Below, piece after piece: positions 1-64,000 of a DNA stretch of 64,000 nucleotides; positions within the stretch are counted from its first letter, which is position 1, and every line of letters starts with the position of its first letter. The stretch lies in contig NZ_LR593887.1 in the NCBI RefSeq assembly GCF_901538355.1, forward strand, positions 4,068,920 through 4,132,919, written 5' to 3'. Below the pieces are notes generated by a model. The model was not told the DNA's origin, ran no database searches, and saw only the letters and a program-made list of their open reading frames with translations. This stretch comes from Tuwongella immobilis. GTDB taxonomy: Bacteria; Planctomycetota; Planctomycetia; Gemmatales; Gemmataceae. Both the position numbers and the translations under genes were made by a program.

Positions 1-367
1 CAGCCCAGCGGCGGAGGGGAGCGGAATTGTGCAGGGGGAGGTACCGTAGCTGAATTCGAGCGGTTCTCGAATCAGCCTAGCGAAATTCGGCTCTCGTGGA
101 CATCATGATATGTTCGATTCAGGTGAGGTGGGTTGTATTTGAGGAGATGCCATGAGGCCTGCTCAACCGACCTTCGGGAAGGCGTTCTCAAGGATATCGA
201 TGCGGGACTCAAGACTTCGATCGTCGCCACGAAGGGTTCGGTCAGTTCGGCTTGAGTTCGGCTGTTCAAGCAACGTCGAACTGCCACGGGAAAGATGGGC
301 CCCAAACCGCATCGTCACGTGCAGATCTCCGCTTGGGGCGCACGGGCTGATGGGATGCTCGCCCCCC

Positions 368-770
368 CCCACTCCTAGCAGCCGACTACGTCGGTGTGGA
401 ATTCTGCGACGCGAAGATTATAGACCGTATCCCGCCGATCGGTTTCGTGAACGCCCTCGACGGATACCGATTCTCCGGTGATTGTCGTCAGCGCATCACC
501 GATCGACAACTCCCAGACCGGCGTCCAGCCACGCCCAACGACCCAGAACGGATGCTCGGCGGTGGTCTCAATCAGTTGACCTGCCACTCGAAGTTCGAAG
601 ATGATGGCCGATCGCTCGAATACCGCTTCCACAATCTGGACGTTGATCGGGCCGTTGATGTCGGTTTCGTCTCGGCTGAGAATCGCATCTCCTGGAACGA
701 ACTGCTCGATCGCTTTCGACCCACCTGGAATGAGTAGCGGCGTTCCTGCAACAAAGCCCCCGTCAACCAC
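368..770 (-). pseudogene. Hint-domain fragment, remnant of a polymorphic-toxin tip
   Basis: The reading frame encodes a Hint (intein-like autoprocessing) domain nearly identical to the intact copy at about 3815-4204. It keeps the AGTPLLIPGG block and the T-x-x-H block (TTAEHPFW). The catalytic Cys that opens the intact copy (CFVAGTPLL) is replaced by Gly, because homology stops exactly at that codon. At the other end the frame stops after VVGC, before the terminal HN, where a poly-C run near 361-370 marks the break. Both ends are therefore broken and no toxin domain follows. I read it as the most eroded member of a series of displaced toxin tips. An immunity partner is not visible further downstream, although the window ends there. 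Confidence 0.75.
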
Positions 771-954
771 TCACCGCGTCCCGCCCCAGCTACGCGCTGG
801 GCCTGGTTGGTTCACTGAAGCCCAGCGGCATTCGAGGCGACAGAATGTTCTTCATCTCCGTCCATTTACCATAGGGAAGTTTTCCCTCCACATCACCCGT
901 CATTACGGATCAATCGAGTAGAGGATGGTGCTAGAAAGTCGCTCAAAGTGCAAT

Positions 955-1389
955 TCAATCGACAATCGCAAGATATTCTGTCATCAACTGCTCAGTGAAC
1001 TCCAACAATTGCTGTTTCGAGACATGGACTCCAGTTGGCCAGCCCAAGCTCACTGTGCGCGGACAGTTATCCCATGTCAGTTGGATCACGTACCCAACTC
1101 CATCGGCACGCACCTTCATCGTGAAGTCTTTTTCATCCATGGGTTGAAATGCCATTTCGCCGCCAGTATCCGCTATCTCTCGGATGCCTGCACAGAGGAG
1201 CGGCACCTCTGGCATGATTGAGCAATTCATAAACAACGGATTGTCTGAGGTCGCCACAAGGTGGGCTTCGTCCCCAGTTGCCCTGTTGATTATCTGAACA
1301 CTGTAGTTGTGCCACCCATCGTGGACCGGATCGTCGATGGGGTAGATGTTGAAGTCCAAATGATAGTTGCCTGAAGTAAGACCAGCCAT
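955..1389 (-). CDS. Putative immunity protein of the second displaced toxin tip
   Basis: This 144-residue acidic protein has no signal peptide and no membrane segment, so it is probably cytoplasmic. Its ATG lies 2 bp after the stop codon of the Hint-toxin gene at 1392-2111. That toxin-then-immunity arrangement is typical of polymorphic-toxin loci. I recognise no family. It contains several aromatic and Trp-containing strands and a helical C-terminus (QQLLEFTEQLMTEYL), a layout common to small immunity proteins. The function is inferred only from position and size. It could instead be an unrelated small hypothetical protein. Confidence 0.6.
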   Translation of the reverse strand: MAGLTSGNYHLDFNIYPIDDPVHDGWHNYSVQIINRATGDEAHLVATSDNPLFMNCSIMPEVPLLCAGIREIADTGGEMAFQPMDEKDFTMKVRADGVGYVIQLTWDNCPRTVSLGWPTGVHVSKQQLLEFTEQLMTEYLAIVD

Positions 1390-1391
1390 CG

Positions 1392-2111
1392 TTATTGCCT
1401 TGTGAGTATCGTGTTAAGCCGCCATTGCGTGTCGCCCGATTTACGGAACAAGGTGACTCCGACGTTGATCTGACCACCGCTCTCAAGTGCCATCGGGGCA
1501 ATTAACTCAAGCGTTTCTCCGGTGGGCAACTGTTTGAGAGTGCCACCAGTGCCACTCTCAGCGAGTTCGGTGATGTGTTTCAGCCACTTCTCTCGTGTGC
1601 CTCCTGGGTCGAGTGTTTTCAAGCTGAGCGGTCCATCACCTGACAAATGCTTGACTTCTGCGTGAGCAATCCCCGCATCCAAGGTAACATCACGAAGCTT
1701 GCTTGAAACGGGGTGGTTCGCGAGTTTGGTGAGACGCTGTGCTTCCTTGACCGCCTCGTCTTTTGAGTGCAGTTTTACGTTCTCACCGTCCTTGACCCAT
1801 TCCCCTGTCTCTTTGTTCTTGACGCCCCATTTGCCATTGCCACGGTGAGCGTGGACATACTCCGCATTGTGCGCCCAGACGCTGAACCCCCACTCGTCAC
1901 AGCCGACTACGTCGGTATGATCCTCCGCAACCCTCAGATTATAGACCGTTTGCCGCCGATCGGTTTCGTGAACGCCCTCGACGGATACCGATTCTCCGGT
2001 GATTGTCATCAGCGCATCGCCGATCGACAAATCCCAGACTGGCGTCCAGCCACGGCCAACGACCCAGAATGGATGCTCGGCGGTTGTCTCAATGAGTTGA
2101 CCTGCCACCAC
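1392..2111 (-). CDS. Displaced toxin tip: 5'-truncated Hint domain plus unknown C-terminal toxin domain
   Basis: The 239-residue frame begins inside a Hint domain. The first 80 or so residues match the second half of the intact Hint copy (QLIETTAEHPFW, GESVSVEGVHETDRR, DEWGFSVWAHN). Homology to the intact copy ends abruptly at about 2108, so the catalytic Cys half is missing, and the apparent GTG start is only an internal Val codon of the Hint domain. After the HN motif come about 150 residues of Lys/Glu-rich sequence that I do not recognise; this is presumably the toxin domain. No ribosome binding site or secretion signal is visible. It is probably a silent cassette that could be expressed only after recombination into a complete gene. 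The immunity candidate follows 2 bp downstream. Confidence 0.7.
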   Translation of the reverse strand: MVAGQLIETTAEHPFWVVGRGWTPVWDLSIGDALMTITGESVSVEGVHETDRRQTVYNLRVAEDHTDVVGCDEWGFSVWAHNAEYVHAHRGNGKWGVKNKETGEWVKDGENVKLHSKDEAVKEAQRLTKLANHPVSSKLRDVTLDAGIAHAEVKHLSGDGPLSLKTLDPGGTREKWLKHITELAESGTGGTLKQLPTGETLELIAPMALESGGQINVGVTLFRKSGDTQWRLNTILTRQ

Positions 2112-2692
2112 CAGCGGCAGCCGACGGATCTCCGCGTCGCAGCATCAATGCGGGGAACTTCGGGCGAGCGAACAAAAAGCCGGCAGGACCGTGTGTTTGT
2201 TCGCCGGGTTGCGAGCCACGCTGATCCCACCGCTGGAGTCCCGAGAAAAGAAGGGAACGCACGGGTGAGGAGTCACAGGCCTGGCTGGAGTCCCGCCAAA
2301 CCTTTTTGCACCGGAATTGTTGCTCGGACCTTCTTGTCGCCAAGCTTCTGCAACACCGAGAAGTGCGTCGGCGTGGGCCTCAACGCTGTGCAGGACGAGG
2401 TGCTGAAGGACGCCCACCAGGCTCCCAGTTCGCCGGCGGCAGATGCACAAAACCCCGGCGGGGCGGGGGGATGGTGGCGGGAACGGGGTGGGTACAGAGG
2501 GACCGTGCCGGGGCAGTGTTACAGGTCCGCCAGCGTGGGGTACGTCCTTCGGGTGAGGGTTGCCGGTCAGCGCTCCTCCGAGCAAAGGCAAGCCTCCGCA
2601 TCCCTTTCATTTGCCCAATCATCGGACAAACAGACAGATTTGCATGATCTCGACGGCGAGCCATTGTGGATCGACGGGGATGGCTCGCCTTG
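2112..2692. other. Spacer between toxin cassettes, no supported gene
   Basis: No reading frame here has a recognisable product or ribosome binding site. The stretch carries one copy of a 57-bp sequence that recurs at 5835-5891, upstream of the other displaced cassette. Its GC-rich middle, around 2445-2520, loosely resembles the spacer near 6030-6090. I interpret it as cassette-border DNA rather than a gene. Confidence 0.5.
2238..2294. repeat. Cassette-border repeat, copy 1
   Basis: This 57-bp stretch, starting GTCCCGAGAAAAGAAGGG and ending GGAGTCCC, matches 5835-5891 with few mismatches. It lies 127 bp upstream of the truncated Hint-toxin frame when read on the minus strand. Confidence 0.75.
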
Positions 2693-3184
2693 TTACAGAT
2701 CGGGTGCAAGTTCATCCCAGCCGACAGTAGAGGTGAAGATGTGGGAGAGGAAGGGAGTCACAACCTCATCGTAAGTATTGAAGTCAATCTTGCCGACACG
2801 CACGCCACCCGGGTAATCCGGGTGCGTCTCCCTGAGCCAGTCGGCCATTTCCCAGCGAAAGGAAAGACATCGGTCACCGGCGACCGCGAAGTACAGGAGA
2901 TTGAATCCATCGAAAGCCTCACCGAATGACCAGTTGCCAATGCTGGACAACTCGACCAACTGGTCCGCAGAAGGTTGGGTTACGAACGCGAGTTTGGTGC
3001 GTAGCACACGCTTGCTGTGCAAAAAGTAAAGCTTCCGGCAAAAGTAGTCCAAATACGCTGTCTGCCCAAAGTCGCCGATCCAAAGATCGGCGATCCATAA
3101 GCGCACACTACCAAATGGCCGGGGCCGGTCGTAGAGTGCGTATTCGATGGCGAATCGCCCCCGATCACCGATAATGCTTGCCAT
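2693..3184 (-). CDS. Imm42-like immunity protein
   Basis: The start is the ATG at 3184, one base after the stop of the upstream toxin frame, giving about 163 residues. The N-terminus IIGDRGRFAIEYAL followed by a LWIADLWIGDFG stretch resembles the Imm42 family of polymorphic-toxin immunity proteins, which open with an IIGxxxxFAIEF-like strand and a W-I-x-G-x-x-x-G-D element. I make this match from memory of the family pattern, not from a search. The protein has no signal peptide and should act in the cytoplasm by binding the toxin encoded just upstream (3186-5855). A longer start at 3220 lies inside the toxin gene and is less likely. Confidence 0.6.
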   Translation of the reverse strand: MASIIGDRGRFAIEYALYDRPRPFGSVRLWIADLWIGDFGQTAYLDYFCRKLYFLHSKRVLRTKLAFVTQPSADQLVELSSIGNWSFGEAFDGFNLLYFAVAGDRCLSFRWEMADWLRETHPDYPGGVRVGKIDFNTYDEVVTPFLSHIFTSTVGWDELAPDL

Positions 3185-3185
3185 G

Positions 3186-5855
3186 TTACTTCCTGTTCCG
3201 AACGCTGCCTGGAACGTCACCCACGTCGATCACCCGCCTCCTCCCAGAGGCGGTAACGCCATCCGTCGAACCAGACCAGTGATACACGGTCCCCGTGCTA
3301 TCCGGCTGGAAGCGGTGGTAGACACGCCCAGATGGAGTTGTTTCAATCGCCCAGTATACGACTGACCCGCTCCCATCGCTAACGGGAATAGCCTGCTCGA
3401 AGAGTTCAACGTGGTTGGGTGGTAGCTGCGCGCGGCTCGGATCGTAGCGATGGACAAGTCCCCTGCCGCTCGGATCGTGATGGCCTGGATTGGTATATCG
3501 GTGTGTGACAGCCAGCTGGCCTTGCCGCGATGGAACTTGCGATTCGATCCGGACATCGGTGGGTGAGTAGGGACGCTCGGTCAGGACGACACCTTCTGGA
3601 GCCACCCGGGGCGCGATGTTGATGTTTCGCAAGCCCTGATTTGTCGCGAGTGCCTCAACCATGGCAGCGTCCGTGCCTGCTATCGGCTTCCCAGCCAACG
3701 CATGTCCTGTGGGGTAGGTGACTCTTGCGTTCGTAGTCGTGTCGTACAAGGCATATCGCCGCAGGCTGGCGTCCCAGCGAACCTCGAAGCAGGTGTTATG
3801 GACCCAGACGCTGAACCCCCACTCGTCGCAGCCGACGAAGTAGGTGTGGTAGTCGCTGACCCGCAGATTATAGACCGTTTGCCGCCGATCAGTCTCGTGA
3901 ACGCCCTCGACGGATACCGATTCTCCGCTCATTGTCGTCAGCGCATCACCATTCGTCAATTCCCAGACCGGCGTCCAGCCTCGCCCAACGACCCAGAACG
4001 GATGCTCGGTGGTGGTCTCAATCAGTTGACCTGCCACTCGAAGTTCGAAGATGATGGCCGAGCGTTCGAACACCGCTTCCACAATCTGGACGTTGATCGG
4101 GCCGTTGATGTCGGTTTCGTCTCGGCTGAGAATCGCATCTCCTGGAACGAACTGCTCAATCGCTTTCGACCCACCTGGAATGAGCAGCGGCGTTCCTGCA
4201 ACAAAACAGCTCGGGCCTACCATTTGAAGTGAATATCGAGGTGGCTGTGTTGGCGGAACCTTCGGAGCCTCCACAGGACCAACCGCATGAGGTTCGCTTG
4301 CTTTTGGTTTTTGCAGTCTCTGAACTGCTTTCCCCGTCACAATCGCAAGACCGAGAGAGACCCACGGAGTCATCTCCGGTGGGACACCAGCTTTCTGCAA
4401 CTTTTCATCCAGTTGCTGAAATGCGAGGTTGGTTAACAGGTCGAAGGTCGATGCTTTGAAGACCTGTCGGAGTGTGCCACCCATGATGCTTTTGGCAATG
4501 CCTGCAGTGCCAAAGGATGCGATCAATAGTTCGTCGCCCGTCGGTTGCAAACCAATCGGCATATGCTTATGCCTTGCAAATATTCCGGTATCTCGATTCC
4601 AATGCGATTTCCATTCAATCGTGGCGTCCTGTGTACCATATTGGTACAGCATCATCAATGACTCTAATCCAGTCAATGGAAGCGTCATCTTATCGGATGG
4701 ATACAGGGTTCCGTTGTTGGGATCGTTGTCCGTTGTATAATAGAGGCCACCCAGATAGTAACCTTGCATCATTTGAATCTGAACAAGCAATGCTGTAGGA
4801 CGAAAGGCGAAGACCCCTTCACCACTCGCATCGATCGTCATCGAGAGACGAAAGTACTTGAATGCTGGGTCATTGGGATTATCGAGATTCGCTGAGAGAA
4901 AGCTAAAGCGATTGCGAAGTTCAACCTGTTGAGCTTGAGGCAAGCCCGCAATCATTTCTTCAAATCGAATTCGTAAGTCACTTTGGTATTGGATTGCCGC
5001 CTTTCGCATGGCGGCTTTAAAATCAGCATCTTCGCTCAGTTTCTTAGACGCTTTTAATTCATCCAGTTTTTGAGCTTGATCGAGTTTAATCTGCTCCAAC
5101 ACTCGACGATATTGCACAATCAGATTTTTGGCTGTGTCGTCATACTGATCATATCCAGCGGCTGTATTTTGCAGCCGACGTTCGATTTCTGATAAAACTC
5201 CTGCATATTCAGCGGGGATTTTAGGCAAATTGGTCGTGATGATCGCATCAAACTGCTTGGTCGCTGGATTGTATCGCCAATCATTGGATTCTTTGGAAAG
5301 ATCCAAAAGATTTCTGAGATTCACTTCTTCTTGAGACTCCGGGCTACTTGGATTCCGAAGCCCGAACCATCGCCCAAGCAACGATCGCCGTCGTTCCTCC
5401 GCGAGTTCCTCAAGTCGCGATTGAATGGCAGATGTACCATTGTCGTCCGGTGTTTGTCCGATGATTAAGGGCAAACCAATCGGGTAATAGCCGATCTCTC
5501 CGCTCGTTCCACTCGATCCCGAACCGCTTCCGCTCGCACTCCCCGATCCGCTTCCGGCTCCGCCGTTGTCTGGCGTCACCGTAGACCCGCTCCCCGATCC
5601 TGTTCCGCTCGATGAACTCCCACTGCCTCCGTAGCCGATATTTTGAGTCGATGCCCCGGAGCCGCTTGTTGTGCCGGACATCGAGCCGCTGCCGCTGGGG
5701 CCGCTTGCGGGGTATCCCGATGTGCTGCCGGACACACTGCCGGAGCTTTCGACATAGCCCCAGCCTGCCGCGCCCATCGGCCCGCTTGGAATGCTGCCGA
5801 TTGGAACGTTCGCCTGCGGGAATTCGCGGCTGGTGTCCCGAGAAAAGAAGGGCAC
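3186..5855 (-). CDS. Displaced polymorphic-toxin tip: linker, pre-toxin region, Hint domain, unknown toxin
   Basis: The 889-residue frame has three parts. Residues about 20-130 are a Gly/Ser-rich linker nearly identical to the linker of the giant protein at 7760-8107. Residues about 140-545 are a helical, Gln/Glu-rich pre-toxin region. Residues 550-689 are an intact Hint domain with the catalytic Cys (CFVAGTPLL), a T-x-x-H block (TTTEHPFW) and the terminal VHN. The last 200 residues are an unrecognised toxin domain containing GHHDPSGRG and HRYDPSRAQLPPNH, His/Asp-rich stretches that could be catalytic. Hint domains release such tips by self-cleavage. There is no signal peptide, the nominal GTG start lacks a ribosome binding site, and it lies inside the 57-bp border repeat. 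It is therefore probably a silent cassette. The Imm42-like gene follows 1 bp downstream. Confidence 0.75.
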   Translation of the reverse strand: MPFFSRDTSREFPQANVPIGSIPSGPMGAAGWGYVESSGSVSGSTSGYPASGPSGSGSMSGTTSGSGASTQNIGYGGSGSSSSGTGSGSGSTVTPDNGGAGSGSGSASGSGSGSSGTSGEIGYYPIGLPLIIGQTPDDNGTSAIQSRLEELAEERRRSLLGRWFGLRNPSSPESQEEVNLRNLLDLSKESNDWRYNPATKQFDAIITTNLPKIPAEYAGVLSEIERRLQNTAAGYDQYDDTAKNLIVQYRRVLEQIKLDQAQKLDELKASKKLSEDADFKAAMRKAAIQYQSDLRIRFEEMIAGLPQAQQVELRNRFSFLSANLDNPNDPAFKYFRLSMTIDASGEGVFAFRPTALLVQIQMMQGYYLGGLYYTTDNDPNNGTLYPSDKMTLPLTGLESLMMLYQYGTQDATIEWKSHWNRDTGIFARHKHMPIGLQPTGDELLIASFGTAGIAKSIMGGTLRQVFKASTFDLLTNLAFQQLDEKLQKAGVPPEMTPWVSLGLAIVTGKAVQRLQKPKASEPHAVGPVEAPKVPPTQPPRYSLQMVGPSCFVAGTPLLIPGGSKAIEQFVPGDAILSRDETDINGPINVQIVEAVFERSAIIFELRVAGQLIETTTEHPFWVVGRGWTPVWELTNGDALTTMSGESVSVEGVHETDRRQTVYNLRVSDYHTYFVGCDEWGFSVWVHNTCFEVRWDASLRRYALYDTTTNARVTYPTGHALAGKPIAGTDAAMVEALATNQGLRNINIAPRVAPEGVVLTERPYSPTDVRIESQVPSRQGQLAVTHRYTNPGHHDPSGRGLVHRYDPSRAQLPPNHVELFEQAIPVSDGSGSVVYWAIETTPSGRVYHRFQPDSTGTVYHWSGSTDGVTASGRRRVIDVGDVPGSVRNRK
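5449..5802. repeat. Linker direct repeat, copy in displaced cassette
   Basis: About 354 bp aligns with 7760-8107 in the giant gene, in the same orientation and frame, with long identical runs (for example around 5540-5690) and a net 6-bp length difference. It encodes the GSIPxGPMGAAGWGYVES start of the linker, a Gly/Ser tract, and the PIGLPLxIGQTP end. Confidence 0.85.
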
Positions 5856-5891
5856 GCACGAGTGAGGATTTACATGCCTGGCAGGAGTCCC
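5835..5891. repeat. Cassette-border repeat, copy 2
   Basis: It matches 2238-2294 over 57 bp with a few mismatches, and sits at the upstream edge of the displaced cassette, 33 bp from the linker repeat. The shared sequence reads VPFFSRD on the minus strand, but there is no sign that this part is translated. Confidence 0.75.
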
Positions 5892-6104
5892 ACACAGGTT
5901 TTCTGCAAGTCGATTTCGATGATTCCGACGATGTCACCCAGATTCTGCAACGCGCCGGACGTGGTGAACAACCTGCAGGTCAGGGCGGCAGCAGATTCCT
6001 ACCACCGTCCCAATCCGTGGCTCTGGCCGCACCGATGGGCTGGGATGGGGACGAGTTGCCGCCAGGGACGCGGGGGATACAGACCCCACCATCTTGGCGG
6101 CGAC

Positions 6105-6488
6105 CTATCGGTTCGAGTTGTTTGCGTACTTCCACAACTCGGACTGCCGATCAAGCTCTCGGTGGGTGACAAGCAACCCCGCGTCGTTCCATTCGTCGTA
6201 TTCCAGTTCAGCCCCCTTCAAGTATATGGCGACGGATTTCACTTGGCCGTTTTCATGCCACATCGTTTCCATGCCATCGATGCGCCCACGAATCGCAACC
6301 CATTCGCGTTGCAACTGTCCGTTACTGTGCCACTCCCTGCACACTCCATGAGCGAAACCGTCGAGGTATGGCGACTCCCTTTTTATCACGCCGTTTGGAT
6401 GTAAAGCCTGAACTATTCCGGTAAATGGCTGCCCTTGGTACAGACAGACATCTTCGTCCAGATCCAGATCATCTTCGTCAATGGTCAT
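6105..6488 (-). CDS. YwqK-family MORN-repeat immunity protein
   Basis: This 127-residue protein contains MORN-like repeats of the YwqK antitoxin type: FTGIVQALHPNGVIKRE, GVCREWHSNGQLQREW, and GMETMWHENGQVKSV. Each has the x-x-W/H-x-N-G-Q core. The N-terminus is very acidic (IDEDDLDLDEDV). It begins 31 bp after the stop of the giant protein, whose C-terminus is a YwqJ-like deaminase. In Bacillus subtilis the toxin YwqJ and antitoxin YwqK form exactly this pair, so the role proposed is cytoplasmic neutralisation of the deaminase tip. The family assignment rests on visible repeats; the partnership is inferred from synteny and known pairing. Confidence 0.8.
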   Translation of the reverse strand: MTIDEDDLDLDEDVCLYQGQPFTGIVQALHPNGVIKRESPYLDGFAHGVCREWHSNGQLQREWVAIRGRIDGMETMWHENGQVKSVAIYLKGAELEYDEWNDAGLLVTHRELDRQSELWKYANNSNR

Positions 6489-6519
6489 GAGCCTTCCCCT
6501 TGGCTGACAGTCCGTGCGC

Positions 6520-9500
6520 CTACTTCAGGTATTGAACCCCCTCAAGGAGGTGGTCACAGTGCGGACATGGCGGCTTCACGGTCAGCAGACGTTTGGCGTC
6601 CGCTGTCTCAAGTGTCAACACCTGAATGTCACTCAGCTTGGCACCGGGACGAGCCTTGAGCAACTCGTCAACGGCGTAGACTTCAGCATGGCTGCCCGGC
6701 CCCTTCGTCTTGACATACTCAGGAACTGTCTTTAGCCGAGAGGCGATGACATCAGACAAATTAGCCGGATACTTGCCATCCACATTGTTGAAGTACACCT
6801 TGCTAACCCTGCCGGTTACCGTGTCCTGAGCGATGCTCACTACAGGACCGATTTCCTTCTTCGAAACACCCAGCAGTACCCGACCTGCATATTCCTCGAC
6901 CGCAAGTGAGTTCAACTGCTGAGTGGACAACAGCGGGTGGGAGTTTGATGCAGAGGCTGGGGCATTGATTTTCCGGAGCTGAGCCAGTTTCTTCACCAGC
7001 AGCAGGCCGTCTGGGCCAAAATCATAGAGCAGTTCGGCAAGACGAATGGCTTTCGACTCACCTCCGATCTCCCGAATGACAGTGGCTCCCATCGATTTCG
7101 CATCTGGATTCCAGAACAGTAATTCTCCACCGGTGAGAATTTGATCGATCCGCCAGAACAGAATCGCTCCTGAAACAAGTGGTCCCGTGCCTGTGACTGA
7201 AACCAGAACTCCGCCTGCGATTTGCAATCCACCATAAACGTATCGGTTATGCAACATGCCGACAATCGCCGTGCCCGCTGCCGACTCAAACAGGATGAAC
7301 TGCATTCCTCGCCGAATACGATCCCATTCTCTCTCGAAATCACTCATGTAAGGTGTGATGTTCTCGGCAAGTTCATTGATCTCTCTTCTTCGAGCCTCTT
7401 CCTGCTGCTTTTGGAGTTTTTCAAATGCGGCGCGTGCCGATGCCCGTTCTGTTTCGGAGTGTTTGTACAAATAGTCGGCTAAGCTGGAAATAGCATTCCA
7501 TTGCTTCGTTTCTTCAGGAAGTTCATGTCTCGATCCTGGATTCTCGCGAAGCTCGAGTTGCCGAAGGATTTCCGCTTTGTTTTTCTCTCCGTTTTTGAGA
7601 AACCAATCGCGAATCCCTGCTCGATCACCGGGAGACATTCTTTGGAATTGCTCTTGATATTTTTTTCCGACCCATGGCAGGTCGAGATCACGAAGGAAGT
7701 CAAGATCATGAGAATCCTCTTCAAATTTTTTAACGGGGTTGGGCATTTCTTGTGGATTTGGTGTTTGTCCGATCAGCAAGGGTAATCCGATCGGAAAGTA
7801 CTCGATTCCACCGCTCACCGATCCCGACCCGCTTCCGCTCGAACTCCCCGATCCGCTTCCGGCTCCGCCGTTGTCTGGCGTCACCGTAGACCCGCTCCCC
7901 GATCCTGTTCCGCTCGATGAACTCCCACTGCCTCCGTAGCCGATATTTTGAGTCGATGCCCCGGAGCCGCTTGTTGTGCCGGACATGGAGCCACTGCCGC
8001 TGGAGCCGCTTGCGGGGAATCCCGATGCGCTGCCGGATGCACTGGCCGAGCTTTCGACATAGCCCCAGCCTGCCGCGCCCATCGGTCCTGTCGGGATACT
8101 GCCGATTCGGGGTGACAGGCCGGTTGTGCCGGGCCAGCCATATCCACCGTAACCACCGTATCCGCCATAGCCGCCGATCCAGATTTCGGTGCCGAAGCCT
8201 TCGTTCCACTGCCATTGGTCGTAGCTGCCCGAGCCAGGCCAGCCGTATGAGGAGGTACTCGTTCCGCCGTAGTTCGTCGTGGTGGTCGTGTGATTGGAAC
8301 TGCCTTGCCAGGATCCCCAGACGTGGGTGCTGGTGTTGGTCATGCTGGCACTGCCCCAGCCGCTCGATCCGGTTCCGTGGGTGGCAATCCAGGAGGTCTC
8401 GCGTCGATAATGATCCTGGGAGTTGCTGGTCATGTTCCAGGTCGATTCGGTTCCGTACCAGGCATCTCCGCTTGTCGTGCCGCTGGTGAAGCTGGTGCTG
8501 CTACTGCTTCCGCTGGCGGTGCCACTCATGGAACCACTCATCGAGCCGCTCATGGTGCCATCCGGGGCGCTGGTGCCGCTCATGGTGCCATCCGGGGCAC
8601 TGGTGCCGCTCATCGAGGCGGTTTGCATGCGGACCCATTGACCGCTGACTCCGCTGGCTTGACTCGAGCCACTGGCATCCCCCCAGGCGTTCCTGGTCAG
8701 GCTCGATTGGCCAATGATCGACACCGCCGAACCGGATTGCGTGATCGTGTACTGCTCACTCCAGGTCGTGTCGCTGCCCAGGTGGATTTGACGCATCCAT
8801 TGGCTGGTGCTACGAGAGTAGCTCGATGCGTTGCTCGTATGATTGTGATGATCGCTCGAGGAAGACCCCGAGGCGGTGGTATCCCAACGCTGCGAGGCGC
8901 TGCCCGATGCGTTGATGGTGACCTGACCTTGGACGACACCATCCCAACCGATGTCGGTGGTGGCGGTTAGTGTGTAGGACCAGCCTTGCTGTCCGCTTTC
9001 CTGAGCTTCGCTGTGGAAGGCACTCGAATTGTTGTAAATGGAGCCATCATAGCCGGTCCAACTGGATGCGGAGGTGGTGTGATAGGCACCGGTACCCGCA
9101 TATTGGAACTGCTCGGAGCCTGTTGCGGTTTCATCAACATGAGTGGAGGTTTCCCAACTGGCAGTGCCACCCAAATGACGCAGAGTCGTATCTTCACTCC
9201 ACGATCCAGATCCACTTCCAAGTTGCGACCAGGTGCCGTTGAGGGTGCCAGCATCCAGGGGACGTTGATAGGTGCCATTTCCGACGTAGCCCACACTCCA
9301 TTGACCGATCTGGGTGTGGTGACCCGTTCCCGATGTTGGAGTCCAAGTCGAGTTGGAATAGGTCCAATCGAGCACCGCGGAATAGGAGCCGGACATGCTC
9401 ATGTTGTCCGAATATGTCGCGTTGCCTGACCATTGCAGGCCGCCCCAGCCATCGGAGCCGCTGAGCGAACCGGCTGCGGATCCCGCTTGCGATGCGGATG

Positions 9501-12500
9501 AGGAGCCATCCCAGGTCGTACGTCCGGTGCCGGTGGTGGTCCACTCGCCGGTGCTGCCGAGCGTCCATGCGAGTGAGGAGACATCGTGCGACTGATCATG
9601 CTGGGCAGTGTTCCAGGTGCCATTGAGTGGGAAGCCGTTCCAGGTGCTGGTGTATGTGCCACCACCCGCGAATTGGCTCTCCGTGTCAACGGTGTTGCTG
9701 CCGGTACCGCTGCCCGAGACGACGCTCCACGAACCGCTGGCATTCATCGCCCAAGTTTCTTGCGTGCGGGACTGCCAGCGCGTGGAATAGGCTTCCGCCA
9801 GCGAGCCAGAACCAGCATAACCGATGGTCAGCCCGGTGTGCCAAGTGCCGGCACCCGCTCGATCCCAGCCCGAATCTTCATCGACCGATTGCGTCCATGA
9901 ACCAACCGTTTGCCAAGTTCCACTGACAACGGTGTCGCGATATTGGCTTTCGATCAAACGACGGGTGGAGCCGGACTCTTGCCACAGGCCATCGAGTATG
10001 GTCGTCGCATCGCGGTAGGTGTAAGCACCCGAACCGGCGAAACTCGCGGTGCTTTCCCGGCGACTGGACGCGGATCCCGAGCCGCTGGTGAGTTGCCAAG
10101 AGGCAGTGCCGGAACGGTTCCAAGTCTCGTCCCAGTTGAGACTGCTCTCATAGGTGACGGCGTCATAAACGGTGCCGCCACCGGTGTAATGCAGCCCCGA
10201 CATCGGAGCCGAATTACTGGTAGTTGCGGATGCAGAACCGGAGCCTGACGCGGTCGCAGATCCGTAAGTGTAAGAACCTTGCCCCGCTCGATCCCAGTTG
10301 CCGCTGCCGGAATGGCTGGCGTACCACTGGGAATGATCCAACTCCCATTCACCTGCAGCATTGATGCGATAGACCGCATCTTCGGTGTAGTCTTTGTTGG
10401 ATTCTCCATCCTCATTCCAAGTCCCACGAATGGTCAGATTGCTCTCATCCATTCGACGATAGCTGCCGGATCCCTGATATGTCTCATAGGTTCCACCCTG
10501 ACCGCTGGCCGTCCCCTGATAGGACTCCAGGGTCCAGCCATCGGAACTACCACTTGCTGTCCCGGATGCAGTGCCAGACGCGGAACTGGAAGTCGAGCCG
10601 GAGTCTGGTCGATAGGTGGCTTCGAGATGATAAGTCCAGGTATCATTCCCCCACTCATCGGTACGGCGACTACCCCAGTATTCTACGGCATCGGTGGAAG
10701 CCGGCTGATAGGTGAACTGCGACCGGCCCATCCAGCCCCAGGTCGAGCTACCGGAGGAAATCTCCGTCTTGCGTTGATCGATTACATCAATCTGCCCAGA
10801 TGCGTTCAACCCCAATGTGGAGGTGATCCGCACGGTGTTGACATCAATCCCGCTCTCAGTCCACGAGCCAGTGCGATTATTGGCCGAAGCGTCCATCCAG
10901 CCATAGGTGCCATGGCCAGTGTAATCATCCTGCGTGCGTGCTTCGCTAGTGGCGGAGCCGCTGGCTTGGCTCAATGCCCAGGTGCCCGATGCATCCAACT
11001 GATAGTTGAGTGTCAGCTTTTGCTCGAAGGATTCGCGAGCGGACAGATGGGTCTGCCCGCCACCGGAATACCACTCGGAGGATGTGCTTCCAGACTGATA
11101 GGTATAGCTGGCACTCAGATGATGGGTGAACTGATTGAATTGTTCATCGTGCGCGGTGCGTTCACCGGCGCCGACGTAGCGACTTGAAGTCGAGCCGGAT
11201 GCAGGCACCCAGGTATGATGGGTCGATGCCTCAAAATCATCCTGATCCTTGGCAGATGCATCCCATGCGCCGGTGATCGTGTTGCCGGAGGCATCGCTGC
11301 CGTAGAATGTTCCCGCAGCTGTGGTCGTGCGTCGGCCTGATCCAGACGCAGTCCCGGTGCCGATGCCCGAGACTTGCTCCCACTCGGCGTCCACCCCATA
11401 GGCGACGGCCCAATGTTCGACAAATTCATCTTGCCAATCGCGGCGGTCGGTCTCGGCGTAAATCAAGGTGCCGGTGTAGGTGAGGCTCGCCGCGGTGAAT
11501 GAATTCGAGCCGCTGGAGGTGCCCGATGCCGATCCCGAGGTGGACCAATCCCACGATCGGCTACCAGTGCCGGTGTAGGTGAAGCCACCACGATTGCGGA
11601 AGAACTCCTGCGAGGTCGCTTCGGTGTCCCAAAATGCTGTCATCGAGCTATTCGAATGACTGGCATCGACTCGCAAGGTATAGTTGCGATCGATGTGAGT
11701 CGAACGATAAGCACCGCCCGAATCCGACCAGGTGCCGGTGACCGGTGTACCTGCATTTGTCCACGAATAGGTCCCATTCCCGCTGAAACTGGAGTCGGTT
11801 ATGCGATCGCTGACGCCGGTGCCCGAGCCTCGGACGGCACGCCAAGTGGTATCCGTGAGGCTGCGTTCATATTCGGATTCGTACTGATCCACCCAGCTTC
11901 GGGAGCCGGATTCGCTCCAACTGGTCGATCCGCTGAAGATCGGAGGTGTGGTGACATTCGATCCGGATGCGATAACATAAATCACATTGCTCGCCACCGC
12001 CGACATCTTGCCGCTGCCATTCCAGCCCCAAGCGGAGTTCGATTGTTCCCACAACAACTTCTCGGCATGCGGCGTTGTCCAATCGCCACTCGCATTCAGC
12101 GCGAACTGATAACCGGTCTCATAGCGGGATCGTTGCTCGCCGTTTTCCCACCAGGTGCCACTGGATTCCACACGAACCGAACTGCCCGAGGTGCCTCCAC
12201 TACCCGAGAGCGTGACCAACGCGCTGGGGGTGGTGTAGGTACCATTTCCGTTGAACGAACTTGAATCAAAGCCGGACCCGCTGCCCGTACCGACACCGGT
12301 GGCGACCACCCAAGTACTGCCCGACCAATTCCAAGTCGCATCGGTCGTTTCTTGCCAATTCCGTTGACCCGATTCTGAGATTCGCCGTTCGCCCGAATAC
12401 TGCGTCGCCGCGCTGAGATCAGGCTCGTACTCGAATCGCCCAGAACCCGTCCATTGCCAAGTTGATTGACTTTGGCCGTGTTCATTCCAGACGCCACTGG

Positions 12501-15500
12501 CGGTGGACCAAGTTCCTGCAGGCGTCAGCACATATTGATATTGGCTATCGCGATCGGTGCGTTGGCTGCCCGATTCGTTCCAGGTGCCGTGCATCATCGC
12601 ATTCGATGCACTGGTCGAACCATACTCCCCAGAGCCGATGTAACGGGTCGCGTCAAAACTGCTCCCAGAACCCCAGCCTGTGCCGAGGAGCACCAACCAG
12701 GTCGTGCCATCGGCAGCAAGCGACCAATGCTCCTGTTTCTCCTCAGCCCAATTCTGATCGCCGGATTCCCAGGTCGTGCGGCTGCCAGTGTATTGAGTGA
12801 CATCACTGGCATCGGGTGTAAAATCGAACGTGCCTTGTCCCGACCAACTCCACGCGGATTGAGCGGACGCGGTCTGATCCCAGAAACCTTGGGAGGTGCT
12901 CCAATTGCCGCTGGCATCCATGGTATAGCGATACCGTTCATCGTCCGTGCGATTGGATGAGCCTGCCTCGGTCCACGTCCCCGAAAAGGAGCCGGTCCCG
13001 TTGGAACCATCGGTTTCGTAGGTGCCTGCGCCGTTGTACAGAATGGCATCCGACCCTGACCCCGACCCGGTACCTTCGCCCGATATTGCGACCCAACCAG
13101 CCGTCCCGGATTTGGCCCATTCTTGACTGCGCTGCTCCGCCCAATGACGCCTGCCCGATTCCGTGATCGAGCGCGTTCCCGCATAACGCGTGCTGGCACT
13201 CATATCGGGTAGATAAAGCTGCGTGCCAGCCCCGGACCACGCATCATCTTGAGCAGAAAAATCGACTTGCTGATAGGTATGATTCTCGGTCCACGAGCCA
13301 TTGGTGAGCAAGGTTGCGTGGGTTTCCGCCCAGGTGCGTGCATCGGTGGAGGCATGTTGCAGCCACGTCCCGACAAGCGTCGTATTCCCACTCTGATAGC
13401 TGTACGCGCCGCTGCCGGTCGAGAAGGTTTGATCCCAGGTCGATGCAGACTGATGCGCTTGCCCCGATGAGGGCGCCCAACTGCCATTGGTCCCGAGTCC
13501 CCAATGCTGCTGCTGGGTGTATCGAGTCGCCGCCCCCCCTTGCTCGAAGGTTTGGACAGATCCCGTGTATCGTGTGGTTGCGCTGGCGTCCGCTTCGAGG
13601 ATTACGGTCCCCAGGCCGGAATAAAGCTGACCGGTGAATCCCGAAGCGAGTTGGTCGTATCGACCAGCGACAGCAGTCCAGCCACTTCCGGACCAAATCT
13701 CGGACAAGTGTGTCGTTTCCGATTGGGTATCGCGCGCCGATTCGCTCCATGCTCCCGTCATCGTGAAGTTCGAACTGGCGTAGGTGTAGCCACCATCGCC
13801 TGCGTATTGCGTCCATCCCGATGCCGTGTTCACGCTCTCGATCTGACCATCGGTGACCGTCCAATTGCCCGAGGCATCCAGTGCCTTGGAGATCGACTGG
13901 TCCGTTTCCCAGAGCTGATCTTGGAACTCCGCAAAACTGCCACCCCCGTACGTTTGCAGGCCCGGCACGGAACTCGGCGGCATGGTGTAATCGCCGCTGC
14001 CCGAGTTTCGCCAGAATCCCGACGCGGAATCGGCCTGGTTCCAAGTCCCCGACTCACGCCAACGTCCATCGGTCCCAAGCTGATAATTCCGATCCCAATC
14101 CGTCTGGCCAACTTGATTCGCACGCTGCTCCCACATGCCATTGAGTAAGACAGTCCCGATCGACCTGATGTAGCTGCCCCACGCCGTCAATGCTCCCGAT
14201 GCAACGCCTTGCCCAACACCTGAACCCCCACCAGTCTGGGCTTGCCAGGTCGTTGCCCCCATCGACCGCGACCACTGCTCGTGAGTCGTTTCGTTCCACG
14301 AAGAGCCACTGGATTCCAAAATCGTGCCGCCACCCGAATAGATTGGGTTGGCACCCGATGATGCTTCTGGAAGCGTAAACGTGCCCCAGCCTTCCGCCGA
14401 GTTGGCCCAACCACCGGCTTGGTTGCCATTCATGACGGCTGATGATTGCCAGGCTCCCGCATTCGGACGTTCCCAAGTCTCAGTCGTGTGCGAACTGTGA
14501 TCCTGATGACCGGATTCTGACCACGTCCCATCCACGGAGCCCTCACCATTCGAGCCGGCAATCCTCCGACCATATTCACCCGTAGCCGCGTAATTCCAAT
14601 GACTGGCGACAACCGAAGATCCGGTTCCACTGGCTGTCGCGAAGCCCCAACTTCCAGACGCATCCAGATCCCAGGATTGCGTTCGATCGCGGTCGATGAT
14701 CGTGCCGCCCGATTGACGTGCCGTTCCAGTTCCGAATCGCCATTCGGTCGCGTTGACCGTCGACGACGAGCCGACCGAATAGCTGGCAAATCCATCATAA
14801 CGCTCATGCTGCCATTCTCGATCCCGCTCGTTCGATGAGCCGCCATACGTCAGTTGCGAAGCACTTGCATCCCAATTCAAGGTCATTGAATAATCGCGGA
14901 ATGAATCTTGTCCCCGACTGGCGGAGAAGACCCCATTGATTGTCCCGCTGAATGACCCCGACATCGCACGCTGATACGATGCTTGGGCACTCGCCGCAGC
15001 CGTCGCCTCGCTCCAGCCGATATCAGTCGACTGGACATCGCCGCTGCTGGCATCGCGCGACACGCTGAGCGTGCGCGTTTCTTGCTGATCGAGACGGCCC
15101 GCCCAGCCCAACGCCAGATTTTGGCCCTGGAACGAACGAATCTCATTTTGTGATGCCGTCTGATGCGTGTCACGAGTCAATTCGAGATCAAAATCAAGAC
15201 CCGCTGCCGATCCGGTGGCTTGGAAGTGATAGCCGGAATTGCCCCAGTCTCGTCGTGGTCCCGAGTCCCCCGCTCCCCCGATCGTGGTGGTATCAAAGAT
15301 GTAGAGGTAACTTTCGGTATAGGTCCACGAGCCATCCGATTCGACATCCACAGCGGCATCGAACTGGTACGAATAAACCGTTGACGTGAATGACGATTCC
15401 CCAGTCGCATCGGTGATGATCGATTCGGTGGTGTCGCCCCCATCCAAAGCAATGGTTGCATCGCTCGAAACGGTCATTGAGAAGGATCGAAGCGAATCGA

Positions 15501-16164
15501 GCGATATTCCGCTTTGGAGTGTGATCGATGCACCCGCGACAAAATCGTCATCGGTGAGACCGCGAACCGCTTCGGTCATCCCCAACGTGGTGTTTCCGGT
15601 CGTGGTGGATGGATGCGGTGGGACACCCGGATCCGCAGGTGTTGAGGTGCTCAATTGACTGAAGCCAGCCGCCTGCGATCCGACCGGAGGCGGCGAATTG
15701 GTGGCACCTGAACCCCCGCCGCCACCGCTTGGCGGAAGCGGGGCATTGGGCGGAATCCCCGGTGCAACTGGAACCGGTTCGCTCTGAGTGAACACCCGAA
15801 AGAGATCTTCACCGATGGGCGACCAAACATCTGCCGACGAAGGGCCAGTGCCGGTTGTGCTGCCATTCGACGATCCGCTCATCCCACTGCTGACATCGCT
15901 GTATGGATTCTGAGCGAATCCGACGTTGATCCGCCAGCTATCCCAAAGCGGCTGAAATGATTGTCCCGAAGTCGTCCCTTGGGGAGTGTCCGCGAGCGCA
16001 GCCGGGATGGATGGCCCAGCCATCAGATAGCCCATCTCGATCAGAAACGAACCAGGTGCCTCTCGAGATTCGACGGTGTCCAACTGCGGACGAAACCGAA
16101 CGATCGTCGATCTGGTTCGACTGGGAAACCACTTACGGATCAAGCACCACAGCCAGAACTTCAT
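6520..16164 (-). CDS. Giant secreted repeat protein with C-terminal YwqJ-like deaminase toxin domain
   Basis: I place the start at the ATG at 16164, with AGGAG eight bases upstream; the in-frame GTG at 16191 lacks a good site. This gives 3214 residues. Residues 23-39 (RFRPQLDTVESREAPGS) match the planctomycete surface-protein N-terminal motif. A Pro/Gly/Ser region follows, then residues about 220-2680 of degenerate W/G/S/T-rich repeats built around GTWxESG, GxGTY and YTGSG elements. These recur in larger modules and probably form a beta-rich stalk. Residues about 2686-2802 are the linker shared with the displaced cassette. A helical pre-toxin region with hydrophobic segments (for example GTAIVGMLHNRYVYGG) leads to the tip. 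The last 140 residues carry HAE (His about 3159, Glu about 3161) and PCPHC (Cys about 3200 and 3203), the zinc and catalytic residues of the deaminase fold. Unlike the displaced tips it has no Hint domain. The secretion route is not encoded nearby. Confidence 0.85.
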   Translation of the reverse strand: MKFWLWCLIRKWFPSRTRSTIVRFRPQLDTVESREAPGSFLIEMGYLMAGPSIPAALADTPQGTTSGQSFQPLWDSWRINVGFAQNPYSDVSSGMSGSSNGSTTGTGPSSADVWSPIGEDLFRVFTQSEPVPVAPGIPPNAPLPPSGGGGGSGATNSPPPVGSQAAGFSQLSTSTPADPGVPPHPSTTTGNTTLGMTEAVRGLTDDDFVAGASITLQSGISLDSLRSFSMTVSSDATIALDGGDTTESIITDATGESSFTSTVYSYQFDAAVDVESDGSWTYTESYLYIFDTTTIGGAGDSGPRRDWGNSGYHFQATGSAAGLDFDLELTRDTHQTASQNEIRSFQGQNLALGWAGRLDQQETRTLSVSRDASSGDVQSTDIGWSEATAAASAQASYQRAMSGSFSGTINGVFSASRGQDSFRDYSMTLNWDASASQLTYGGSSNERDREWQHERYDGFASYSVGSSSTVNATEWRFGTGTARQSGGTIIDRDRTQSWDLDASGSWGFATASGTGSSVVASHWNYAATGEYGRRIAGSNGEGSVDGTWSESGHQDHSSHTTETWERPNAGAWQSSAVMNGNQAGGWANSAEGWGTFTLPEASSGANPIYSGGGTILESSGSSWNETTHEQWSRSMGATTWQAQTGGGSGVGQGVASGALTAWGSYIRSIGTVLLNGMWEQRANQVGQTDWDRNYQLGTDGRWRESGTWNQADSASGFWRNSGSGDYTMPPSSVPGLQTYGGGSFAEFQDQLWETDQSISKALDASGNWTVTDGQIESVNTASGWTQYAGDGGYTYASSNFTMTGAWSESARDTQSETTHLSEIWSGSGWTAVAGRYDQLASGFTGQLYSGLGTVILEADASATTRYTGSVQTFEQGGAATRYTQQQHWGLGTNGSWAPSSGQAHQSASTWDQTFSTGSGAYSYQSGNTTLVGTWLQHASTDARTWAETHATLLTNGSWTENHTYQQVDFSAQDDAWSGAGTQLYLPDMSASTRYAGTRSITESGRRHWAEQRSQEWAKSGTAGWVAISGEGTGSGSGSDAILYNGAGTYETDGSNGTGSFSGTWTEAGSSNRTDDERYRYTMDASGNWSTSQGFWDQTASAQSAWSWSGQGTFDFTPDASDVTQYTGSRTTWESGDQNWAEEKQEHWSLAADGTTWLVLLGTGWGSGSSFDATRYIGSGEYGSTSASNAMMHGTWNESGSQRTDRDSQYQYVLTPAGTWSTASGVWNEHGQSQSTWQWTGSGRFEYEPDLSAATQYSGERRISESGQRNWQETTDATWNWSGSTWVVATGVGTGSGSGFDSSSFNGNGTYTTPSALVTLSGSGGTSGSSVRVESSGTWWENGEQRSRYETGYQFALNASGDWTTPHAEKLLWEQSNSAWGWNGSGKMSAVASNVIYVIASGSNVTTPPIFSGSTSWSESGSRSWVDQYESEYERSLTDTTWRAVRGSGTGVSDRITDSSFSGNGTYSWTNAGTPVTGTWSDSGGAYRSTHIDRNYTLRVDASHSNSSMTAFWDTEATSQEFFRNRGGFTYTGTGSRSWDWSTSGSASGTSSGSNSFTAASLTYTGTLIYAETDRRDWQDEFVEHWAVAYGVDAEWEQVSGIGTGTASGSGRRTTTAAGTFYGSDASGNTITGAWDASAKDQDDFEASTHHTWVPASGSTSSRYVGAGERTAHDEQFNQFTHHLSASYTYQSGSTSSEWYSGGGQTHLSARESFEQKLTLNYQLDASGTWALSQASGSATSEARTQDDYTGHGTYGWMDASANNRTGSWTESGIDVNTVRITSTLGLNASGQIDVIDQRKTEISSGSSTWGWMGRSQFTYQPASTDAVEYWGSRRTDEWGNDTWTYHLEATYRPDSGSTSSSASGTASGTASGSSDGWTLESYQGTASGQGGTYETYQGSGSYRRMDESNLTIRGTWNEDGESNKDYTEDAVYRINAAGEWELDHSQWYASHSGSGNWDRAGQGSYTYGSATASGSGSASATTSNSAPMSGLHYTGGGTVYDAVTYESSLNWDETWNRSGTASWQLTSGSGSASSRRESTASFAGSGAYTYRDATTILDGLWQESGSTRRLIESQYRDTVVSGTWQTVGSWTQSVDEDSGWDRAGAGTWHTGLTIGYAGSGSLAEAYSTRWQSRTQETWAMNASGSWSVVSGSGTGSNTVDTESQFAGGGTYTSTWNGFPLNGTWNTAQHDQSHDVSSLAWTLGSTGEWTTTGTGRTTWDGSSSASQAGSAAGSLSGSDGWGGLQWSGNATYSDNMSMSGSYSAVLDWTYSNSTWTPTSGTGHHTQIGQWSVGYVGNGTYQRPLDAGTLNGTWSQLGSGSGSWSEDTTLRHLGGTASWETSTHVDETATGSEQFQYAGTGAYHTTSASSWTGYDGSIYNNSSAFHSEAQESGQQGWSYTLTATTDIGWDGVVQGQVTINASGSASQRWDTTASGSSSSDHHNHTSNASSYSRSTSQWMRQIHLGSDTTWSEQYTITQSGSAVSIIGQSSLTRNAWGDASGSSQASGVSGQWVRMQTASMSGTSAPDGTMSGTSAPDGTMSGSMSGSMSGTASGSSSSTSFTSGTTSGDAWYGTESTWNMTSNSQDHYRRETSWIATHGTGSSGWGSASMTNTSTHVWGSWQGSSNHTTTTTNYGGTSTSSYGWPGSGSYDQWQWNEGFGTEIWIGGYGGYGGYGGYGWPGTTGLSPRIGSIPTGPMGAAGWGYVESSASASGSASGFPASGSSGSGSMSGTTSGSGASTQNIGYGGSGSSSSGTGSGSGSTVTPDNGGAGSGSGSSSGSGSGSVSGGIEYFPIGLPLLIGQTPNPQEMPNPVKKFEEDSHDLDFLRDLDLPWVGKKYQEQFQRMSPGDRAGIRDWFLKNGEKNKAEILRQLELRENPGSRHELPEETKQWNAISSLADYLYKHSETERASARAAFEKLQKQQEEARRREINELAENITPYMSDFEREWDRIRRGMQFILFESAAGTAIVGMLHNRYVYGGLQIAGGVLVSVTGTGPLVSGAILFWRIDQILTGGELLFWNPDAKSMGATVIREIGGESKAIRLAELLYDFGPDGLLLVKKLAQLRKINAPASASNSHPLLSTQQLNSLAVEEYAGRVLLGVSKKEIGPVVSIAQDTVTGRVSKVYFNNVDGKYPANLSDVIASRLKTVPEYVKTKGPGSHAEVYAVDELLKARPGAKLSDIQVLTLETADAKRLLTVKPPCPHCDHLLEGVQYLK
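7760..8107. repeat. Linker direct repeat, copy in the giant toxin gene
   Basis: It aligns with 5449-5802 in the displaced cassette in the same orientation and frame. It marks the junction between the conserved stalk and the exchangeable tip. Confidence 0.85.
8551..8610. repeat. 30-bp tandem duplication within the giant gene
   Basis: Two adjacent 30-bp units (8551-8580 and 8581-8610) differ by a single base and encode the decapeptide MSGTSAPDGT twice. Further MSGS/MSGT units follow in the protein, suggesting recent slippage at the end of the stalk. Confidence 0.85.
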
Positions 16165-16712
16165 GTTCGCGGCTCCTGGAAGGGGAGTCACCGATTCTGA
16201 TCGATTGGTGAGATATTATCAGACTTGATCAATCCTACCAGGGGCGTAGCAAAAAAAAGTGTGGATAAGATGGATTAGTCAGGCTGCAACAATTGGGCCG
16301 ACAATAAAGCTTTGGCCGGACGATTTGATGTAAGTGATTGTAAATCGTTATGATTAAGAGAGATAGCTCATTTGCGATCTCAAGGATACGTCACCCAATT
16401 AGAAGCTCGGTCGAAAAGATGAAGGATTTCTCCACGAAAAAAGTTCCCAATGAGTTGTGGATTTGGCAAGTATGAAATCATAGACTTACTGCTGATATAA
16501 TTTAACAAAATAATTGTTATATAAATCTAGCATTTTGAGAGTCTTGAAATCTACCCTGCCGCGAGTCGAGAAGCGAGAAATTACAATCATAACCAAACTT
16601 ACTTGATGGAGACAAATCGTCGAAAACTCGATCACACCTCAACAATAATTGCATATTCATACAACATAAATTTATTATATATTTTGCATCTGCATGACGG
16701 CTGTGAATATCA
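16165..16712. other. AT-rich non-coding gap between toxin locus and integrative element
   Basis: About 550 bp, markedly AT-richer than its surroundings, especially 16490-16700. It must contain the promoter of the giant gene, but I could not pick reliable -35 and -10 boxes. It carries AATTGGGCCGA at 16291-16301, an 11-mer repeated upstream of the primase gene at 22305-22315. No copy of the tRNA-Gly 3' end is present. A 74-codon frame overlapping 16517-16741 has no ribosome binding site or family. Confidence 0.6.
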
Positions 16713-17021
16713 TCAGAAATTGCGTTTGTTGAGATTATCACTAATCTGTCTAGATAAGCCTCGCTGAATCATCGCATCGATTCGCTCCCAAATGCGATCC
16801 AGTTCGTCTTTGGTGCCGTTCGTCAAAATCTGATGCAAAATCGCCTCGTCTTGCTCGATCAAGGCTCGCGCGAATTCCGGTTCGGGGCATTGATCGGGAT
16901 GATCTTTCCAATGACTAAAGAAGCGTGCCCAATCGCTGTCCAGATGATCCTCAAGCGAGAGCGGTGCATCGGCACGCCCGAGACACGCCGCCAATCGGTC
17001 GAGCCGTCGCTGGAGCTTCAT
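16713..17021 (-). CDS. Small hypothetical protein of the integrative element
   Basis: This 102-residue charged protein has no membrane segment, and its helical C-terminus (DRIWERIDAMIQRGL) is the only recognisable structure. Its ATG overlaps the TGA of the preceding HTH gene in an ATGA arrangement, so the two are probably translationally coupled. I do not recognise the family. Position suggests it is the last gene of the element's minus-strand operon. Confidence 0.65.
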   Translation of the reverse strand: MKLQRRLDRLAACLGRADAPLSLEDHLDSDWARFFSHWKDHPDQCPEPEFARALIEQDEAILHQILTNGTKDELDRIWERIDAMIQRGLSRQISDNLNKRNF

Positions 17022-17428
17022 TTGAGAACCGCCTCCGTTGATGGCGGCGGGTTGGTTCCCTGCATGGTCGCCATCTGTTCTTCCATCGATCGCACACGTT
17101 CGCCAAGATCTGCAAGTTCACGCAACTTGACGCCCATCTCCAGAATCGTTCGCGCTGCCCCCAACCGAGAAGCGGGAGCGATCGGTTCCTTCAGCAAGTC
17201 CACGAGTGTCTTGACCGCTTCGCTCGCCGCAGCCGTCAGCATGCCAGTGGTGCGCTCGACAATCTCCTGACGAATCGCATGCAAGCGAGATCGGAACGCA
17301 AGGTCTTGCATGCGTCGCTCCACCGTCGATTTACTCACCCCCGCGGTGCGAGCAGCCGCTTCTTGGGTGGCACCGCAGGCGAGGGCCATCAAGATCGCAT
17401 CGTCGGCATCGCGTTTTCCCTGAGACAT
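17018..17428 (-). CDS. Helix-turn-helix DNA-binding protein of the element
   Basis: The start is the ATG at 17428, preceded by a strong AAGGAGG five bases upstream, giving 136 residues; a longer frame to 17575 has no such site. Residues about 20-42 (GATQEAAARTAGVSKSTVERRM) form a helix-turn-helix of the kind seen in resolvase and terminase-small-subunit N-termini. The rest is predicted to be helical, ending in a coiled-coil-like RVRSMEEQMATM. It could be a regulator of the element or a replication accessory protein; the sequence alone does not decide. The following small gene overlaps by four bases. Confidence 0.7.
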   Translation of the reverse strand: MSQGKRDADDAILMALACGATQEAAARTAGVSKSTVERRMQDLAFRSRLHAIRQEIVERTTGMLTAAASEAVKTLVDLLKEPIAPASRLGAARTILEMGVKLRELADLGERVRSMEEQMATMQGTNPPPSTEAVLK

Positions 17429-17496
17429 CGATTCCTCCTTGATTTGATGGATCCTGATGGGTGGTGAATGTTGGTGCAGTAACCGCAAGTGTCGGT

Positions 17497-18792
17497 TCAG
17501 CCCATGATGGAAGGCGACATTCGCGTCGCTTTCTTGCCGGTGAACTGTTCCCATCGCTGAATGATCACGTCGCAATACAGCGAGTCGATTTCCATTAAGA
17601 ACGCTCGACGCCCCGTCTTCTCGGCAGCGATCAATGTCGAGCCGGAACCGCCAAACAGGTCGAGAACATGCTCGCCTGCTTGGGTGGAGTATTCGATCGC
17701 TCGCTCGGCGAGTTCGACCGGCTTCTCGGTCAGATGCACCATGGATTGCGGACTGACCTTCTTGACGCTCCAGACATCGGTCGCGTTGTTGGGCCCGAAG
17801 AAGCGATGAGCTGCCCCTTCACGCCAGCCATAGAAGCACCACTCGTGATTGCCCATAAAATCCTTACGTCCCATCACAGGCCATTCTTTCACCCAGATCA
17901 GTGCCTGCGAGAATTTCAGTCCCGTCGATTTCAGCGCTGCTGGATAGTTTGCGCAGTTGGAATAGCCTCCCCAAAGATAGAACGCTCGACCTGGCAAAAG
18001 CACTCTGGCGATGTTACCGAACCAAGCTTCCAGGCGTTTCGCGAAATCCTCGTCCGAAAGACTGTCATTCTCCAGCATCCTGTCTTTGGGGCGAAGCTGC
18101 TCGCCCAGATTTGATGGGCTGGTGGAGCCGAAATCTTCAAACGAAGACAGCCCCGCAGCGATGGCGCGGTTCGATCGAGATTCAATCGCCACGTTGTACG
18201 GTGGGTCGGTATGCACGAGATGGATCGAGACTCCATCCAGCAGGTCATCGAGATCTTCGACGCTGGCAGAATCCCCACAGCGAAGCCGATGTTTGCCCAG
18301 GATCCAGATATCGCCCGGCTGGGTGATCGCTTCATCGGGTGGGGCGGGCACCTGATCGGGATCGGTCAATCCATCCATCGGTTCGGGCGCGAGCAGCCGC
18401 TGCAGCATCTCGTCGGCGAACCCCATTTCGCTGATATCGAAATTCATCGCTTGAAGTGCGGCCAGTTCGAGCGCAAGCAGACTCTCATCCCACTGAGCAA
18501 GCTGAGCCGACTGGTTGTCCGCGATGCGATAGGCGCGGACCTGGGCGGGAGTCAATTCCGTCGCAACGTGAACGGGCACGCGCTCCAGGCCGAGTTTTTG
18601 AGCCGCCTTGTATCGGGTGTGGCCACAGATGATCACGCCCTCGGCATCGACGACGATCGGCTGACGAAAACCGTAGTCCCGGATCGAAGCGGCGACGGTC
18701 TCGACGGCATTGTCGTTGAGACGCGGGTTATCGGGATAGGGACGAATTGAGGGGAGTGAACGGAGTTCGATTTGCATTTCAGGTAGCTCCAA
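17497..18792 (-). CDS. ParB-domain/DNA N6- or N4-methyltransferase fusion
   Basis: The 431-residue protein starts with a ParB/Srx-like domain (residues about 10-95; IRPYPDNPRLND, GHTRYKAAQKLG, YRIADNQ). Then comes a methyltransferase with the catalytic DPPY at about residue 196 and the S-adenosylmethionine motif DLFGGSGST at about residue 376. The DPPY-before-FGGSG order is that of beta-class amino-methyltransferases. Such ParB-fused enzymes are common in phages and integrative elements, usually without a restriction partner, and none is seen here. It probably methylates adenine or cytosine in element or host DNA, giving protection or regulation. Its start overlaps the end of the preceding small gene by 14 bp. 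Confidence 0.88.
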   Translation of the reverse strand: MELPEMQIELRSLPSIRPYPDNPRLNDNAVETVAASIRDYGFRQPIVVDAEGVIICGHTRYKAAQKLGLERVPVHVATELTPAQVRAYRIADNQSAQLAQWDESLLALELAALQAMNFDISEMGFADEMLQRLLAPEPMDGLTDPDQVPAPPDEAITQPGDIWILGKHRLRCGDSASVEDLDDLLDGVSIHLVHTDPPYNVAIESRSNRAIAAGLSSFEDFGSTSPSNLGEQLRPKDRMLENDSLSDEDFAKRLEAWFGNIARVLLPGRAFYLWGGYSNCANYPAALKSTGLKFSQALIWVKEWPVMGRKDFMGNHEWCFYGWREGAAHRFFGPNNATDVWSVKKVSPQSMVHLTEKPVELAERAIEYSTQAGEHVLDLFGGSGSTLIAAEKTGRRAFLMEIDSLYCDVIIQRWEQFTGKKATRMSPSIMG

Positions 18793-19189
18793 TCGTTCGT
18801 GTGGATTGAGGTCGGGCGGGGTTTTCCGCGATGCGCATTTGGGTCAGATGCATCACGCGTGACCAGACGATCCGTGCATCTTGACCCGATTCGATGTCAG
18901 TCAGGGCTTGATCGATGGATTCTTGAAGAACACGATCGGAACGCAACCAAGGATCCCGTTTCGCCCACCGATCGATTTGCTCATCAAGCCAAGCGACCAG
19001 TCGAATTTGCTCCGCTCGTGCCTGGGCGATCAATCGTTTTGGCTGTTCACGGACGAGTTTCAGACAATCCGCAGGCAAGCGCCCCTCGATCCGAATTCTC
19101 CTGCCTGCACGCAAACCAATACGAGCGCCCGCGCATCGGACCAGACGCAAGAGGTCAATCGCGGGCTGCGATTCCAGTGCAGCGTTCAT
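18779..19189 (-). CDS. Hypothetical protein with TubC-docking-like N-terminus
   Basis: The 136-residue protein lies between the primase and methyltransferase genes. Its ATG overlaps the primase stop (ATGA) and its end overlaps the methyltransferase start by 14 bp, so it is part of one operon. Residues 11-50 (LLRLVRCAGARIGLRAGRRIRIEG and onward) resemble the small TubC N-terminal-like fold found in planctomycete and phage replication gene neighbourhoods. That match is weak and from memory. The C-terminal half is helical and Arg/Trp-rich. No catalytic motif is visible. Confidence 0.6.
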   Translation of the reverse strand: MNAALESQPAIDLLRLVRCAGARIGLRAGRRIRIEGRLPADCLKLVREQPKRLIAQARAEQIRLVAWLDEQIDRWAKRDPWLRSDRVLQESIDQALTDIESGQDARIVWSRVMHLTQMRIAENPARPQSTRTIGAT

Positions 19190-22185
19190 GGTGTTCCCTC
19201 CGGAAAGAGCTGTCCTTGGTCATCGATTTCGACAATCGTAAGTTCACCCGTGTGGCTCGCGCAATCATTCGATGGTGAATCATCCAGGGGCAACGAGGGT
19301 GGTTCCAAGCCAGGCCATTTGACGTGCAAGACGTTGCGACGTTGACCGACGAGCGTTCGTCGCATCACGTTTTTGTTTCGGGCTGCGTCGCGTGAGAGCA
19401 GCATTCCGCGTTCTTTGAGTCGGCGAATCAGCGTCTTCAGTGTGATCTCGAAGCACTCGCCTTGGTCGCGCGCCATTCGATGCACGACCGAATAGCTGGC
19501 ATCGGGTTCGAGATAGAGTTGGCCTTCATCCAGCCAGCCGACCAGGGTTCCGTGCGAGCGATATCGAACGACGACCCCCTCATCGCCCGCAAAATAGTTT
19601 TCTTGCTGCCAGCCCCAGGCCAGCGGCGATTCGGGGGGGCCACCATCGCCTGCGGCGACAAATCCAGAACCACCGGCGATGGCCGCCCGCAATAATCGCA
19701 TGAATCCGGTGGCGGGATCAGCACTTTCCGTTTCTTCGAGTTGCGCAGTGCCAGTCTCGTTCCAGGCCGTGCGCGCTCGCAGGTTCAATGCGTCCCTGTC
19801 GGATTCCGAAATGGCATCAATGAACTGCGCATAATCGAGAAACCACTTCAGCCCGAGGGCGAGTTGAGCGAGATTGCTCGGTGTCCGAGCATGCATCGAT
19901 TGACGCATCTGCTCGCTTCGCAGCGACGCCAATTCGAGCGGTAATCGTTGAATCAGATCGTCGTATTGCGGAGCGAGCCAAGCCAGAAACCCCGCCATCG
20001 ATTGGGCGTATTGGCCCGAGAGAGCTTCCTGCTGGGCTTGATCGAGTCGAGCGTTCGTTTGCGGTGGTCGCGGTCCCAAGTCGCCAGGCTCGACATGCAA
20101 GATCACCAGGCGAGCTTGCAACGAATGCCCGCGCGGGACATCCTCGCCTGTCGAGAAGATCAAACCGCGTGGTGCTTTGCTGCATTGCAGGGTCGAATCG
20201 GCATTCATGCGCTGACGAGCCGAATGGTTGCCTTGAGCGCGAAATACGCGGTCGGCCTTGGAATGCCAACGCTGAAGATCCGCCATCGATCCTTGGGGTT
20301 TGAAATCGTCGATCACCAGAATCGTGTCCTTGAGTGTGAACGCGGTCGCTTCGAGGGCATTGTCCGTTGAGGTCCAGCTTGCGGGTAATGCTCGACTGGT
20401 CATGCTTGAACCAAAGTGCTGAACCGCCAGCGCAGCGACTTCGCTTTTGAAGGTACCACTGGGGCCAACCAGGTGTAGCGAACAATCGACATTGCCCAAA
20501 ACGGCGCGATAGACCGCAGCCAGGATCGGGAACATCAATCGATCCGGGCCAAGTTCCAAGAGGCGGAGGCTTGCATGCACTGCTTCACGCTGGCTTTGAG
20601 GAGAGTTGCTGCTCACCGGCAGCGAATAGCCTTGAAGATTTTCCGGAAGTTCGACGGCGACATCGGCTCGCGCTTCGCTTGTACCGATCGCCCCAGCCGC
20701 GTGAAGATAAACCCAAGACTGATTGACTTTTCGCCATCCGGTATGGGTATAGACCGTGCGAGCTCGGATATTGACGGAAAGCGTTTGAATTGCCGCTCGG
20801 AGATGATCGCGGGTCGATTGCCCCGCATTGACGATCGCCCGCATTCCCCAGCGATCGATGATCCAATTCATCGAGGAGAAATCCCGATGTTCGACGACGA
20901 TGGAGGGCAAGTAATCACCATTCGCGAGTTGACCCTCCAACCGTAACGCTCGTGTGGTGCTGATGCCATCGTCACGTTCGACCTCTTCCGTGATTTGCGC
21001 TGTGAAATTGCACAGAGGTTCTCGGATCGGTCCTTCACGCGACGGTCTCCAGCGTTTCAGCCGAGATTCGTGAACTTCGTATTCCTGTTTCTGGGAACTG
21101 GTCGACGTGGATTCCATCACTGGCTGGGGAATCAACTCTGCTGCCTGGGCGAGTGCGGCATCACGGGCCTCACCCGTCAAGATGGTGGCTGCACCGCCGT
21201 TTGCGAGGAGGTCATCGAGCCCTTTGTGCTCTGAATCCTGCCATCGCTCCAATTCCCAAACCAGTCCCGCTTGTTCGATCGCTGCGACGCAATTCACCAA
21301 AGCCTTCGCTACCGCCGGATTCGTCCACGCATCGGCATCAAAGGCGAGTCTTATCGTGTTAGCACACCGTTCCGATGCCGCTCGTAAAGCGTTCTTCCAG
21401 GATGAGACACCCGGCATTGAAATCGTTGGCACCTTACTCAATGCCAGAATCACATCCGCCTTAAGTTCGCCCTCGGTGATCCGGATCAGGGGCGTTTCCT
21501 TCGGCGTTCCCAAGGGATGATGAACGGGCGACCCCGGTCCCGGACCACCGGCGTGCAAGGAAGAAAGATATCGATAACGTGATTCGCCGCTGTGAACACA
21601 ATCGAGCCGAATCTTCAACGCGATGATTTGTCCATGAGCGTCTCGGACGGGAATCAACAGGCCCGCTGATCCGGTCAGTTCAATCGGGATACCGTTCTGA
21701 GGTTTGCGAGCACAAATAAAGCCTGGGATTCTCAGCAATTCCTCCCCATGCTTGGAATGCAGTTGAGCTGTAACCGCATTCAGATCCCCTTGAGGGAATG
21801 ATCGATAACCGTTCGCATCGATCGTCGCGTCCGACAAGCCACGCTGGTGAAGGGCGGCCCGGTGCGAATTGGATAACGCGAGTTCGGCCAGGAGTTCGGT
21901 ATAAATGGCGTGCAAGCGATCGCTCGACGCCAGCGGAAGCGAAGGACGTTTCGGCATGACTTTTCTCCGACGAGGCAAGGCAGGCTCAGTGAGCCGATGG
22001 ATGTAGCACTCGATCCCGAGCGCATTCGTGAAGCAATGCTGTGCACCATCCGCCGTTCGAGTGCATTCCACAGCCGATCCATCCTCTGCCACGCGACAGA
22101 GTTTTGTACGCTGACAAATGGGACAGGGGCGTCCGGGCCCACATCGCAGCCAAACCGCCGAACTCGAAGTCATGGGCCATGTCAT
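19186..22185 (-). CDS. Element-encoded primase-helicase (DUF3854 toprim-like plus DUF927-type ATPase)
   Basis: The start is the ATG at 22185 with GGGAGG eight bases upstream, giving 999 residues. The N-terminus has a Cys-rich zinc ribbon (CGPGRPCPIC). A toprim-like region with TEGELKAD at about residue 236 matches the DUF3854 primase-associated domain. A DUF927-like ATPase follows, with Walker A GPSGTFKS at about residue 574 and Walker B ILVIDDF at about residue 622. This arrangement is typical of replication proteins of phage satellites and integrative elements, and suggests autonomous replication after excision. The repeats at 22243-22322 sit just upstream and could be its origin or operator. 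Confidence 0.85.
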   Translation of the reverse strand: MTWPMTSSSAVWLRCGPGRPCPICQRTKLCRVAEDGSAVECTRTADGAQHCFTNALGIECYIHRLTEPALPRRRKVMPKRPSLPLASSDRLHAIYTELLAELALSNSHRAALHQRGLSDATIDANGYRSFPQGDLNAVTAQLHSKHGEELLRIPGFICARKPQNGIPIELTGSAGLLIPVRDAHGQIIALKIRLDCVHSGESRYRYLSSLHAGGPGPGSPVHHPLGTPKETPLIRITEGELKADVILALSKVPTISMPGVSSWKNALRAASERCANTIRLAFDADAWTNPAVAKALVNCVAAIEQAGLVWELERWQDSEHKGLDDLLANGGAATILTGEARDAALAQAAELIPQPVMESTSTSSQKQEYEVHESRLKRWRPSREGPIREPLCNFTAQITEEVERDDGISTTRALRLEGQLANGDYLPSIVVEHRDFSSMNWIIDRWGMRAIVNAGQSTRDHLRAAIQTLSVNIRARTVYTHTGWRKVNQSWVYLHAAGAIGTSEARADVAVELPENLQGYSLPVSSNSPQSQREAVHASLRLLELGPDRLMFPILAAVYRAVLGNVDCSLHLVGPSGTFKSEVAALAVQHFGSSMTSRALPASWTSTDNALEATAFTLKDTILVIDDFKPQGSMADLQRWHSKADRVFRAQGNHSARQRMNADSTLQCSKAPRGLIFSTGEDVPRGHSLQARLVILHVEPGDLGPRPPQTNARLDQAQQEALSGQYAQSMAGFLAWLAPQYDDLIQRLPLELASLRSEQMRQSMHARTPSNLAQLALGLKWFLDYAQFIDAISESDRDALNLRARTAWNETGTAQLEETESADPATGFMRLLRAAIAGGSGFVAAGDGGPPESPLAWGWQQENYFAGDEGVVVRYRSHGTLVGWLDEGQLYLEPDASYSVVHRMARDQGECFEITLKTLIRRLKERGMLLSRDAARNKNVMRRTLVGQRRNVLHVKWPGLEPPSLPLDDSPSNDCASHTGELTIVEIDDQGQLFPEGTP

Positions 22186-22242
22186 CGATTCCGCCTCCCA
22201 AAACAGGATTGGGCACGAAAATGGGTCCGAAAAAGGGGCAAG

Positions 22243-22322
22243 TGGGCCGATACAAAACACGATCGGCCCACCAAAAACGCTCGATTTCCAGGTGAAAACA
22301 CATAATTGGGCCGATTGGGCCT
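22243..22322. promoter_or_regulatory. TGGGCCGAT repeats upstream of the primase gene (operator or origin candidate)
   Basis: GTGGGCCGAT at 22243-22252 and its exact inverse ATCGGCCCAC at 22263-22272 form a 10-bp inverted repeat with a 10-base spacer. A third overlapping direct pair, TTGGGCCGATTGGGCC, is at 22307-22322. All lie 58-137 bp upstream of the primase start. The arrangement fits iterons or a repressor operator. The same AATTGGGCCGA 11-mer occurs once near the other side of the element, at 16291. Confidence 0.55.
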
Positions 22323-22352
22323 GTTATTTGACATGGAGAGACGGCCCCGACA

Positions 22353-22745
22353 TTACGACGTTGAGCGGGATTGCGGTGTCTGGTGACCATGGGATGGGAT
22401 ATTGAGAAGTGAATCGAGCTTTTGGCGAGCGAGCTGTTTCTCGCGTTCTCGTTGCGATGGTGTGGGCATCGCAGCGACGATTGGCTGCAAGGGGGCGATG
22501 GGCTGTTGAGCGGCGATAAAGCGATGATAGGCGGCCAGTGAACTCGTGAGCTTGCCGCATTCACGCAGCGATTCCAGCCGAATTCGCTGCCCCGTTGCAA
22601 GCCGAATCCCTTTCGAACACCAGCGTCGCAGGGTTTCGATGTGAGTCCGTTTCCCTGGACGCTGACTGGGAATTTGCCGGGCCAATTCAGCCAAGGTCAG
22701 ACGGGGTTCTTGAAGCAGGGGCAAGGAGTCAACAAGCTGAGGCAT
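22353..22745 (-). CDS. DUF1580-like small DNA-binding protein
   Basis: The start is the ATG at 22745, with GGAG eight bases upstream, giving 130 residues. The segment LTLAELARQIPSQRPGKRTH through IRLESLRECGKLTSSLAAYHRF follows the DUF1580 pattern found almost only in planctomycetes. That pattern is a winged-helix or excisionase-like fold with an RxGKxxxxxTLxRW core. In integrative elements such proteins often act as excisionase or regulator. Here it sits between the primase and a hypothetical gene, with the 22-bp tandem repeats upstream. The C-terminal tail is basic and probably disordered. Confidence 0.7.
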   Translation of the reverse strand: MPQLVDSLPLLQEPRLTLAELARQIPSQRPGKRTHIETLRRWCSKGIRLATGQRIRLESLRECGKLTSSLAAYHRFIAAQQPIAPLQPIVAAMPTPSQREREKQLARQKLDSLLNIPSHGHQTPQSRSTS

Positions 22746-22817
22746 GGGACAATCTCCAACGGCATGTGTCAGTGTCATGCCATCATTCTGTCCCTTACAA
22801 GCATAAACCTCAATAAT

Positions 22818-22870
22818 CGCTTGCGCAAAGCTCGATGAACGCTTGCGCAATGCTTCATGAACGCTTCGCG
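22818..22870. repeat. 22-bp tandem repeats upstream of the DUF1580-like gene
   Basis: Units at 22818-22839 and 22840-22861 share CGCTTGCGCAA and GATGAA/CATGAA with an exact 22-bp period; a degenerate third unit begins at 22862 (CGCTTCGCG). Each carries the palindromic core TTGCGCAA. Two helical turns of spacing suits cooperative protein binding. The repeats overlap the 3' end of the adjoining hypothetical gene. Confidence 0.7.
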
Positions 22871-23835
22871 TTAGGTTCGATTGTCTCCCATCGAATCGCA
22901 CCATCGAGCGTGAGTGATAATTGAAACGAGTTATTCTGGCGAAGGTACTTATTCATATTGTAGATGGTGGCATTCAAAGTAGCGGAGGAATCGAAGATCT
23001 GGGGAATGGGAATGCTGGCAGGCCAACCCTCGCGTTGAAATGCATCGAGAATTGCCCATTGATTGGGGGCGGATTGTCTCGTGTATTGTTTGATGACTTG
23101 TCCTCGGAATTCAAGACGGCAACCTTCCCACTTCGGAATCTCCGGCAACGGAGGAACCACGGCAGGGGTGATGATCGCGGCTTCCGAGTGGGATGGGGGC
23201 TCGTAAATGAATTTACCTTCCTGAGCCAGATGAAACATCCGCACAATGGCTCCAACTTTAAAGCCACAAGAACGGACGAGGGCTCCATAACGCTGTTGTT
23301 GCCACGCTTCTGTGGCCTCGGCGGGCGTCAACAGTCCGGGACCACCCAGATTATTCAATCGAATGGCATGATGAAAATACGGATGAGGTAGAAAGTTGTC
23401 CCCATAGTTCAATTTCATCCAGTGCATGAGATCAAATCGTTGCCCAATCGGAATCTCCGTTGGCAAGGGATCGGTCTGGATCGCTTGAGCCCGATTGACC
23501 AGTGCCGGGAAACCAAATTCAGGTCTTCGCATCCCCCAATGCAGCCACATCGTGTTGGGATGTTCGGCTACGAATCGCCAAAAGTTACTGAGGATGATGC
23601 GTTCAAACGGAATGAAGTCTCCCGCGTGGTCCCGAATGTTGAGTCCTTGGCGATCGATCTCGAGAGGCACGGAGAAATAGGTTTGCTCTCCGGTCAGGAC
23701 GCTTTCGACCGCGATGGTGTTTATCTCTGGAGTGGTTCCGTTTTCAAGATCCGCCAAGCCTTGTGAAAGGTGGATCACAAATAGTGCATCAGTAACTTCG
23801 GGAAGTGGTGGGACGAGTTTACGCATGTTGCACAT
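22855..23835 (-). CDS. Hypothetical protein of the integrative element
   Basis: The 326-residue soluble protein has no signal peptide. It contains W/H-rich segments (MWLHWGMRRPEFGFP, LMHWMKLNYGDNFLPHPYFHHA), suggesting a compact enzyme or binding domain, and a C-terminal winged-helix-like part (QWAILDAFQREGWPAS, ATIYNMNKYLRQNNS). That C-terminus resembles the small helix-turn-helix used by planctomycete element proteins to sense sequence. I do not recognise the family. The ATG at 23835 and a second at 23826 are both possible starts. Its end runs into the 22-bp repeats. A candidate promoter lies at 23870-23900. Confidence 0.65.
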   Translation of the reverse strand: MCNMRKLVPPLPEVTDALFVIHLSQGLADLENGTTPEINTIAVESVLTGEQTYFSVPLEIDRQGLNIRDHAGDFIPFERIILSNFWRFVAEHPNTMWLHWGMRRPEFGFPALVNRAQAIQTDPLPTEIPIGQRFDLMHWMKLNYGDNFLPHPYFHHAIRLNNLGGPGLLTPAEATEAWQQQRYGALVRSCGFKVGAIVRMFHLAQEGKFIYEPPSHSEAAIITPAVVPPLPEIPKWEGCRLEFRGQVIKQYTRQSAPNQWAILDAFQREGWPASIPIPQIFDSSATLNATIYNMNKYLRQNNSFQLSLTLDGAIRWETIEPNAKRS

Positions 23836-23869
23836 CGGGTGACTGACATTGGGTCATGGACAAGATATG

Positions 23870-23900
23870 ATTATGTGTACGGGAGTATACAATCTGTCAA
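23870..23900 (-). promoter_or_regulatory. Candidate sigma-70-type promoter
   Basis: On the minus strand a consensus TTGACA (23895-23900) is followed after 19 bases by CATAAT (23870-23875), 34 bp upstream of the hypothetical gene start. The spacing is slightly long and no other evidence is available. Confidence 0.35.
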
Positions 23901-23943
23901 TGTCCGTTGTACTGGGTCGATAAAGATTGGTGGAAATGCAATA

Positions 23944-23978
23944 GCCCCTCGCCGCAACACATGGATGCGACAAGGGGC
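23944..23978 (-). terminator. Hairpin terminator downstream of the integrase
   Basis: The minus-strand transcript forms a 12-bp stem (GCCCCTTGTCGC with GCGGCGAGGGGC, two G-U pairs) and an 11-base loop, 22 bases after the integrase stop. The following bases (TATTGCATTT) are only partly U-rich, so termination efficiency is uncertain. Confidence 0.5.
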
Positions 23979-24000
23979 GATCGATTAGCATGGTCTGAAT

Positions 24001-25200
24001 TTATTCGGATCGGACGGTCAAGGCTCGTTTGGCGAGATCGAGGTCGAGTTTCCCGTAGAGTTGGGTCGTTTCGATGCTCTTTTGACCCAACGCGGCGCGG
24101 GCTGCTTCACTTCCATGCTTGCGCTCCAGAGTCATCTTTGCACCATGCCGCAGGCCGTATGCTTCCATGTGGATCCCCGCCAGCTTGCATGCTCGATTCA
24201 CCGCTTGTGAGATCGCCAATCGGGTATAGCAACGATTCGGTATGGGTTTGGCTCGATTCTTCGCACGTTGAGCCAGTTGCTTGGGGGTCGGCTTGGACTT
24301 ACGAAGGCGGGAATTCTCCTCTTCCTTCTGACGTCGGACGCGGGTGGGATTAAACACATATTCGTCATCGGTCAATCCGACCATCCAGGGGGATAATCGC
24401 TGGATCGCCATCGCATTCAGTACGATTGTTCGTTCTTGCCCTCGCCAGTGGTTCTTATGCTGCGAGGGACGAAAGATCCAGCAGTGTGGGTCAGTTCGAT
24501 CAAGATCACGCGGACGCATCACGCGGATCTCGCCCGGTCTGGCCGCACTGAGCATTTGAATCCGAAGTAGATCCGCCACCATCGGTGGCAAATGCGGAGT
24601 AATTGCTTCAAGATCTGCTTCAAATGCTGGCTCTCGAGGTTTTGACTCTTTCACGCCTCGGGTGCCAGGTGGGAGTTCACTGACAGCACGAAGTGCTTCA
24701 TAGATCCCGCCTGGAATGAGTTCTTCCTCGGTAGCCCATTTGAAGATCTTTTTGACTCGAGTAGTTTGGCGGTTGACTCGCTTGCGACACCAACCTCGCT
24801 CAACCATCACTTGTCGAATTGCTTTGAGTCGCTTCGGGCCGAAATCAGCGACGGCGAGATCTGGGATTTGCTCGCGGAGTAAAACGATCAATCCACGGTA
24901 GACCGCAAGTTCACCGCTGTCGGCATACCGCACTTGAATGTACTCAAGGAATGCCAAAAGGATTTCTGCCACCGTTCGATCTTGGAGAGCCTCGGATCCC
25001 CGCTCATGGGGCCAAATGCCACCACATCGCTGAAGTGTCGCCAGTACCTTCTGATAGCTTTGCTGAGAAGCGGGAGAGCCAAATGCACCAAGAGAAAGGT
25101 CTCGTCGGTTTCCATTGGCATCTCTCACCCTCACACGAGCGGTATTGGTGGGAAGATGATGTTCGTACTTAGGTGGTTGATTATTACGCGGTCTGGACAT
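24001..25200 (-). CDS. Tyrosine recombinase (phage-type integrase)
   Basis: The 399-residue protein has a SAM-like core-binding N-terminal half and a catalytic C-terminal half. Visible catalytic residues are Arg in SAARPGEIR (about 221), Arg-His in YGLRHGAK (about 348-350) and the nucleophile Tyr in TTQLYGKL (about 381). The usual LGH box reads LGQ, a common variant. The gene sits 114 bp from the 3' end of tRNA-Gly, the classic position for an integrase that recombines at that tRNA. It defines the right end of the element carrying the primase and methyltransferase genes. The C-terminus is only about 18 residues beyond the Tyr, as in compact integrases. Confidence 0.9.
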   Translation of the reverse strand: MSRPRNNQPPKYEHHLPTNTARVRVRDANGNRRDLSLGAFGSPASQQSYQKVLATLQRCGGIWPHERGSEALQDRTVAEILLAFLEYIQVRYADSGELAVYRGLIVLLREQIPDLAVADFGPKRLKAIRQVMVERGWCRKRVNRQTTRVKKIFKWATEEELIPGGIYEALRAVSELPPGTRGVKESKPREPAFEADLEAITPHLPPMVADLLRIQMLSAARPGEIRVMRPRDLDRTDPHCWIFRPSQHKNHWRGQERTIVLNAMAIQRLSPWMVGLTDDEYVFNPTRVRRQKEEENSRLRKSKPTPKQLAQRAKNRAKPIPNRCYTRLAISQAVNRACKLAGIHMEAYGLRHGAKMTLERKHGSEAARAALGQKSIETTQLYGKLDLDLAKRALTVRSE

Positions 25201-25227
25201 AAGGAGTGGGCCTCCGGGTTATGGGGT

Positions 25228-25277
25228 ATTACCCCGAATTACCCCAGAATCGGTGCCGCACTCCCGACCATCGGGAG
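25228..25277. repeat. Short repeats between integrase and tRNA-Gly (possible arm-type or terminator sites)
   Basis: ATTACCCC occurs twice in direct orientation at 25228-25235 and 25238-25245. CTCCCGA and TCGGGAG form a perfect 7-bp inverted repeat with a 3-base spacer at 25261-25277. The direct pair could bind integrase arms. The hairpin could end the tRNA transcript, although no T-run follows it. Confidence 0.4.
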
Positions 25278-25314
25278 GAATCGCAAGTTGCGTTCAGCAA
25301 AGGACTTAGAACAG

Positions 25315-25386
25315 AGCGGGCGATGGGATTCGAACCCACGACGTCCAGCTTGGGAAGCTAGCATTCTACCACTGAATTACGCCCGC
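25315..25386 (-). tRNA. tRNA-Gly (anticodon CCC)
   Basis: The minus strand folds as a complete cloverleaf. The acceptor is GCGGGCG/CGCCCGC and the D-arm is ATTC...GAAT. The anticodon stem CTAGC/GCTGG carries the loop TTCCCAA, giving anticodon CCC. The T-arm is GTGGG-TTCGAAT-CCCAT and the discriminator is T. CCA is not encoded. The 3' end faces the integrase gene, consistent with use as an attachment site. Confidence 0.95.
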
Positions 25387-25562
25387 AATTTCAATTATCA
25401 TAATCGTTAGTCGCGGTTCGGGGAAGATCGGTTTTTGCGAAATCGTGGTGAAAATGTCGTGGGATCGAATCGGAACCCTTGTCGTTTGGCCAGAATTGTC
25501 GGATTGATGACCTTGCTGCCAGTGCGGTTTCGGGAGAAAATCTTTCCAAAAGGGGAGAGTCG

Positions 25563-26600
25563 ATGCCGAAACGCGGGAAAAATCAGGAGGAAGCGGGTGT
25601 CGGTGCGGGGTCGTGTCGGCGGGTGGTGATTCTGGTGTTGCCGGGGGTGGATCTGCTGGATGTGGCGGGTCCGTCCGAGGCGTTTTTCGTCGTCGATCGG
25701 TCGCCGAATCGCGTTGCCGATCCGCCACGCTATTGCATCGAACTGGTTCGGGTGGGACCGGAACGCGAAGTGGTCACCGCTTGCGGCATCCGCATGATCG
25801 TCGAACAGGAGCTGGATTCGATCCGCGAACCCATTGACACCCTGCTCATTCCGGCTGCCGAAATCGGTTTCTCACTGGCGCCCGATTCGCCCATTTGCGA
25901 CGCCATTCGTCGGGCGATTCCGCGATGCCGACGGGTCGCCTCCATTTGCGCGGGGTCGTTTATCTTGGCGGCGACGGGCATTCTGAATGGACGGCGGGCG
26001 ACGACGCATTGGATGGCGGCACCGGAATTTGCGCGGAAGTATCCGCAGATTCGCGTCGATTCGGATGCGATTTACGTTCAAGACGGCATGTTTTTTAGCT
26101 CGGCGGGCAGTACCGCTGGAATGGATCTTGCTTTAGCCCTCATCGAAGCCGATCATGGAAGAGAGATGGCGTTATTTGTGGCTCGGCAATTGGTCATGTT
26201 CGTGCGACGCCCCGGTGGACAATCGCAATTTAGCGAATTGCTCGCGGACCAAAGTTCGAACCGTCGGCCGCTTTCGGATCTGATTGCCTGGATCGCAAAT
26301 CACCTTCGTAGCCCGCTGACAGTGGAGCAACTCGCGGAACGCTCACATATGAGTGTCCGAAATTTTACTCGCGTGTTTACTCGAGAAATCGGATACACGC
26401 CGGCACGCTATGTGGAACGTCTTCGAGTGGATGCGGCCCGCCGATTGCTGGAAACCGATTCGGATTCCCCCCTGGAGCAGATCGCCTTGGGGTGCGGATT
26501 TGGATCGGCGGATTCGATGCGTCGCTCGTTTCTGCGTGTGCTTCGCACCAGTGCAAGTGATTATCGCAACCGCTTTCGCCACAATCGTTTCAGTCCGTAA
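25563..26600 (+). CDS. GlxA-type transcriptional regulator (DJ-1/PfpI domain plus AraC HTH)
   Basis: The start is the ATG at 25563 with GGGGAGA just upstream, giving 345 residues. Residues about 18-190 form a class I glutamine-amidotransferase-like (DJ-1/PfpI) domain, including the nucleophile-elbow motif SICAGSFILAATGILNGRRATTHW-type sequence with its Cys. Residues about 235-335 are an AraC-family double helix-turn-helix (VEQLAERSHMSVRNFTRVF, LEQIALGCGFGSADSMRRSF). Such regulators respond to small metabolites and usually control neighbouring genes. The following gene, 37 bp downstream on the same strand, encodes a secreted CxxCH protein and may be co-transcribed. Confidence 0.88.
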   Translation: MPKRGKNQEEAGVGAGSCRRVVILVLPGVDLLDVAGPSEAFFVVDRSPNRVADPPRYCIELVRVGPEREVVTACGIRMIVEQELDSIREPIDTLLIPAAEIGFSLAPDSPICDAIRRAIPRCRRVASICAGSFILAATGILNGRRATTHWMAAPEFARKYPQIRVDSDAIYVQDGMFFSSAGSTAGMDLALALIEADHGREMALFVARQLVMFVRRPGGQSQFSELLADQSSNRRPLSDLIAWIANHLRSPLTVEQLAERSHMSVRNFTRVFTREIGYTPARYVERLRVDAARRLLETDSDSPLEQIALGCGFGSADSMRRSFLRVLRTSASDYRNRFRHNRFSP

Positions 26601-26637
26601 GCCTCCCGACTCTCCCCACCGACTTGGAGGTCTACCC

Positions 26638-27939
26638 ATGCCTCGCCGATTCTGCTTGGGAACCCTGATTCTGACGCTCTGTCTGAGTGCGAATGCATGG
26701 GGTCAACCGTTTGATCCGGATCTGCCACCGATTCGCTATTGGGAATCGACTCCGGAAAACGCCGTTTCGCGGCTCATGGCTTCGCTTGAATCCGGGAAAC
26801 AATCCCTCCCCTTCGATCCCAAACATGGCTATTTGCCGGCAATCCTCAAACGGTTGTCCATTCCCGAAGCATCGCAGGTGCTGGTCTTCTCGAAGACGAG
26901 TTTGCAGCAGCGACAGATTTCTCCCAAAACGCCTCGGGCCATTTACTTCAACGACGACACCTATGTTGGATGGTGTCTGGGTGGAGAAGTTCTGGAAATC
27001 TCCACGGCGGATCCGCAGCTTGGGGCCGTGTTCTATTCCCTTTCGCAGGATGAGGTTGCGAAACCAAAGCTGATTCGGGAATACGATCGCTGTGCGCTCT
27101 GCCATGCCTCGCGCTCGAATCATCAGGGGGTGCCTAGCCACCTGATTCGCTCCGTGACGACTCGCGGGGATGGCTTCCCGGATCTGAGTCTGTTTCGCAT
27201 GGTCAACCACACCACGCCAATCGCCAAACGCTGGGGTGGCTGGTATGTGACCGGCTATTATCGCGCGCGGGAACATATGGGGAATCGTCTGCCGCGCGGA
27301 GGCGTTTCGCCTGGCGAAAGCGTGCTGGATCTCTCCGGCCTCATTCGCACCTCGAATTATCTCCAACCCACGTCGGACTTTATCGCCCTGATGGTGCTGG
27401 AGCATCAAGCCGAAGGCCACAACCGATTGGCGAAGGCGAACATGCTCACCCGCAGCGCCATCCACGACGGTGAGGGAATCCGCAAAGCGTTGGAACTCAA
27501 GGAACATGAAGAATTGGGTTCGACCCGAGTTCGCATCCGTGAAGCATGCGAACCCTTGGTCGAATATCTGTTTTTCTGCGATGAAGCGACATTATTCGGA
27601 CCATTCTCGGAAGATACCGACTTTGTCCAGGAATTCCGCAATCGTGGCCCGAAGGACCGCTCCGGTCGATCGTTGCGGGAATTCGATCTCGACAATCGAT
27701 TGTTCCGGTATCCATTGAGCTATCTCGTTTACAGCGAAGCGTTTGCGAAACTTCCACCCGAGGCACAGACATATGTGCATCGTCGGATGGGCGAGGTGCT
27801 TCTGGGCAAGGATGCATCGCCGAAGTTTGCCCATCTTACGCCGGAACTTCGATTGGCGATCCGTCAAATATTAATCGATACGATGCCGAAGTTACCGAAA
27901 GCATGGGATACGCCCGAATTTCGTCGAGCGAATCCCTGA
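26638..27939 (+). CDS. Secreted protein with a single CxxCH haem-binding-type motif
   Basis: The start is the ATG at 26638, seven bases after TTGGAGG, giving 433 residues. The first 22 residues (RRFCLGTLILTLCLSANAWG) are a clear signal peptide. A CALCH motif at about residue 158 is a c-type haem attachment signature, preceded by REYDR. The rest is a planctomycete-type periplasmic protein without a family I can name; it is well conserved in composition and has no membrane segments. It may be a one-haem electron-transfer protein or a haem-dependent enzyme. The gene is convergent with the phosphotransferase gene, 23 bp away. Confidence 0.75.
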   Translation: MPRRFCLGTLILTLCLSANAWGQPFDPDLPPIRYWESTPENAVSRLMASLESGKQSLPFDPKHGYLPAILKRLSIPEASQVLVFSKTSLQQRQISPKTPRAIYFNDDTYVGWCLGGEVLEISTADPQLGAVFYSLSQDEVAKPKLIREYDRCALCHASRSNHQGVPSHLIRSVTTRGDGFPDLSLFRMVNHTTPIAKRWGGWYVTGYYRAREHMGNRLPRGGVSPGESVLDLSGLIRTSNYLQPTSDFIALMVLEHQAEGHNRLAKANMLTRSAIHDGEGIRKALELKEHEELGSTRVRIREACEPLVEYLFFCDEATLFGPFSEDTDFVQEFRNRGPKDRSGRSLREFDLDNRLFRYPLSYLVYSEAFAKLPPEAQTYVHRRMGEVLLGKDASPKFAHLTPELRLAIRQILIDTMPKLPKAWDTPEFRRANP

Positions 27940-27962
27940 TCGGCTCACCGACGTTGTTGAAT

Positions 27963-30464
27963 TCACGTTGGGGCGGATCGTTGAAGCACATGCACGACGC
28001 CCCGATCGCCATCGACACGAAGCATCGTCCCCGAGGTGAGTTTGGAGGTGATGTCGGGCAACCCACCCACGGCAGGAATCCCAAACTCTCGGGCGACGAT
28101 CGCACCATGGGAGAGCACACCACCCGATTCCAACACCACTGCCACCGCTTTCGCAAACAGGGGCACCCACGCGGGATCAGTCGATGGACAGACAAGAACG
28201 AACGGCCCATCGGGCATTCCATCCAGGGATGGTTCCCGGCGAACCCATGCGATTCCCTCGGCGACGCCCGGCGAAATGCGAATGCCGATGAGTCGATCCT
28301 CCGATCGAGCATCGCCCGAATCACTCGCCCACTCATCGGAGCGACCAATTTCATCGAGTCGCGTCGAAAAGACCACCGGTGGCATCGGCATGCGCAGCCA
28401 GGCTTCCCGCTCGACTCGGCGGATTCGAGCCTGCCAGCGAAGCTCCGCACTTTTGGCGACCGATGCCAATTCGGACATCGTTAGATGAAATGTCAATCCG
28501 TTCAAGCGATGGCGACGATCCCATTCCAGCAGAAATCGACGAATCTCGGCATAGCCGCGCATCAATTCATGCTTGCCCAACTCACGCAGGGCAATCATCT
28601 GGATCAATCGTCGGGCCGGTTCTTCGAGTTTGAGCCGCACGATTTCTGCGGGCGGGGTCCATTCGGGGAGTTCGTCGGACTCCGCAATTGCCTCGTGGGA
28701 TTCACTTCGCGGGAGCGCGGAGACCAGCGCTTCGATTGCTTCGGGCTGTTCGCTCCAACGCGGCGTCGAAAGTTCCATTTCCGATGGTCCACGATGGCCG
28801 AATTGCGTCAAGAACTGATCGACGCTCAACGATCCCGCCAATAGTAGCGTCATCGCGCGGGCCAGATTCGCACCCGGCTCGGGGTGCGCGGCTTGGATCA
28901 ACTCGCCGAATAACTGCGAGCGCGCATCCGGATCGTCGATTTGTCGGGCGAGCACTGCGTCGAGATCCTGCAGACATTTCTGGGCGAGCACGGTCGCTTT
29001 CAGACTCTCCCGTGCGAAATCGACACAAACTTGCTTCACCAATGTCTCGAATCGTGCCAACCAGACTGCATCGCTCCAGTCCTCAAGTGATTGATACGCC
29101 GAGAGAAGCATCGATTCCCGAAAGACTAATAGCACTTCATCTCGAAAGCGCCGCTCGAACGACAGCATTTCCTGCTCGAGTCGAATTTGACTGCGTCGAA
29201 GCTGCCGAAGTTGCCCTGGTAAGCGCAGCCAGGAACGCCAGCCGTCCCGAAATGGAGCGAAAATCGGTTTGGGATCGAGTGCTTCGGCGGGATTCCGGGC
29301 ATACCGCGCCAGCGGATACACCAGCGGAGGATGCGTGAATTGCAATCGCGGCAAGCGGGACAGATTGCAATAAACTCGCCCGCCGATGCGATCGTAAGCC
29401 GATGTCCCGCCCAGATTTGGGTCGGGGCGACCGCCGAAATCGCGGTTCATCATCCCCAATCCGCCATTGGCCCCCATCAATCGTTGGGCCACATCCCAAC
29501 TCATCTCCGTGGGTTCCAATAACACTTCGGTCAGTTCGATGCGTGCCCAAACGGTGCCGGTTGGCTCCGCAAGTTGCGTGACCCGTTGAATTTCCCGTTG
29601 TCGCAATTCTCGAAGCTCGACACGTGGAATCGTGGTGATTGGACGCGATTGCAACAGCCAGAGTTGATCGCCCTGAAACGCCCATTCGATGTCGCAGGCA
29701 TCGCCAAACAGCGATTCGAGTTGCGCGGCCAATTGGATCAACCGCTGAATCTGCGATTCCGTCAGGCTGAATTGCCCGCGTCGCTCAGCCGGGAGTGGTC
29801 GAAATCCCTCGGCGGACCAGGCGACTTGCTGCCCCCCTGCCCGCTGATCGTGAATGCTGCCGGTTTCGCGATGAATCACCAGACAATCGGGGGTGACTTT
29901 GCCTGAAACAACGGCCTCGCCGACTCCCCAGGCGGATTCGATTCGCAGGAGCGGCTCACGCGATTGGAACGGATCGCGGGTAAACATCACCCCGGCGACA
30001 TCGGCGGGAATCATGCGTTGGACAATCACCGCCATCGCGGGGACGGCATCGCCGGTGGCTTGTCGGTGGCGATAGGCTTGGGCGCGATCGCTGAATAGGG
30101 ATTGCCAACAGGCATCGATCGCGGCAACGACCGCCGATGCGCCTTCGACGCCGAGAAACGATTGTTGCTGACCGGCAAAGCTGGCCGCATCTCCATCTTC
30201 GGCGACCGCCGATGACCGAACCGCGACCGGGCCACCGCCCAAACTTGCGTAGGCCACCGCCACTGCAGCGACAAAATCCGAGACTTCCGCAAGGGGTTGG
30301 CCGGCGTATTGTCGGTAGACGCTCGTGGGAATGCAAAACGCATCTGGCACCGGCAGCCCCGCTTGCCGCATCCGCGCCAGGCTCACCGTTTTGCCGCCGA
30401 CAAAGTCCCGATTCGTCGCCGCCAATTCGTCCAACAGCCAACACACATTCGGTTGCGCAATCAT
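27963..30464 (-). CDS. PEP-synthase/rifampin-phosphotransferase-like dikinase
   Basis: The start is the ATG at 30464, overlapping the stop of the PQQ-protein gene (ATGA), giving 833 residues. The N-terminal third is a pyruvate-phosphate-dikinase ATP-binding domain (VGGKTVSLARM, PVAVRSSAVAEDG, GVMFTRDPF, DIEWAF, LLQSRPITT). The middle third contains FGHRGPSEMELSTPRW, also seen in rifampin phosphotransferases. The C-terminal swivelling domain has the phosphorylatable His in GGVLSHGAIVAREFGIPAV (about 785). The PEP-binding TIM barrel of true PEP synthase is absent. Length and order match rifampin phosphotransferase, which uses ATP, but the acceptor here is unknown and antibiotic inactivation should not be assumed. 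Confidence 0.82.
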   Translation of the reverse strand: MIAQPNVCWLLDELAATNRDFVGGKTVSLARMRQAGLPVPDAFCIPTSVYRQYAGQPLAEVSDFVAAVAVAYASLGGGPVAVRSSAVAEDGDAASFAGQQQSFLGVEGASAVVAAIDACWQSLFSDRAQAYRHRQATGDAVPAMAVIVQRMIPADVAGVMFTRDPFQSREPLLRIESAWGVGEAVVSGKVTPDCLVIHRETGSIHDQRAGGQQVAWSAEGFRPLPAERRGQFSLTESQIQRLIQLAAQLESLFGDACDIEWAFQGDQLWLLQSRPITTIPRVELRELRQREIQRVTQLAEPTGTVWARIELTEVLLEPTEMSWDVAQRLMGANGGLGMMNRDFGGRPDPNLGGTSAYDRIGGRVYCNLSRLPRLQFTHPPLVYPLARYARNPAEALDPKPIFAPFRDGWRSWLRLPGQLRQLRRSQIRLEQEMLSFERRFRDEVLLVFRESMLLSAYQSLEDWSDAVWLARFETLVKQVCVDFARESLKATVLAQKCLQDLDAVLARQIDDPDARSQLFGELIQAAHPEPGANLARAMTLLLAGSLSVDQFLTQFGHRGPSEMELSTPRWSEQPEAIEALVSALPRSESHEAIAESDELPEWTPPAEIVRLKLEEPARRLIQMIALRELGKHELMRGYAEIRRFLLEWDRRHRLNGLTFHLTMSELASVAKSAELRWQARIRRVEREAWLRMPMPPVVFSTRLDEIGRSDEWASDSGDARSEDRLIGIRISPGVAEGIAWVRREPSLDGMPDGPFVLVCPSTDPAWVPLFAKAVAVVLESGGVLSHGAIVAREFGIPAVGGLPDITSKLTSGTMLRVDGDRGVVHVLQRSAPT

Positions 30465-33022
30465 GGTGTTCCCTGTTGGATCGATTCGGACAGCATCACC
30501 AAACGCGGAATGGTCGAAAATCCCGCCGCCACATCCACTCCCAACAGCCAACGTCGATCGGTTGTGTTGTTCGACATTGGCTCCACCAATCTCGGCGTGC
30601 CACGCACCTGCACGGCGGGCACCTTGCACAGTCGGCTCAATTCCGCTCGCCACAACGGAGCGGCCGTCTCGCCGTTCACCGCCAGCATTCGGCCCGTTTC
30701 GGAAACCAACAACACCATGGGAACCGGACTTCCCGGCCACATGCCACCGAACACCGGCGAGGCGAGTACGGGTGCCCCCAGCGGAATCGTCGCCAACTTG
30801 GTCCCCATCGTGGCATCGAGCAGCGTCGCGTTGCCATCTCGACAGCCGACAACGATACGATTGCCGACAATTGCCGGTTTCCCCAACACGGAATTCGGCA
30901 GCTCGCAGCGCCAGAGTTCGCTCCCCGACACGGCATCAATTGCCAATAGTCCGCCGCGAATCGGCTTGCGGTCTTCGCCGTAATTGCCATTGCCGATGCC
31001 GATCAGCACCCGCCCTTCCGACATGGTCGGCCACCCATAGGCGGACCACTCCACCCGATGAATCCACCGCTGCTGGCCGGTCATCGCATCCAGTGCGACC
31101 ACGGCATTGACTTGATACGCTTGCGATTGCCCCGTGCCAAAAATGACCAACCCGGATTCGCTGATCACCGGATTGGAATCGACGTGAATCCCCGCGTCGC
31201 CGGTGTAGTGCCAGCGTTTCGCGCCAGTCGCCAAATCGACGGCATAAACGCCATCGTTCCCCGCACCAAACACGGCAAGCCCATGGATGATTGCCGGCGA
31301 CGATTCGACATGACTTTGTGTGACGAACTCCCAGCGTTTTTTCCCGGTGTTCGCATCAATGGCGATGAGTCGGCACGATTGATCCTGATGGAATCCTTCG
31401 CCAACGAGCAGCAGATCCCCTGCCAGCGTTGGCGAACTGAAGATGGGCCGCAATCCGCCATCGTCATCGAACTGCCACACGAGCTTGCCCGTATCTTGAT
31501 CGAGTGCGATGACTTGGCCGGACTCCGAAAATCCGGAGCGCATCGCCAGCGCCGCGTAAACGCGATTGTTGGCGATCAGTGGTGTGGAATCGACCGTCCC
31601 GGAACCATCGGGTTGATACTCCCAGACAATCCGCTGGATGGTTTCGGGATAGTCCAACGGGCGTGACTCGTTCGAACGCTCCGGCTCGCTGGCGAGGGCT
31701 TCGCGTCGTCCCAACTCGAGGCCGAAGAGTCCGACCATCCCCACGGTCAAGACGATGAGTCCGAGCGTTTCCACGGACATGCCCGCCATCGGTGGTTGGA
31801 TCAACCGGGTTTCATCATCGCGCGATTGTCCCCAGGCGTAAATCGTCATCGCAAGCACCATGCCGGCGGTGATCGCGATTTCGATTCGCGGAAAGCGTAG
31901 CCAATCGCCGGTGGTGACGGCGAGAATTCCGATGAGGATGCCGAATCCCACAGTCGTGACCGTGAGCAGAAGTCGATCGCCCGTCGTGGTTTGCAGCTCG
32001 CCTGGGGAACCCTGAAGTCGCATGCACCACCAGCGCATGGCCGCCCAGATCGCCCCGCTTCCAGCGACGAGTATTCCCAGTGATGCCAACGCCGCCGGGG
32101 TGCCCCACCAGCTCCCCACCAGTCGATGGCCCCAAAACAGTTGAGCAGCGTAGGCCGTTGAGATGAAACTGACCGCCGAGAGCAGCACCAACCAGCGACG
32201 AAACAGTAACGCCAACCCGCCGAACACGGTCGGAAAGACCGCCGCCAGAATCGCCAGCGGGCCAAGGAGCACCACCGTTGGCACCACTGCGAAGCCACTC
32301 ACCAGCATCGTTGGCATCCCACTTCGCTGGGTGGGAATCCACCGGCCCGATCCCATCGCAGGTGATTCCGATTCGGGAATCTGGTTGCAGAGTGATGGAT
32401 CAGTTGGTTTGGGATCCGCTGGTTTCGGCTCCGGTTTGGGAGGTGAATCTGGCTGCGACGGCAGTGCGGGACCAAAGCCGGGCATCGCCTTGGCATCGGG
32501 TTCGGGTGGTTCGCGTTTCCCGGCCAGCGCATCTTGCAGAATCGACTTTAGCGTGGCCGTCTCACCCGCAAATGTCCGTCGCAAATAGGGTTCCGCGTGC
32601 AGCAATCGCCAGCGAATCTTGCCATCGGCATCGGCGGTGCCCAACAGTTGAAACCAGGTGCCGTTGGTGAAACAGAAGCCGGAATATCGCGTTCCCCGCT
32701 TGCTGGAAAAGATGATGATCGGCGTATCGACCGCGAGCCGTTCCAGCAGTTTCTCGGTGTGTTGGCCTTTGACGGCTTCGGAATCGCCGGTGAGATGCAC
32801 GGCCATGCGTTCAAACGGCGGTTTGCCTTTGAGCGATTCCTGCATCGTCAGAATCATACTGGGGCGTTTGGGATCCAATTCCGTGACATGGACCACGAAG
32901 ATGAATTGTTCCGCGGATAGGACTTCTTTGAGCGGGGTGAGTTTGGTGATGACCGCCAAGAGGGGCATCGGCAGAAGCAGAAGCCAACCCAATATTGGCC
33001 ACGCCCAGCGCATGGATGACAT
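30461..33022 (-). CDS. Membrane protein with PQQ-like beta-propeller domain
   Basis: The 853-residue protein starts with a signal peptide or first membrane segment (WAWPILGWLLLLPMPLLAV). A periplasmic domain of about 180 residues and a Pro-rich spacer follow. Six or so hydrophobic segments cover residues about 235-450. The C-terminal half (about 475-840) is a PQQ-dehydrogenase-like propeller with repeated blade motifs (VIALDQDTGKLVWQF, LIAIDANTGKKRWEF, VYAVDLATGAKRWHY, VVALDAMTGQQRWIH, LLAIDAVSGSELWRC). No PQQ ligand set is evident, so it may be a structural or sensing propeller like BamB. It is the first gene of an operon with the dikinase. Its leader contains a large inverted repeat. Confidence 0.8.
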   Translation of the reverse strand: MSSMRWAWPILGWLLLLPMPLLAVITKLTPLKEVLSAEQFIFVVHVTELDPKRPSMILTMQESLKGKPPFERMAVHLTGDSEAVKGQHTEKLLERLAVDTPIIIFSSKRGTRYSGFCFTNGTWFQLLGTADADGKIRWRLLHAEPYLRRTFAGETATLKSILQDALAGKREPPEPDAKAMPGFGPALPSQPDSPPKPEPKPADPKPTDPSLCNQIPESESPAMGSGRWIPTQRSGMPTMLVSGFAVVPTVVLLGPLAILAAVFPTVFGGLALLFRRWLVLLSAVSFISTAYAAQLFWGHRLVGSWWGTPAALASLGILVAGSGAIWAAMRWWCMRLQGSPGELQTTTGDRLLLTVTTVGFGILIGILAVTTGDWLRFPRIEIAITAGMVLAMTIYAWGQSRDDETRLIQPPMAGMSVETLGLIVLTVGMVGLFGLELGRREALASEPERSNESRPLDYPETIQRIVWEYQPDGSGTVDSTPLIANNRVYAALAMRSGFSESGQVIALDQDTGKLVWQFDDDGGLRPIFSSPTLAGDLLLVGEGFHQDQSCRLIAIDANTGKKRWEFVTQSHVESSPAIIHGLAVFGAGNDGVYAVDLATGAKRWHYTGDAGIHVDSNPVISESGLVIFGTGQSQAYQVNAVVALDAMTGQQRWIHRVEWSAYGWPTMSEGRVLIGIGNGNYGEDRKPIRGGLLAIDAVSGSELWRCELPNSVLGKPAIVGNRIVVGCRDGNATLLDATMGTKLATIPLGAPVLASPVFGGMWPGSPVPMVLLVSETGRMLAVNGETAAPLWRAELSRLCKVPAVQVRGTPRLVEPMSNNTTDRRWLLGVDVAAGFSTIPRLVMLSESIQQGTP

Positions 33023-33032
33023 GAAACACTCT

Positions 33033-33096
33033 CCGAAGTGGCGGCAGCGAGATTGATTTTACCCACTTGTCGGGGAATCGCAAGCCGCCACTTCGG
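33033..33096 (-). promoter_or_regulatory. Long-range leader hairpin next to the ribosome binding site
   Basis: CCGAAGTGGCGG (33033-33044) and CCGCCACTTCGG (33085-33096) are perfect 12-bp inverted arms with a 40-base loop. On the minus-strand transcript the 3' arm ends in CGG, merging with the GGAGAG ribosome binding site of the 33022 gene. A folded leader could hide that site, or the hairpin could end transcription from the zinc-ribbon gene. Confidence 0.5.
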
Positions 33097-33112
33097 AATG
33101 ATGTCAATCGAA

Positions 33113-33337
33113 TTAGTTGTTGACGAAACTGGGCGATGCCATGATCTGGTATCGCTGCCGACGTTTGTTGGCCAACTGTTGACGCCGACTAAGTTGCGTC
33201 GGAACGTAGGCCAAAGTCAGCGAGCCGCATCCGGGGCAAGGTGAGCCTTCCATGCGTTGTTGTTCATAAACCGTCAGCGACCGACCGACATTTCCCGACC
33301 AACCACAAGCCCGACACTGAATCGAATCCGAATCCAC
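33113..33337 (-). CDS. Small zinc-ribbon protein
   Basis: I choose the GTG at 33337, preceded by GGAG seven bases upstream, giving 74 residues; the frame extends further upstream but without a start site or sensible composition. Two CxxC knuckles (CRACGW and CPGCGS, about 23 residues apart) form a zinc ribbon of the kind found in FmdB-like and rubredoxin-type proteins. The C-terminal tail is basic (RRQQLANKRRQRY), suggesting nucleic-acid or ribosome binding. No partner is evident. Function is unknown. Confidence 0.7.
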   Translation of the reverse strand: MDSDSIQCRACGWSGNVGRSLTVYEQQRMEGSPCPGCGSLTLAYVPTQLSRRQQLANKRRQRYQIMASPSFVNN

Positions 33338-33668
33338 AAAACATCTCCAAAAAACCGCCTTACGCGAACGACGGGATCGCTCCAATCTGGTTTGCGTAAG
33401 ACACAGAACGCATCGGATCGGAAAAATCCAACAGGATCTTCGCACCACCGTCTGCTCGTTTCCTCTCCCGGCAGCGAGCGATTCGCACGTCTGCCCATGG
33501 AGAAGATGCCAAAGTCGAGGTGGGTTGCGCGAAATGATCCACGATTTCACCATCCGACATTCGCGGAGAATTCACTTGGATCATCACACCTAAAAGATCC
33601 AATGACCAAACAAATTCCGCGAAGAAGCCTTAGCATACCCCGCTTCCGGCACTCCCACAAGAGCAGTA
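33338..33668. other. Intergenic stretch without a supported gene
   Basis: About 330 bp between the zinc-ribbon gene and the small gene after spoVR. An 80-codon minus-strand frame at 33360-33602 lacks a recognisable family. A ribosome binding site is not convincing, so I do not call it. The promoter of the zinc-ribbon gene presumably lies here. Confidence 0.5.
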
Positions 33669-34157
33669 TCAACCGCACTGCTTTGGAAATACCGATGCAA
33701 TCGTTCGCAGCAACTGCTCGCGGGTCAAGACCATCGGCACGATTTCTCGTCGCGTGGGTTGAGCAAGTTGGACCGAATATCGGGATAATTCCACGCGGGT
33801 GGTTCCATCAATTCGTGCTTCGAAATACCGACGCAATCCTTGCCATTCCGTTGGTTTCGCCGAACGGAATAAGGCTTGGCCATGCGATTCATCGCATTCC
33901 AGGCAACGAATCGATTCGCCCAACGCCTCGAAACTGGCTTCCAAATATCGGCACCATGCCGCGAATGGCATCGGATTGGATTCGCAATCGATGGCCCAGG
34001 AGACCGAACGGGCGGAGACCCCCAGCGGCTCCACTCGCTCAAAGACTGCACGCACTTCGCTCGCAGAATCGGCCAGCGATTCCTGCCAGAAAATCGGGAA
34101 CCGGCCGTCCATCGCCAGATTATCGAGACTTGCTTGCAGACGCTCGACGTTGCTCAT
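33669..34157 (-). CDS. Hypothetical protein downstream of spoVR
   Basis: The start is the ATG at 34157, six bases after GGAG, giving 162 residues. It overlaps the end of the SpoVR gene by 38 bp in a different frame, suggesting translational coupling. The protein is soluble, with CLECDESHGQALFRS as a possible metal-binding segment, but no family is recognised. Its place at the end of the SpoVR-YeaH-PrkA cluster suggests an accessory role in that pathway, which is only inference. Confidence 0.65.
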   Translation of the reverse strand: MSNVERLQASLDNLAMDGRFPIFWQESLADSASEVRAVFERVEPLGVSARSVSWAIDCESNPMPFAAWCRYLEASFEALGESIRCLECDESHGQALFRSAKPTEWQGLRRYFEARIDGTTRVELSRYSVQLAQPTRREIVPMVLTREQLLRTIASVFPKQCG

Positions 34158-35658
34158 CGGTTTCTCCAATCGATTTCATGGAATGATCGTTCCCATCAAA
34201 CGAAAGCAGCGTCGGCTTGCCGTCCACGACCGTCTCTAAATGCACCGGACGACGCCACAACCGTTGCAAATTCACCAGCACTTCGCGCGTTTCGGACAGC
34301 TTCAGATCGACCCCGTTGAAGCGATGGCGCAACAACAGCTCCGATCGATTGCGAAAGTTGCCATCCATCACTTCGATTTCCGGCTTCCCGGAATTGGTGA
34401 GGCTGAATAACAATCGCTGTTTAATCTGTTGAAACTCTCGTGATTCGATCACAAATTGTCCCGGATGATCCTGATATGCAAATGAAAATAATCGATGTTG
34501 CATGCAGAATTCCGGCGTCAAATAATGATCGATGAATGTGATATCATTGTGGATGCGGCGAATCTCGAAGATTTTTTGTCGGCCTAACCCAGTCGGTCGA
34601 TTCCAATTCTGTTTCTCTCGCAAATCATCGCAGGCATCCCACTCCGGGCCAAATCGCCCGGTGTTCCAACGATATTCGACATCGCGTAACAGTTCGATTC
34701 CGAGCTTATACGGGTTCAATCGGCGGCCATTGGTTGCCATGGTTCCCGAGTGATGATCCGCATAATCAATCAATTCCGACGAATCCAACACTTTTTGGGT
34801 CATGATGGTGGAGTGCCAATACGATGCCCAACCCTCATTGAGAATTTTTGTTTGCCCCTGGGGTCGAAAATAGTAGGATTCATCCCGCACAATCGCCAGA
34901 ATATCCCGTTGCCAATCCGTCAACGGCGCATGCTCCAGCAAAAAGAGCAAAACATCGCGCATGGGTTCGCTGGGATAGTGCAGTGGCGCATCCAGCGACT
35001 CGGGGGATTTCGTTGCCGGGGAGGATGCCCGCTGCCAATTCATGTATTCCTTCGCCGCCCCAACTACAGGCCCAGCTTCGGATTGCGCGGGGTAGGCATC
35101 TCCCAAAAGGGCATTCGTCGAATGATCGCCGCGTCGCTTGATCGCAGTCGAATGAATATCAATCAAATCATCGACCGACATGCAGCAATCTAAAAATTCC
35201 TCCACGAGATCCTCACCATACCGCTCGACATAGCCGCGAATTCGCGTCGCGTGGTTGGCAATCTCGTCCATCATCTTGCGTGAGGTGTGCGAAAAATATT
35301 GATTATTCTTGAAGAAATCACAATGGCCGTACACATGCGCCATCACCAATTTCTGATCCATCACATGATTACACCGCATTAAATAGGCGTAACAGGGATC
35401 GTTATTGATGACCATCTCATAAATTTTCGACAAGCCATAATCGTAACTTTTCTTTAACTCCTCGTAAGACATCCCAAACGACCAATGCGGATATCGGGTC
35501 GGGAATCCACCATAGGCGGCAATTTGGTGCAATTCATCTGCATCAATGACTTCGAAAATCGTTTCGTAAAAATCCAGACCGTAATCGCGTGCATGCCCTT
35601 CGATTTCGTCTTTCAGGACTCGGAGATCGGAGGGCAAGTTGGTTTTCCAAGCGTACAT
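34120..35658 (-). CDS. SpoVR family protein
   Basis: The 512-residue protein starts at the ATG at 35658, with GGAG upstream. It matches the SpoVR/YcgB family throughout: the N-terminal segment YGLDFYETIFEVIDADELHQIAAYGGFPTRYPHW, the block MVINNDPCYAYLMRCNH, and the C-terminal NEGWASYWHSTIM. In enterobacteria YcgB acts with YeaG and YeaH, and in Bacillus SpoVR is needed for spore cortex formation. The biochemical activity is unknown. Here it follows yeaH by 18 bp in the same operon, exactly the conserved gene order. Confidence 0.93.
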   Translation of the reverse strand: MYAWKTNLPSDLRVLKDEIEGHARDYGLDFYETIFEVIDADELHQIAAYGGFPTRYPHWSFGMSYEELKKSYDYGLSKIYEMVINNDPCYAYLMRCNHVMDQKLVMAHVYGHCDFFKNNQYFSHTSRKMMDEIANHATRIRGYVERYGEDLVEEFLDCCMSVDDLIDIHSTAIKRRGDHSTNALLGDAYPAQSEAGPVVGAAKEYMNWQRASSPATKSPESLDAPLHYPSEPMRDVLLFLLEHAPLTDWQRDILAIVRDESYYFRPQGQTKILNEGWASYWHSTIMTQKVLDSSELIDYADHHSGTMATNGRRLNPYKLGIELLRDVEYRWNTGRFGPEWDACDDLREKQNWNRPTGLGRQKIFEIRRIHNDITFIDHYLTPEFCMQHRLFSFAYQDHPGQFVIESREFQQIKQRLLFSLTNSGKPEIEVMDGNFRNRSELLLRHRFNGVDLKLSETREVLVNLQRLWRRPVHLETVVDGKPTLLSFDGNDHSMKSIGETDEQRRASASKSR

Positions 35659-35676
35659 GGCCTCGTTCTCCGAAGG

Positions 35677-36780
35677 TTATCGCCCCGTTTTCAGAAAATC
35701 GCGAATGGAAGGGAGGATGGCATTGCGATCGGGCACACGCGTGAGAATCAAATGGGCAAACTCATCCGTCATCGGCAGCAAATGTTCGAAAAATTCACCG
35801 CTGCCATACGGACTTTCGATCTGTCCGTACCCGAAGAGATTCAGCACCGGGAGCAGCTTTTCGGAGAGAATTTGCATGCAAACCGGGACATCATCTCCCC
35901 AGTTATCCCCATCGGAAAAATGGAAGGCGTACAAATTCCAATCAGCGGGATCATAACGCTCCTGCTGGATTTTCGCCGCCAGTTGATACGCGGAACTAAT
36001 GCGCGTGCCACCACTTTCACGGGTATGATAAAACGTGTGTTCATCCACCTCTTTCGCCGAGGCATCGTGGATGATATAGACCGTCTCAATATCTTTGTAG
36101 TGAGCGCGAATCCAGGTATCGATCCAGAACGCCTCGATACGGACAATCTGCTTTTGCTCGTCGGTCATCGACCCCGAAACATCCATCAGATACATAATGG
36201 CCGCCATGCTTTGCGGCTGCTGGGTCTCTTTGGGTGCCCGATAGCGCATATCTTCCCGAACGGGGACAATCACGGGCTGTTCGGGTTGATAGGTGCCGGA
36301 AGCGATTTGCCGCCGCAACGATCGCTTGTAGGTCTGCTTGAAGGAGACGAGCGATTGCGGTCCTACGGGACGAATTCCGGTGTATCGATCCTTGGTCGTG
36401 ATGATATTCTTCTGACCGCGTGGCTCGATTCGCGGTAGCGCCAACTCCTCGCCAAGGATTGTCGCCAACTCTTCCATGCTGACTTCGACTTCGAGGATGT
36501 GCTGGCCCGGTGCATCTCCCGCGCCGCCGGGTTGATCGCCCTGCTCCGCGGGGGTGAGGGCTTGTCCGGGGTTGCCTTCGCCAACACCGACCCCGCCGGA
36601 ATTTTTGTTTCCGTAGCGGATTTGTGGTAACTGAATGCTGGGTAACGGGATACTGACAAAATCCTTGCCTTGTTTGCCGATCAACTCGCCTCGGCTCATG
36701 AATTTGCCGAGATTGCTGCGGATTTTGCCACGAACGATCCGTTGAAATCGCTGCAGATCACGTTCAATTTTTTGTCCCAC
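35677..36780 (-). CDS. yeaH: YeaH-type DUF444 protein with VWA-like domain
   Basis: This 367-residue protein uses a GTG start at 36780 with GAGG eight bases upstream. It matches DUF444: a basic N-terminus (IERDLQRFQRIVRGKIRSN), a Gly-rich spacer, and a VWA-like domain with the MIDAS signature MDVSGSM (about residue 202). HTFYHTRESGGTRISSA and SDGDNWGDD complete the set. YeaH works with the kinase YeaG/PrkA in stress and starvation responses. The gene lies downstream of prkA, with the SRP RNA gene between them, and upstream of spoVR. Confidence 0.92.
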   Translation of the reverse strand: MGQKIERDLQRFQRIVRGKIRSNLGKFMSRGELIGKQGKDFVSIPLPSIQLPQIRYGNKNSGGVGVGEGNPGQALTPAEQGDQPGGAGDAPGQHILEVEVSMEELATILGEELALPRIEPRGQKNIITTKDRYTGIRPVGPQSLVSFKQTYKRSLRRQIASGTYQPEQPVIVPVREDMRYRAPKETQQPQSMAAIMYLMDVSGSMTDEQKQIVRIEAFWIDTWIRAHYKDIETVYIIHDASAKEVDEHTFYHTRESGGTRISSAYQLAAKIQQERYDPADWNLYAFHFSDGDNWGDDVPVCMQILSEKLLPVLNLFGYGQIESPYGSGEFFEHLLPMTDEFAHLILTRVPDRNAILPSIRDFLKTGR

Positions 36781-36913
36781 CGGAGTTGCCTCGTTGGGAA
36801 AAGGGGGTGGAGATCACCAGAGAATCGGAATGAGAGCGGGTTGGCGGGGGAATCGAAGGGGGTGCCACCGATTAGCAGAATGCCAGGGAAGTTCCCCGGC
36901 CGAGCGGCAAAAG

Positions 36914-37008
36914 GATGGGGTGACCAAGAGGCACAGTCCGAACACGTATGGCTGCTGCTTTCGCCCTGACCAGGTTAGCGCCATTCTGTCCAGTTGGGCC
37001 CCACCCTC
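36914..37008 (-). ncRNA. ffs: Signal recognition particle RNA, small bacterial type
   Basis: The minus strand carries the universally conserved domain IV at about 36950-36972: a GGTCAGG side, a GC-GAAA-GC tetraloop stem, and the AGCAGCC side, the Ffh-binding symmetric loop. The outer arms can pair: GGGTG near 37002-37006 with CACCC at about 36917-36922, and there are further pairs within. A CCTTTT tract at 36909-36914 (minus strand) ends the transcript. The length of about 95 bases is normal for the small type without an Alu domain. The exact ends are estimated. Confidence 0.85.
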
Positions 37009-37023
37009 TTGCGGCTCGGGGGG

Positions 37024-39066
37024 CTATTTCTTCGTCTGACCTCGAGCAAAGATACTTGCTACGAAGTTCAGAACGTCGGTTGCACTCGATTCATTATAAC
37101 CGTAATTTCGAATCAGTCGAGCCTTTACGACATCAATTTTTTCCTGAGTTGCTCGATCGACCACATTCGACACCAGCGTGGTCAGTTTGATCGTATCCTT
37201 TTGATCCTCAAAGAGTTTCAGCTCCAGTGCCTTCTGAAGCCGCTCATTCGTTTTGTAATCAAACCGTTTCCCATCAATGGCCAACGCACCGATGTAATTC
37301 ATAATTTCGCGGCGGAAGTCGTCTTTGCGCCCCTCGGGAATGTCGATCTTTTCTTCGATCGAGCGCATGAGTCGCTCATCGGGTTCCTGATAATTCCCCG
37401 TGTAGCGATCCCGCACTTTCTCACGTTGGGTATACGCTTTCACATTGTCAATATAATTGGAGCACAGTCGGGCCAAGGCATCCTCATCCGCCGCAATCGC
37501 CCGTTGCACTTCGTTCTTGACAATGTCTTCGTATTCTTCCCGAACGATGGACAGCAATTCGCGATAGCGTTGCAGTTGCGACTCATCGCTAATCAGGGTG
37601 TGGTGCCGAAGCCCCGATTCCAATTCGTGCATCACCATGAAGGGATTGATATTATCCTCTTCGGGGTGTGCGACCAACGCATTGGAAATTTTATCCTGGA
37701 TGTACCGCGGCGAGATGCCAATCATCCCTTCCTGCGCGGCTTCCCGTTTGAGTTCCATCACGTTGTCTTCAGTGAAGCCGGAGAGGGTCTTGCCGTTGTA
37801 CAACTTTAACTTTTGCAACAACGTCAGATTCGCATGTTTGGGCTGACTCAAGCGCGTGAGCACCGCCCACATCGCAGCAATCTCGATGGTATGCGGGGCA
37901 ATATGTTTGCCACGCACGCGAGCGGAATTGAAGTCTTTCTCGTAAATGCGAATTTCATCCCGCAGCCGCGTGACATACGGAATGTCGATCTTCACCGTTC
38001 GATCCCGGAGTGCTTCCATGAATTCGTTATTCTGGAGCCGACGATATTCCGGTTCGTTGGTGTGTCCCAGAATCACTTCATCAATATCGGTTTGGGCGAA
38101 TTTTTTGGGTTTGATTTTGTGTTCCTGCGATGCACCCAACAGGTCATACAGGAACGCCACATCGAGCTTCAACACTTCGATGAATTCGATAATCCCACGA
38201 TTGGCGATATTCAACTCACCGTCGAAATTAAACGCACGCGGATCGGAATCGGTCCCGTATTCGGCGATCTTGCGATAGTTAATGTCGCCGGTCAACTCGG
38301 TGGAATCTTGGTTCTTTTCGTCCTTGGGTTGGAACGTGCCAATGCCGATGCGGTCCTGTTCGGACATCACCATGCGCACCACCTTAACGTCCTGGAGCAC
38401 GCGCTGCCAATCGCCCTGGTAGCGTTGCATGCGTTCGTTGAACAGATGCCGACAATACGGATTCAGATCCCCCTTGATTTGAATTTCGTAGGGGTAGCTG
38501 TCCGGCTTCTGGGCATTGAGTTGGGCCAACAGCGCAGGCCGTAACTCCTTGGGCACCAACAACAACGGTTCCTGGTGCATCGGACAGGGAATCCACCCAC
38601 CATCATCACCCTTCCAGGCGAATGTGAAGAGCATCCCGGCATCGGTACGGGTATATTGCTCCAGCCCGCGCTTTAACAATCGAGCGATGGTGCTTTTCGA
38701 CGACCCCACCGGACCATGCAGCAGCAGCACGCGCCGTTCGGTGCCATAGCCAAATGCGGCGGATTTGAAGGCGTTGACCAGTTGCATCAACGGCCGATCC
38801 AACCCGTAGACGGATTCCCCAAGTTTGGCCCCGAATTCGGTGAAAAAGCGATAGTGAACGATTTTTTCTTTGTTTTCGTAAACTTCTTCGGTTCCGTGGG
38901 ACAGAATCATGTCGTACAGACGTTGGTGAGCGGTGCGAGTCACTTGCGGCTGCTGAACGACAATATTGAGGTAATCCTCGAAGCTCCCTTCCCAGTGCAA
39001 TTTGCGGAAATCGTCTAAATCGAACTGCGATTGTAACGACGCAAGTAAAGCCTTTCCTTCGGCCAT
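37024..39066 (-). CDS. prkA: PrkA/YeaG serine protein kinase
   Basis: The start is the ATG at 39066 with GGAGGA about nine bases upstream, giving 680 residues. The N-terminal AAA-like domain holds the P-loop GPVGSSKS (about residue 100) and PrkA-specific segments such as [10 protein letters not shown] and CPMHQEPL. The C-terminal half is the PrkA kinase-related domain. PrkA/YeaG phosphorylates targets during nutrient stress and, in Bacillus, may act as a protease. It is the first gene of the conserved prkA-yeaH-spoVR cluster. The stop lies about 16 bp upstream of the SRP RNA gene. Confidence 0.95.
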
Positions 39067-39651
39067 GCGACATTCCTCCATCGGAGCAAGTGCCAATCCA
39101 AGGTGTCGGGCGCGGGTCGATTGCGAATCGCAGTGTGGCCTGCGTGCAGTTGCGAGCCAGGGAGAGTGGTCTCGGCTTCAAATCGGTGATCGCAATCGGC
39201 TCAATTCGGAATCGGCGAGATCGACTCGCTCAATCCGCTTCACCATCGCACTCGAGGGGTTCAGTCGGAGGTTATGAGGATTGCCGGCTTGCGAAGGATC
39301 AGCAAACCGTCACAATCAAAGCATTCCGCTGTTGGATCATTGGCGATTCGGTTGTGATCCAAGAGTAATTTTGCCACTGCATTGTACGGGAGCCATCGTC
39401 GATCGCCAATCAAAATCCGAACTTTTTTGATTTTTTGGCCATGTTTCCGCCAAACTCGAGTGGTGATTCTGTTAGCGTACCCAATCCACTGGGATGGTTG
39501 TCAACCCTTTGAAGGATTTTTTCCCATTTTTTCCCCGTCGCAATCGCCCCTCTCATCGCATCGCCGGGCAGGGATCTCTTGCGAAGGATCGAGACTGCTG
39601 CCTATCATCTCGCCTGATGTCAATCCATCGCCCATTGTTGGAGCATTCCCC
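39067..39651. other. Divergent intergenic region between prkA and a GT-C-like gene
   Basis: About 585 bp without a supported gene; it must contain the promoter of the prkA cluster (minus) and of the 39652 gene (plus). T-rich tracts occur at 39422-39438. I could not identify convincing promoter boxes or repeats. Confidence 0.5.
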
Positions 39652-41364
39652 ATGGTCGGGACGGCTTTTTCTCCACGGACGTGGGGTATCGTTGCCGGAA
39701 TTGCCTGCTTGACCACGCTTCAGGTCTGCCTCGCCATCTGGACGCATTGTTGTTTTGAAGGTCGGTACGATGGGCCATTTCTGATTTCGTCCCACTTCGG
39801 CGTTCCGAGCGCGCTCGCCGACGCGGGAATCCGCCCCACCATCACCGATCAATACCCGCAAGTCGGTTGGGATGGTCAATTCTACTTTTTCATGGCCAAC
39901 GACCCGTTGGGCCTCGCCGACACGGCGGAACACCTCGACACCATCACCTATCGATACCAGCGAATTGGCATCCCGGCATTGGCGTGGGGCATCTCCCGAA
40001 TCACCGGCCATTCCGTCACTTCCGCGTTTTGGTATCTCACCGTTCAGAATATCCTCGTCGCGGCGGGGTTTGGCGTTCTCGTGGGCTACTTGTCGGCCTG
40101 CGGAATCTCGGCGGGCTGGGCGATGACTTGGCTGGGGGCCGGCGGAACCTGGTACACCCTCGCCTATGGTCTCCCCGACGCCGCTGCCGATGGCGTGTTC
40201 ATCATCGCATTTTGGGCAGTCATCACCGGGCGATTGTGGGGATATTTGCTCGCCTCGACACTGTTGGTGCTGATTCGCGAAGGCTATGTGCTGTTTCCGT
40301 TTGCGGTGTTTCTGGCCACGGTCTGGGGCAAACTCGATTGGTCGCGTTCCTGGTGGACTCGGTCGCTGCTCACCACCATTCCGGGAATCGCCGTCATCGC
40401 CTGGGCGGTGTATCTCTCGGTCCACTTCGGAATCGCCGTCACCTCGCCCGAACGCAACCCATCGATCACCACCGGACTACCCGGCGTGGAGTTCTGGAAA
40501 TCACTGCGACATGCCTGGGAGATCTGCGATCGTCAGGGTGTGGTCTACCGTCTGATTTCAATGGCGAGTCTGATCACGATTCTCGTCATTGCCGCGCGCC
40601 ATTGTCGGCGACACCTCGCCTTCGCGGTCGTGCTGCCCTATCTGCTGCTCATGCTTTGCCTGGGACCAGTCGTCTGGCAACATCATCAAGGCTACTTCAA
40701 AGCGATGGGCACGGTGCTGATTGTTGGAATCCTGCTGCTCACGATCACCCCCAATCGCATTCTGAAGGGCATCCTCGTGCTGAATCTGCTCATTGGCATC
40801 GATTGGAATCTCATTCAAGCGATTATCCCCGCGCCATTCTTCAGCCCCAACTCGGTGATTCTCACCGACATGCCGCCGTCGGAGCATCCATTCGGTAGTT
40901 CGCTGAACGACATCCGCGGCAAATTCACCCCATTTCCCGATGTCCCGAATCAATCGCCCCTTCGATCAATGACCGATGAAATCGAATGGATGGATGCCCG
41001 CGAGACAGTCGCCACCGAATATCAAGGCATCTGGCGATATTGGCATCGGGAATTGGTGCCGTTCCCGATTCGCATTCACAATCGCGGCACGGAAGCCTGG
41101 TCCGCCAATCCGCGACTCGGAACCGGGGCCGTGCATTTGGTCGCCGAGTTACTCCCCGCCGATCGCAGTCGAACGCTGATGCAACAACGCGTTCCGTTGC
41201 CGCGATCGATTGAGCCGGGTGAATCGCTCGATCTATTGGTCTGGATTCGACTTGGAAATCGCCAGATTGCACACCTGCACCTGGCGATGGAGCAAGTGGG
41301 CGTGCATCCGTTCAATCCGCATACCAGCACGCGCGGGCTGCATCGGGTGATTCGGATTCGCTAA
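39652..41364 (+). CDS. GT-C-like polytopic membrane protein, paralogue 1
   Basis: The start is the ATG at 39652, seven bases after TTGGAG, giving 570 residues. The first membrane segment is followed by a periplasmic loop with the motif GWDGQFYFFMANDPL (about 62-76), whose Asp is in the position of the catalytic acidic residue of GT-C glycosyltransferases. About ten hydrophobic segments follow, to residue about 395. The C-terminal 150 residues are a predicted periplasmic beta-sandwich (WSANPRLG, LPRSIEPGESLDLLVWI). Paralogues lie at 41467 and 50092. It probably transfers a lipid-linked sugar at the cell surface. Confidence 0.72.
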   Translation: MVGTAFSPRTWGIVAGIACLTTLQVCLAIWTHCCFEGRYDGPFLISSHFGVPSALADAGIRPTITDQYPQVGWDGQFYFFMANDPLGLADTAEHLDTITYRYQRIGIPALAWGISRITGHSVTSAFWYLTVQNILVAAGFGVLVGYLSACGISAGWAMTWLGAGGTWYTLAYGLPDAAADGVFIIAFWAVITGRLWGYLLASTLLVLIREGYVLFPFAVFLATVWGKLDWSRSWWTRSLLTTIPGIAVIAWAVYLSVHFGIAVTSPERNPSITTGLPGVEFWKSLRHAWEICDRQGVVYRLISMASLITILVIAARHCRRHLAFAVVLPYLLLMLCLGPVVWQHHQGYFKAMGTVLIVGILLLTITPNRILKGILVLNLLIGIDWNLIQAIIPAPFFSPNSVILTDMPPSEHPFGSSLNDIRGKFTPFPDVPNQSPLRSMTDEIEWMDARETVATEYQGIWRYWHRELVPFPIRIHNRGTEAWSANPRLGTGAVHLVAELLPADRSRTLMQQRVPLPRSIEPGESLDLLVWIRLGNRQIAHLHLAMEQVGVHPFNPHTSTRGLHRVIRIR

Positions 41365-41466
41365 TGATCGGCCAATCGACTGAATCTGGGTGAGCTTGAC
41401 ATCGGCTTGGCCGGTGGGGTATCGCATTCGACCAGATCCGCGAGTTGAATTGCGAAAGGAACGGCG

Positions 41467-43200
41467 ATGGATGCACAACCAAATGGGCCGAATCACTCCC
41501 CCGTGGGGGCACGCATCACCATGGAGGATTCTGCACCGAACCCCATTTCGGATGCACTCGTGGCGTTCTGGAAGCGATTCGGCCCGTATGGCGCGACGGC
41601 TCTCGTGACCGTTGGCTGCATGGGTCTGTTTTGGCTGCTGCAAGTCTTTATCACGCATTCGACATTCTCGGGGAATTTCGCCTGGACGCTGTTCCTTTCC
41701 CGCGATGTCGGCATTCCCGAAGTCGAAGTCAGCCAAGGGATTACGCCGGTCATTGCTCAGTCGGAATGGGATGCCGAGTATGGCTATCACCTCGCCAATG
41801 ATCCCTGGCTGACCAACCCCGACACGGTAGCCCATCTCGATTTGCCGATCCATCGCGGGCAAGCGATTTTCTTCCCGGCCCTGAGTTGGGGATTGGCCAA
41901 AATTGCTGGCTTGCCGATCGTTCCGCCTCGCCTCTTTTTGCTGCTGCATTGGGCGGTCATCGCCTTTGGAATCGGGGCCGTCGCGGGGTGGCTGGTGCGG
42001 CGGGGCATGAGCCTGCTTTGGGTTGTCCCCCTGGCGACCAGTTGGGTGATGCTGCGCGTGACCAGTCATGGCGTCTCGACCGCCGCGGGAGATGCGTTAA
42101 TCGCGCTGACACTCATCGCCGTCAGTGGCGGACATTGGTGCCGATTTCTGATCGTCGGCACAGCACTCACATTGGCACGACCCGATGCGATCTTCCTGAC
42201 CGCAGGTGTGACACTCGCCACCGCGCTCAAACAAACCGCGTGGCAAACCACCCTTCGAGGCCGACCGCTGGTGCTGCTCAGTGCGATTCCCACCGCCGTG
42301 CCGCTCCTCCTGGTGGGCGTGTTGCACGTTCGCTTCCCTGGCGAGGCAGTCACTCTCGGAATCGGCTTAACCCCTTGGCAAGATTGGTTTTCCGCGATTT
42401 CGACTGGCTTCGGCGATGGCCAGATTTGGGCCAGTCTATGGCGGATCGGTTTGACCGCAATTGCGCTGCACACGCTCGTGCGCTGTCTGCGAAATTGGGG
42501 CCAGTCGCCGATTGCGACGGTCGGCCTGCTGTGGCTTCTCGGCGTGATTTTACTGCCCGGTTGGACTTGGCAAACCACCATCAATGCCCCGATTGCGGTC
42601 GGCGGCGTGCTGTTGGTGTCGCTTTTCTTGACGGCGATTGACTCATCCGCACTCAATCGCGGATTGTTCCTCGCCCTCACGATCTGTCACGTCGGCCTGA
42701 TTCAGGGGAATCTGCTCCAAGTCGGGCATTGGTCCCCGCATCAGATGGTGATGCAAGACCAACTCAATCGACCAATTCTCGACCGGGAATTGAATTCCAA
42801 ACTGGTGGATGTCACTAGCTCGGCCACCTGGGTGAATCACACCGAAACACTCCCCCTGCCCACGAATCTCTGGAAGATGTTCCATCGGGAATCGATTGGT
42901 TTTCTGGTTCGTCTGGAGAATCGCACCCAGCAACCCTGGCACCCGCTGCCGCAATCCGGAGAGAATACCATTTCGCTGGCCGTCGAAATTCGCAACGAAG
43001 CGGGCGATCTCGTGCATCAACAGCGTTCGGTGCCCATCTGCCATTCCGTGGCCCCCGGTGAAGCCATTGAACAGGTGATTCCGATTGCACTCAAACGGGG
43101 CAAATATCAAGTGCGGGTTTCAGGATATCAGATCGGAATCGGCTGGTTCGATGACGCAAACTCCGCCAACGGAAGCCGTTACGTGTTGGAATTGAAGTGA
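41467..43200 (+). CDS. GT-C-like polytopic membrane protein, paralogue 2
   Basis: The 577-residue protein starts at the ATG at 41467 with AAGGA six bases upstream. It shares the layout of paralogues 1 and 3: a first membrane segment, HSTFSGNFAWTLFLS, a loop with EWDAEYGYHLANDPWL instead of WDGQFYY, many hydrophobic segments, then a C-terminal beta domain. In this copy the motif reads WDAEYGY, so Gly-Gln-Phe is lost although the Asp remains; substrate or activity may differ. The C-terminal domain includes FHRESIGFLVRLENRTQQPW and APGEAIEQVIPI. It lies 102 bp after paralogue 1 on the same strand and ends at a strong terminator. Confidence 0.72.
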   Translation: MDAQPNGPNHSPVGARITMEDSAPNPISDALVAFWKRFGPYGATALVTVGCMGLFWLLQVFITHSTFSGNFAWTLFLSRDVGIPEVEVSQGITPVIAQSEWDAEYGYHLANDPWLTNPDTVAHLDLPIHRGQAIFFPALSWGLAKIAGLPIVPPRLFLLLHWAVIAFGIGAVAGWLVRRGMSLLWVVPLATSWVMLRVTSHGVSTAAGDALIALTLIAVSGGHWCRFLIVGTALTLARPDAIFLTAGVTLATALKQTAWQTTLRGRPLVLLSAIPTAVPLLLVGVLHVRFPGEAVTLGIGLTPWQDWFSAISTGFGDGQIWASLWRIGLTAIALHTLVRCLRNWGQSPIATVGLLWLLGVILLPGWTWQTTINAPIAVGGVLLVSLFLTAIDSSALNRGLFLALTICHVGLIQGNLLQVGHWSPHQMVMQDQLNRPILDRELNSKLVDVTSSATWVNHTETLPLPTNLWKMFHRESIGFLVRLENRTQQPWHPLPQSGENTISLAVEIRNEAGDLVHQQRSVPICHSVAPGEAIEQVIPIALKRGKYQVRVSGYQIGIGWFDDANSANGSRYVLELK

Positions 43201-43205
43201 TGCCG

Positions 43206-43255
43206 CCCCCCCGCGTGATGCTCCATGCGAGCGAGCGTGACGCGGGGGGATTTCT
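43206..43255 (+). terminator. Rho-independent-type terminator after GT-C paralogue 2
   Basis: CCCCCCGCGT (43207-43216) and ACGCGGGGGG (43240-43249) form a perfect 10-bp stem, followed by ATTTCTC. It lies 6 bp after the stop codon. The loop is 23 bases and itself partly paired. The hairpin would also work for the convergent GT2 gene. Confidence 0.65.
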
Positions 43256-43305
43256 CATCGCGGAACGGCTGGATTTCGACATCGCATTCAAATCTGCCGA
43301 TGCGA

Positions 43306-44061
43306 TTACCAGACGATCGGCGGCTTGTTGATGAGTCGGCGATTGGCCTTTAACTTCCGACGCAGTGCCAGAATAAAGCTCAGTGTGCGACGGGTCAGCT
43401 TGATTTTGCCCCGCAGCGAGCCACCGCCTTTGGCCTCGCCGTGTTTCCGCTCCCCGAAATGCACGGGTAGTTCGACAATGGCCAACTTCGCCAGATTCGC
43501 CTGATGCAAGGCGTACAAATCCAACGAAAAGTCATGCGGCGCATCGCTCCACGTTTCGAAGAACGAGCGATGGAAACACTTCGGTTGTGCATTCACATCG
43601 ACTAATCGACTCCCCAACGCCATCGACGCCAACCAGCCCATGCCAACCGTGAAAATGCGATCAAACAACGGTCGTCCGATCCGCCGCCCGCGGAGGAAGG
43701 TGCGTTCCGGTTCAGGCAGTTCCCGCATGCGATCAAATCCGGTCAGCACATCCCGCGGATCGGTCTGCAAGTCGGCATGCGTCCACGCCAGGAACTCGCC
43801 CTTCGCGGCGCGCAACCCCGACAGAATGCCAAAGCCGTACCCCTGATTGTGAGCGACTTTCACCACGCGGAACGAGACATGGCCGGGAAGTGTCAGTTGT
43901 TCGGTGAAGACGCTCGCCGAACGATCGGTTGAACCATTGTTGACCAACACGACTTCGACATCGGTTCGATCGCCCACGGCTTCGCGGAAGGCGGTGAATA
44001 ACGTCGGCAGATTGTCGGCCTCGTTGTAGCATGGTACGATGATCGATAGTGTTCGGCTCAC
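43306..44061 (-). CDS. GT2 family glycosyltransferase (polyprenyl-phosphate type)
   Basis: The start is a GTG at 44061, preceded by AGGAGGG; it encodes SRTLSIIVPCYNEADN from residue 2, giving 251 residues. Family GT2 features are the IVPCYNE start, NNGSTDRS (about 45), and ADLQTDPRD (about 105), the DxD-like metal-binding region of DPM/GtrB-type enzymes. There is no C-terminal membrane pair, unlike GtrB itself. Such enzymes load a sugar onto polyprenyl phosphate on the cytoplasmic face. With the two GtrA-domain proteins and GT-C-like proteins nearby it could form a Gtr-like three-step surface glycosylation system. It is divergent from the 2H gene. Confidence 0.85.
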   Translation of the reverse strand: MSRTLSIIVPCYNEADNLPTLFTAFREAVGDRTDVEVVLVNNGSTDRSASVFTEQLTLPGHVSFRVVKVAHNQGYGFGILSGLRAAKGEFLAWTHADLQTDPRDVLTGFDRMRELPEPERTFLRGRRIGRPLFDRIFTVGMGWLASMALGSRLVDVNAQPKCFHRSFFETWSDAPHDFSLDLYALHQANLAKLAIVELPVHFGERKHGEAKGGGSLRGKIKLTRRTLSFILALRRKLKANRRLINKPPIVW

Positions 44062-44086
44062 GAAATCCCTCCTGGAAGACAGTGCC

Positions 44087-44716
44087 ATGTCCTTGGCCGC
44101 TTCGTTTCTGGCGTTGCAACCCGATCCCGAATTGACGGAGTTTTTACGGCACGCCAAAGATCGGGTACTGACCTTGGCCGGGGAGCAACTCTATCGTAGT
44201 GATCCGCCGCATCTGACGGTATATCTCGCCTATTTTGCCGATCTTTCGCAAGTCGAAACGCGGTTGCGTGCGCTCGCCAGCGATTGGTCACCGTTCTCCG
44301 GGAATCTGCGTGGCTGGCACGTCTTCGAGAACGATCCGCTCACGACTCGGAATACGCTCGTCTGCCAGATCGATTCGGACGCGTTGCCAATGCTGCGATC
44401 GCTACAATCGGCGGTGATCGATGCCATTGCCCCGCTTCGGAATCATCTCGCAACGCACGCACGATACGCCAATCGCTGGAATGCCTTAACACCCGAGCGA
44501 CAGTCGGCAGTCGAATCGGTCGGCTTTCCATTTATCGGCAACGATTGGCTGCCACATTTCTCCGTCGCATCAATTCTTCCGAATGATTGGCCCCCCGTCT
44601 GGGAAGCCCTGCGCGGCACGCCACCACCTTCGCAGTTCCACATCGCGCAACTGAAACTCTACCGACTCGACGGACTCACCCCCATCGAACTCGCCACCAT
44701 CCCACTCGGCGGATGA
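44087..44716 (+). CDS. 2H phosphoesterase-like protein (2'-5' RNA ligase family)
   Basis: The start is the ATG at 44087 with TGGAAG upstream, giving 209 residues. Two H-x-T/S motifs, PHLTVYL (His 42) and PHFSVAS (His 157), are separated by about 115 residues, as in the 2H phosphoesterase superfamily that includes LigT and cyclic phosphodiesterases. Substrates of this family range from cyclic RNA ends to nucleotide-sugar-derived cyclic phosphates. Its location, divergent from the GT2 gene by 25 bp and convergent with the GDPD-like gene, hints at a role in surface-sugar metabolism, which is only inference. Confidence 0.75.
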   Translation: MSLAASFLALQPDPELTEFLRHAKDRVLTLAGEQLYRSDPPHLTVYLAYFADLSQVETRLRALASDWSPFSGNLRGWHVFENDPLTTRNTLVCQIDSDALPMLRSLQSAVIDAIAPLRNHLATHARYANRWNALTPERQSAVESVGFPFIGNDWLPHFSVASILPNDWPPVWEALRGTPPPSQFHIAQLKLYRLDGLTPIELATIPLGG

Positions 44717-44718
44717 CG

Positions 44719-45321
44719 TTACTCCGCCTCACCGAGGGCGGAGCGCCAGAGGTCAGGGCGTTTGGTGCAGACAGCGTCGAAGGGATAGGGCTCGAGTTCG
44801 GCGGCGTAGGCGGGAATCGTATCCACCGGCCGGCCTTGGAGTTCCGGCGAGACGATGCACAATTTGAAGTGCGATTTCAGACGGGCATACGTTTCGGGCG
44901 TGAGCGGATTTCGGGTGAAGCAATCGACCCACACCCAATCGACTTGACCGGCCAACGCCAGCGCGGATTCGATCGGCTCATATTCGGAAAATCGCACCGC
45001 AATGCGATGCTCGCCGGACTTCACCAACACGCGAATCATCGGAAACGAACAATCCAGGAAAAAATAATCCCGCACGGGATACCGTTTCAGCAACTCCAGC
45101 ACGCGATGTTCGATGCGCTCACTTTTCACATTCAGAATCATCGTTCCATGACGATATTGCTGCAAATATGTCTCGAAATCTTCGCCCGTGGCCCCTTGAA
45201 AGGGGTCGTGCTGCAAGACGAGCCGGTCGCCGTGATCGCGGAGGTCCAACTCCACGCCATATTCCGGCGGTACGTTCGCCAGTTGGGCCACGGTATTCAC
45301 TCGATGGGCGATGTACAACAT
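44719..45321 (-). CDS. Glycerophosphodiester phosphodiesterase-like (GDPD fold) protein
   Basis: The 200-residue protein uses the ATG at 45321, nine bases after AAGGGG. The start IAHRVN, then VELDLR and QHDP, is the metal and catalytic signature of the GDPD/PI-PLC-type TIM barrel (HRxN, ExD, H-D). It is shorter than typical GDPDs (about 240) and has no signal peptide, so it acts in the cytoplasm. It is the last gene of the six-gene operon starting at 49868, 3 bp after the GtrA gene. Its substrate could be a phosphodiester intermediate of the proposed sugar pathway. Confidence 0.72.
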   Translation of the reverse strand: MLYIAHRVNTVAQLANVPPEYGVELDLRDHGDRLVLQHDPFQGATGEDFETYLQQYRHGTMILNVKSERIEHRVLELLKRYPVRDYFFLDCSFPMIRVLVKSGEHRIAVRFSEYEPIESALALAGQVDWVWVDCFTRNPLTPETYARLKSHFKLCIVSPELQGRPVDTIPAYAAELEPYPFDAVCTKRPDLWRSALGEAE

Positions 45322-45324
45322 GAA

Positions 45325-45771
45325 TCAATCCCCTTGCATCATGACCGGCAGTGGCTCATCGAGGGCTGATTCCGAAATCGGCTCCGATCCGCGATTGCGG
45401 AACGTCACCCACTTCAGGCCAACGAAGTTCATCACCGTGCTCACCCCCGTGGCTGTCAGGAATGCGAACAGTTTCCATTCCGCGCCGAGGAACGCCAGAA
45501 CCAGCGAATTGACCGCCACATTCACGCCCAGCGAGCAGGTATACAGCGTCAGATACAGCATCGGCTCGCGCATCGAGCGCGATGACGATTCAAACGTCCA
45601 AAATTTGTTGCCGATGAATCCGAAGATCATGCCGGTGAGATATGCCAACCCCTTGGCCAGACTGGTGCCCAGTCCCGCCCCGGTGAGCAGTGTGTACATT
45701 CCCAAGTCGATCAGCACCGCCGTGCAACCAATGACGACGAACCGAAGCAGTTGTTTGCGGGTCTCAGACAT
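45325..45771 (-). CDS. GtrA family membrane protein (polyprenyl-linked sugar flippase)
   Basis: The start is the ATG at 45771, giving 148 residues; it overlaps the stop of the upstream nucleotidyltransferase gene by 8 bp. Four membrane segments are visible (LLRFVVIGCTAVLIDLGMYTLL, LAYLTGMIFGFIGNKFWTF, and two more), with the GtrA-typical NKFWTF and KWVTFRN. GtrA proteins flip polyprenyl-phosphate-linked sugars across the membrane. A second GtrA domain occurs in the fusion at 48029-49144, so the locus carries two. The C-terminal tail is acidic. Confidence 0.9.
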   Translation of the reverse strand: MSETRKQLLRFVVIGCTAVLIDLGMYTLLTGAGLGTSLAKGLAYLTGMIFGFIGNKFWTFESSSRSMREPMLYLTLYTCSLGVNVAVNSLVLAFLGAEWKLFAFLTATGVSTVMNFVGLKWVTFRNRGSEPISESALDEPLPVMMQGD

Positions 45772-46546
45772 GACGGCCTGCTTTCGATTGCGACCACGCC
45801 CAATAGCGCGTCCAACGCTCATAATCCGCGACATCATCTGGCGTTCCCCAACCGATGTATTTTTCCACGGGGAAAATCGCCACGCGCTTCCCCTGCTCCA
45901 GCAACAGATTTGGTACCACGTCGAGATAAAACTCCCGGTTCACCCGTCGATCGGCTGCGATCAGCCGCTCAATGCCATCGAGCATCAGTTCCGCACTGCG
46001 AAACCAGAAGGTTCCGCTCACGACGGGATCCGAAATCGGCCGATCCGAAATCGCCCGCTTGCACGACACTTCCTGCACCGCACCCATCTCATCCGCACGC
46101 ACCCAACCGTACCATTCCGGCTTGATGACGACACGCGGCTCCCCCGAATACGTCCAGATGAGCGCATCCCAGATCGCATCCGTCGTCATCGCCGTAAATC
46201 GTGACTCATCATAGAGATGCGAATTATCACACGCCGACACCAACACCGATTCATCCCGTTTCAGGAATGGTTCGGCAAGCGCCACGCTACAGGCTTGCCC
46301 CTGCGTGAGGCCGGGAGCGACGACAATTTCTGCATGTGGAATCTGGGCCCGCAGCAGCGTATCGATTTGATTCTGTGCCACATGCTGCGGATGCACCACC
46401 AGCACCACGCGATTGACGACGGGCAACTCGCGAATGACGCGCAGAATCATCGGCACGCCATCAATCGGAATTAACGGCTTGGGTGTTGTGTATCCCGCAT
46501 CTTGAAAGCGTTGCCCCAGCCCGGCCATGGGAATGACCAGTTGCAT
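45764..46546 (-). CDS. Sugar nucleotidyltransferase (NTP_transferase family)
   Basis: The start is the ATG at 46546 with GGAG eight bases upstream, giving 260 residues. The N-terminal signature MAGLGQRFQDAGYTTPKPLIPIDG is the G-x-G-x-R-x(n)-K-P nucleotide-binding loop of sugar-1-phosphate nucleotidyltransferases. SACDNSHLYD is the metal-binding region, and VSGTFWFRS lies in the sugar-binding half. It activates a sugar or polyol phosphate with CTP, GTP or UTP; specificity cannot be read from the sequence. It lies 5 bp after the NTase-phosphatase fusion gene in the same operon. Confidence 0.87.
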   Translation of the reverse strand: MQLVIPMAGLGQRFQDAGYTTPKPLIPIDGVPMILRVIRELPVVNRVVLVVHPQHVAQNQIDTLLRAQIPHAEIVVAPGLTQGQACSVALAEPFLKRDESVLVSACDNSHLYDESRFTAMTTDAIWDALIWTYSGEPRVVIKPEWYGWVRADEMGAVQEVSCKRAISDRPISDPVVSGTFWFRSAELMLDGIERLIAADRRVNREFYLDVVPNLLLEQGKRVAIFPVEKYIGWGTPDDVADYERWTRYWAWSQSKAGRHV

Positions 46547-46551
46547 GGCCG

Positions 46552-48063
46552 TTACTCCGGTTGTTTGGCGAAGGATTGAAACAGTGCCCGCTCGGTCGAT
46601 TCGGGCAAATTCACGAATCGCCCAAATTCTCGCGTTTGAATCACCGTGATTGGCTCCAAATGCGGCACCTGCAAGCGAAACCACTGCGACATCGGCATTC
46701 CCAGCAGTTCGCCGACGAGACAGCGAATGACGCCGTTGTGGGTGCAGGTGATGGTGTTCCCCGACGCAGTCGCCCAGATCGTATCCGCAAATGCGCGAAC
46801 ACGTTGCGCAACCTGCTCGGTATTTTCTCCACCGGGAAAGGTCGGATCGTCGCCACGGGCCCAGGCGGTGAACATCTCGGGAAATTGTCGGCGTGCCTCG
46901 GAGATACTCAGCCCATCGAGTTGGCCGTAGTCGATCTCCAAGAGTCGCTCGTCGGTCTGAATCATCGGCAGCGGGAACTCGGCGGGAAATACCGCTGCAA
47001 GTGCCGCCAGCGTGGCGCGACATCGTCCCGCCGGGGATGACCACACCGCGCTCGGAGCATGGCGAGCGAGTTGCTCGGCGATGCTTCGCGCTTGCGAGTC
47101 TGCGATTGCGTGAATCGGGGCATCGCTTCGACCGAGAAAGCGCAACTCGCCGGCTGCGGTGCGATTGCCGGTGGTTTCCGCATGTCGGAATACGAGGTGG
47201 GTTGTCGCTTCCATCTCAAAGATGCGGCGAAATTGTTGCTCGAAATCGGCCAGAAACGCTTCTAACTCCGCATCCAATCCCGCGAGTGGCGGATCGAAGT
47301 CGAGCGCGAGTTTGCGTCGGGTCAACTCGGCGAGCAGTGGTTCGTATCGATCTCGTCCGACCGGAAAAATCGCAAAAAAAGTCTCGGGCAGATCTGCACC
47401 CGTCGCCACATCATTGCGACGCTGCACCAATTTGAGCAGATTCCGCATGAGAAACCGCATAACATGATAGGCAAACTCGTGGCGATCGCGGATGGTCATC
47501 GGCTTGGCCTGCTTCCGCTCCTGATAGCCCGACTCATCGCAAATCAGCTCGCGGTACGAAACCGCATTGGCGCGAAAATCGCGGAGATAATCCGACAAGC
47601 TGCGACGTGCCCCGAGAAAATGCCGCGGCTGAAGCCCGAAGACGGGGTAAACCTCGGCCAGCGAACGCTTTCGGATCGCCGGCGAACGCTGCCAATCGAG
47701 ACAGGTAAACGGGCTATCGATGACATGCGCGATGTGGCCAGCCACCGAATAGAGCATGACATGCAACACCGCCAATTCCGGCTCATTGAATTTGAGCGGG
47801 CCAAGCGTGGGATTCAATCGCAAGCGGAAACCAAACTCGGCGAGAATCGGCGTAAGCGTGGCGGTGAAGTCGGCCATCAGCGAGTCGAATCGATCACGAT
47901 TGATTCGATCCAGCACCAGCACCAAATCGATATCGCTGATGCCTTCGAGGGTGGGACGGTCGATAAAACTCCCGGTGAGCGTGGCGGATTGAACGGAGGC
48001 ATGCCGATCGACCACCGACCAGATGGCCTCACGAATGCGCGGCTTGAGCTCCCCGTTGTTCAT
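46552..48063 (-). CDS. Nucleotidyltransferase-fold protein fused to histidine phosphatase
   Basis: The start is the ATG at 48063, giving 503 residues. The N-terminal domain has the polymerase-beta-type nucleotidyltransferase signature GSFIDRP followed by DIDLVLV (Asp 44 and 46). A helical middle region follows. Residues about 288-500 are a phosphoglycerate-mutase-like histidine phosphatase with FRHAETTGN (His about 292), a Glu in LLEIDYGQLDGLS, and the second His in CTHNGVIR. The two activities in one chain suggest consecutive steps on a phosphorylated sugar: dephosphorylation and a nucleotidyl or aminoglycoside-like transfer. It overlaps the preceding GtrA-epimerase gene by 35 bp, in another frame. 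Confidence 0.85.
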   Translation of the reverse strand: MNNGELKPRIREAIWSVVDRHASVQSATLTGSFIDRPTLEGISDIDLVLVLDRINRDRFDSLMADFTATLTPILAEFGFRLRLNPTLGPLKFNEPELAVLHVMLYSVAGHIAHVIDSPFTCLDWQRSPAIRKRSLAEVYPVFGLQPRHFLGARRSLSDYLRDFRANAVSYRELICDESGYQERKQAKPMTIRDRHEFAYHVMRFLMRNLLKLVQRRNDVATGADLPETFFAIFPVGRDRYEPLLAELTRRKLALDFDPPLAGLDAELEAFLADFEQQFRRIFEMEATTHLVFRHAETTGNRTAAGELRFLGRSDAPIHAIADSQARSIAEQLARHAPSAVWSSPAGRCRATLAALAAVFPAEFPLPMIQTDERLLEIDYGQLDGLSISEARRQFPEMFTAWARGDDPTFPGGENTEQVAQRVRAFADTIWATASGNTITCTHNGVIRCLVGELLGMPMSQWFRLQVPHLEPITVIQTREFGRFVNLPESTERALFQSFAKQPE

Positions 48064-49144
48064 ACTTCGCCCCTGTCTTGAGCACATGAATCACCCGGAC
48101 TGGATTCATGGCCTGCAACACTGCACTGGCCGCCACGACATAGCGTGCTCGGATACGGCCAATCGTCTCCGTGTTGACGCTTCCATCAAACATCACTTCG
48201 TAGCCGTATCGACTCCGCATCGAATCGAACCATTCGGCCATCTGAAGCGCTCGGGGATTCATCGGTTGCCCCGAGACGCCCGGCTGACCGATGCCCAGAA
48301 TCATGACAAAATCGACATGCGGCAACAGCGGAAACATCGTCTCCACGTCGCAGCTTTCATGCCAAACGATGCCGACTTTCTTGCCCCGAATTCGACATTC
48401 GCAGATCCAATGCAACAAATTCGGCGTGTTCGCATGCAAGAGATACCAGTCAACCTGCTCCCAGGTCAACTTCAACCAGCGTTGCGGATCGGTGGACATG
48501 ACATGCAGCGCGACGGGCAGCCGATCCCCCCACAATCGCCGCACTTGTCGTAATTTGCGAAGATCGACGGGTGCCGCGTGGGGGTTCATCGTCTCATCGA
48601 CTAAATCCACATGAATATGATCGCAATGGTAGCCGACCCGACGAAAAATCCGGGCCACCTTTTCTGCGGGTGTGGCATACACGGCGATGCCAAACTCGCG
48701 GGCCTGATCGAAGGTAAATCGCCGGTGGAGCGCATAGGCGAACAGAAACAGCACCCCCGCCGACACGAGCCGCGCCCAGCCGTACCCCTGCCCGGAGAGA
48801 TCCCGAAACAGCGTCACCGCCGCCATATTCAGCGTGAAGGAAACGAGCGATACCAGCGCATACCGGGCAAACGTGCTCCAGAAATAATGCTTCGGCACCT
48901 GAAAATTCACGAGTGCATTCAACGAATACGAGACGCTCAGCCCGACCAGAAATGCCAGGAACGCGCGAGTCACCCACCCCCAATTGGGCGGCATCATCCC
49001 CACGAGCATGATTTCCAGAACGATTGCGAAAACACCAATTGCGGCGAATTTGGCCAAGTAGCGATGGCGATAGGCGTAGTACGACAACCGGGAATAGCGA
49101 AGACAATCGATCTGACGACGAAGCCGGTGAATGGGTTGGAACAT
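48029..49144 (-). CDS. GtrA-type membrane domain fused to ribulose-phosphate 3-epimerase-like domain
   Basis: The start is the ATG at 49144 with AAGGAA upstream, giving 371 residues. Residues about 28-145 are a GtrA-like four-helix membrane domain (AKFAAIGVFAIVLEIMLVG, LNALVNFQVPKHYF, RRFTFDQA). Residues about 155-350 form a TIM barrel of the ribulose-phosphate 3-epimerase family. All four metal ligands are in register: His178 and Asp180 (HIHVD), His214 (ALHVM) and Asp320 (FDGSV), with spacing as in known epimerases. GQPGVSGQ matches the PGFGGQ phosphate-binding turn. A membrane-tethered epimerase fused to a flippase domain is unusual. It probably supplies or channels a pentulose phosphate for surface-sugar export. 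Confidence 0.85.
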   Translation of the reverse strand: MFQPIHRLRRQIDCLRYSRLSYYAYRHRYLAKFAAIGVFAIVLEIMLVGMMPPNWGWVTRAFLAFLVGLSVSYSLNALVNFQVPKHYFWSTFARYALVSLVSFTLNMAAVTLFRDLSGQGYGWARLVSAGVLFLFAYALHRRFTFDQAREFGIAVYATPAEKVARIFRRVGYHCDHIHVDLVDETMNPHAAPVDLRKLRQVRRLWGDRLPVALHVMSTDPQRWLKLTWEQVDWYLLHANTPNLLHWICECRIRGKKVGIVWHESCDVETMFPLLPHVDFVMILGIGQPGVSGQPMNPRALQMAEWFDSMRSRYGYEVMFDGSVNTETIGRIRARYVVAASAVLQAMNPVRVIHVLKTGAKYEQRGAQAAHS

Positions 49145-49178
49145 CGGTCCAATTCCTTGCCGCAAGGCGATTGGGGGC

Positions 49179-49868
49179 TTACGCCGCGCGATTCTTCGGG
49201 GGAGCGTTGGTCGATTGGCCGTAATTGTGCTGATACCGGTCGTACCACTTCCGCGCTTCGGATTCGGGAATCGCCGCGGGTTGGCCGATCTGCAAGGCCA
49301 GCCAGACGGTTTTCGCCACATCCTCCACCATGGTCGCCGCTTTGAGCGCAGCCGGGGCGGAATTCCCCCAGGCGAACACGCCATGATTGGCCAGCAAAAT
49401 CGCTGGGGCTTGCGTGCGATGCGCGACAATCGCGCGACCAATCGCGTCGCCTTCGTTCGAGACATACGGCGCGCACGGCACCTCACCGCCAAACTCATCC
49501 GCAATGGCTGTCAGCACCAGCGGAATCGGGCGATGACATGCCGCAAATGCCGTCGCATAATTGCTGTGCGTGTGGATGATGAATTCCACATCCCGGAAGT
49601 GGCGATACAAATACAGATGGTGCGGCAAATCGACACTGGGCCGCAGATGGCCATCAATCACGCACCCCGAATCGACATCCACTTCCACCAGATCCGGCGG
49701 CGTAATCTGCGAATAATCCATCCCCGATGGTTTAATCACCAGCCGACCGCTGCGGCGATCGTACCCGCTGGCGTTGCCGGAGTGCATCACCACGAGCCCA
49801 TGTTGGGGCAGCGCGCGATTGAGCCAACAGACCTGTTCCCGCAGATCGGAAAGGCGTGTATCTCGCAT
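49179..49868 (-). CDS. Class II aldolase/adducin family protein (L-ribulose-5-phosphate 4-epimerase-like)
   Basis: The 229-residue protein shows the zinc ligands of the AraD/FucA family: His99 and His101 in IIHTHS, and His162 in LLANHGVFAWG. GNASGYD and KPSGMDY form the phosphate-binding loops near the N-terminus. Family members cleave fuculose-1-phosphate or epimerise ribulose-5-phosphate at C4; the sequence does not decide which. It is the first gene of the six-gene minus-strand operon, 34 bp before the GtrA-epimerase fusion. Two enzymes acting on pentulose phosphates in one operon suggest an unusual pentose or tetrose precursor. Confidence 0.87.
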   Translation of the reverse strand: MRDTRLSDLREQVCWLNRALPQHGLVVMHSGNASGYDRRSGRLVIKPSGMDYSQITPPDLVEVDVDSGCVIDGHLRPSVDLPHHLYLYRHFRDVEFIIHTHSNYATAFAACHRPIPLVLTAIADEFGGEVPCAPYVSNEGDAIGRAIVAHRTQAPAILLANHGVFAWGNSAPAALKAATMVEDVAKTVWLALQIGQPAAIPESEARKWYDRYQHNYGQSTNAPPKNRAA

Positions 49869-49911
49869 AGTGCCCCCTCAAACAATCGGGCGAACGGGCT
49901 ATCTTTCGACA

Positions 49912-49928
49912 ACGATGACACTCATCGT
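49912..49928. promoter_or_regulatory. Short palindrome in divergent promoter region
   Basis: ACGATGA-CAC-TCATCGT is a perfect 7-bp inverted repeat with a 3-base spacer, 44 bp upstream of the aldolase gene and between it and the divergent third GT-C paralogue. It could be a repressor site; no other support is available. Confidence 0.3.
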
Positions 49929-50091
49929 CGCGCCCCCGACCGCCGATCATGGTGAGCATCTACCCGTCGATTGCGATTGCGTCAAGCTCACCTCGACGAA
50001 TGCTGCGGATCACGCTTGACCACGCGATTGCCTCGCGGCTATACCACCGATTCGAATCAAATCGCTGCCGCACCGTTGCGAGGCTATTGAG

Positions 50092-51816
50092 ATGTCATCT
50101 GCCGAAACGCCCCCGGTTGCATCCAGCGAGTCCGCCACCGCGATGCCGCAACAGAGTCTCGCCTCGCCGATTCCGCTCCGCGAATCGCTGCGGATCGGGG
50201 TTATCGTGGGATTGTTGAGTTTCTGCGTGCTTTGGACCTATCAATCCTTCGTGACGCATTATTCCTTTTCGGGAAACTTCGGATGGACGCTCCTTCCCGG
50301 GCTGAAATTCGGAATCCCCGCCCACGAGCAATCGCACGGCATGACGGTCGTGACCGATGAATTGGGGTGGGATGGCCAATTCTATTATCATCTCGCGAAC
50401 GATCCACTGCAACGCTCCCCCGAGACAACCGCCTGCATCGATCACCCGCATTATCGCGGACAACGGATTTTCTTCCCGGCGATGGCGTTTCTGCTGGCAA
50501 AACTCCTGGGCATGGCGATTGTTCCGCCGATTCTCTTCTTCGCGCTGCATTGGCTGACGATCTCCGCCGGGGTGGGTGCGCTGGCGGGGTGGCTGCATCA
50601 GCAGCGGTTGAGCCTTTGGTGGGCGCTTCCTTGGGCGAGTTGGTGGGGCGTGCTGCATCCGACATCACACGGGTTGCCCGATGGCGCGTGCGATGCACTG
50701 TTCATTCTGAGCATCCTCGCACTGCAATCGCAGCGACTGCTGGCATATTCGGTGGCGGCAACCGCACTCTGCCTGGCGCGCGAAGGCTACGCCGTCTACG
50801 CATTCGGTGTCTGGTTGCTCTCCACATCCACACTCGTCAAATGGTCGAATGATCGCCGCTATTGGGCATCATTCCTGCTCACCGCACTTCCCGGCATCGT
50901 CGTGGTCGCATGGGCTGCGTATTTGCAACTGCATCTGAATGTCCCCGAATCGACTCCACGCACGCCGAATCATCCCGTCAGCCTCCCGTGGGTGGCTTGG
51001 TATGGCGAAGTCATGAGCGGAATTCGCAACGGGTTATCGCAAGAGGTCACGTGGCAGATTTTCGCCGGGCTGTTGCTGATTCTGGTCACGACGCGCACCA
51101 TCGTCAACGCTCGTTCATCGCCGACAATTTCCGCCGGAATCCCCTATTTGCTCCTCACCATGTGCTTGGGGAAAATGGTCTGGGAAAACTATTCCGGCTA
51201 TCCCAAGGCGATGGGTTCGATCATTCTCATGGGCATCTTTCTGCTGCCGAAGGATCGAAGTTGGTGGCTGCGCTCGATGCTCGCTGGGTGCGTGCTGATC
51301 AGTGCGCAAATGCTGTTCCATGCACGGGTTGCGTATCCGATGCATTATTCGACGGCAGTGCTGGCCCGCAATTTGGGCCTGCAACAACCGCAACCCGATC
51401 CCACCCCGAATCGCAAATTCGACCGCTTTGACGGATCGATTATTTGGCAGAACGCCCAAGCGGAAATCGGGCTCCCGAAATCACTTTGGAATGCCTTCCA
51501 CCGCGAATCGATTCCGTTCCTGGTCACCGTGGAAAATCGCTCGCCGTTCCCCTGGTATCCGATGCCGCAGCACGGGCCAATGGCGATTCATTTGGCGGTG
51601 CAAATTTTGGATGCCGATACCCAAGAAGTCCTGACGCTGCAAACGGTGCCAATTCTCCGCGTGATTCCGCTAGGCGAATCGCTCACGCAAGTGATCCCGA
51701 TTCCTCTGCCTCGCGGCCGCTACATCGTTCGTGTCACCGGGTTACAACAAGGCAACGCGTGGTTCGACGAAATCAATCCGGCAATGGGACGCCGCTACCC
51801 GTTGACCATCCGCTGA
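50092..51816 (+). CDS. GT-C-like polytopic membrane protein, paralogue 3
   Basis: The 574-residue protein starts at the ATG at 50092, eight bases after GAGG. After a first membrane segment it has HYSFSGNFGWTLLPG and GWDGQFYYHLANDPL, the likely GT-C catalytic loop, in the same position as in paralogue 1. About ten hydrophobic segments follow, then the C-terminal domain with FHRESIPFLVTVENRSPFPW and PLGESLTQVIPIPL. It is closer to paralogue 2 in that C-terminal domain. It lies on the far side of the sugar operon, divergent from it, so the three paralogues flank the biosynthesis genes. The transferred sugar is unknown. Confidence 0.73.
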   Translation: MSSAETPPVASSESATAMPQQSLASPIPLRESLRIGVIVGLLSFCVLWTYQSFVTHYSFSGNFGWTLLPGLKFGIPAHEQSHGMTVVTDELGWDGQFYYHLANDPLQRSPETTACIDHPHYRGQRIFFPAMAFLLAKLLGMAIVPPILFFALHWLTISAGVGALAGWLHQQRLSLWWALPWASWWGVLHPTSHGLPDGACDALFILSILALQSQRLLAYSVAATALCLAREGYAVYAFGVWLLSTSTLVKWSNDRRYWASFLLTALPGIVVVAWAAYLQLHLNVPESTPRTPNHPVSLPWVAWYGEVMSGIRNGLSQEVTWQIFAGLLLILVTTRTIVNARSSPTISAGIPYLLLTMCLGKMVWENYSGYPKAMGSIILMGIFLLPKDRSWWLRSMLAGCVLISAQMLFHARVAYPMHYSTAVLARNLGLQQPQPDPTPNRKFDRFDGSIIWQNAQAEIGLPKSLWNAFHRESIPFLVTVENRSPFPWYPMPQHGPMAIHLAVQILDADTQEVLTLQTVPILRVIPLGESLTQVIPIPLPRGRYIVRVTGLQQGNAWFDEINPAMGRRYPLTIR

Positions 51817-52014
51817 GTTGGAATCGCGGATCGGCCAACTTCGGTTCCATGCCGCGAAATCGCTGGCTTGTCGGCGAATGGGTGTGGTAAACTGCCAGAG
51901 ATGACTCACCGAATTGGGCAGTGGGCGACTCGCTGCCATCCCAGCGGTGATCGAACGTGGCTGTGGCCCGTTGCGATCGTCGCCCGCCATGCTTGCCGCG
52001 AGGGGAATCCGATC

Positions 52015-55000
52015 ATGTCCCGCACCGTGCGAATCGTCGCCATGATTCTGGCGCTACCGCTGCTGATGCCAGCGACCATTCGGGCCGAGATCGATTATCT
52101 CAAGCAAATCAAACCGATTCTGCTCGAACGTTGCTATGCCTGTCATGGCGTGCTCAAGCAGGAAGGCAATTTGCGGCTGGATACCGCGATCTTTGGTCAG
52201 AAAGGTGGCGATTCCGGGCCGGCGTGGAAAGCAGGCAAGCCCGATGCGAGTTTGCTGCTGGAGCGCATTACCGAAGCCGAAGAAGCGGACCGCATGCCCC
52301 CCGAAGGCGAGCCGCTCAAACCGCAAGAGATTGCCCTGATTCGAGATTGGATTGCGCAGGGTGCCAAAGCCCCGGCGGATGAGAAGCCGGAAACCGACCC
52401 CAAACAACACTGGGCCTTCCAACCGCCGGTTCGCCCCGCGATTCCGACTGTGAACGATCCTCGCTGGCAGGGCAATCCGATTGATGCCTTGATTGCCGCT
52501 CAGCGGGAAGCTCGTGGGTTGGTGCCGCAACCGGCGTCGAATCGCCATTTGTGGATTCGTCGCGTCACCTTGGATCTGATTGGCCTGCCGCCTACAGATG
52601 CGGAAATCACCACATTCGTAAATGACTCATCCCCCAACGCTTATGAGAAAGTCGTCGATCGGCTGCTCGCATCGCCGCATTATGGCGAACGCTGGGGGCG
52701 TCATTGGATGGATATTTGGCGGTTCAGCGATTGGTGGGGCTTGGGTGCCGAGGTGCGCAATTCGCACAAACATATGCACCATTATCGCGATTGGATCATC
52801 GAATCCCTCAATGCCGATGTGGGTTATGACGAAATGCTCCGCCAGATGCTCGCCGCAGATGAGCTGCACCCGACCGACTCGCAGAAACTCCGCGCGACGG
52901 GATATCTCGTGCGGAATTACTTTCTGTTCAATCGGACGTCGTGGATGGATGAAACCGTGGAGCATACCTCCAAGGCGATGCTCGGACTAACGATGAACTG
53001 CTCGAAATGTCACGATCACAAGTACGATCCACTGTCGCAGGTCGAATATTATCGCATGCGGGCGATTTTCGAGCCGTATCAGGTGCGGATGGATCTGCTG
53101 CCCGGCGTGACCGATCCGGAACAGAATGCGCTGCCGCGTGCCTTTGACTGCAATTTGGACGAAAAAACCTACTTGCACATTCGTGGCGATGACCGCAATC
53201 CGGACAAATCGAAGCCGCTATCGCCGGGCATTCCCAGCATTCTTCAGAAGTCCGAACTGGCGTTCAGCCCCGTGAAACTGCCCGCCGCTGCGGTCAATCC
53301 GGGATTGCGGCCCGAGATTGTGCAAGCGTACCGCGACGCGGCGAATGCGAAAATCTCCCGTCAGCGCGAAGCCCAAGCGGTTGCCAAGAAAGCACTTGCG
53401 GAAATTCTGGCGAAAGCCCCCGCGAAACCAGCCGATGCACCCTTGTCCCCGCAATCGCCGCCGATGAAGTCGAACGACCCTGCGCGTGCGGATTCGCTCA
53501 AGCCGACGCTGGTGGAAGATTTTGCCTCTGCGAAACCCGAACGCTGGATGCCGAAATCTGGCAGTTGGAAGATCGCCAATGGCCGATTGACGCAAACGGA
53601 AGCATCCGCGATGGCGAGCATCATGCGGCTCAACTCGCCGGTGCCGCAGGATTTCGAGGCGACGCTCACATACGTGCCCACGGGTGGGGAAACCTACAAA
53701 TCGGTGGGTTTGGCATTTGATGCGGGCGAATCGGATCGGCATACGTTGGTGTATGTCAGTGGCTACGCAGCCGACCCCAAGGTGCAGGTGGCCCCCAATC
53801 CGGGTGGTGGGTATCGCTACCCCGCCGAGGGGAAATCGCCCGTGAAAGTGGAGTTGAATCAGCCACACACGCTGAAAGTGCAGGTTCGCAATTCGCTCGT
53901 CAATGTCTGGTTCGATGGCGAATTCAAGCTGGCGTATCAATTGCCCGATGCACGCTCATTCGGGTCGATCGATTTGGTGACGTATGATGCGACTGCCGAA
54001 TTCCGTCGATTGGAATTGAAGCCGCTGACGCCGTCCATCGCCTTGCGGCCAGCGGGCGTGGAACCGAACGCGGCGTCTGCCCCGATCGCCACCCGCGAAT
54101 CGGCCGAGCTCGCGTTGAAAGTCGCGGATGCCGAACTCGCAGCAGCCGAAGCGGAACTCGCCGCCATTGAAGCCGCTCACGCCGCCGATTTGGCCCAAGC
54201 CAACGAGCCGGGCACCGCCGCAACCAAGGCCAAGATCATCGCCGCCGCTCGCGCCCAAGCCCAACAGGAACAGGCACTTGCGGAGGTCGAAACGGCCAAA
54301 GCCGCACATGCAGTCGCCATCAGCGCCGGCAATGCCAAGGTTGACGCGCAGAAGAAGCTGCAAGCGGCGATGGGCAAACGCGATGCGGCCACGAAACGGC
54401 TGCAATCGCCGGGAGAATCGTATCGGAGCATCGTCGGTTCTCGCAAATCGAAAGAATCGAATGTCGAATCGGACGCTTCGCGGAATCGTCCCTTCCCGGC
54501 CACCAGTTCCGGGCGTCGGAGTGCATTTGCCACGTGGCTCACCAGCCGACAAAATCCGTTGGCCGCGCGGGTGGCGGTCAATCACTTGTGGTCGCGGCAT
54601 TTCGGCAAGCCGTTGGTGGCAACCGTGTTCGATTTCGGACGCCGAGGCGCGGCCCCGACCCACCCGGAATTGCTCGATTGGCTCGCCGTCGAATTCATGG
54701 AATCCGGCTGGAGCATGAAGCATTTGCACAAGCTGATGGTGCTGTCGCAGACCTATCGGCTATCGTCGAGCAATGCCAAGAGTGCGGCGGTGAATCTGCA
54801 GCAGGATGCCGAGAACCGCCACTATTGGCGATCGAATCCGATTCGGATGGAATCGCAAGTGGTGCGGGATAGTCTGCTGCTGCTGGCCGGGGAACTCGAT
54901 CGCACGATGGGCGGCCCGTCGATTCCGGTGAGCAATACGCAATCGAAGCGGCGCAGTTTGTACTTTTTCCATTCGCATAATGAGCATCAGAAGTTTCTGT

Positions 55001-55353
55001 CGCTCTTTGACGATGCCAGCGTGTTGGATTGCTACCGCCGCACGGAAAGCATTGTGCCGCAACAGGCGTTGGCGCTGGCGAATAGCGAAATCGCCCTGGA
55101 AACCGCAGAGAAAATCGCCGCCAAGATTGCCAAGGATCACCCGCAAGCGGATGGCGATGCCTGGCTGACGATCGCATTCCGGACCGTGCTGGGCAGTCCC
55201 CCCAACGATGCGGAACGGGCCTATGTGCGGGCGACGCTGCCGAAATTGGAAGCCGCCGCACGGGAGCAGAACCGCGCGAATCCGCAGTCGGCCGCGCGGG
55301 TATCGATCATTCATGCGTTGCTGAACCACAACGATTTCGTCACGATTCGCTAA
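52015..55353 (+). CDS. PSCyt1-DUF1549-DUF1553 planctomycete surface protein
   Basis: The start is the ATG at 52015 with GAGGGG upstream, giving 1112 residues. A signal peptide (residues 1-24) is followed by a PSCyt1 cytochrome-like domain with CYACH (Cys40, Cys43, His44). DUF1549 follows ([31 protein letters not shown]), then an inserted LamG/concanavalin-like domain (about 500-680), an Ala/Glu-rich coiled coil (about 690-810), and DUF1553 at the C-terminus ([35 protein letters not shown]). It is almost always paired with a DUF1501 protein, as here. Proposed roles include binding or breaking down complex polysaccharides; biochemical proof is lacking. Confidence 0.92.
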
Positions 55354-55387
55354 CGGTCTCGAGATGGCCACCACCGGAGCATTACCG

Positions 55388-56839
55388 ATGAGCCGATCAA
55401 TGATGCATCGCCGACAATTCCTGGCCGACATGGGGCACGGTTTCACCGGGCTGGCCCTGGGTGCGATGCTCGCCCGTGACGGAATTTTGCGGGCAAGTGA
55501 TGCCCCTGCGTGGGCCCCGCCCGACGGGAAACCGCACTTCCCGGCCAAGGCGAAAAGCGTGGTTTGGCTGTTCATGAACGGCGGCGTTTCGCATATGGAA
55601 TCGTTCGATCCCAAACCGGAACTCACCAAGTATGCCGGAAAATCGATCGCCGAGACACCGTACAAAGACGCTCAAAATCCCGAGAAACTCAAACTCGCCC
55701 GCGTCACGGTGGTCAACGACGCCAACGGCCAGCAACGCAACAAGCTGTATCCGTTGCAAGTCGGCTATCGCAAATATGGCCAAAGCGGCATCGAACTCAG
55801 CGATTGGGTTCCGCATATCGGCAGTTGCATCGACGATATTGCCATTATCCGCTCGATGTGGACGACCGATGACAATCACGGTGCGCAGACGCAATTTCAT
55901 TCCGGACGGCATATGCTGGACGGCGAATTTCCCACACTCGGTGCCTGGGTGCATTACGGGCTGGGATCATTGAATGATCAATTGCCGCAGTTCATTTCGA
56001 TGGGCAACCGGGAGTATTGGAATCTGAAGGACGGGCACTATTTGGGACCGGCGCATGATGCGATTCCGCTGCGGGTCGATCCGAGCAATCCGCTCGATTT
56101 TGCGAAACCGGCCCGCGGAATGAGCCGATCCGAACAGAAACTCGGATTCGATCTGGTCGGTGGGCTGAATCAGTTGCGATCCGTCGAATATCCGGACGAC
56201 CCCGCCCTGCTGGCCCGCATCAAATCCTACGAGTTGGCATTCAAGATGCAGACATCGGTGCCAGAAACCATCCGATTCGACCAGGAAAGCAAAGAGACGC
56301 AAGCCCTATACGGACTGGATGATCCGGCGACGCGCGAATTCGGCATGCAGATGCTAGCCACCCGGCGATTCATTGAGCGCGGCGTGCGATTCATTCAAGT
56401 CCAGCACGGCGCGGGCGGGGCCGGAGTTTGGGATGCGCACGGCGGATTGAAGGCGAATCACTCCAAGAATTTCAAGGCGGTCGATAAACCAATCGCCGGG
56501 TTGCTGAAAGATTTGAAGCGTCGCGGATTGCTCGATTCCACCATCGTGCTATTCGCCAGCGAATTCGGTCGCACGCCCGGCACGCAGGGATCGGATGGAC
56601 GCGATCACCACATTTACGGCTTCTCGGTCTGGATGGCGGGCGGTGGAATCAAGGGGGGCATCGTTCACGGGGCCACCGACGAAATCGGATTCCACGCCGT
56701 GGAAAATCGGCATTATGTGACCGACATTCACGCCACGATTTTGAAGCAACTGGGGCTCGATTCCCGAAAACTGGAGATTCCCGGTCGCAAACGGCTCGAT
56801 ATCGACCATGGCAAGCCGATTGACGCGATTCTAGCGTGA
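55388..56839 (+). CDS. DUF1501 sulfatase-like secreted protein
   Basis: I choose the ATG at 55388, seven bases after GGAG, giving 483 residues; an ATG at 55364 is possible. The N-terminus [23 protein letters not shown] is a Tat-like signal with the RRQF box. The rest is DUF1501, an alkaline-phosphatase/sulfatase superfamily member: [34 protein letters not shown], and the C-terminal [19 protein letters not shown]. It follows its DUF1553 partner by 34 bp. The pair probably works at the cell surface, and the partner's haem domain suggests redox chemistry. Confidence 0.92.
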
Positions 56840-56870
56840 TCGCGTGACCATTCCTGACGGAATTCGCATC

Positions 56871-58337
56871 ATGGAAGCTCGCACAATTCTGCGACTGATC
56901 GCCCCGACGATTCTCGTCGGGGTGTTGTTGTTTTGGGGCGCATCGATCAGCCGCGATAGTCTCGAGTGGTTTCACGAGCAACTCGTGGAAGTCATCGACG
57001 AAAAGACCGTCAATCTGGTGAATGCCCAGCAGTTGGAAATTGCCATGCGGCAACTGCGCATTCATTCGCTCCTGTTGGCGATGCGGCCGAATTCCGACAT
57101 TCGAACCGATGTCGAAAATGACCACCTCCTATTCGAGACTGCACTTCGGGATCTGCGCAGTGGCACATCCTCCCCGGAAGAATCGCACATTTTGGATCAG
57201 ATCGAAATTGGTTACATGACGTATCGGCAGGCGGTGCAGCGTGAATCGAATTGGCCCGTGGGCGATTCGCGGGCCGCGCTGGAGGCATGGGCGTTTGCGC
57301 ATCCGGTTCGGCATCTGGCGGTTCCGTGTCAGGCGCTGCTCACCAAGACCCGCGCGGAGATGGAACGAGTGTCGCAATCCGCCCAGCAATTGCGGGATGA
57401 AACCGCTCACCGCTTTTGGCTGCTGGCGGTGATTGGGCCAAGTTTGGGGATTTTCGCCGGATGGTGGCTGGGGCGCGGTGTCAGCCGATCGATCACACGA
57501 TTGCGGATTGGCATGCACGATATTTCTGCGCAAATGGATCGAGATATTGGAGCCATTCAATTTCGTGGCTCCACCAAACCCACCGAGATTGAAGCGCAAT
57601 TGCCGACGATTCTGGAGCGCATCCGCACCATGGTGCAGCAACTGCAAGATCATGAGCGCGAGCGTGTGCGGTCCGAGCAACTCGCCGCCGTCGGACAACT
57701 GGCCGCGAATGTCGCCCACGAAATTCGCAACCCGTTGACCAGCATGCAGTTACTCATTGGCGTGGCAATCAAGCAGGGCGATCCCTCCGCGTTGACACTC
57801 GACGATTTGGGAGTGATCCACCGCGAAATTGGTCGGCTGGAACGCACCGTTCAGGGACTGTTGGGCTATGCCCGAGTGCCGCCCCTGCAGCGTCGCCGAG
57901 CGAACTTGGAAGAGTTGATTCACGAACGGCTGCATTTGCATCAGGCGCGGGCCCAATCGCAGGGCATCGCGATTGAGTTCGATTCCACGGTGGGAAATCC
58001 GGAGTTGCTCTTGGATGTCGGCCAAATTGGTGGCATGCTATCGAATCTGATTCTGAATGCGTTCGATGCCATGCCCACGGGTGGGAGACTGTCCATTTCG
58101 CTGCATCCGGTTGATTCCAAACTGGAATTGACGATTCGGGACAGCGGTCGTGGATTCTCGCAAGCGATCATGCCGCGAATCTTTCAACCGTTCACCACCA
58201 CCAAAGCAACGGGCACGGGGCTGGGTCTGAGCATGGCCAAGCAGGTGGTGACTGCCCACGGTGGCGAGATTTTCGCGGGCAATCATCCCCAGGGGGGTGC
58301 CGAGATCCGCGTTCGCTGGCCCCTGCTCCAGGAGTAA
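56871..58337 (+). CDS. NtrB-type sensor histidine kinase
   Basis: The start is the ATG at 56871, giving 488 residues. Two membrane segments (about 4-24 and 183-203) bracket a periplasmic helical sensor domain. A HAMP-like linker follows, then the dimerisation domain with the H-box NVAHEIRNPLTSM, and the ATPase domain with NLILNAFDAM (N box), DSGRGFS (G1) and GTGLGLSM (G2). It is followed after 7 bp by a sigma-54 response regulator, its evident partner. The signal is unknown. The pair lies directly after the DUF1553/DUF1501 genes and may regulate them. Confidence 0.92.
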   Translation: MEARTILRLIAPTILVGVLLFWGASISRDSLEWFHEQLVEVIDEKTVNLVNAQQLEIAMRQLRIHSLLLAMRPNSDIRTDVENDHLLFETALRDLRSGTSSPEESHILDQIEIGYMTYRQAVQRESNWPVGDSRAALEAWAFAHPVRHLAVPCQALLTKTRAEMERVSQSAQQLRDETAHRFWLLAVIGPSLGIFAGWWLGRGVSRSITRLRIGMHDISAQMDRDIGAIQFRGSTKPTEIEAQLPTILERIRTMVQQLQDHERERVRSEQLAAVGQLAANVAHEIRNPLTSMQLLIGVAIKQGDPSALTLDDLGVIHREIGRLERTVQGLLGYARVPPLQRRRANLEELIHERLHLHQARAQSQGIAIEFDSTVGNPELLLDVGQIGGMLSNLILNAFDAMPTGGRLSISLHPVDSKLELTIRDSGRGFSQAIMPRIFQPFTTTKATGTGLGLSMAKQVVTAHGGEIFAGNHPQGGAEIRVRWPLLQE

Positions 58338-58344
58338 GTCACGC

Positions 58345-59811
58345 ATGCCGACGCTGCTGATTGTGGATGATGAGCCATCGGTTTGCTACTCATTCGAGCG
58401 AATTTTTCGCAGACAAGGGATCGACGTGCTTTCCGCAGGCACACTTGCCGAAGGGGTACGACTGCTCCAGGAACATCCGCCCACAGTCGTCGTCTTGGAT
58501 TTGCAACTTCCCGACGGTGATGGCTTGGCGGCGTTCGCCGATTTTCAATCGCCAGCGGGCAATCGTCCGATTGTGCTGATTACCGCACACGGAACGACGG
58601 AAATTGCCATCGAAGCCATGAAGCGCGGCGCATTCGACTATCTGCTCAAACCGTTGGAGTTGGATCGACTCACCGACGTGATTTCCCGAGCAATCGAAGT
58701 CGCTCAGGCCAACGAAGAAATCGAAAGTGGCCCCATTCCCGAGGGGAATCGGATCATCGGCCGCAGTCCAGCGATGCAGGCGATGGGGCAAATGATTGGC
58801 CGAATCGCCCCGCAAGAGGTCAACGTGTTGATTCTGGGAGAAACCGGCACGGGTAAGGAACTGGTGGCTCAGGCGATTGTGCAACACAGCCCGCGCGTCC
58901 GCCAGCCGTATCTGGCGATCAACTGCGCCGCGATTCCGGAATCGCTGTTGGAAAGCGAGTTATTTGGGCACGAAGCCGGGGCGTTTACCGGGGCCACGCA
59001 GCGGCGAATCGGCAAATTCGAGCAGTGCGACGGTGGCACGCTGTTTCTGGATGAAGTCGGCGAAATGTCGGCGACGGTGCAGGCCAAGGTGCTGCGAATC
59101 CTGCAAGAGCAGCAATTTGAGCGACTCGGCGGGAACAAAACCGTTCGCACCAATGTCCGCATTCTGGCGGCTACCAATCAGCCGTTGGAACGACTCGTGC
59201 AAGCGGGGAAATTTCGCGCGGATTTATTCTTTCGACTCGCCAGCGTGACCATCGAGATTCCGCCGCTGCGCGATCGACGCAGTGACATCCCCGAATTGGC
59301 AATGGCGTTTGTGCAGCGACTCAACCCCAGCCTGAATCGGCAATTTCGAGAAATTTCGCCGCAGTTGTTGGATTCGTGGATGCACGCGGATTGGCCCGGC
59401 AATGTCCGGCAACTGCTCAATGCCGTCACCACAGCGATGCTCAACGGCAGTGGCTCGCGACTGCATGGGGATGCGCCGGCATCCGCAGCGCGGATTGCTT
59501 CGACGAGTGAGACCGACTCCGCGAATCGAGATCCGTTGATCGCCAGCGTGCAACAATGGGTGGATGCGCGTCTGGCCGAATCGCCGCACGATATTCTGCG
59601 GGAATTATCCCGGCAGATCGAACGAATCGCCATCGCGCAGGTGCTGCAAGCCGCCAAGGGCAATCAATCGTTGGCCAGCGATATGCTGGGGTTGAATCGC
59701 TCGACACTGCGTTTGAAATTGCGAGAATACGAGATTCGCATCGAAAAAAATGCCGTCTTCGAGACCAGCGAATCCCTCGAAGACGGCGAATCCGAATCAT
59801 CCCGCGGCTAA
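58345..59811 (+). CDS. NtrC-family sigma-54-dependent response regulator
   Basis: The start is the ATG at 58345 with AGGAG ten bases upstream, giving 488 residues. The receiver domain has the acidic pocket (IVDDEP), phospho-acceptor Asp52 in VVLDLQLPDGDG, and Lys in LLKPLE. The AAA+ domain has Walker A GETGTGKE, the sigma-54-contacting GAFTGA, and Walker B GGTLFLDEVGEM. A Fis-type HTH ends the protein (ASDMLGLNRSTLRLKLREY). It activates sigma-54 promoters when phosphorylated by the kinase encoded just upstream. Target promoters are not identified in this window. Confidence 0.95.
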   Translation: MPTLLIVDDEPSVCYSFERIFRRQGIDVLSAGTLAEGVRLLQEHPPTVVVLDLQLPDGDGLAAFADFQSPAGNRPIVLITAHGTTEIAIEAMKRGAFDYLLKPLELDRLTDVISRAIEVAQANEEIESGPIPEGNRIIGRSPAMQAMGQMIGRIAPQEVNVLILGETGTGKELVAQAIVQHSPRVRQPYLAINCAAIPESLLESELFGHEAGAFTGATQRRIGKFEQCDGGTLFLDEVGEMSATVQAKVLRILQEQQFERLGGNKTVRTNVRILAATNQPLERLVQAGKFRADLFFRLASVTIEIPPLRDRRSDIPELAMAFVQRLNPSLNRQFREISPQLLDSWMHADWPGNVRQLLNAVTTAMLNGSGSRLHGDAPASAARIASTSETDSANRDPLIASVQQWVDARLAESPHDILRELSRQIERIAIAQVLQAAKGNQSLASDMLGLNRSTLRLKLREYEIRIEKNAVFETSESLEDGESESSRG

Positions 59812-59826
59812 TTGCCCGCGATCGGC

Positions 59827-61434
59827 TTACCAGTCGCTCAACTGGGGCGAAACGGTTTGCCCGGTTCGGAACTCCAATTGCCGAGCCGTGACGATTTCTT
59901 CGCTGCCGGTCAGTTCGCGATAGGTTTCACGCCCTTGCGAGCGATCGATCATCGCCACCCGCGCCAACACTCCATCGTTGACTTGGATTTTCACCGGCAT
60001 TTCCTGGAGCGTTTTGCCCTGCACCAACAGAATGTATGGCTTGCCGCTGCGGTTGTAAATCGCGGTGGATGGCAGCGTGCAGCCGTGATCGATCGGCCCC
60101 AGATGCAGCCGCATTCGCCCACTCATGCCCGGCAGCAACTTCGGCGTTTGCACCAAGCTGGAATCCCGCGGCATTGGGAACGACGCCAGTCGATCGGCGG
60201 CCCCCTTGCCATCGTTGGCCAACGTCACCATGCGACCGATTCCGAGCAAGCCCGCATTCAACGCCGTGGCGGGCGAAATTCCGGTGGCCAGCGCGGTCAT
60301 TTCCGTGCGAATCCGCTGTGCGATATACGCTTGATACGCCAGATATTCGCCGTTGAAGAGATCGACTTCCACCCGCACCGTGCGATCGCCAGTCTCAATC
60401 GCGGGGGAAAATCGGGACAACGCCCCAGATAGGCTGATGCCCGGCAGTTCGTTCATTTCCACCGTGGCCTGGGTATCTTGCGTCAAAAACGGAGCCGCGT
60501 TGTCGGGTAGTTTCGAGACGATGGTGACCCGATCCATCCGCGCCAATCGCATCAATGGCTCGCTTTGGCCGCTGGTCGCATTCTGCACGAAACTCCCTGG
60601 ATCGACCCGCCGCGACAGCACCACCCCATCAAACGGGGCATGAATTCGCGCATAATCGGCCAGCGATTGGGCCTTTTCCAAGTCATTTTCCGCCACGCGC
60701 ACGAGTGCCCGTTTCAGTTCCACTTCCACCTGAGCGGCCTCCACAGCAATCGCCATTTCCTGGAGATCCGCTTTCGCTTTGGTGACGGAAACCTTCGACC
60801 CTTCCAGCGTTGCCACGGATGCTTGATAATCGCGTTCCTGCTCATCGACCACATCTTGGCCGATGGCATCTCGGCTGGCGAGCGTGCGATACCGCGTCAG
60901 GCGCTTGCCCTGATAGTCCACGGTGGAAGTGGCCACGTTCACGGCGGATTCCGCGAGTGCGACAGATGCCTTGGCGGTCTCGCGCTTCGCTTCCGTGCGG
61001 CGGACATCCACTTCGGCAGCACGCAATTCCTGCCGACGTTGCTCGACGATGCTCCGCTTTTGGGCAACATCTTTTTCCAAATCCGGCACATCGATTTCGA
61101 TGAGCAGTTCGCCTTTGGAAACGCGTTCGCCAATATCTTTGGTCACCCGCGAGACCACGCCCGAAGCCCGCGCTCGCAGATTGGCCTGGTAGAACGGTTC
61201 CGCCACGGCCAGCAATTCCACCGACACTTGCAGCGTATCATCGCGCTTGGGGTGGATGGTTTTCACCACCGGCGGCTCGGATTTCTTCGCTTCGGCAACC
61301 GCGGCTTTCTCAGCCAGTGTGGTGCCATGATGCTCCGAAAAATCGACCCGTTCCAAGGCGACCATTCCGATGCCGACCACACCGGCCAGGCCAATCGCCA
61401 GACGGAGCAGCAGTTGACGACGAGACATTTGCAT
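59827..61434 (-). CDS. RND efflux periplasmic adaptor (HlyD/MFP family)
   Basis: The 535-residue protein starts at the ATG at 61434 with GGAG eight bases upstream. An N-terminal membrane anchor (LLLRLAIGLAGVVGIGMVAL) is followed by a lipoyl-like half (ANLRARASGVVSRVTKDIGERVSKGELLIEIDVPD), a long alpha-hairpin (about 115-240), the second lipoyl half (IHAPFDGVVLSRRVDPGSFV), and beta-barrel and membrane-proximal domains. It links an inner-membrane RND pump to an outer-membrane channel. It lies 5 bp after the permease gene on the same strand. No TolC-like gene is present in the window. Confidence 0.92.
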   Translation of the reverse strand: MQMSRRQLLLRLAIGLAGVVGIGMVALERVDFSEHHGTTLAEKAAVAEAKKSEPPVVKTIHPKRDDTLQVSVELLAVAEPFYQANLRARASGVVSRVTKDIGERVSKGELLIEIDVPDLEKDVAQKRSIVEQRRQELRAAEVDVRRTEAKRETAKASVALAESAVNVATSTVDYQGKRLTRYRTLASRDAIGQDVVDEQERDYQASVATLEGSKVSVTKAKADLQEMAIAVEAAQVEVELKRALVRVAENDLEKAQSLADYARIHAPFDGVVLSRRVDPGSFVQNATSGQSEPLMRLARMDRVTIVSKLPDNAAPFLTQDTQATVEMNELPGISLSGALSRFSPAIETGDRTVRVEVDLFNGEYLAYQAYIAQRIRTEMTALATGISPATALNAGLLGIGRMVTLANDGKGAADRLASFPMPRDSSLVQTPKLLPGMSGRMRLHLGPIDHGCTLPSTAIYNRSGKPYILLVQGKTLQEMPVKIQVNDGVLARVAMIDRSQGRETYRELTGSEEIVTARQLEFRTGQTVSPQLSDW

Positions 61435-61439
61435 CCAAA

Positions 61440-64000
61440 TTACTCCGGAGTCGATTCAGAATGGGGTCCATCAGCCAAATCCGAGGCGGGATTCGGGGCA
61501 GCGTCAGAGGCGGGTGGTTCGGGTTGCGGATGATCCCGCAGCAGCAGCGTGAACAGGATCGGCACGACGATCAACGTCAACGCGGTGGCCGTGACCAATC
61601 CACCGACCACCGTTCGGGCCAACGGCGTGAGCGCTTCCGACCCACGCCCCAAACCAATCGCCATCGGCAACAGATCCAGGAAGGTCGCCAAGAAGGTCAT
61701 CAGAATTGGCTTGAATCGAATCGTCGCGGCCTGGGTAATCGCGTCATAGGCTCGCATCCCCTGCTTGCGCAGTTGGTTGGCGAAGTCCATCAGCAACACC
61801 CCTTGCGATACCACGATCCCCACCAGGAAGATCACGCCCATTTCGGATTGCACATTCAGCGTGGTGCCGGTGGTCCACAGCATCACCAACACGCCGATCA
61901 ATCCCAACGGAATGGTGGCCATGATAATCATCGGCAGGACGAATGACCGCATCAGCGGCACCATCATCAGATAAACCATAACCGATGCCAACACCAACCC
62001 GACGCCCAGGCTTTGCACCGATTCTTGCATGCGGGCGTATTCGCCGGAGAGTTCCAAGCGCATGCCGGTCGGTACGTCGATGGTGTCCAGCGTGCGTTGA
62101 ATTTCTCGGGCCAGGCTGCCAATGTCGCGGTTTTCGGTATTCACCTGCACATTCACCAATCGCTTCAGGCTTTGGTGATTAAACTCCACCGCCTGAGTCG
62201 TTTCGGTGATGGTGACCAGCGTGCTGAGTTGAATCGGCGATGCTTGATTCGTTCCCGTTGCCACGACATTCCGCAGATCATCCACCCGGAAGCTGGGATT
62301 GTCGGGATATTGCACCGCGACGAAGTATTGATTCCCGCTCTTGGGATCGATCCAGAAATTCCGGGTCAGCGCGATACTGGAGTTCATCGCTGTCACCACT
62401 TGCTGGGCGACATCGCGGGCGGTCAGCCCCACGCTGGCGGCCTTCTGGCGGTCGATGTTCAGCATCAGATACGGGGCATCGTTGCGTTGCAGCACTCGCA
62501 CATCCGCCGCCCCGGTGATGGTGGCGACTGCTTCGCGGACGTTTCGGGCCAACTGAAACTTCGCTTCCGGTGTACCACCGATGACTTGAATATCGATCGG
62601 CGAGGATGCACCAAAGTTCAAGGCCGCAGAAACCATCCCGCCAGTATCGAAGCTGAATTCCAAGTCCGACAATTCCGGGAGACTGGCCAAGTGATTTCGC
62701 AGCACGATGGCGTATTCTTGGGCCGATTTGCTGCGTTCGTCCGAAAGTTGCAAGCGGATGATGGCATCCTGTTGGCCGGAATTCGGCGAGTAGGCTGCCG
62801 ACCAGTCATTGTTCAGCCCCAGCTCCGAAACAATCGTCACCAGTTCGTGGGGCGGAATCACCTCGGCGATTGCCTTTTCGACATCAATCACCCGTTCTTC
62901 GGTAGCATCCAGTCGCAGATGCGATGGGGCACGCACTTGCAGCGTGATCTGCCCGGCATCGACCGCCGGGAAGAATTCCTGGCCAATGTCGCGCAGCAAG
63001 GTCAGGCTGGCGAAGAAGATCCCTGCGACAGCGAGCAGAATTTTGCGGCGATGTCGCAGACACACGCCCAGGAATCGCGCATAGGCATGGGCCAATCCGG
63101 TCAATCCGCCATCAATGCGAGCATACACCCGTGCAAACCAACTGGGGCGATGTTCGCCCGCATGTTCGCCATGGCCGTGCGAATGCCCCTTCAGCAGCAC
63201 CGCACTCAATCCCGGCACCAGCGACCAACTCAACACGAATGAGGCAATCATGGCGAACGCCACCGCCAACGTCAGCGGCTTGAACAGAAACCCGCCCACG
63301 CCCGGCGTCAACGCAACCGGACACAGCACCACAATCAGCGCCAGCGTGGCGACAATCACCGGCATCGTCAGTTCGCTACAGGCATCCAGCGCTGCATGAT
63401 AGGGTGTTTTCCCCATTCCCAGGTGGCGGTGAATGTTTTCCAACACGACAATCGCGTTATCCACCAGCGGGCCAATCGCCAGGAACAATCCGCCCAGCGT
63501 CATGACGTTGATGGAATTGCCGGTGACATTCAGGCCGACAATCGAGACAAGAATCGCCAACGGCAACGACAGCGACGCAATCACCGTCATCCGCCAGTCG
63601 CCCAAGAACACTAGAATCATCACCGAGACCAGGATGGCCCCGATGATGCCTTCATGGACCAAACTATCAATCGAATTTCGGACATATGCCGACTGATCGA
63701 TGGCGAATTCGAGTTTGCTGCCTTCGGGGAGTTCGGATTCGATTTCGGAAATCGATTCGCGCACACCATCGGCAACGGCCAAACTGCTCGCCCCCGCTTG
63801 GCGATAAATCGGGATAAACACTTGCTGCCGACCGTTGACCCGCACCCGCGAACGCTGAATCACCGCATCATCGATCGCCTGCCCGACATCCCGCAGCAAC
63901 ACGCGACGATCGGGATCGAAGGTGATCGGCAGGTCGTTGAGTTCCTCGACATCGCGCACCATGACATTGGTGTCGAGCGCCACTTGCGAATCCCCGAAGT
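61440..64000 (-). CDS. RND efflux permease, N-terminal part beyond window
   Basis: The reading frame is open to the window end (the last codons read FGDSQVALDTNVMV), so the N-terminus is missing and the GTG at 63983 is not a real start. About 853 residues are visible, including RND segments IGPLVDNAIVVLENIHRH, the porter domain (GQEFFPAVDAGQITLQV) and the second membrane half (IPLGLIGVLVMLW, GVIFLVGIVVSQGVLLMDF). The first membrane half has LVDN where AcrB-type drug pumps have LVDD, a key proton-relay position; this may indicate a different pump class. Substrate is unknown. It is upstream of its adaptor. Confidence 0.93.
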   Translation of the reverse strand, partial: FGDSQVALDTNVMVRDVEELNDLPITFDPDRRVLLRDVGQAIDDAVIQRSRVRVNGRQQVFIPIYRQAGASSLAVADGVRESISEIESELPEGSKLEFAIDQSAYVRNSIDSLVHEGIIGAILVSVMILVFLGDWRMTVIASLSLPLAILVSIVGLNVTGNSINVMTLGGLFLAIGPLVDNAIVVLENIHRHLGMGKTPYHAALDACSELTMPVIVATLALIVVLCPVALTPGVGGFLFKPLTLAVAFAMIASFVLSWSLVPGLSAVLLKGHSHGHGEHAGEHRPSWFARVYARIDGGLTGLAHAYARFLGVCLRHRRKILLAVAGIFFASLTLLRDIGQEFFPAVDAGQITLQVRAPSHLRLDATEERVIDVEKAIAEVIPPHELVTIVSELGLNNDWSAAYSPNSGQQDAIIRLQLSDERSKSAQEYAIVLRNHLASLPELSDLEFSFDTGGMVSAALNFGASSPIDIQVIGGTPEAKFQLARNVREAVATITGAADVRVLQRNDAPYLMLNIDRQKAASVGLTARDVAQQVVTAMNSSIALTRNFWIDPKSGNQYFVAVQYPDNPSFRVDDLRNVVATGTNQASPIQLSTLVTITETTQAVEFNHQSLKRLVNVQVNTENRDIGSLAREIQRTLDTIDVPTGMRLELSGEYARMQESVQSLGVGLVLASVMVYLMMVPLMRSFVLPMIIMATIPLGLIGVLVMLWTTGTTLNVQSEMGVIFLVGIVVSQGVLLMDFANQLRKQGMRAYDAITQAATIRFKPILMTFLATFLDLLPMAIGLGRGSEALTPLARTVVGGLVTATALTLIVVPILFTLLLRDHPQPEPPASDAAPNPASDLADGPHSESTPE

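Follow-up and report, generated by a model that had tools for sequence, protein, structure and literature searches.

Within a 64,000-nucleotide stretch of the Tuwongella immobilis genome, the window analyzed here, lies an operon of about eleven genes, comprising at least eight genes together with flanking membrane proteins. On balance, we think it probable that a widespread module occurs here in its planctomycete form. The module would convert a pentulose 5-phosphate to an activated sugar and, much as the Gtr systems do, use a polyprenyl-phosphate carrier to attach that sugar to a surface glycan. The module exists in two forms, here termed types A and B, between which the early enzymes are exchanged while the late steps are held in common.

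The operon and its extent

The initial annotation placed six genes for an unusual exported sugar in one operon between 44719 and 49868. All six open reading frames are present there on the minus strand and in the correct reading frames, with 34, -35, 5, -8 and 3 bases between successive genes; the gene coordinates given below are those of the likely starts. The domain identities of most of the parts agree with a Pfam search. This gave no match for the nucleotidyltransferase half of P0003 or for the GDPD-like P0006, and both were identified from predicted structures instead. The six genes and their linkage stand as described, but the boundary was drawn too narrowly. The genes for a 2H phosphoesterase (P0007) and a GT2 glycosyltransferase (P0008) are linked to the others in all 10 type B loci, and a family of polytopic membrane proteins is found, in this genome, only beside the operon. 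These are parts of the same system as the six genes.

The polytopic family has three copies in the entire genome, all adjoining the operon on the plus strand, at 39382..41364 (where the true start is probably 3′ of the listed TTG), 41467..43200 (with about eight predicted transmembrane segments and no Pfam family, and GT-C-like by layout only) and 50092..51816. The proteins match no Pfam glycosyltransferase family. They were found at only four of the 10 type B loci, and a homologue of the protein encoded at 50092..51816 adjoins the type A module of Azospirillum (L034). A phage origin was considered and rejected, phage records having given no match.

Two forms of the module

The type B set consists of the 10 loci found with the fusion of a nucleotidyltransferase to a phosphatase, nine of them in planctomycetes and one in Sumerlaeia. 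When the survey of neighborhood conservation called for in the initial annotation was run, the genes were found to travel together in every one of these loci (RPE-like, AraD-like, 2H, nucleotidyltransferase-phosphatase, NTP transferase, GDPD-like and GT2). When 392 planctomycete genomes were sampled, six had the nucleotidyltransferase domain, and these six are also precisely the ones with the close GDPD-like gene. The two domain fusions that had been remarked upon, GtrA with ribulose-phosphate 3-epimerase (RPE) and nucleotidyltransferase with phosphatase, both recur in relatives, and so are not artefacts of sequencing or annotation.

The GDPD-like gene marks 188 related loci from many phyla in a collection of one genome per species. 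Four GDPD-like loci in Bacteroidota have no cluster nearby. The type A form is found in Proteobacteria, Firmicutes, Bacteroidota and others. It has the GDPD-like enzyme, the GT2, one nucleotidyltransferase and usually GtrA in common with type B. Its early enzymes are a phosphoribulokinase-like kinase, an extra nucleotidyltransferase, a HAD phosphatase and a different class II aldolase. Full flanks (at least 9 kb per side) are available for 50 type A loci. Of these, 46 have at least five of the six partners, and none has RPE, 2H, AadA-like or histidine phosphatase genes. Between the two forms, identity is 55% for the GDPD-like protein, 50% for GT2 and 39% for the second nucleotidyltransferase. 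The T. immobilis module is one of two variants of a widely distributed system, so that the late steps are not peculiar to this organism.

In a PDB ranking the type A kinase matches phosphoribulokinases with E about 1e-39, against 1e-16 for uridine kinases, and in alignment it keeps the His and Arg of phosphoribulokinase (DxxHxxxR) that are absent from uridine kinases. In a kinase tree it does not group within phosphoribulokinase, and so we label it phosphoribulokinase-like only. The T. immobilis genome has no member of the phosphoribulokinase/uridine kinase family.

As AraD and RPE are usually catabolic, the locus could be read as serving pentulose salvage or catabolism in a membrane arrangement, with GtrA and GT2 as incidental neighbors. 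The probability of this is very slight, since GT2, GtrA and the nucleotidyltransferases recur in types A and B alike and in different phyla, and the genome encodes a separate housekeeping RPE elsewhere and no AraD-type protein besides P0001. Moreover, type A modules are located among O-antigen and exopolysaccharide genes; clustering of their neighbors returned general polysaccharide genes only, with no further conserved sugar enzyme.

The putative epimerases

P0001 (49179..49868, minus strand) is a class II aldolase/epimerase of the AraD (L-ribulose-5-phosphate 4-epimerase) type (Pfam Aldolase_II, 3.5e-47). It scores 255.2 bits against NCBIfam NF005123, over the cut-off of 251, and 150.9 bits against TIGR00760 araD, under the cut-off of 389.1. 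Residues D80 and D124 are the counterparts of AraD D76 and D120, and the zinc histidines H99, H101 and H162 are invariant together with both aspartates across the 10 type B loci. Its catalytic residues are of the AraD epimerase type and do not follow the aldolase pattern.

These residues bear on whether the class II aldolases of the module are true aldolases, in which case the sugar would have three or four carbons or a chain altered in another way. Cleavage of ketose 1-phosphates is a reaction of class II aldolases, and the type A enzyme, whose relationship to AraD is distant (127 aligned residues), carries an aldolase-type Glu (PSIET). However, P0001 keeps the AraD-specific counterpart of Asp120 in all 10 type B loci, where the fuculose aldolase 6btd has none, and two divergent loci (L039 and L137) use an AraD-like version that carries the long AraD insertion loop. 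We regard true aldolases as decidedly unlikely. The shorter sugar that had been offered as an alternative product is correspondingly less likely than a pentulose, given the AraD residues of P0001 and the phosphoribulokinase-like enzyme of the other form.

In P0002 (48029..49144, minus strand, likely ATG at 49144) a GtrA membrane domain (Pfam GtrA, 4.7e-14) is fused to a divergent RPE domain (Ribul_P_3_epim, 2.6e-16). The four catalytic His and Asp residues (H26, D28, H62 and D168 of the domain) are invariant. The domain scores 53.6 bits against TIGR01163, under the cut-off of 212.6, and we therefore class it as RPE-like and not as a housekeeping RPE. With the catalytic residues of both AraD and RPE intact, the earlier proposal of two pentulose-phosphate enzymes is supported, both being of the epimerase type.

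A product derived from a hexulose such as allulose or fructose would agree with several features of the RPE-like domain. It scores nearly as well against D-allulose 6-phosphate 3-epimerase, its second-best NCBIfam match, its best PDB sequence match is 3ct7, and its substrate loop is altered to VDETM where RPE has MDGxF. Yet the AraD-type partner of type B and the phosphoribulokinase-type partner of type A both indicate a pentulose 5-phosphate, and we give a hexulose product only a small probability. Because the AraD and RPE residues are intact, the L039 and L137 proteins carry the AraD loop and the type A kinase is phosphoribulokinase-like, both forms point to a pentulose 5-phosphate as the starting substrate.

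Nucleotidyltransferases and phosphoesterases

In P0003 (46552..48063, minus strand), residues 1-285 form an AadA-like nucleotidyltransferase domain, which is joined to a histidine phosphatase domain (His_Phos_1, 6.3e-38) whose catalytic motifs are conserved in the type B loci. The AF2 model of the nucleotidyltransferase has a pLDDT of 85, and its top structural matches are AadA/ANT. Its signature GSF/SDID, invariant in the 10 loci, matches the GS...DxD pattern of these two-domain proteins. The AadA fold nucleotidylates sugar hydroxyls. Like the aminoglycoside O-nucleotidyltransferases (AadA, ANT(3'')(9)), P0003 has the two-domain fold, with Z 11.9 over 222 residues. It differs from them in having about 14% identity, a phosphatase fusion, a biosynthetic operon and no obvious third carboxylate: in a motif reading of the strand of AadA Glu87, the third catalytic carboxylate, the P0003 family has an invariant His101 and no invariant acidic residue. 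The reaction could consequently differ from that of AadA.

The sugar-phosphate nucleotidyltransferase P0004 (45764..46546, minus strand; Pfam NTP_transferase, 5e-9) is sister to the type A tandem enzyme's second domain (tree support 0.98), and the tree rules out its correspondence to the first domain.

P0006 (44719..45321, minus strand) is a GDPD/PI-PLC-like TIM-barrel protein. Its AF2 model has a pLDDT of 96.6, and its best PDB matches are GDPD, with 3ks6 the best fold match (E 5e-6). It is the best conserved of the genes common to both forms, with 55% identity to its homologue on an E. coli plasmid. In 43 sequences of the family H6, E24, D26 and H38, which form the catalytic His pair and the ExD metal motif, are invariant. 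By motif reading, Asn64 is also invariant where canonical GDPDs have the third metal ligand, the Glu of ExK. Because of this change and the lack of a Pfam GDPD match, we label the protein GDPD-like only and not an ordinary GDPD.

P0007 (44087..44716, plus strand) is a 2H phosphoesterase (2'-5' RNA ligase-like; Pfam 2_5_RNA_ligase2) with both HxT/S motifs conserved. The 2H gene is present in 10 of 10 type B loci against none of the 50 type A loci. It is oriented with the operon in seven of nine relatives, and in L038 and L135 its product and the nucleotidyltransferase form a single fusion protein.

These enzymes could be thought to make a nucleotide-linked pentulose or pentitol phosphate through a terminal hydroxyl, comparable to CDP-ribitol, which would decorate a surface polymer through a phosphodiester instead of acting as a lipid-linked glycosyl donor. 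The MobA/IspD-like nucleotidyltransferases of the module resemble activators of primary-alcohol phosphates, the type A kinase and HAD phosphatase would yield a 1-phosphate, and a GDPD-like enzyme would fit phosphodiester turnover. On the other side, GT2 and GtrA are conserved, GT2 being among the best conserved genes in both forms, and the neighborhoods hold no conserved reductase for forming a pentitol. We consider such a product unlikely.

A proposed membrane route

The stand-alone GtrA membrane protein P0005 (45325..45771, minus strand; Pfam GtrA_DPMS_TM, 1.3e-19) starts at the ATG at 45771, with an 8-base overlap with the preceding gene; GtrA_DPMS_TM is found in both P0002 and P0005. P0008 (43306..44088, minus strand, start at ATG 44088 or GTG 44061; Pfam Glycos_transf_2) is the GT2 and has 50% identity to that of the E. 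coli plasmid module. No transmembrane segment is predicted in it, in contrast to the C-terminal segments usual in GtrB. A sugar nucleotidyltransferase and GtrA/GT2 genes are present, as expected from the activation and membrane steps that had been suggested. GtrA may nevertheless be an anchor for cytosolic enzymes or the GT2 rather than a flippase of the lipid-linked sugar.

A proposed pathway

In the pathway that we favor, the RPE-like and AraD-like epimerases would first set the stereochemistry, interconverting D-ribulose-5-phosphate, D-xylulose-5-phosphate and L-ribulose-5-phosphate. The AadA-like domain would then nucleotidylate a hydroxyl that is free, after which the 5-phosphate would be stripped by the histidine phosphatase fused to it, a task that in type A would fall to the phosphoribulokinase-like kinase, the extra nucleotidyltransferase and the HAD phosphatase. 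With the 5-phosphate gone, the pentulose could close to a furanose. In the third step the GDPD-like enzyme, aided in type B by the 2H enzyme, would turn the phosphodiester, by rearrangement or hydrolysis, into an anomeric phosphate; in type A, which lacks the 2H enzyme, the step would have to proceed without such help. The shared nucleotidyltransferase would make the NDP-sugar. Finally, the GT2 would load the sugar onto the lipid carrier, GtrA anchor or flip it, and the polytopic membrane protein transfer it outside. The substrates and product are those that we infer, the order of the steps follows chemical logic only, and the third step is the least certain.

A more specific chemistry is conceivable, though we would bet against it, in which a ketose is activated at its anomeric carbon. 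The AadA-like domain would place the nucleotide on C1 of the pentulose 5-phosphate, the fused phosphatase would free C5 and the furanose close. The GDPD/PI-PLC-like enzyme would form a 1,2-cyclic phosphate that the 2H enzyme opens to the anomeric 2-phosphate, from which the shared nucleotidyltransferase would make an NDP-pentulofuranose.

Relation to known systems

The genes gtrA, gtrB and gtrS are listed in PMC12826051 as a set for O-antigen modification. Because GtrA, GT2 and polytopic proteins occur together, the locus has the layout of Gtr systems (GtrA, GtrB and a serotype-specific GtrC/GtrS), with a cytosolic GT2 and probably a lipid-linked sugar donor. It differs in having its own sugar-making pathway, a GtrA that is also fused to an epimerase, a GT2 without transmembrane segments, and membrane proteins that match no Pfam glycosyltransferase family. 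Type A resembles heptose activation (the HldE/GmhB logic) in using a kinase, a HAD phosphatase and a nucleotidyltransferase on a sugar phosphate, but its kinase is phosphoribulokinase-like and there are two nucleotidyltransferases and a GDPD-like enzyme; in type B the AadA-like domain replaces the kinase. The folds and catalytic residues of the epimerases are those of L-arabinose/D-xylulose interconversion (AraD, UlaF) and RPE. Here, by contrast, the surrounding operon is a glycan operon that contains no arabinose genes, and the RPE domain is divergent and GtrA-fused.

Xylulose is a known, rare glycan component, and a ketopentofuranose is found in surface glycans of E. coli O95, Y. enterocolitica O:10, C. 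jejuni RM1221 and Devosia submarina (PMC8707391). A link to the E. coli xylulose O-antigens finds no support, the module having been found in two E. coli genomes only, both times plasmid-borne, in a distant DNA search that diverged copies may escape and for genomes whose serotypes are not known. The literature that we searched turned up no described donor pathway for ketopentoses in bacterial surface glycans and none with this gene set, in keeping with the earlier statement that no such pathway was known.

The module provides a concrete gene set in which to test for ketopentose donor synthesis. It would be one pathway with two interchangeable front ends, using a phosphoribulokinase-like enzyme outside carbon fixation in one and an AadA-like fold outside drug resistance in the other. 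The automatic names 'uridine kinase' and 'phosphatidylinositol-specific phospholipase C' given to module genes would be corrected. Were the route through the anomeric carbon true, the fold of an antibiotic-modifying enzyme would be that of a sugar-activating enzyme, and the ketofuranose donor in bacterial glycans would be explained.

The gene cluster and its boundary

All six genes of the initial annotation lie where it placed them (44719-49868, minus strand), overlapping or almost touching, on the 6.69 Mb chromosome of this planctomycete of the Gemmataceae, the family of Limnoglobus roseus. Pfam upholds the assignments of the aldolase (P0001), the GtrA-RPE fusion (P0002), the histidine phosphatase of P0003, the NTP transferase (P0004) and GtrA (P0005). 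The same search gave no match for the nucleotidyltransferase half of P0003 or for GDPD-like P0006, and both are identified from predicted structures. The P0003 nucleotidyltransferase domain model (pLDDT 85) matches AadA over 222 residues with a Z of 11.9; ANT(3'')(9) and AAD(9) score about 11, and other nucleotidyltransferases no higher than 8.4. AadA/ANT-type enzymes transfer AMP onto sugar hydroxyls. The DxD pair is invariant; by reading of the alignment a third carboxylate is not apparent, with an invariant His in that strand instead.

The gene set also occurs in Limnoglobus roseus, seven other planctomycetes and one Sumerlaeia MAG, so that the genes do travel together, in nine further genomes. 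We term this form type B. All these relatives have counterparts of the 2H phosphoesterase P0007 and of the GT2 enzyme P0008 within or beside the cluster; at two loci (L038 and L135) the 2H protein and the nucleotidyltransferase-phosphatase form a single fusion. The window's own P0007 gene sits inside the cluster on the opposite strand. The proposed operon thus stands as to its genes but not its boundary, and the system is larger than six genes. Three related polytopic proteins with about 4 to 9 predicted hydrophobic segments flank the operon, with no further copies in the genome and no Pfam family. Of the ten type B loci, window included, four are flanked by such proteins, as are some modules of the second form, type A, for example in Azospirillum. 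The cluster's neighbour at 51868-55353 encodes a large planctomycete protein in which CYACH resembles a haem-binding motif; by content it is unrelated to the cluster.

A second form with a shared core

Scanning one genome per species for the GDPD-like family gave 188 related places, and among the best 80 of these the loci other than the planctomycete type regularly carry type A. This comprises a tandem nucleotidyltransferase (NTPa, NTPb), GtrA, GT2, the GDPD-like enzyme, a membrane domain-PRK-family kinase fusion, a HAD phosphatase and a two-domain class II aldolase (ALD). Of the 50 type A loci whose flanks reach 9 kb or more in both directions, 46 have at least five of NTPa, NTPb, GT2, PRK, HAD and ALD, and none has RPE, 2H, AadA-like or histidine phosphatase genes. 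A tree built from 160 nucleotidyltransferase domains groups P0004 with its type B counterparts as sister to NTPb (0.98), with NTPa on the other side (0.997). Because of this placement, the core common to both forms is GDPD-like, GT2 and NTPb, plus GtrA, the early enzymes being swapped. Identities between the window and an E. coli plasmid copy are 55% for GDPD-like, 50% for GT2 and 39% for NTPb.

In E. coli an entire type A module (L032/L037; NZ_CP145712.1, 6022-14984) lies on an IncR plasmid, flanked on either side by IS26 copies. Among 5,426 complete E. coli genomes only 2 carry the module, both times on a plasmid of about 33 kb. Many Lachnospiraceae of the gut (L059, L075, L077 and others) have type A modules too, and at 19 loci a common membrane protein of some 540 aa is encoded close by. 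Type C, a distant third form (L035, L036, L138-L141), combines GDPD-like and HAD with two or three domains of the nucleotidyltransferase kind. Its loci often lie near WavE or ABC transporter genes, and several of its nucleotidyltransferases carry the annotation glycosyltransferase family 2. In Cytophagaceae (L040, L048; 10001-11306) the GDPD-like gene and its HAD partner form a pair directly downstream of a ribosomal protein operon, the other module genes not being nearby.

The likely substrate

P0001 scores 255.2 bits against the curated L-ribulose-5-phosphate 4-epimerase model (cut-off 251), and misses the cut-off of the stricter araD model. Of the structures aligned, 1jdi and 1k0w are told apart solely by an Asp-to-Asn change at the position of AraD Asp120, where P0001, like all ten type B enzymes, has Asp. 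At two loci (L039, L137) the enzyme is more distant and has the long loop of AraD, which suggests that this activity was recruited there independently. The RPE domain keeps the four catalytic residues, with an altered substrate loop and a score under the family cut-off. The type A kinase resembles phosphoribulokinases most closely and retains the PRK His and Arg, although in the kinase tree it lies outside the PRK clade. Together, the AraD features of P0001, the RPE catalytic residues and the PRK-like kinase point to a pentulose 5-phosphate as substrate in both forms. Pentulose 5-phosphates cannot close to a furanose, and a phosphatase step is therefore expected ahead of a glycosyl donor; both forms have a phosphatase.

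At most type A loci (in L032, at 9456-11438) the phosphoribulokinase-like kinase domain is fused to a polytopic membrane domain. E. coli and Firmicutes of the gut also have this fusion protein, whose annotation reads uridine kinase. No PRK/uridine-kinase family gene was found in the window genome.

A proposed pathway

The early steps of type A would use kinase, phosphatase and nucleotidyltransferase, in place of which type B may employ a hydroxyl-nucleotidylating enzyme, phosphatase and 2H phosphoesterase. The GDPD-like enzyme is present in all forms, alongside nucleotidyltransferases in nearly all loci examined, which makes a nucleotide-linked sugar its probable substrate. Hypothetically, it could cyclise this in the manner of PI-PLC, with opening by the 2H enzyme giving an anomeric phosphate. 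Comparable ring opening is known for ADP-ribose 1'',2''-cyclic phosphate, on which 2H cyclic phosphodiesterases act. Finally, GT2, GtrA and a polytopic protein would display the sugar, an arrangement like that of gtrA, gtrB and gtrS in O-antigen modification (PMC12826051).

Ketopentoses are found in glycans (PMC8707391). The initial annotation knew of no described pathway with this gene set; likewise we found no published description among the open-access papers searched, which is weak evidence of absence. In this reading a Gtr-like export layout is joined to an apparently undescribed pathway of sugar activation.

What the first reader, a model, noticed from the sequence alone, without database searches (positions are those of the whole stretch)
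48029..49144. Membrane flippase domain fused to an apparently active RPE domain
All four metal ligands of ribulose-phosphate 3-epimerase (His178, Asp180, His214, Asp320) are present with standard spacing, in a protein whose first 145 residues are a GtrA-like membrane domain. A central-metabolism enzyme tied to a lipid-linked-sugar flippase is odd and suggests substrate channelling or a new reaction on a polyprenyl-linked pentose.
Basis: partly seen in the sequence, partly recalled or inferred. Interest (0 to 1): 0.7.

Follow-up and report, generated by a model that had tools for sequence, protein, structure and literature searches.

The report
Membrane-anchored epimerase in glycan gene cluster
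In this planctomycete and at least 13 related genomes, an enzyme domain from central sugar metabolism (a ribulose-phosphate 3-epimerase relative) is built into a four-helix membrane protein and sits in a conserved, uncharacterised gene set that looks like a pathway for attaching an unusual sugar to the cell surface.

Summary
Window 49144-48029 (minus strand) is one ORF of 371 aa: a GtrA four-helix domain (residues 32-145) followed by an RPE-family barrel (152-371). It is not an assembly fusion. I found the same protein in 14 planctomycete genomes from at least six families and two classes. All four metal/catalytic residues are kept in 14/14, and both halves are under purifying selection. The genome has a separate canonical RPE, and pocket residues invariant in canonical RPEs are changed in a fixed way, so the substrate may not be free ribulose-5-P.

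The gene belongs to a conserved module: an AraD-like 4-epimerase, LigT, an NT-like/histidine-phosphatase fusion, an NTP-transferase, a separate GtrA, a GDPD-like protein, a polyprenyl-phosphate-sugar-synthase-like GT2, and candidate GT-C genes. GtrA-RPE and the GDPD-like gene co-occur in exactly the same 6 of 392 phylum genomes.

Best reading: a membrane-tethered ketose-phosphate 3-epimerase that, with the 4-epimerase, supplies a rare pentulose/pentose precursor to a three-component (GT2-GtrA-GT-C) surface glycosylation system. The membrane half is probably an anchor, since a separate GtrA exists and one homologue has lost GtrA similarity. Substrate and product are unproven.

The parts
48029..49144 (-). 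GtrA-RPE fusion: residues 32-145 GtrA/DPMS transmembrane domain, residues 152-371 RPE-family barrel
   Evidence: Pfam PF04138 and PF00834; 14 homologues; predicted four helices plus barrel; RPE-fold match
49179..49868 (-). AraD-like L-ribulose-5-phosphate 4-epimerase (class II aldolase family); D80, H99, H101, D124, Y216 correspond to AraD D76, H95, H97, D120, Y229
   Evidence: NCBIfam NF005123 above cut-off; AraD 1jdi E 7e-37, Asp120 column fixed by 1k0w, which shows Asn there; conserved across the module
46552..48060 (-). Nucleotidyltransferase-like N-terminal domain (GS...DID motif) fused to a histidine phosphatase; start codon overlaps the end of the GtrA-RPE gene by 32 bases
   Evidence: PF00300 E 6e-38; motif conserved in 8/8; weak oligonucleotide-cyclase matches; NT fold not confirmed
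45764..46546 (-). NTP-transferase (sugar/alditol-phosphate nucleotidyltransferase-like)
   Evidence: PF00483 E 5e-9, PF12804 E 5e-9, weak IspD; conserved in the module
45325..45771 (-). Stand-alone GtrA family protein (start taken at 45771)
   Evidence: PF04138 E 1e-19
44719..45321 (-). GDPD/PI-PLC-like phosphodiesterase; 71-75% identical in planctomycete modules, 51-54% in proteobacterial ones
   Evidence: family name from RefSeq annotation of homologues
44087..44716 (+). 2H phosphoesterase (2'-5' RNA ligase / LigT family), divergently transcribed (start taken at 44087)
   Evidence: PF13563 E 4e-15; fused to the NT-phosphatase protein in one homologue, L063 4503-6647
43306..44088 (-). GT2 glycosyltransferase of the polyprenyl-phosphate-sugar synthase (DPMS/ArnC-like) type (start taken at 44088)
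   Evidence: PF00535 E 3e-19; undecaprenyl-phosphate 4-deoxy-4-formamido-L-arabinose transferase model E 2e-12, below its cut-off
50092..51816 (+). AZOBR_p60025-type large membrane protein (surface glycopolymer formation; candidate GT-C)
   Evidence: NF046093 E 1e-37, below cut-off; homologue in the Azospirillum module
41467..43200 (+). Related large membrane protein, second candidate GT-C
   Evidence: similarity to the same Azospirillum protein, E 8e-8

Best explanation
The protein is a membrane-tethered ketose-phosphate 3-epimerase. Its four-helix GtrA-derived half holds the RPE barrel at the cytoplasmic face of the membrane (four helices, both ends inside). With the neighbouring AraD-like 4-epimerase it would interconvert pentulose-5-phosphates, for example D-ribulose-5-P to D-xylulose-5-P at C3 and then to L-ribulose-5-P at C4, or a close analogue. 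The NTP-transferase, NT/phosphatase, LigT and GDPD proteins would then activate and trim the product. The GT2 would load a sugar on polyprenyl phosphate, the stand-alone GtrA would flip it, and a GT-C would add it to a surface glycan. Shown: the fusion, its conservation, intact catalytic residues in both epimerases, and the conserved gene module. Inferred: substrate, order of steps, anchoring role, and the surface glycan product.
For: Fusion conserved in 14 genomes. RPE catalytic residues 14/14. dN/dS about 0.04 for both halves between two close homologues. RPE-family structures lead the fold list, Z 15.8-17.9 against 13.7 or less for other families. AraD-type Asp76/Asp120/Tyr229 equivalents in all 14 neighbours (residue roles in PMC5434028). 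Module gene content conserved with shuffled order. GDPD-like gene and GtrA-RPE in exactly the same 6 of 392 genomes. GT2, GtrA, GDPD, NTP-transferase and a candidate GT-C also grouped on a proteobacterial plasmid. Canonical RPE elsewhere in the genome, so this copy is specialised. Arg-rich N-terminus.
Against: Pocket residues differ from canonical RPEs, so a pentulose-5-P may not be the substrate. No product, transcript or activity data. The NT domain, LigT and GDPD have no clear place in the scheme. The proteobacterial relative of the module has an aldolase-type (Glu) neighbour and no RPE, so the sugar could differ or the core chemistry could lie elsewhere. In G563 and G618 only the 4-epimerase and GtrA-RPE (plus GT2 in G563) were seen in the stretch read.
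Confidence: 0.5

Rival explanations
1. The GtrA half is a working flippase subunit and the fusion couples the epimerase to export, so that precursor making and flipping are physically linked.
For: GtrA half matches Pfam in 7 of 8 homologues and is under strong purifying selection.
Against: A separate GtrA lies in the window and in most modules; G467 has lost GtrA similarity in the fused half; at least GT2 and nucleotide activation should lie between epimerase and flippase. Biochemical evidence for flipping is described as lacking for GtrA-family proteins such as GtcA (PMC7389260).
Confidence: 0.25
2. The RPE half acts on a non-standard ketose phosphate (for example D-allulose-6-P, L-xylulose-5-P, or a nucleotide-activated ketose) rather than a D-pentulose-5-P.
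For: Fixed replacements at pocket positions; D-allulose-6-phosphate 3-epimerase is the top PDB sequence and fold hit; housekeeping RPE already present.
Against: RPE and AlsE are tied in Z; the adjacent AraD-like protein has a complete pentulose-5-P 4-epimerase residue set.
Confidence: 0.35
3. The RPE half is a catalytically dead scaffold or sensor.
For: Altered pocket.
Against: All metal and acid/base residues and the phosphate-loop glycines are conserved in distant homologues.
Confidence: 0.07
4. Two separate genes joined by an assembly or sequencing error.
For: None found.
Against: Same single ORF in 14 genomes including several single-contig ones.
Confidence: 0.01

Closest known systems
Ribulose-phosphate 3-epimerase / D-allulose-6-phosphate 3-epimerase family (PF00834)
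   Same: Barrel fold, His-x-Asp / His / Asp metal set, phosphate-loop Gly residues and the S340 position
   Different: Fused to a membrane domain; pocket residues changed; 23-32% identical to the ordinary RPEs of its family
GtrA/DPMS transmembrane family (PF04138), e.g. GtrA, GtcA, Rv3789
   Same: Four-helix domain matching the family in 7/8; Rv3789 has been proposed as an anchor as well as a flippase (PMC7389260)
   Different: C-terminal enzyme domain; a second GtrA is present in the module
Three-component extracytoplasmic glycosylation (GtrB/GtrA/GT-C, and the PPPRS/MATE/GT136 pentofuranose systems of PMC11127046)
   Same: GT2 + GtrA + candidate GT-C gene set; use of auxiliary epimerases
   Different: In the pentofuranose systems the epimerases are SDR or DprE1/E2 proteins expected to act on the lipid-linked sugar, and the donor is made by a PPPRS; here RPE- and AraD-type enzymes of open-chain sugar phosphates plus LigT, GDPD and NT/phosphatase proteins
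Proteobacterial plasmid module (Azospirillum, Hirschia, E. coli IncR plasmid)
   Same: GT2, GtrA, GDPD (51-54% identity), NTP-transferase, class II aldolase, AZOBR_p60025-like gene in Azospirillum
   Different: GT87-PRK kinase fusion and HAD phosphatase in place of GtrA-RPE, NT/phosphatase and LigT; the aldolase has Glu where AraD has Asp76 and lacks the YGQ tail; tandem NTP-transferase

Membership tests
RPE family (PF00834) | Profile match above curated cut-off | tested here: met
   60.3 bits against 21.1; 8/8 homologues match
RPE family (PF00834) | His-x-Asp, His, Asp metal/catalytic set | tested here: met
   14/14 homologues
RPE family (PF00834) | Barrel fold of RPE type | tested here: met
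   Foldseek E 6e-8; VIA Z 17.9, rmsd 2.8 over 186 residues to 3ct7; model of moderate confidence, pLDDT 66
True ribulose-5-phosphate 3-epimerase (rpe equivalog, TIGR01163) | Score above the equivalog cut-off | tested here: not met
   51.9 bits against 212.6; pocket residues differ. It is a family member, not filed as housekeeping Rpe
GtrA family (PF04138) | Profile match above curated cut-off with about four transmembrane helices | tested here: met
   53.2 bits against 26.1; four long helices in the model
GtrA family (PF04138) | Lipid-linked sugar flipping | not testable with these tools
   Needs a biochemical assay
Three-component extracytoplasmic glycosylation | Polyprenyl-phosphate-sugar synthase + flippase + GT-C encoded together | tested here: inconclusive
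   GT2 and GtrA clear; GT-C only by similarity to the AZOBR_p60025 family (129.5 bits against cut-off 150)
L-ribulose-5-phosphate 4-epimerase (neighbour gene) | NF005123 subfamily cut-off and AraD catalytic residues | tested here: met
   255.2 bits against 251; Asp76/Asp120/Tyr229 equivalents

The most novel reading that the evidence does not exclude
The module is an undescribed route to a polyprenyl-phosphate-linked rare pentose or pentulose, in which C3 and C4 epimerisation are done on open-chain sugar phosphates by a membrane-bound RPE and an AraD enzyme next to the flippase, using nucleotidyl-transfer, 2H-phosphodiesterase and GDPD steps that I know from no glycan pathway.
Probability: 0.35. 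Interest if true: 0.8.

Novelty: new variant of a known kind. Interest (0 to 1): 0.58.

Why it matters
It would join a pentose-phosphate-pathway type enzyme to envelope glycan synthesis and define an uncharacterised surface-sugar pathway that is patchily spread in planctomycetes, with a related version on proteobacterial plasmids. It also bears on the open question whether GtrA domains flip lipids or anchor partners: here a GtrA domain has become the membrane half of an enzyme.

Tried and rejected
Assembly artefact: rejected, 14 genomes. Chance motif: rejected, profile and fold matches. Dead RPE: unlikely, catalytic residues invariant. Substitute for a missing housekeeping RPE: rejected, a canonical one is at G000:C1:1276775. 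Phage or viral origin: nothing but distant ordinary-RPE-level matches in phages, no relative in viral contigs. GtrA-RPE on plasmids: only RPE-half matches of 29% identity or less. NT-domain fold: the two-sequence model (pLDDT 61) gave no significant PDB match, so the NT assignment rests on the GS...DID motif and weak cyclase matches only. Literature searches for a GtrA-RPE fusion or AZOBR_p60025 found nothing in the held library. Limits: outside Planctomycetota I could search only plasmids, phages, viral contigs and one peptide-pattern scan of genome contigs, so absence elsewhere is not shown. The 6-of-392 co-occurrence (chance about 2e-13 if genomes were independent) is inflated by shared ancestry: three of the six are one genus.

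Full report
Observation. The interval 48029-49144 holds, on the minus strand, one ORF of 371 codons. Pfam places GtrA_DPMS_TM at residues 32-145 and Ribul_P_3_epim at 172-342, both well above their cut-offs. A structure predicted from only two sequences (pLDDT 66, pTM 0.52) shows four long helices followed by an alternating strand/helix domain. RPE and AlsE structures lead both fold comparisons (Foldseek E 6e-8; VIA Z 15.8-17.9, with the next family at 13.7).

It is conserved. In Gemmataceae only 3 of 95 genomes have it: the window's own, Limnoglobus roseus (L003/L035, 55% identity) and one relative. A profile search of 392 genomes of the phylum found five more besides the window's own, and a class-wide search raised the total to 14, in at least six families. 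All 14 keep the His-x-Asp, His and Asp set. Pfam sees the GtrA half in 7 of the 8 scanned. In G467 the N-terminal half is still hydrophobic but no longer recognisable as GtrA; I take it to be the eighth. For the closest pair examined (L060/L061), dN/dS is about 0.04 in both halves.

The barrel is a specialised paralogue. The genome carries a canonical RPE elsewhere. Compared with 19 canonical planctomycete RPEs, the fused clade keeps the catalytic residues, Met216, the phosphate-loop residues G289, G292 and Q293, and G321; S340 is invariant in the fused clade. It replaces residues that are invariant or nearly so in the canonical enzymes: Ser to Ala154, Leu to Tyr156, Met to Val182, and mostly Gly to Glu184, His to Thr185, Phe to Met186 and Met to Leu283. 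The score against the true-rpe equivalog is far below its cut-off. So the chemistry is probably RPE-type, and the substrate is open.

It belongs to a module. Eight genes recur with changed order: GtrA-RPE, an AraD-like protein, LigT, the NT-like/histidine-phosphatase fusion, the NTP-transferase, GtrA, the GDPD-like protein and GT2, often with AZOBR_p60025-like membrane proteins at the edges. In the window the minus-strand genes are tightly packed, with 34 bases between the AraD-like and GtrA-RPE genes and a 32-base overlap into the next gene. The GDPD-like gene, used as a tracer, is found at E below 1e-100 in exactly the same 6 of 392 phylum genomes as GtrA-RPE. In G467 LigT and the NT/phosphatase protein are one ORF, suggesting that they act together.

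The AraD-like neighbour. It scores above the L-ribulose-5-phosphate 4-epimerase subfamily cut-off and aligns with E. coli AraD; the Asp120 column is fixed by structure 1k0w, which shows Asn there. The equivalents of Asp76, His95, His97, Asp120 and Tyr229 are present in all 14 module copies; Asp120 and Tyr229 are the reported epimerisation residues of AraD (PMC5434028). RPE changes C3 and AraD changes C4 of pentulose-5-phosphates (established biochemistry), so the two genes form a plausible pair. This is the main reason for proposing a pentulose-phosphate substrate.

Related module elsewhere. Plasmids of Azospirillum brasilense, Hirschia baltica and an E. coli IncR plasmid carry GT2, GtrA, a 51-54% identical GDPD-like protein, tandem NTP-transferases and a class II aldolase, but a GT87-PRK kinase fusion and a HAD phosphatase in place of GtrA-RPE, the NT/phosphatase protein and LigT (the GT87 match is weak and was seen in Azospirillum only). 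Their aldolase has Glu at the Asp76 position and no YGQ tail, so the sugar may differ. Both versions attach a soluble sugar-phosphate enzyme to a membrane domain.

Mechanism. The best reading is a membrane-tethered ketose-phosphate 3-epimerase feeding a GT2-GtrA-GT-C surface glycosylation system. The barrel should lie in the cytoplasm: four helices place both ends on one side, and the N-terminus carries seven Arg/Lys in thirty residues. Epimerisation of a glycosidically lipid-linked pentose is disfavoured because RPE chemistry needs a free ketone next to C3. The anchor role is preferred over a flippase role because a stand-alone GtrA is present and G467 has lost GtrA similarity; published views of GtrA proteins are divided in the same way (PMC7389260). 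The closest described concept is the three-component pentofuranose system (PMC11127046), whose epimerases are of different families and are expected to act on the lipid-linked sugar.

Limits. No activity, expression or product data. Searches outside Planctomycetota were limited to plasmids, phages, viral contigs and one peptide-pattern scan. The NT domain was not confirmed by fold. The GT-C assignment is by weak similarity.

Noticed in passing
L036, L037, L038 (plasmids NZ_CP032350.1, NC_012983.1, NZ_CP145712.1): A membrane domain (weakly GT87-like in Azospirillum) fused to a phosphoribulokinase/uridine-kinase domain in a related surface-glycan module; in E. coli the cassette is found in only 2 of 5,426 genomes, both on plasmids.
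   Followed up: partly
L063 4503-6647 (minus): LigT, NT-like and histidine-phosphatase domains fused in one 714-aa ORF in genome G467.
   Followed up: partly
window 41467-43200 and 50092-51816 (plus): Two related large membrane proteins, similar to AZOBR_p60025, flank the gene set on both sides.
   Followed up: partly
window 6520-16191 (minus): A very long ORF of 3,223 aa; not examined.
   Followed up: no
window 44719-45321 (minus): GDPD-like family strongly conserved (71-75% among planctomycetes) yet without a Pfam match; the His-Arg, Glu-x-Asp and His-Asp pattern of GDPD active sites is invariant.
   Followed up: partly
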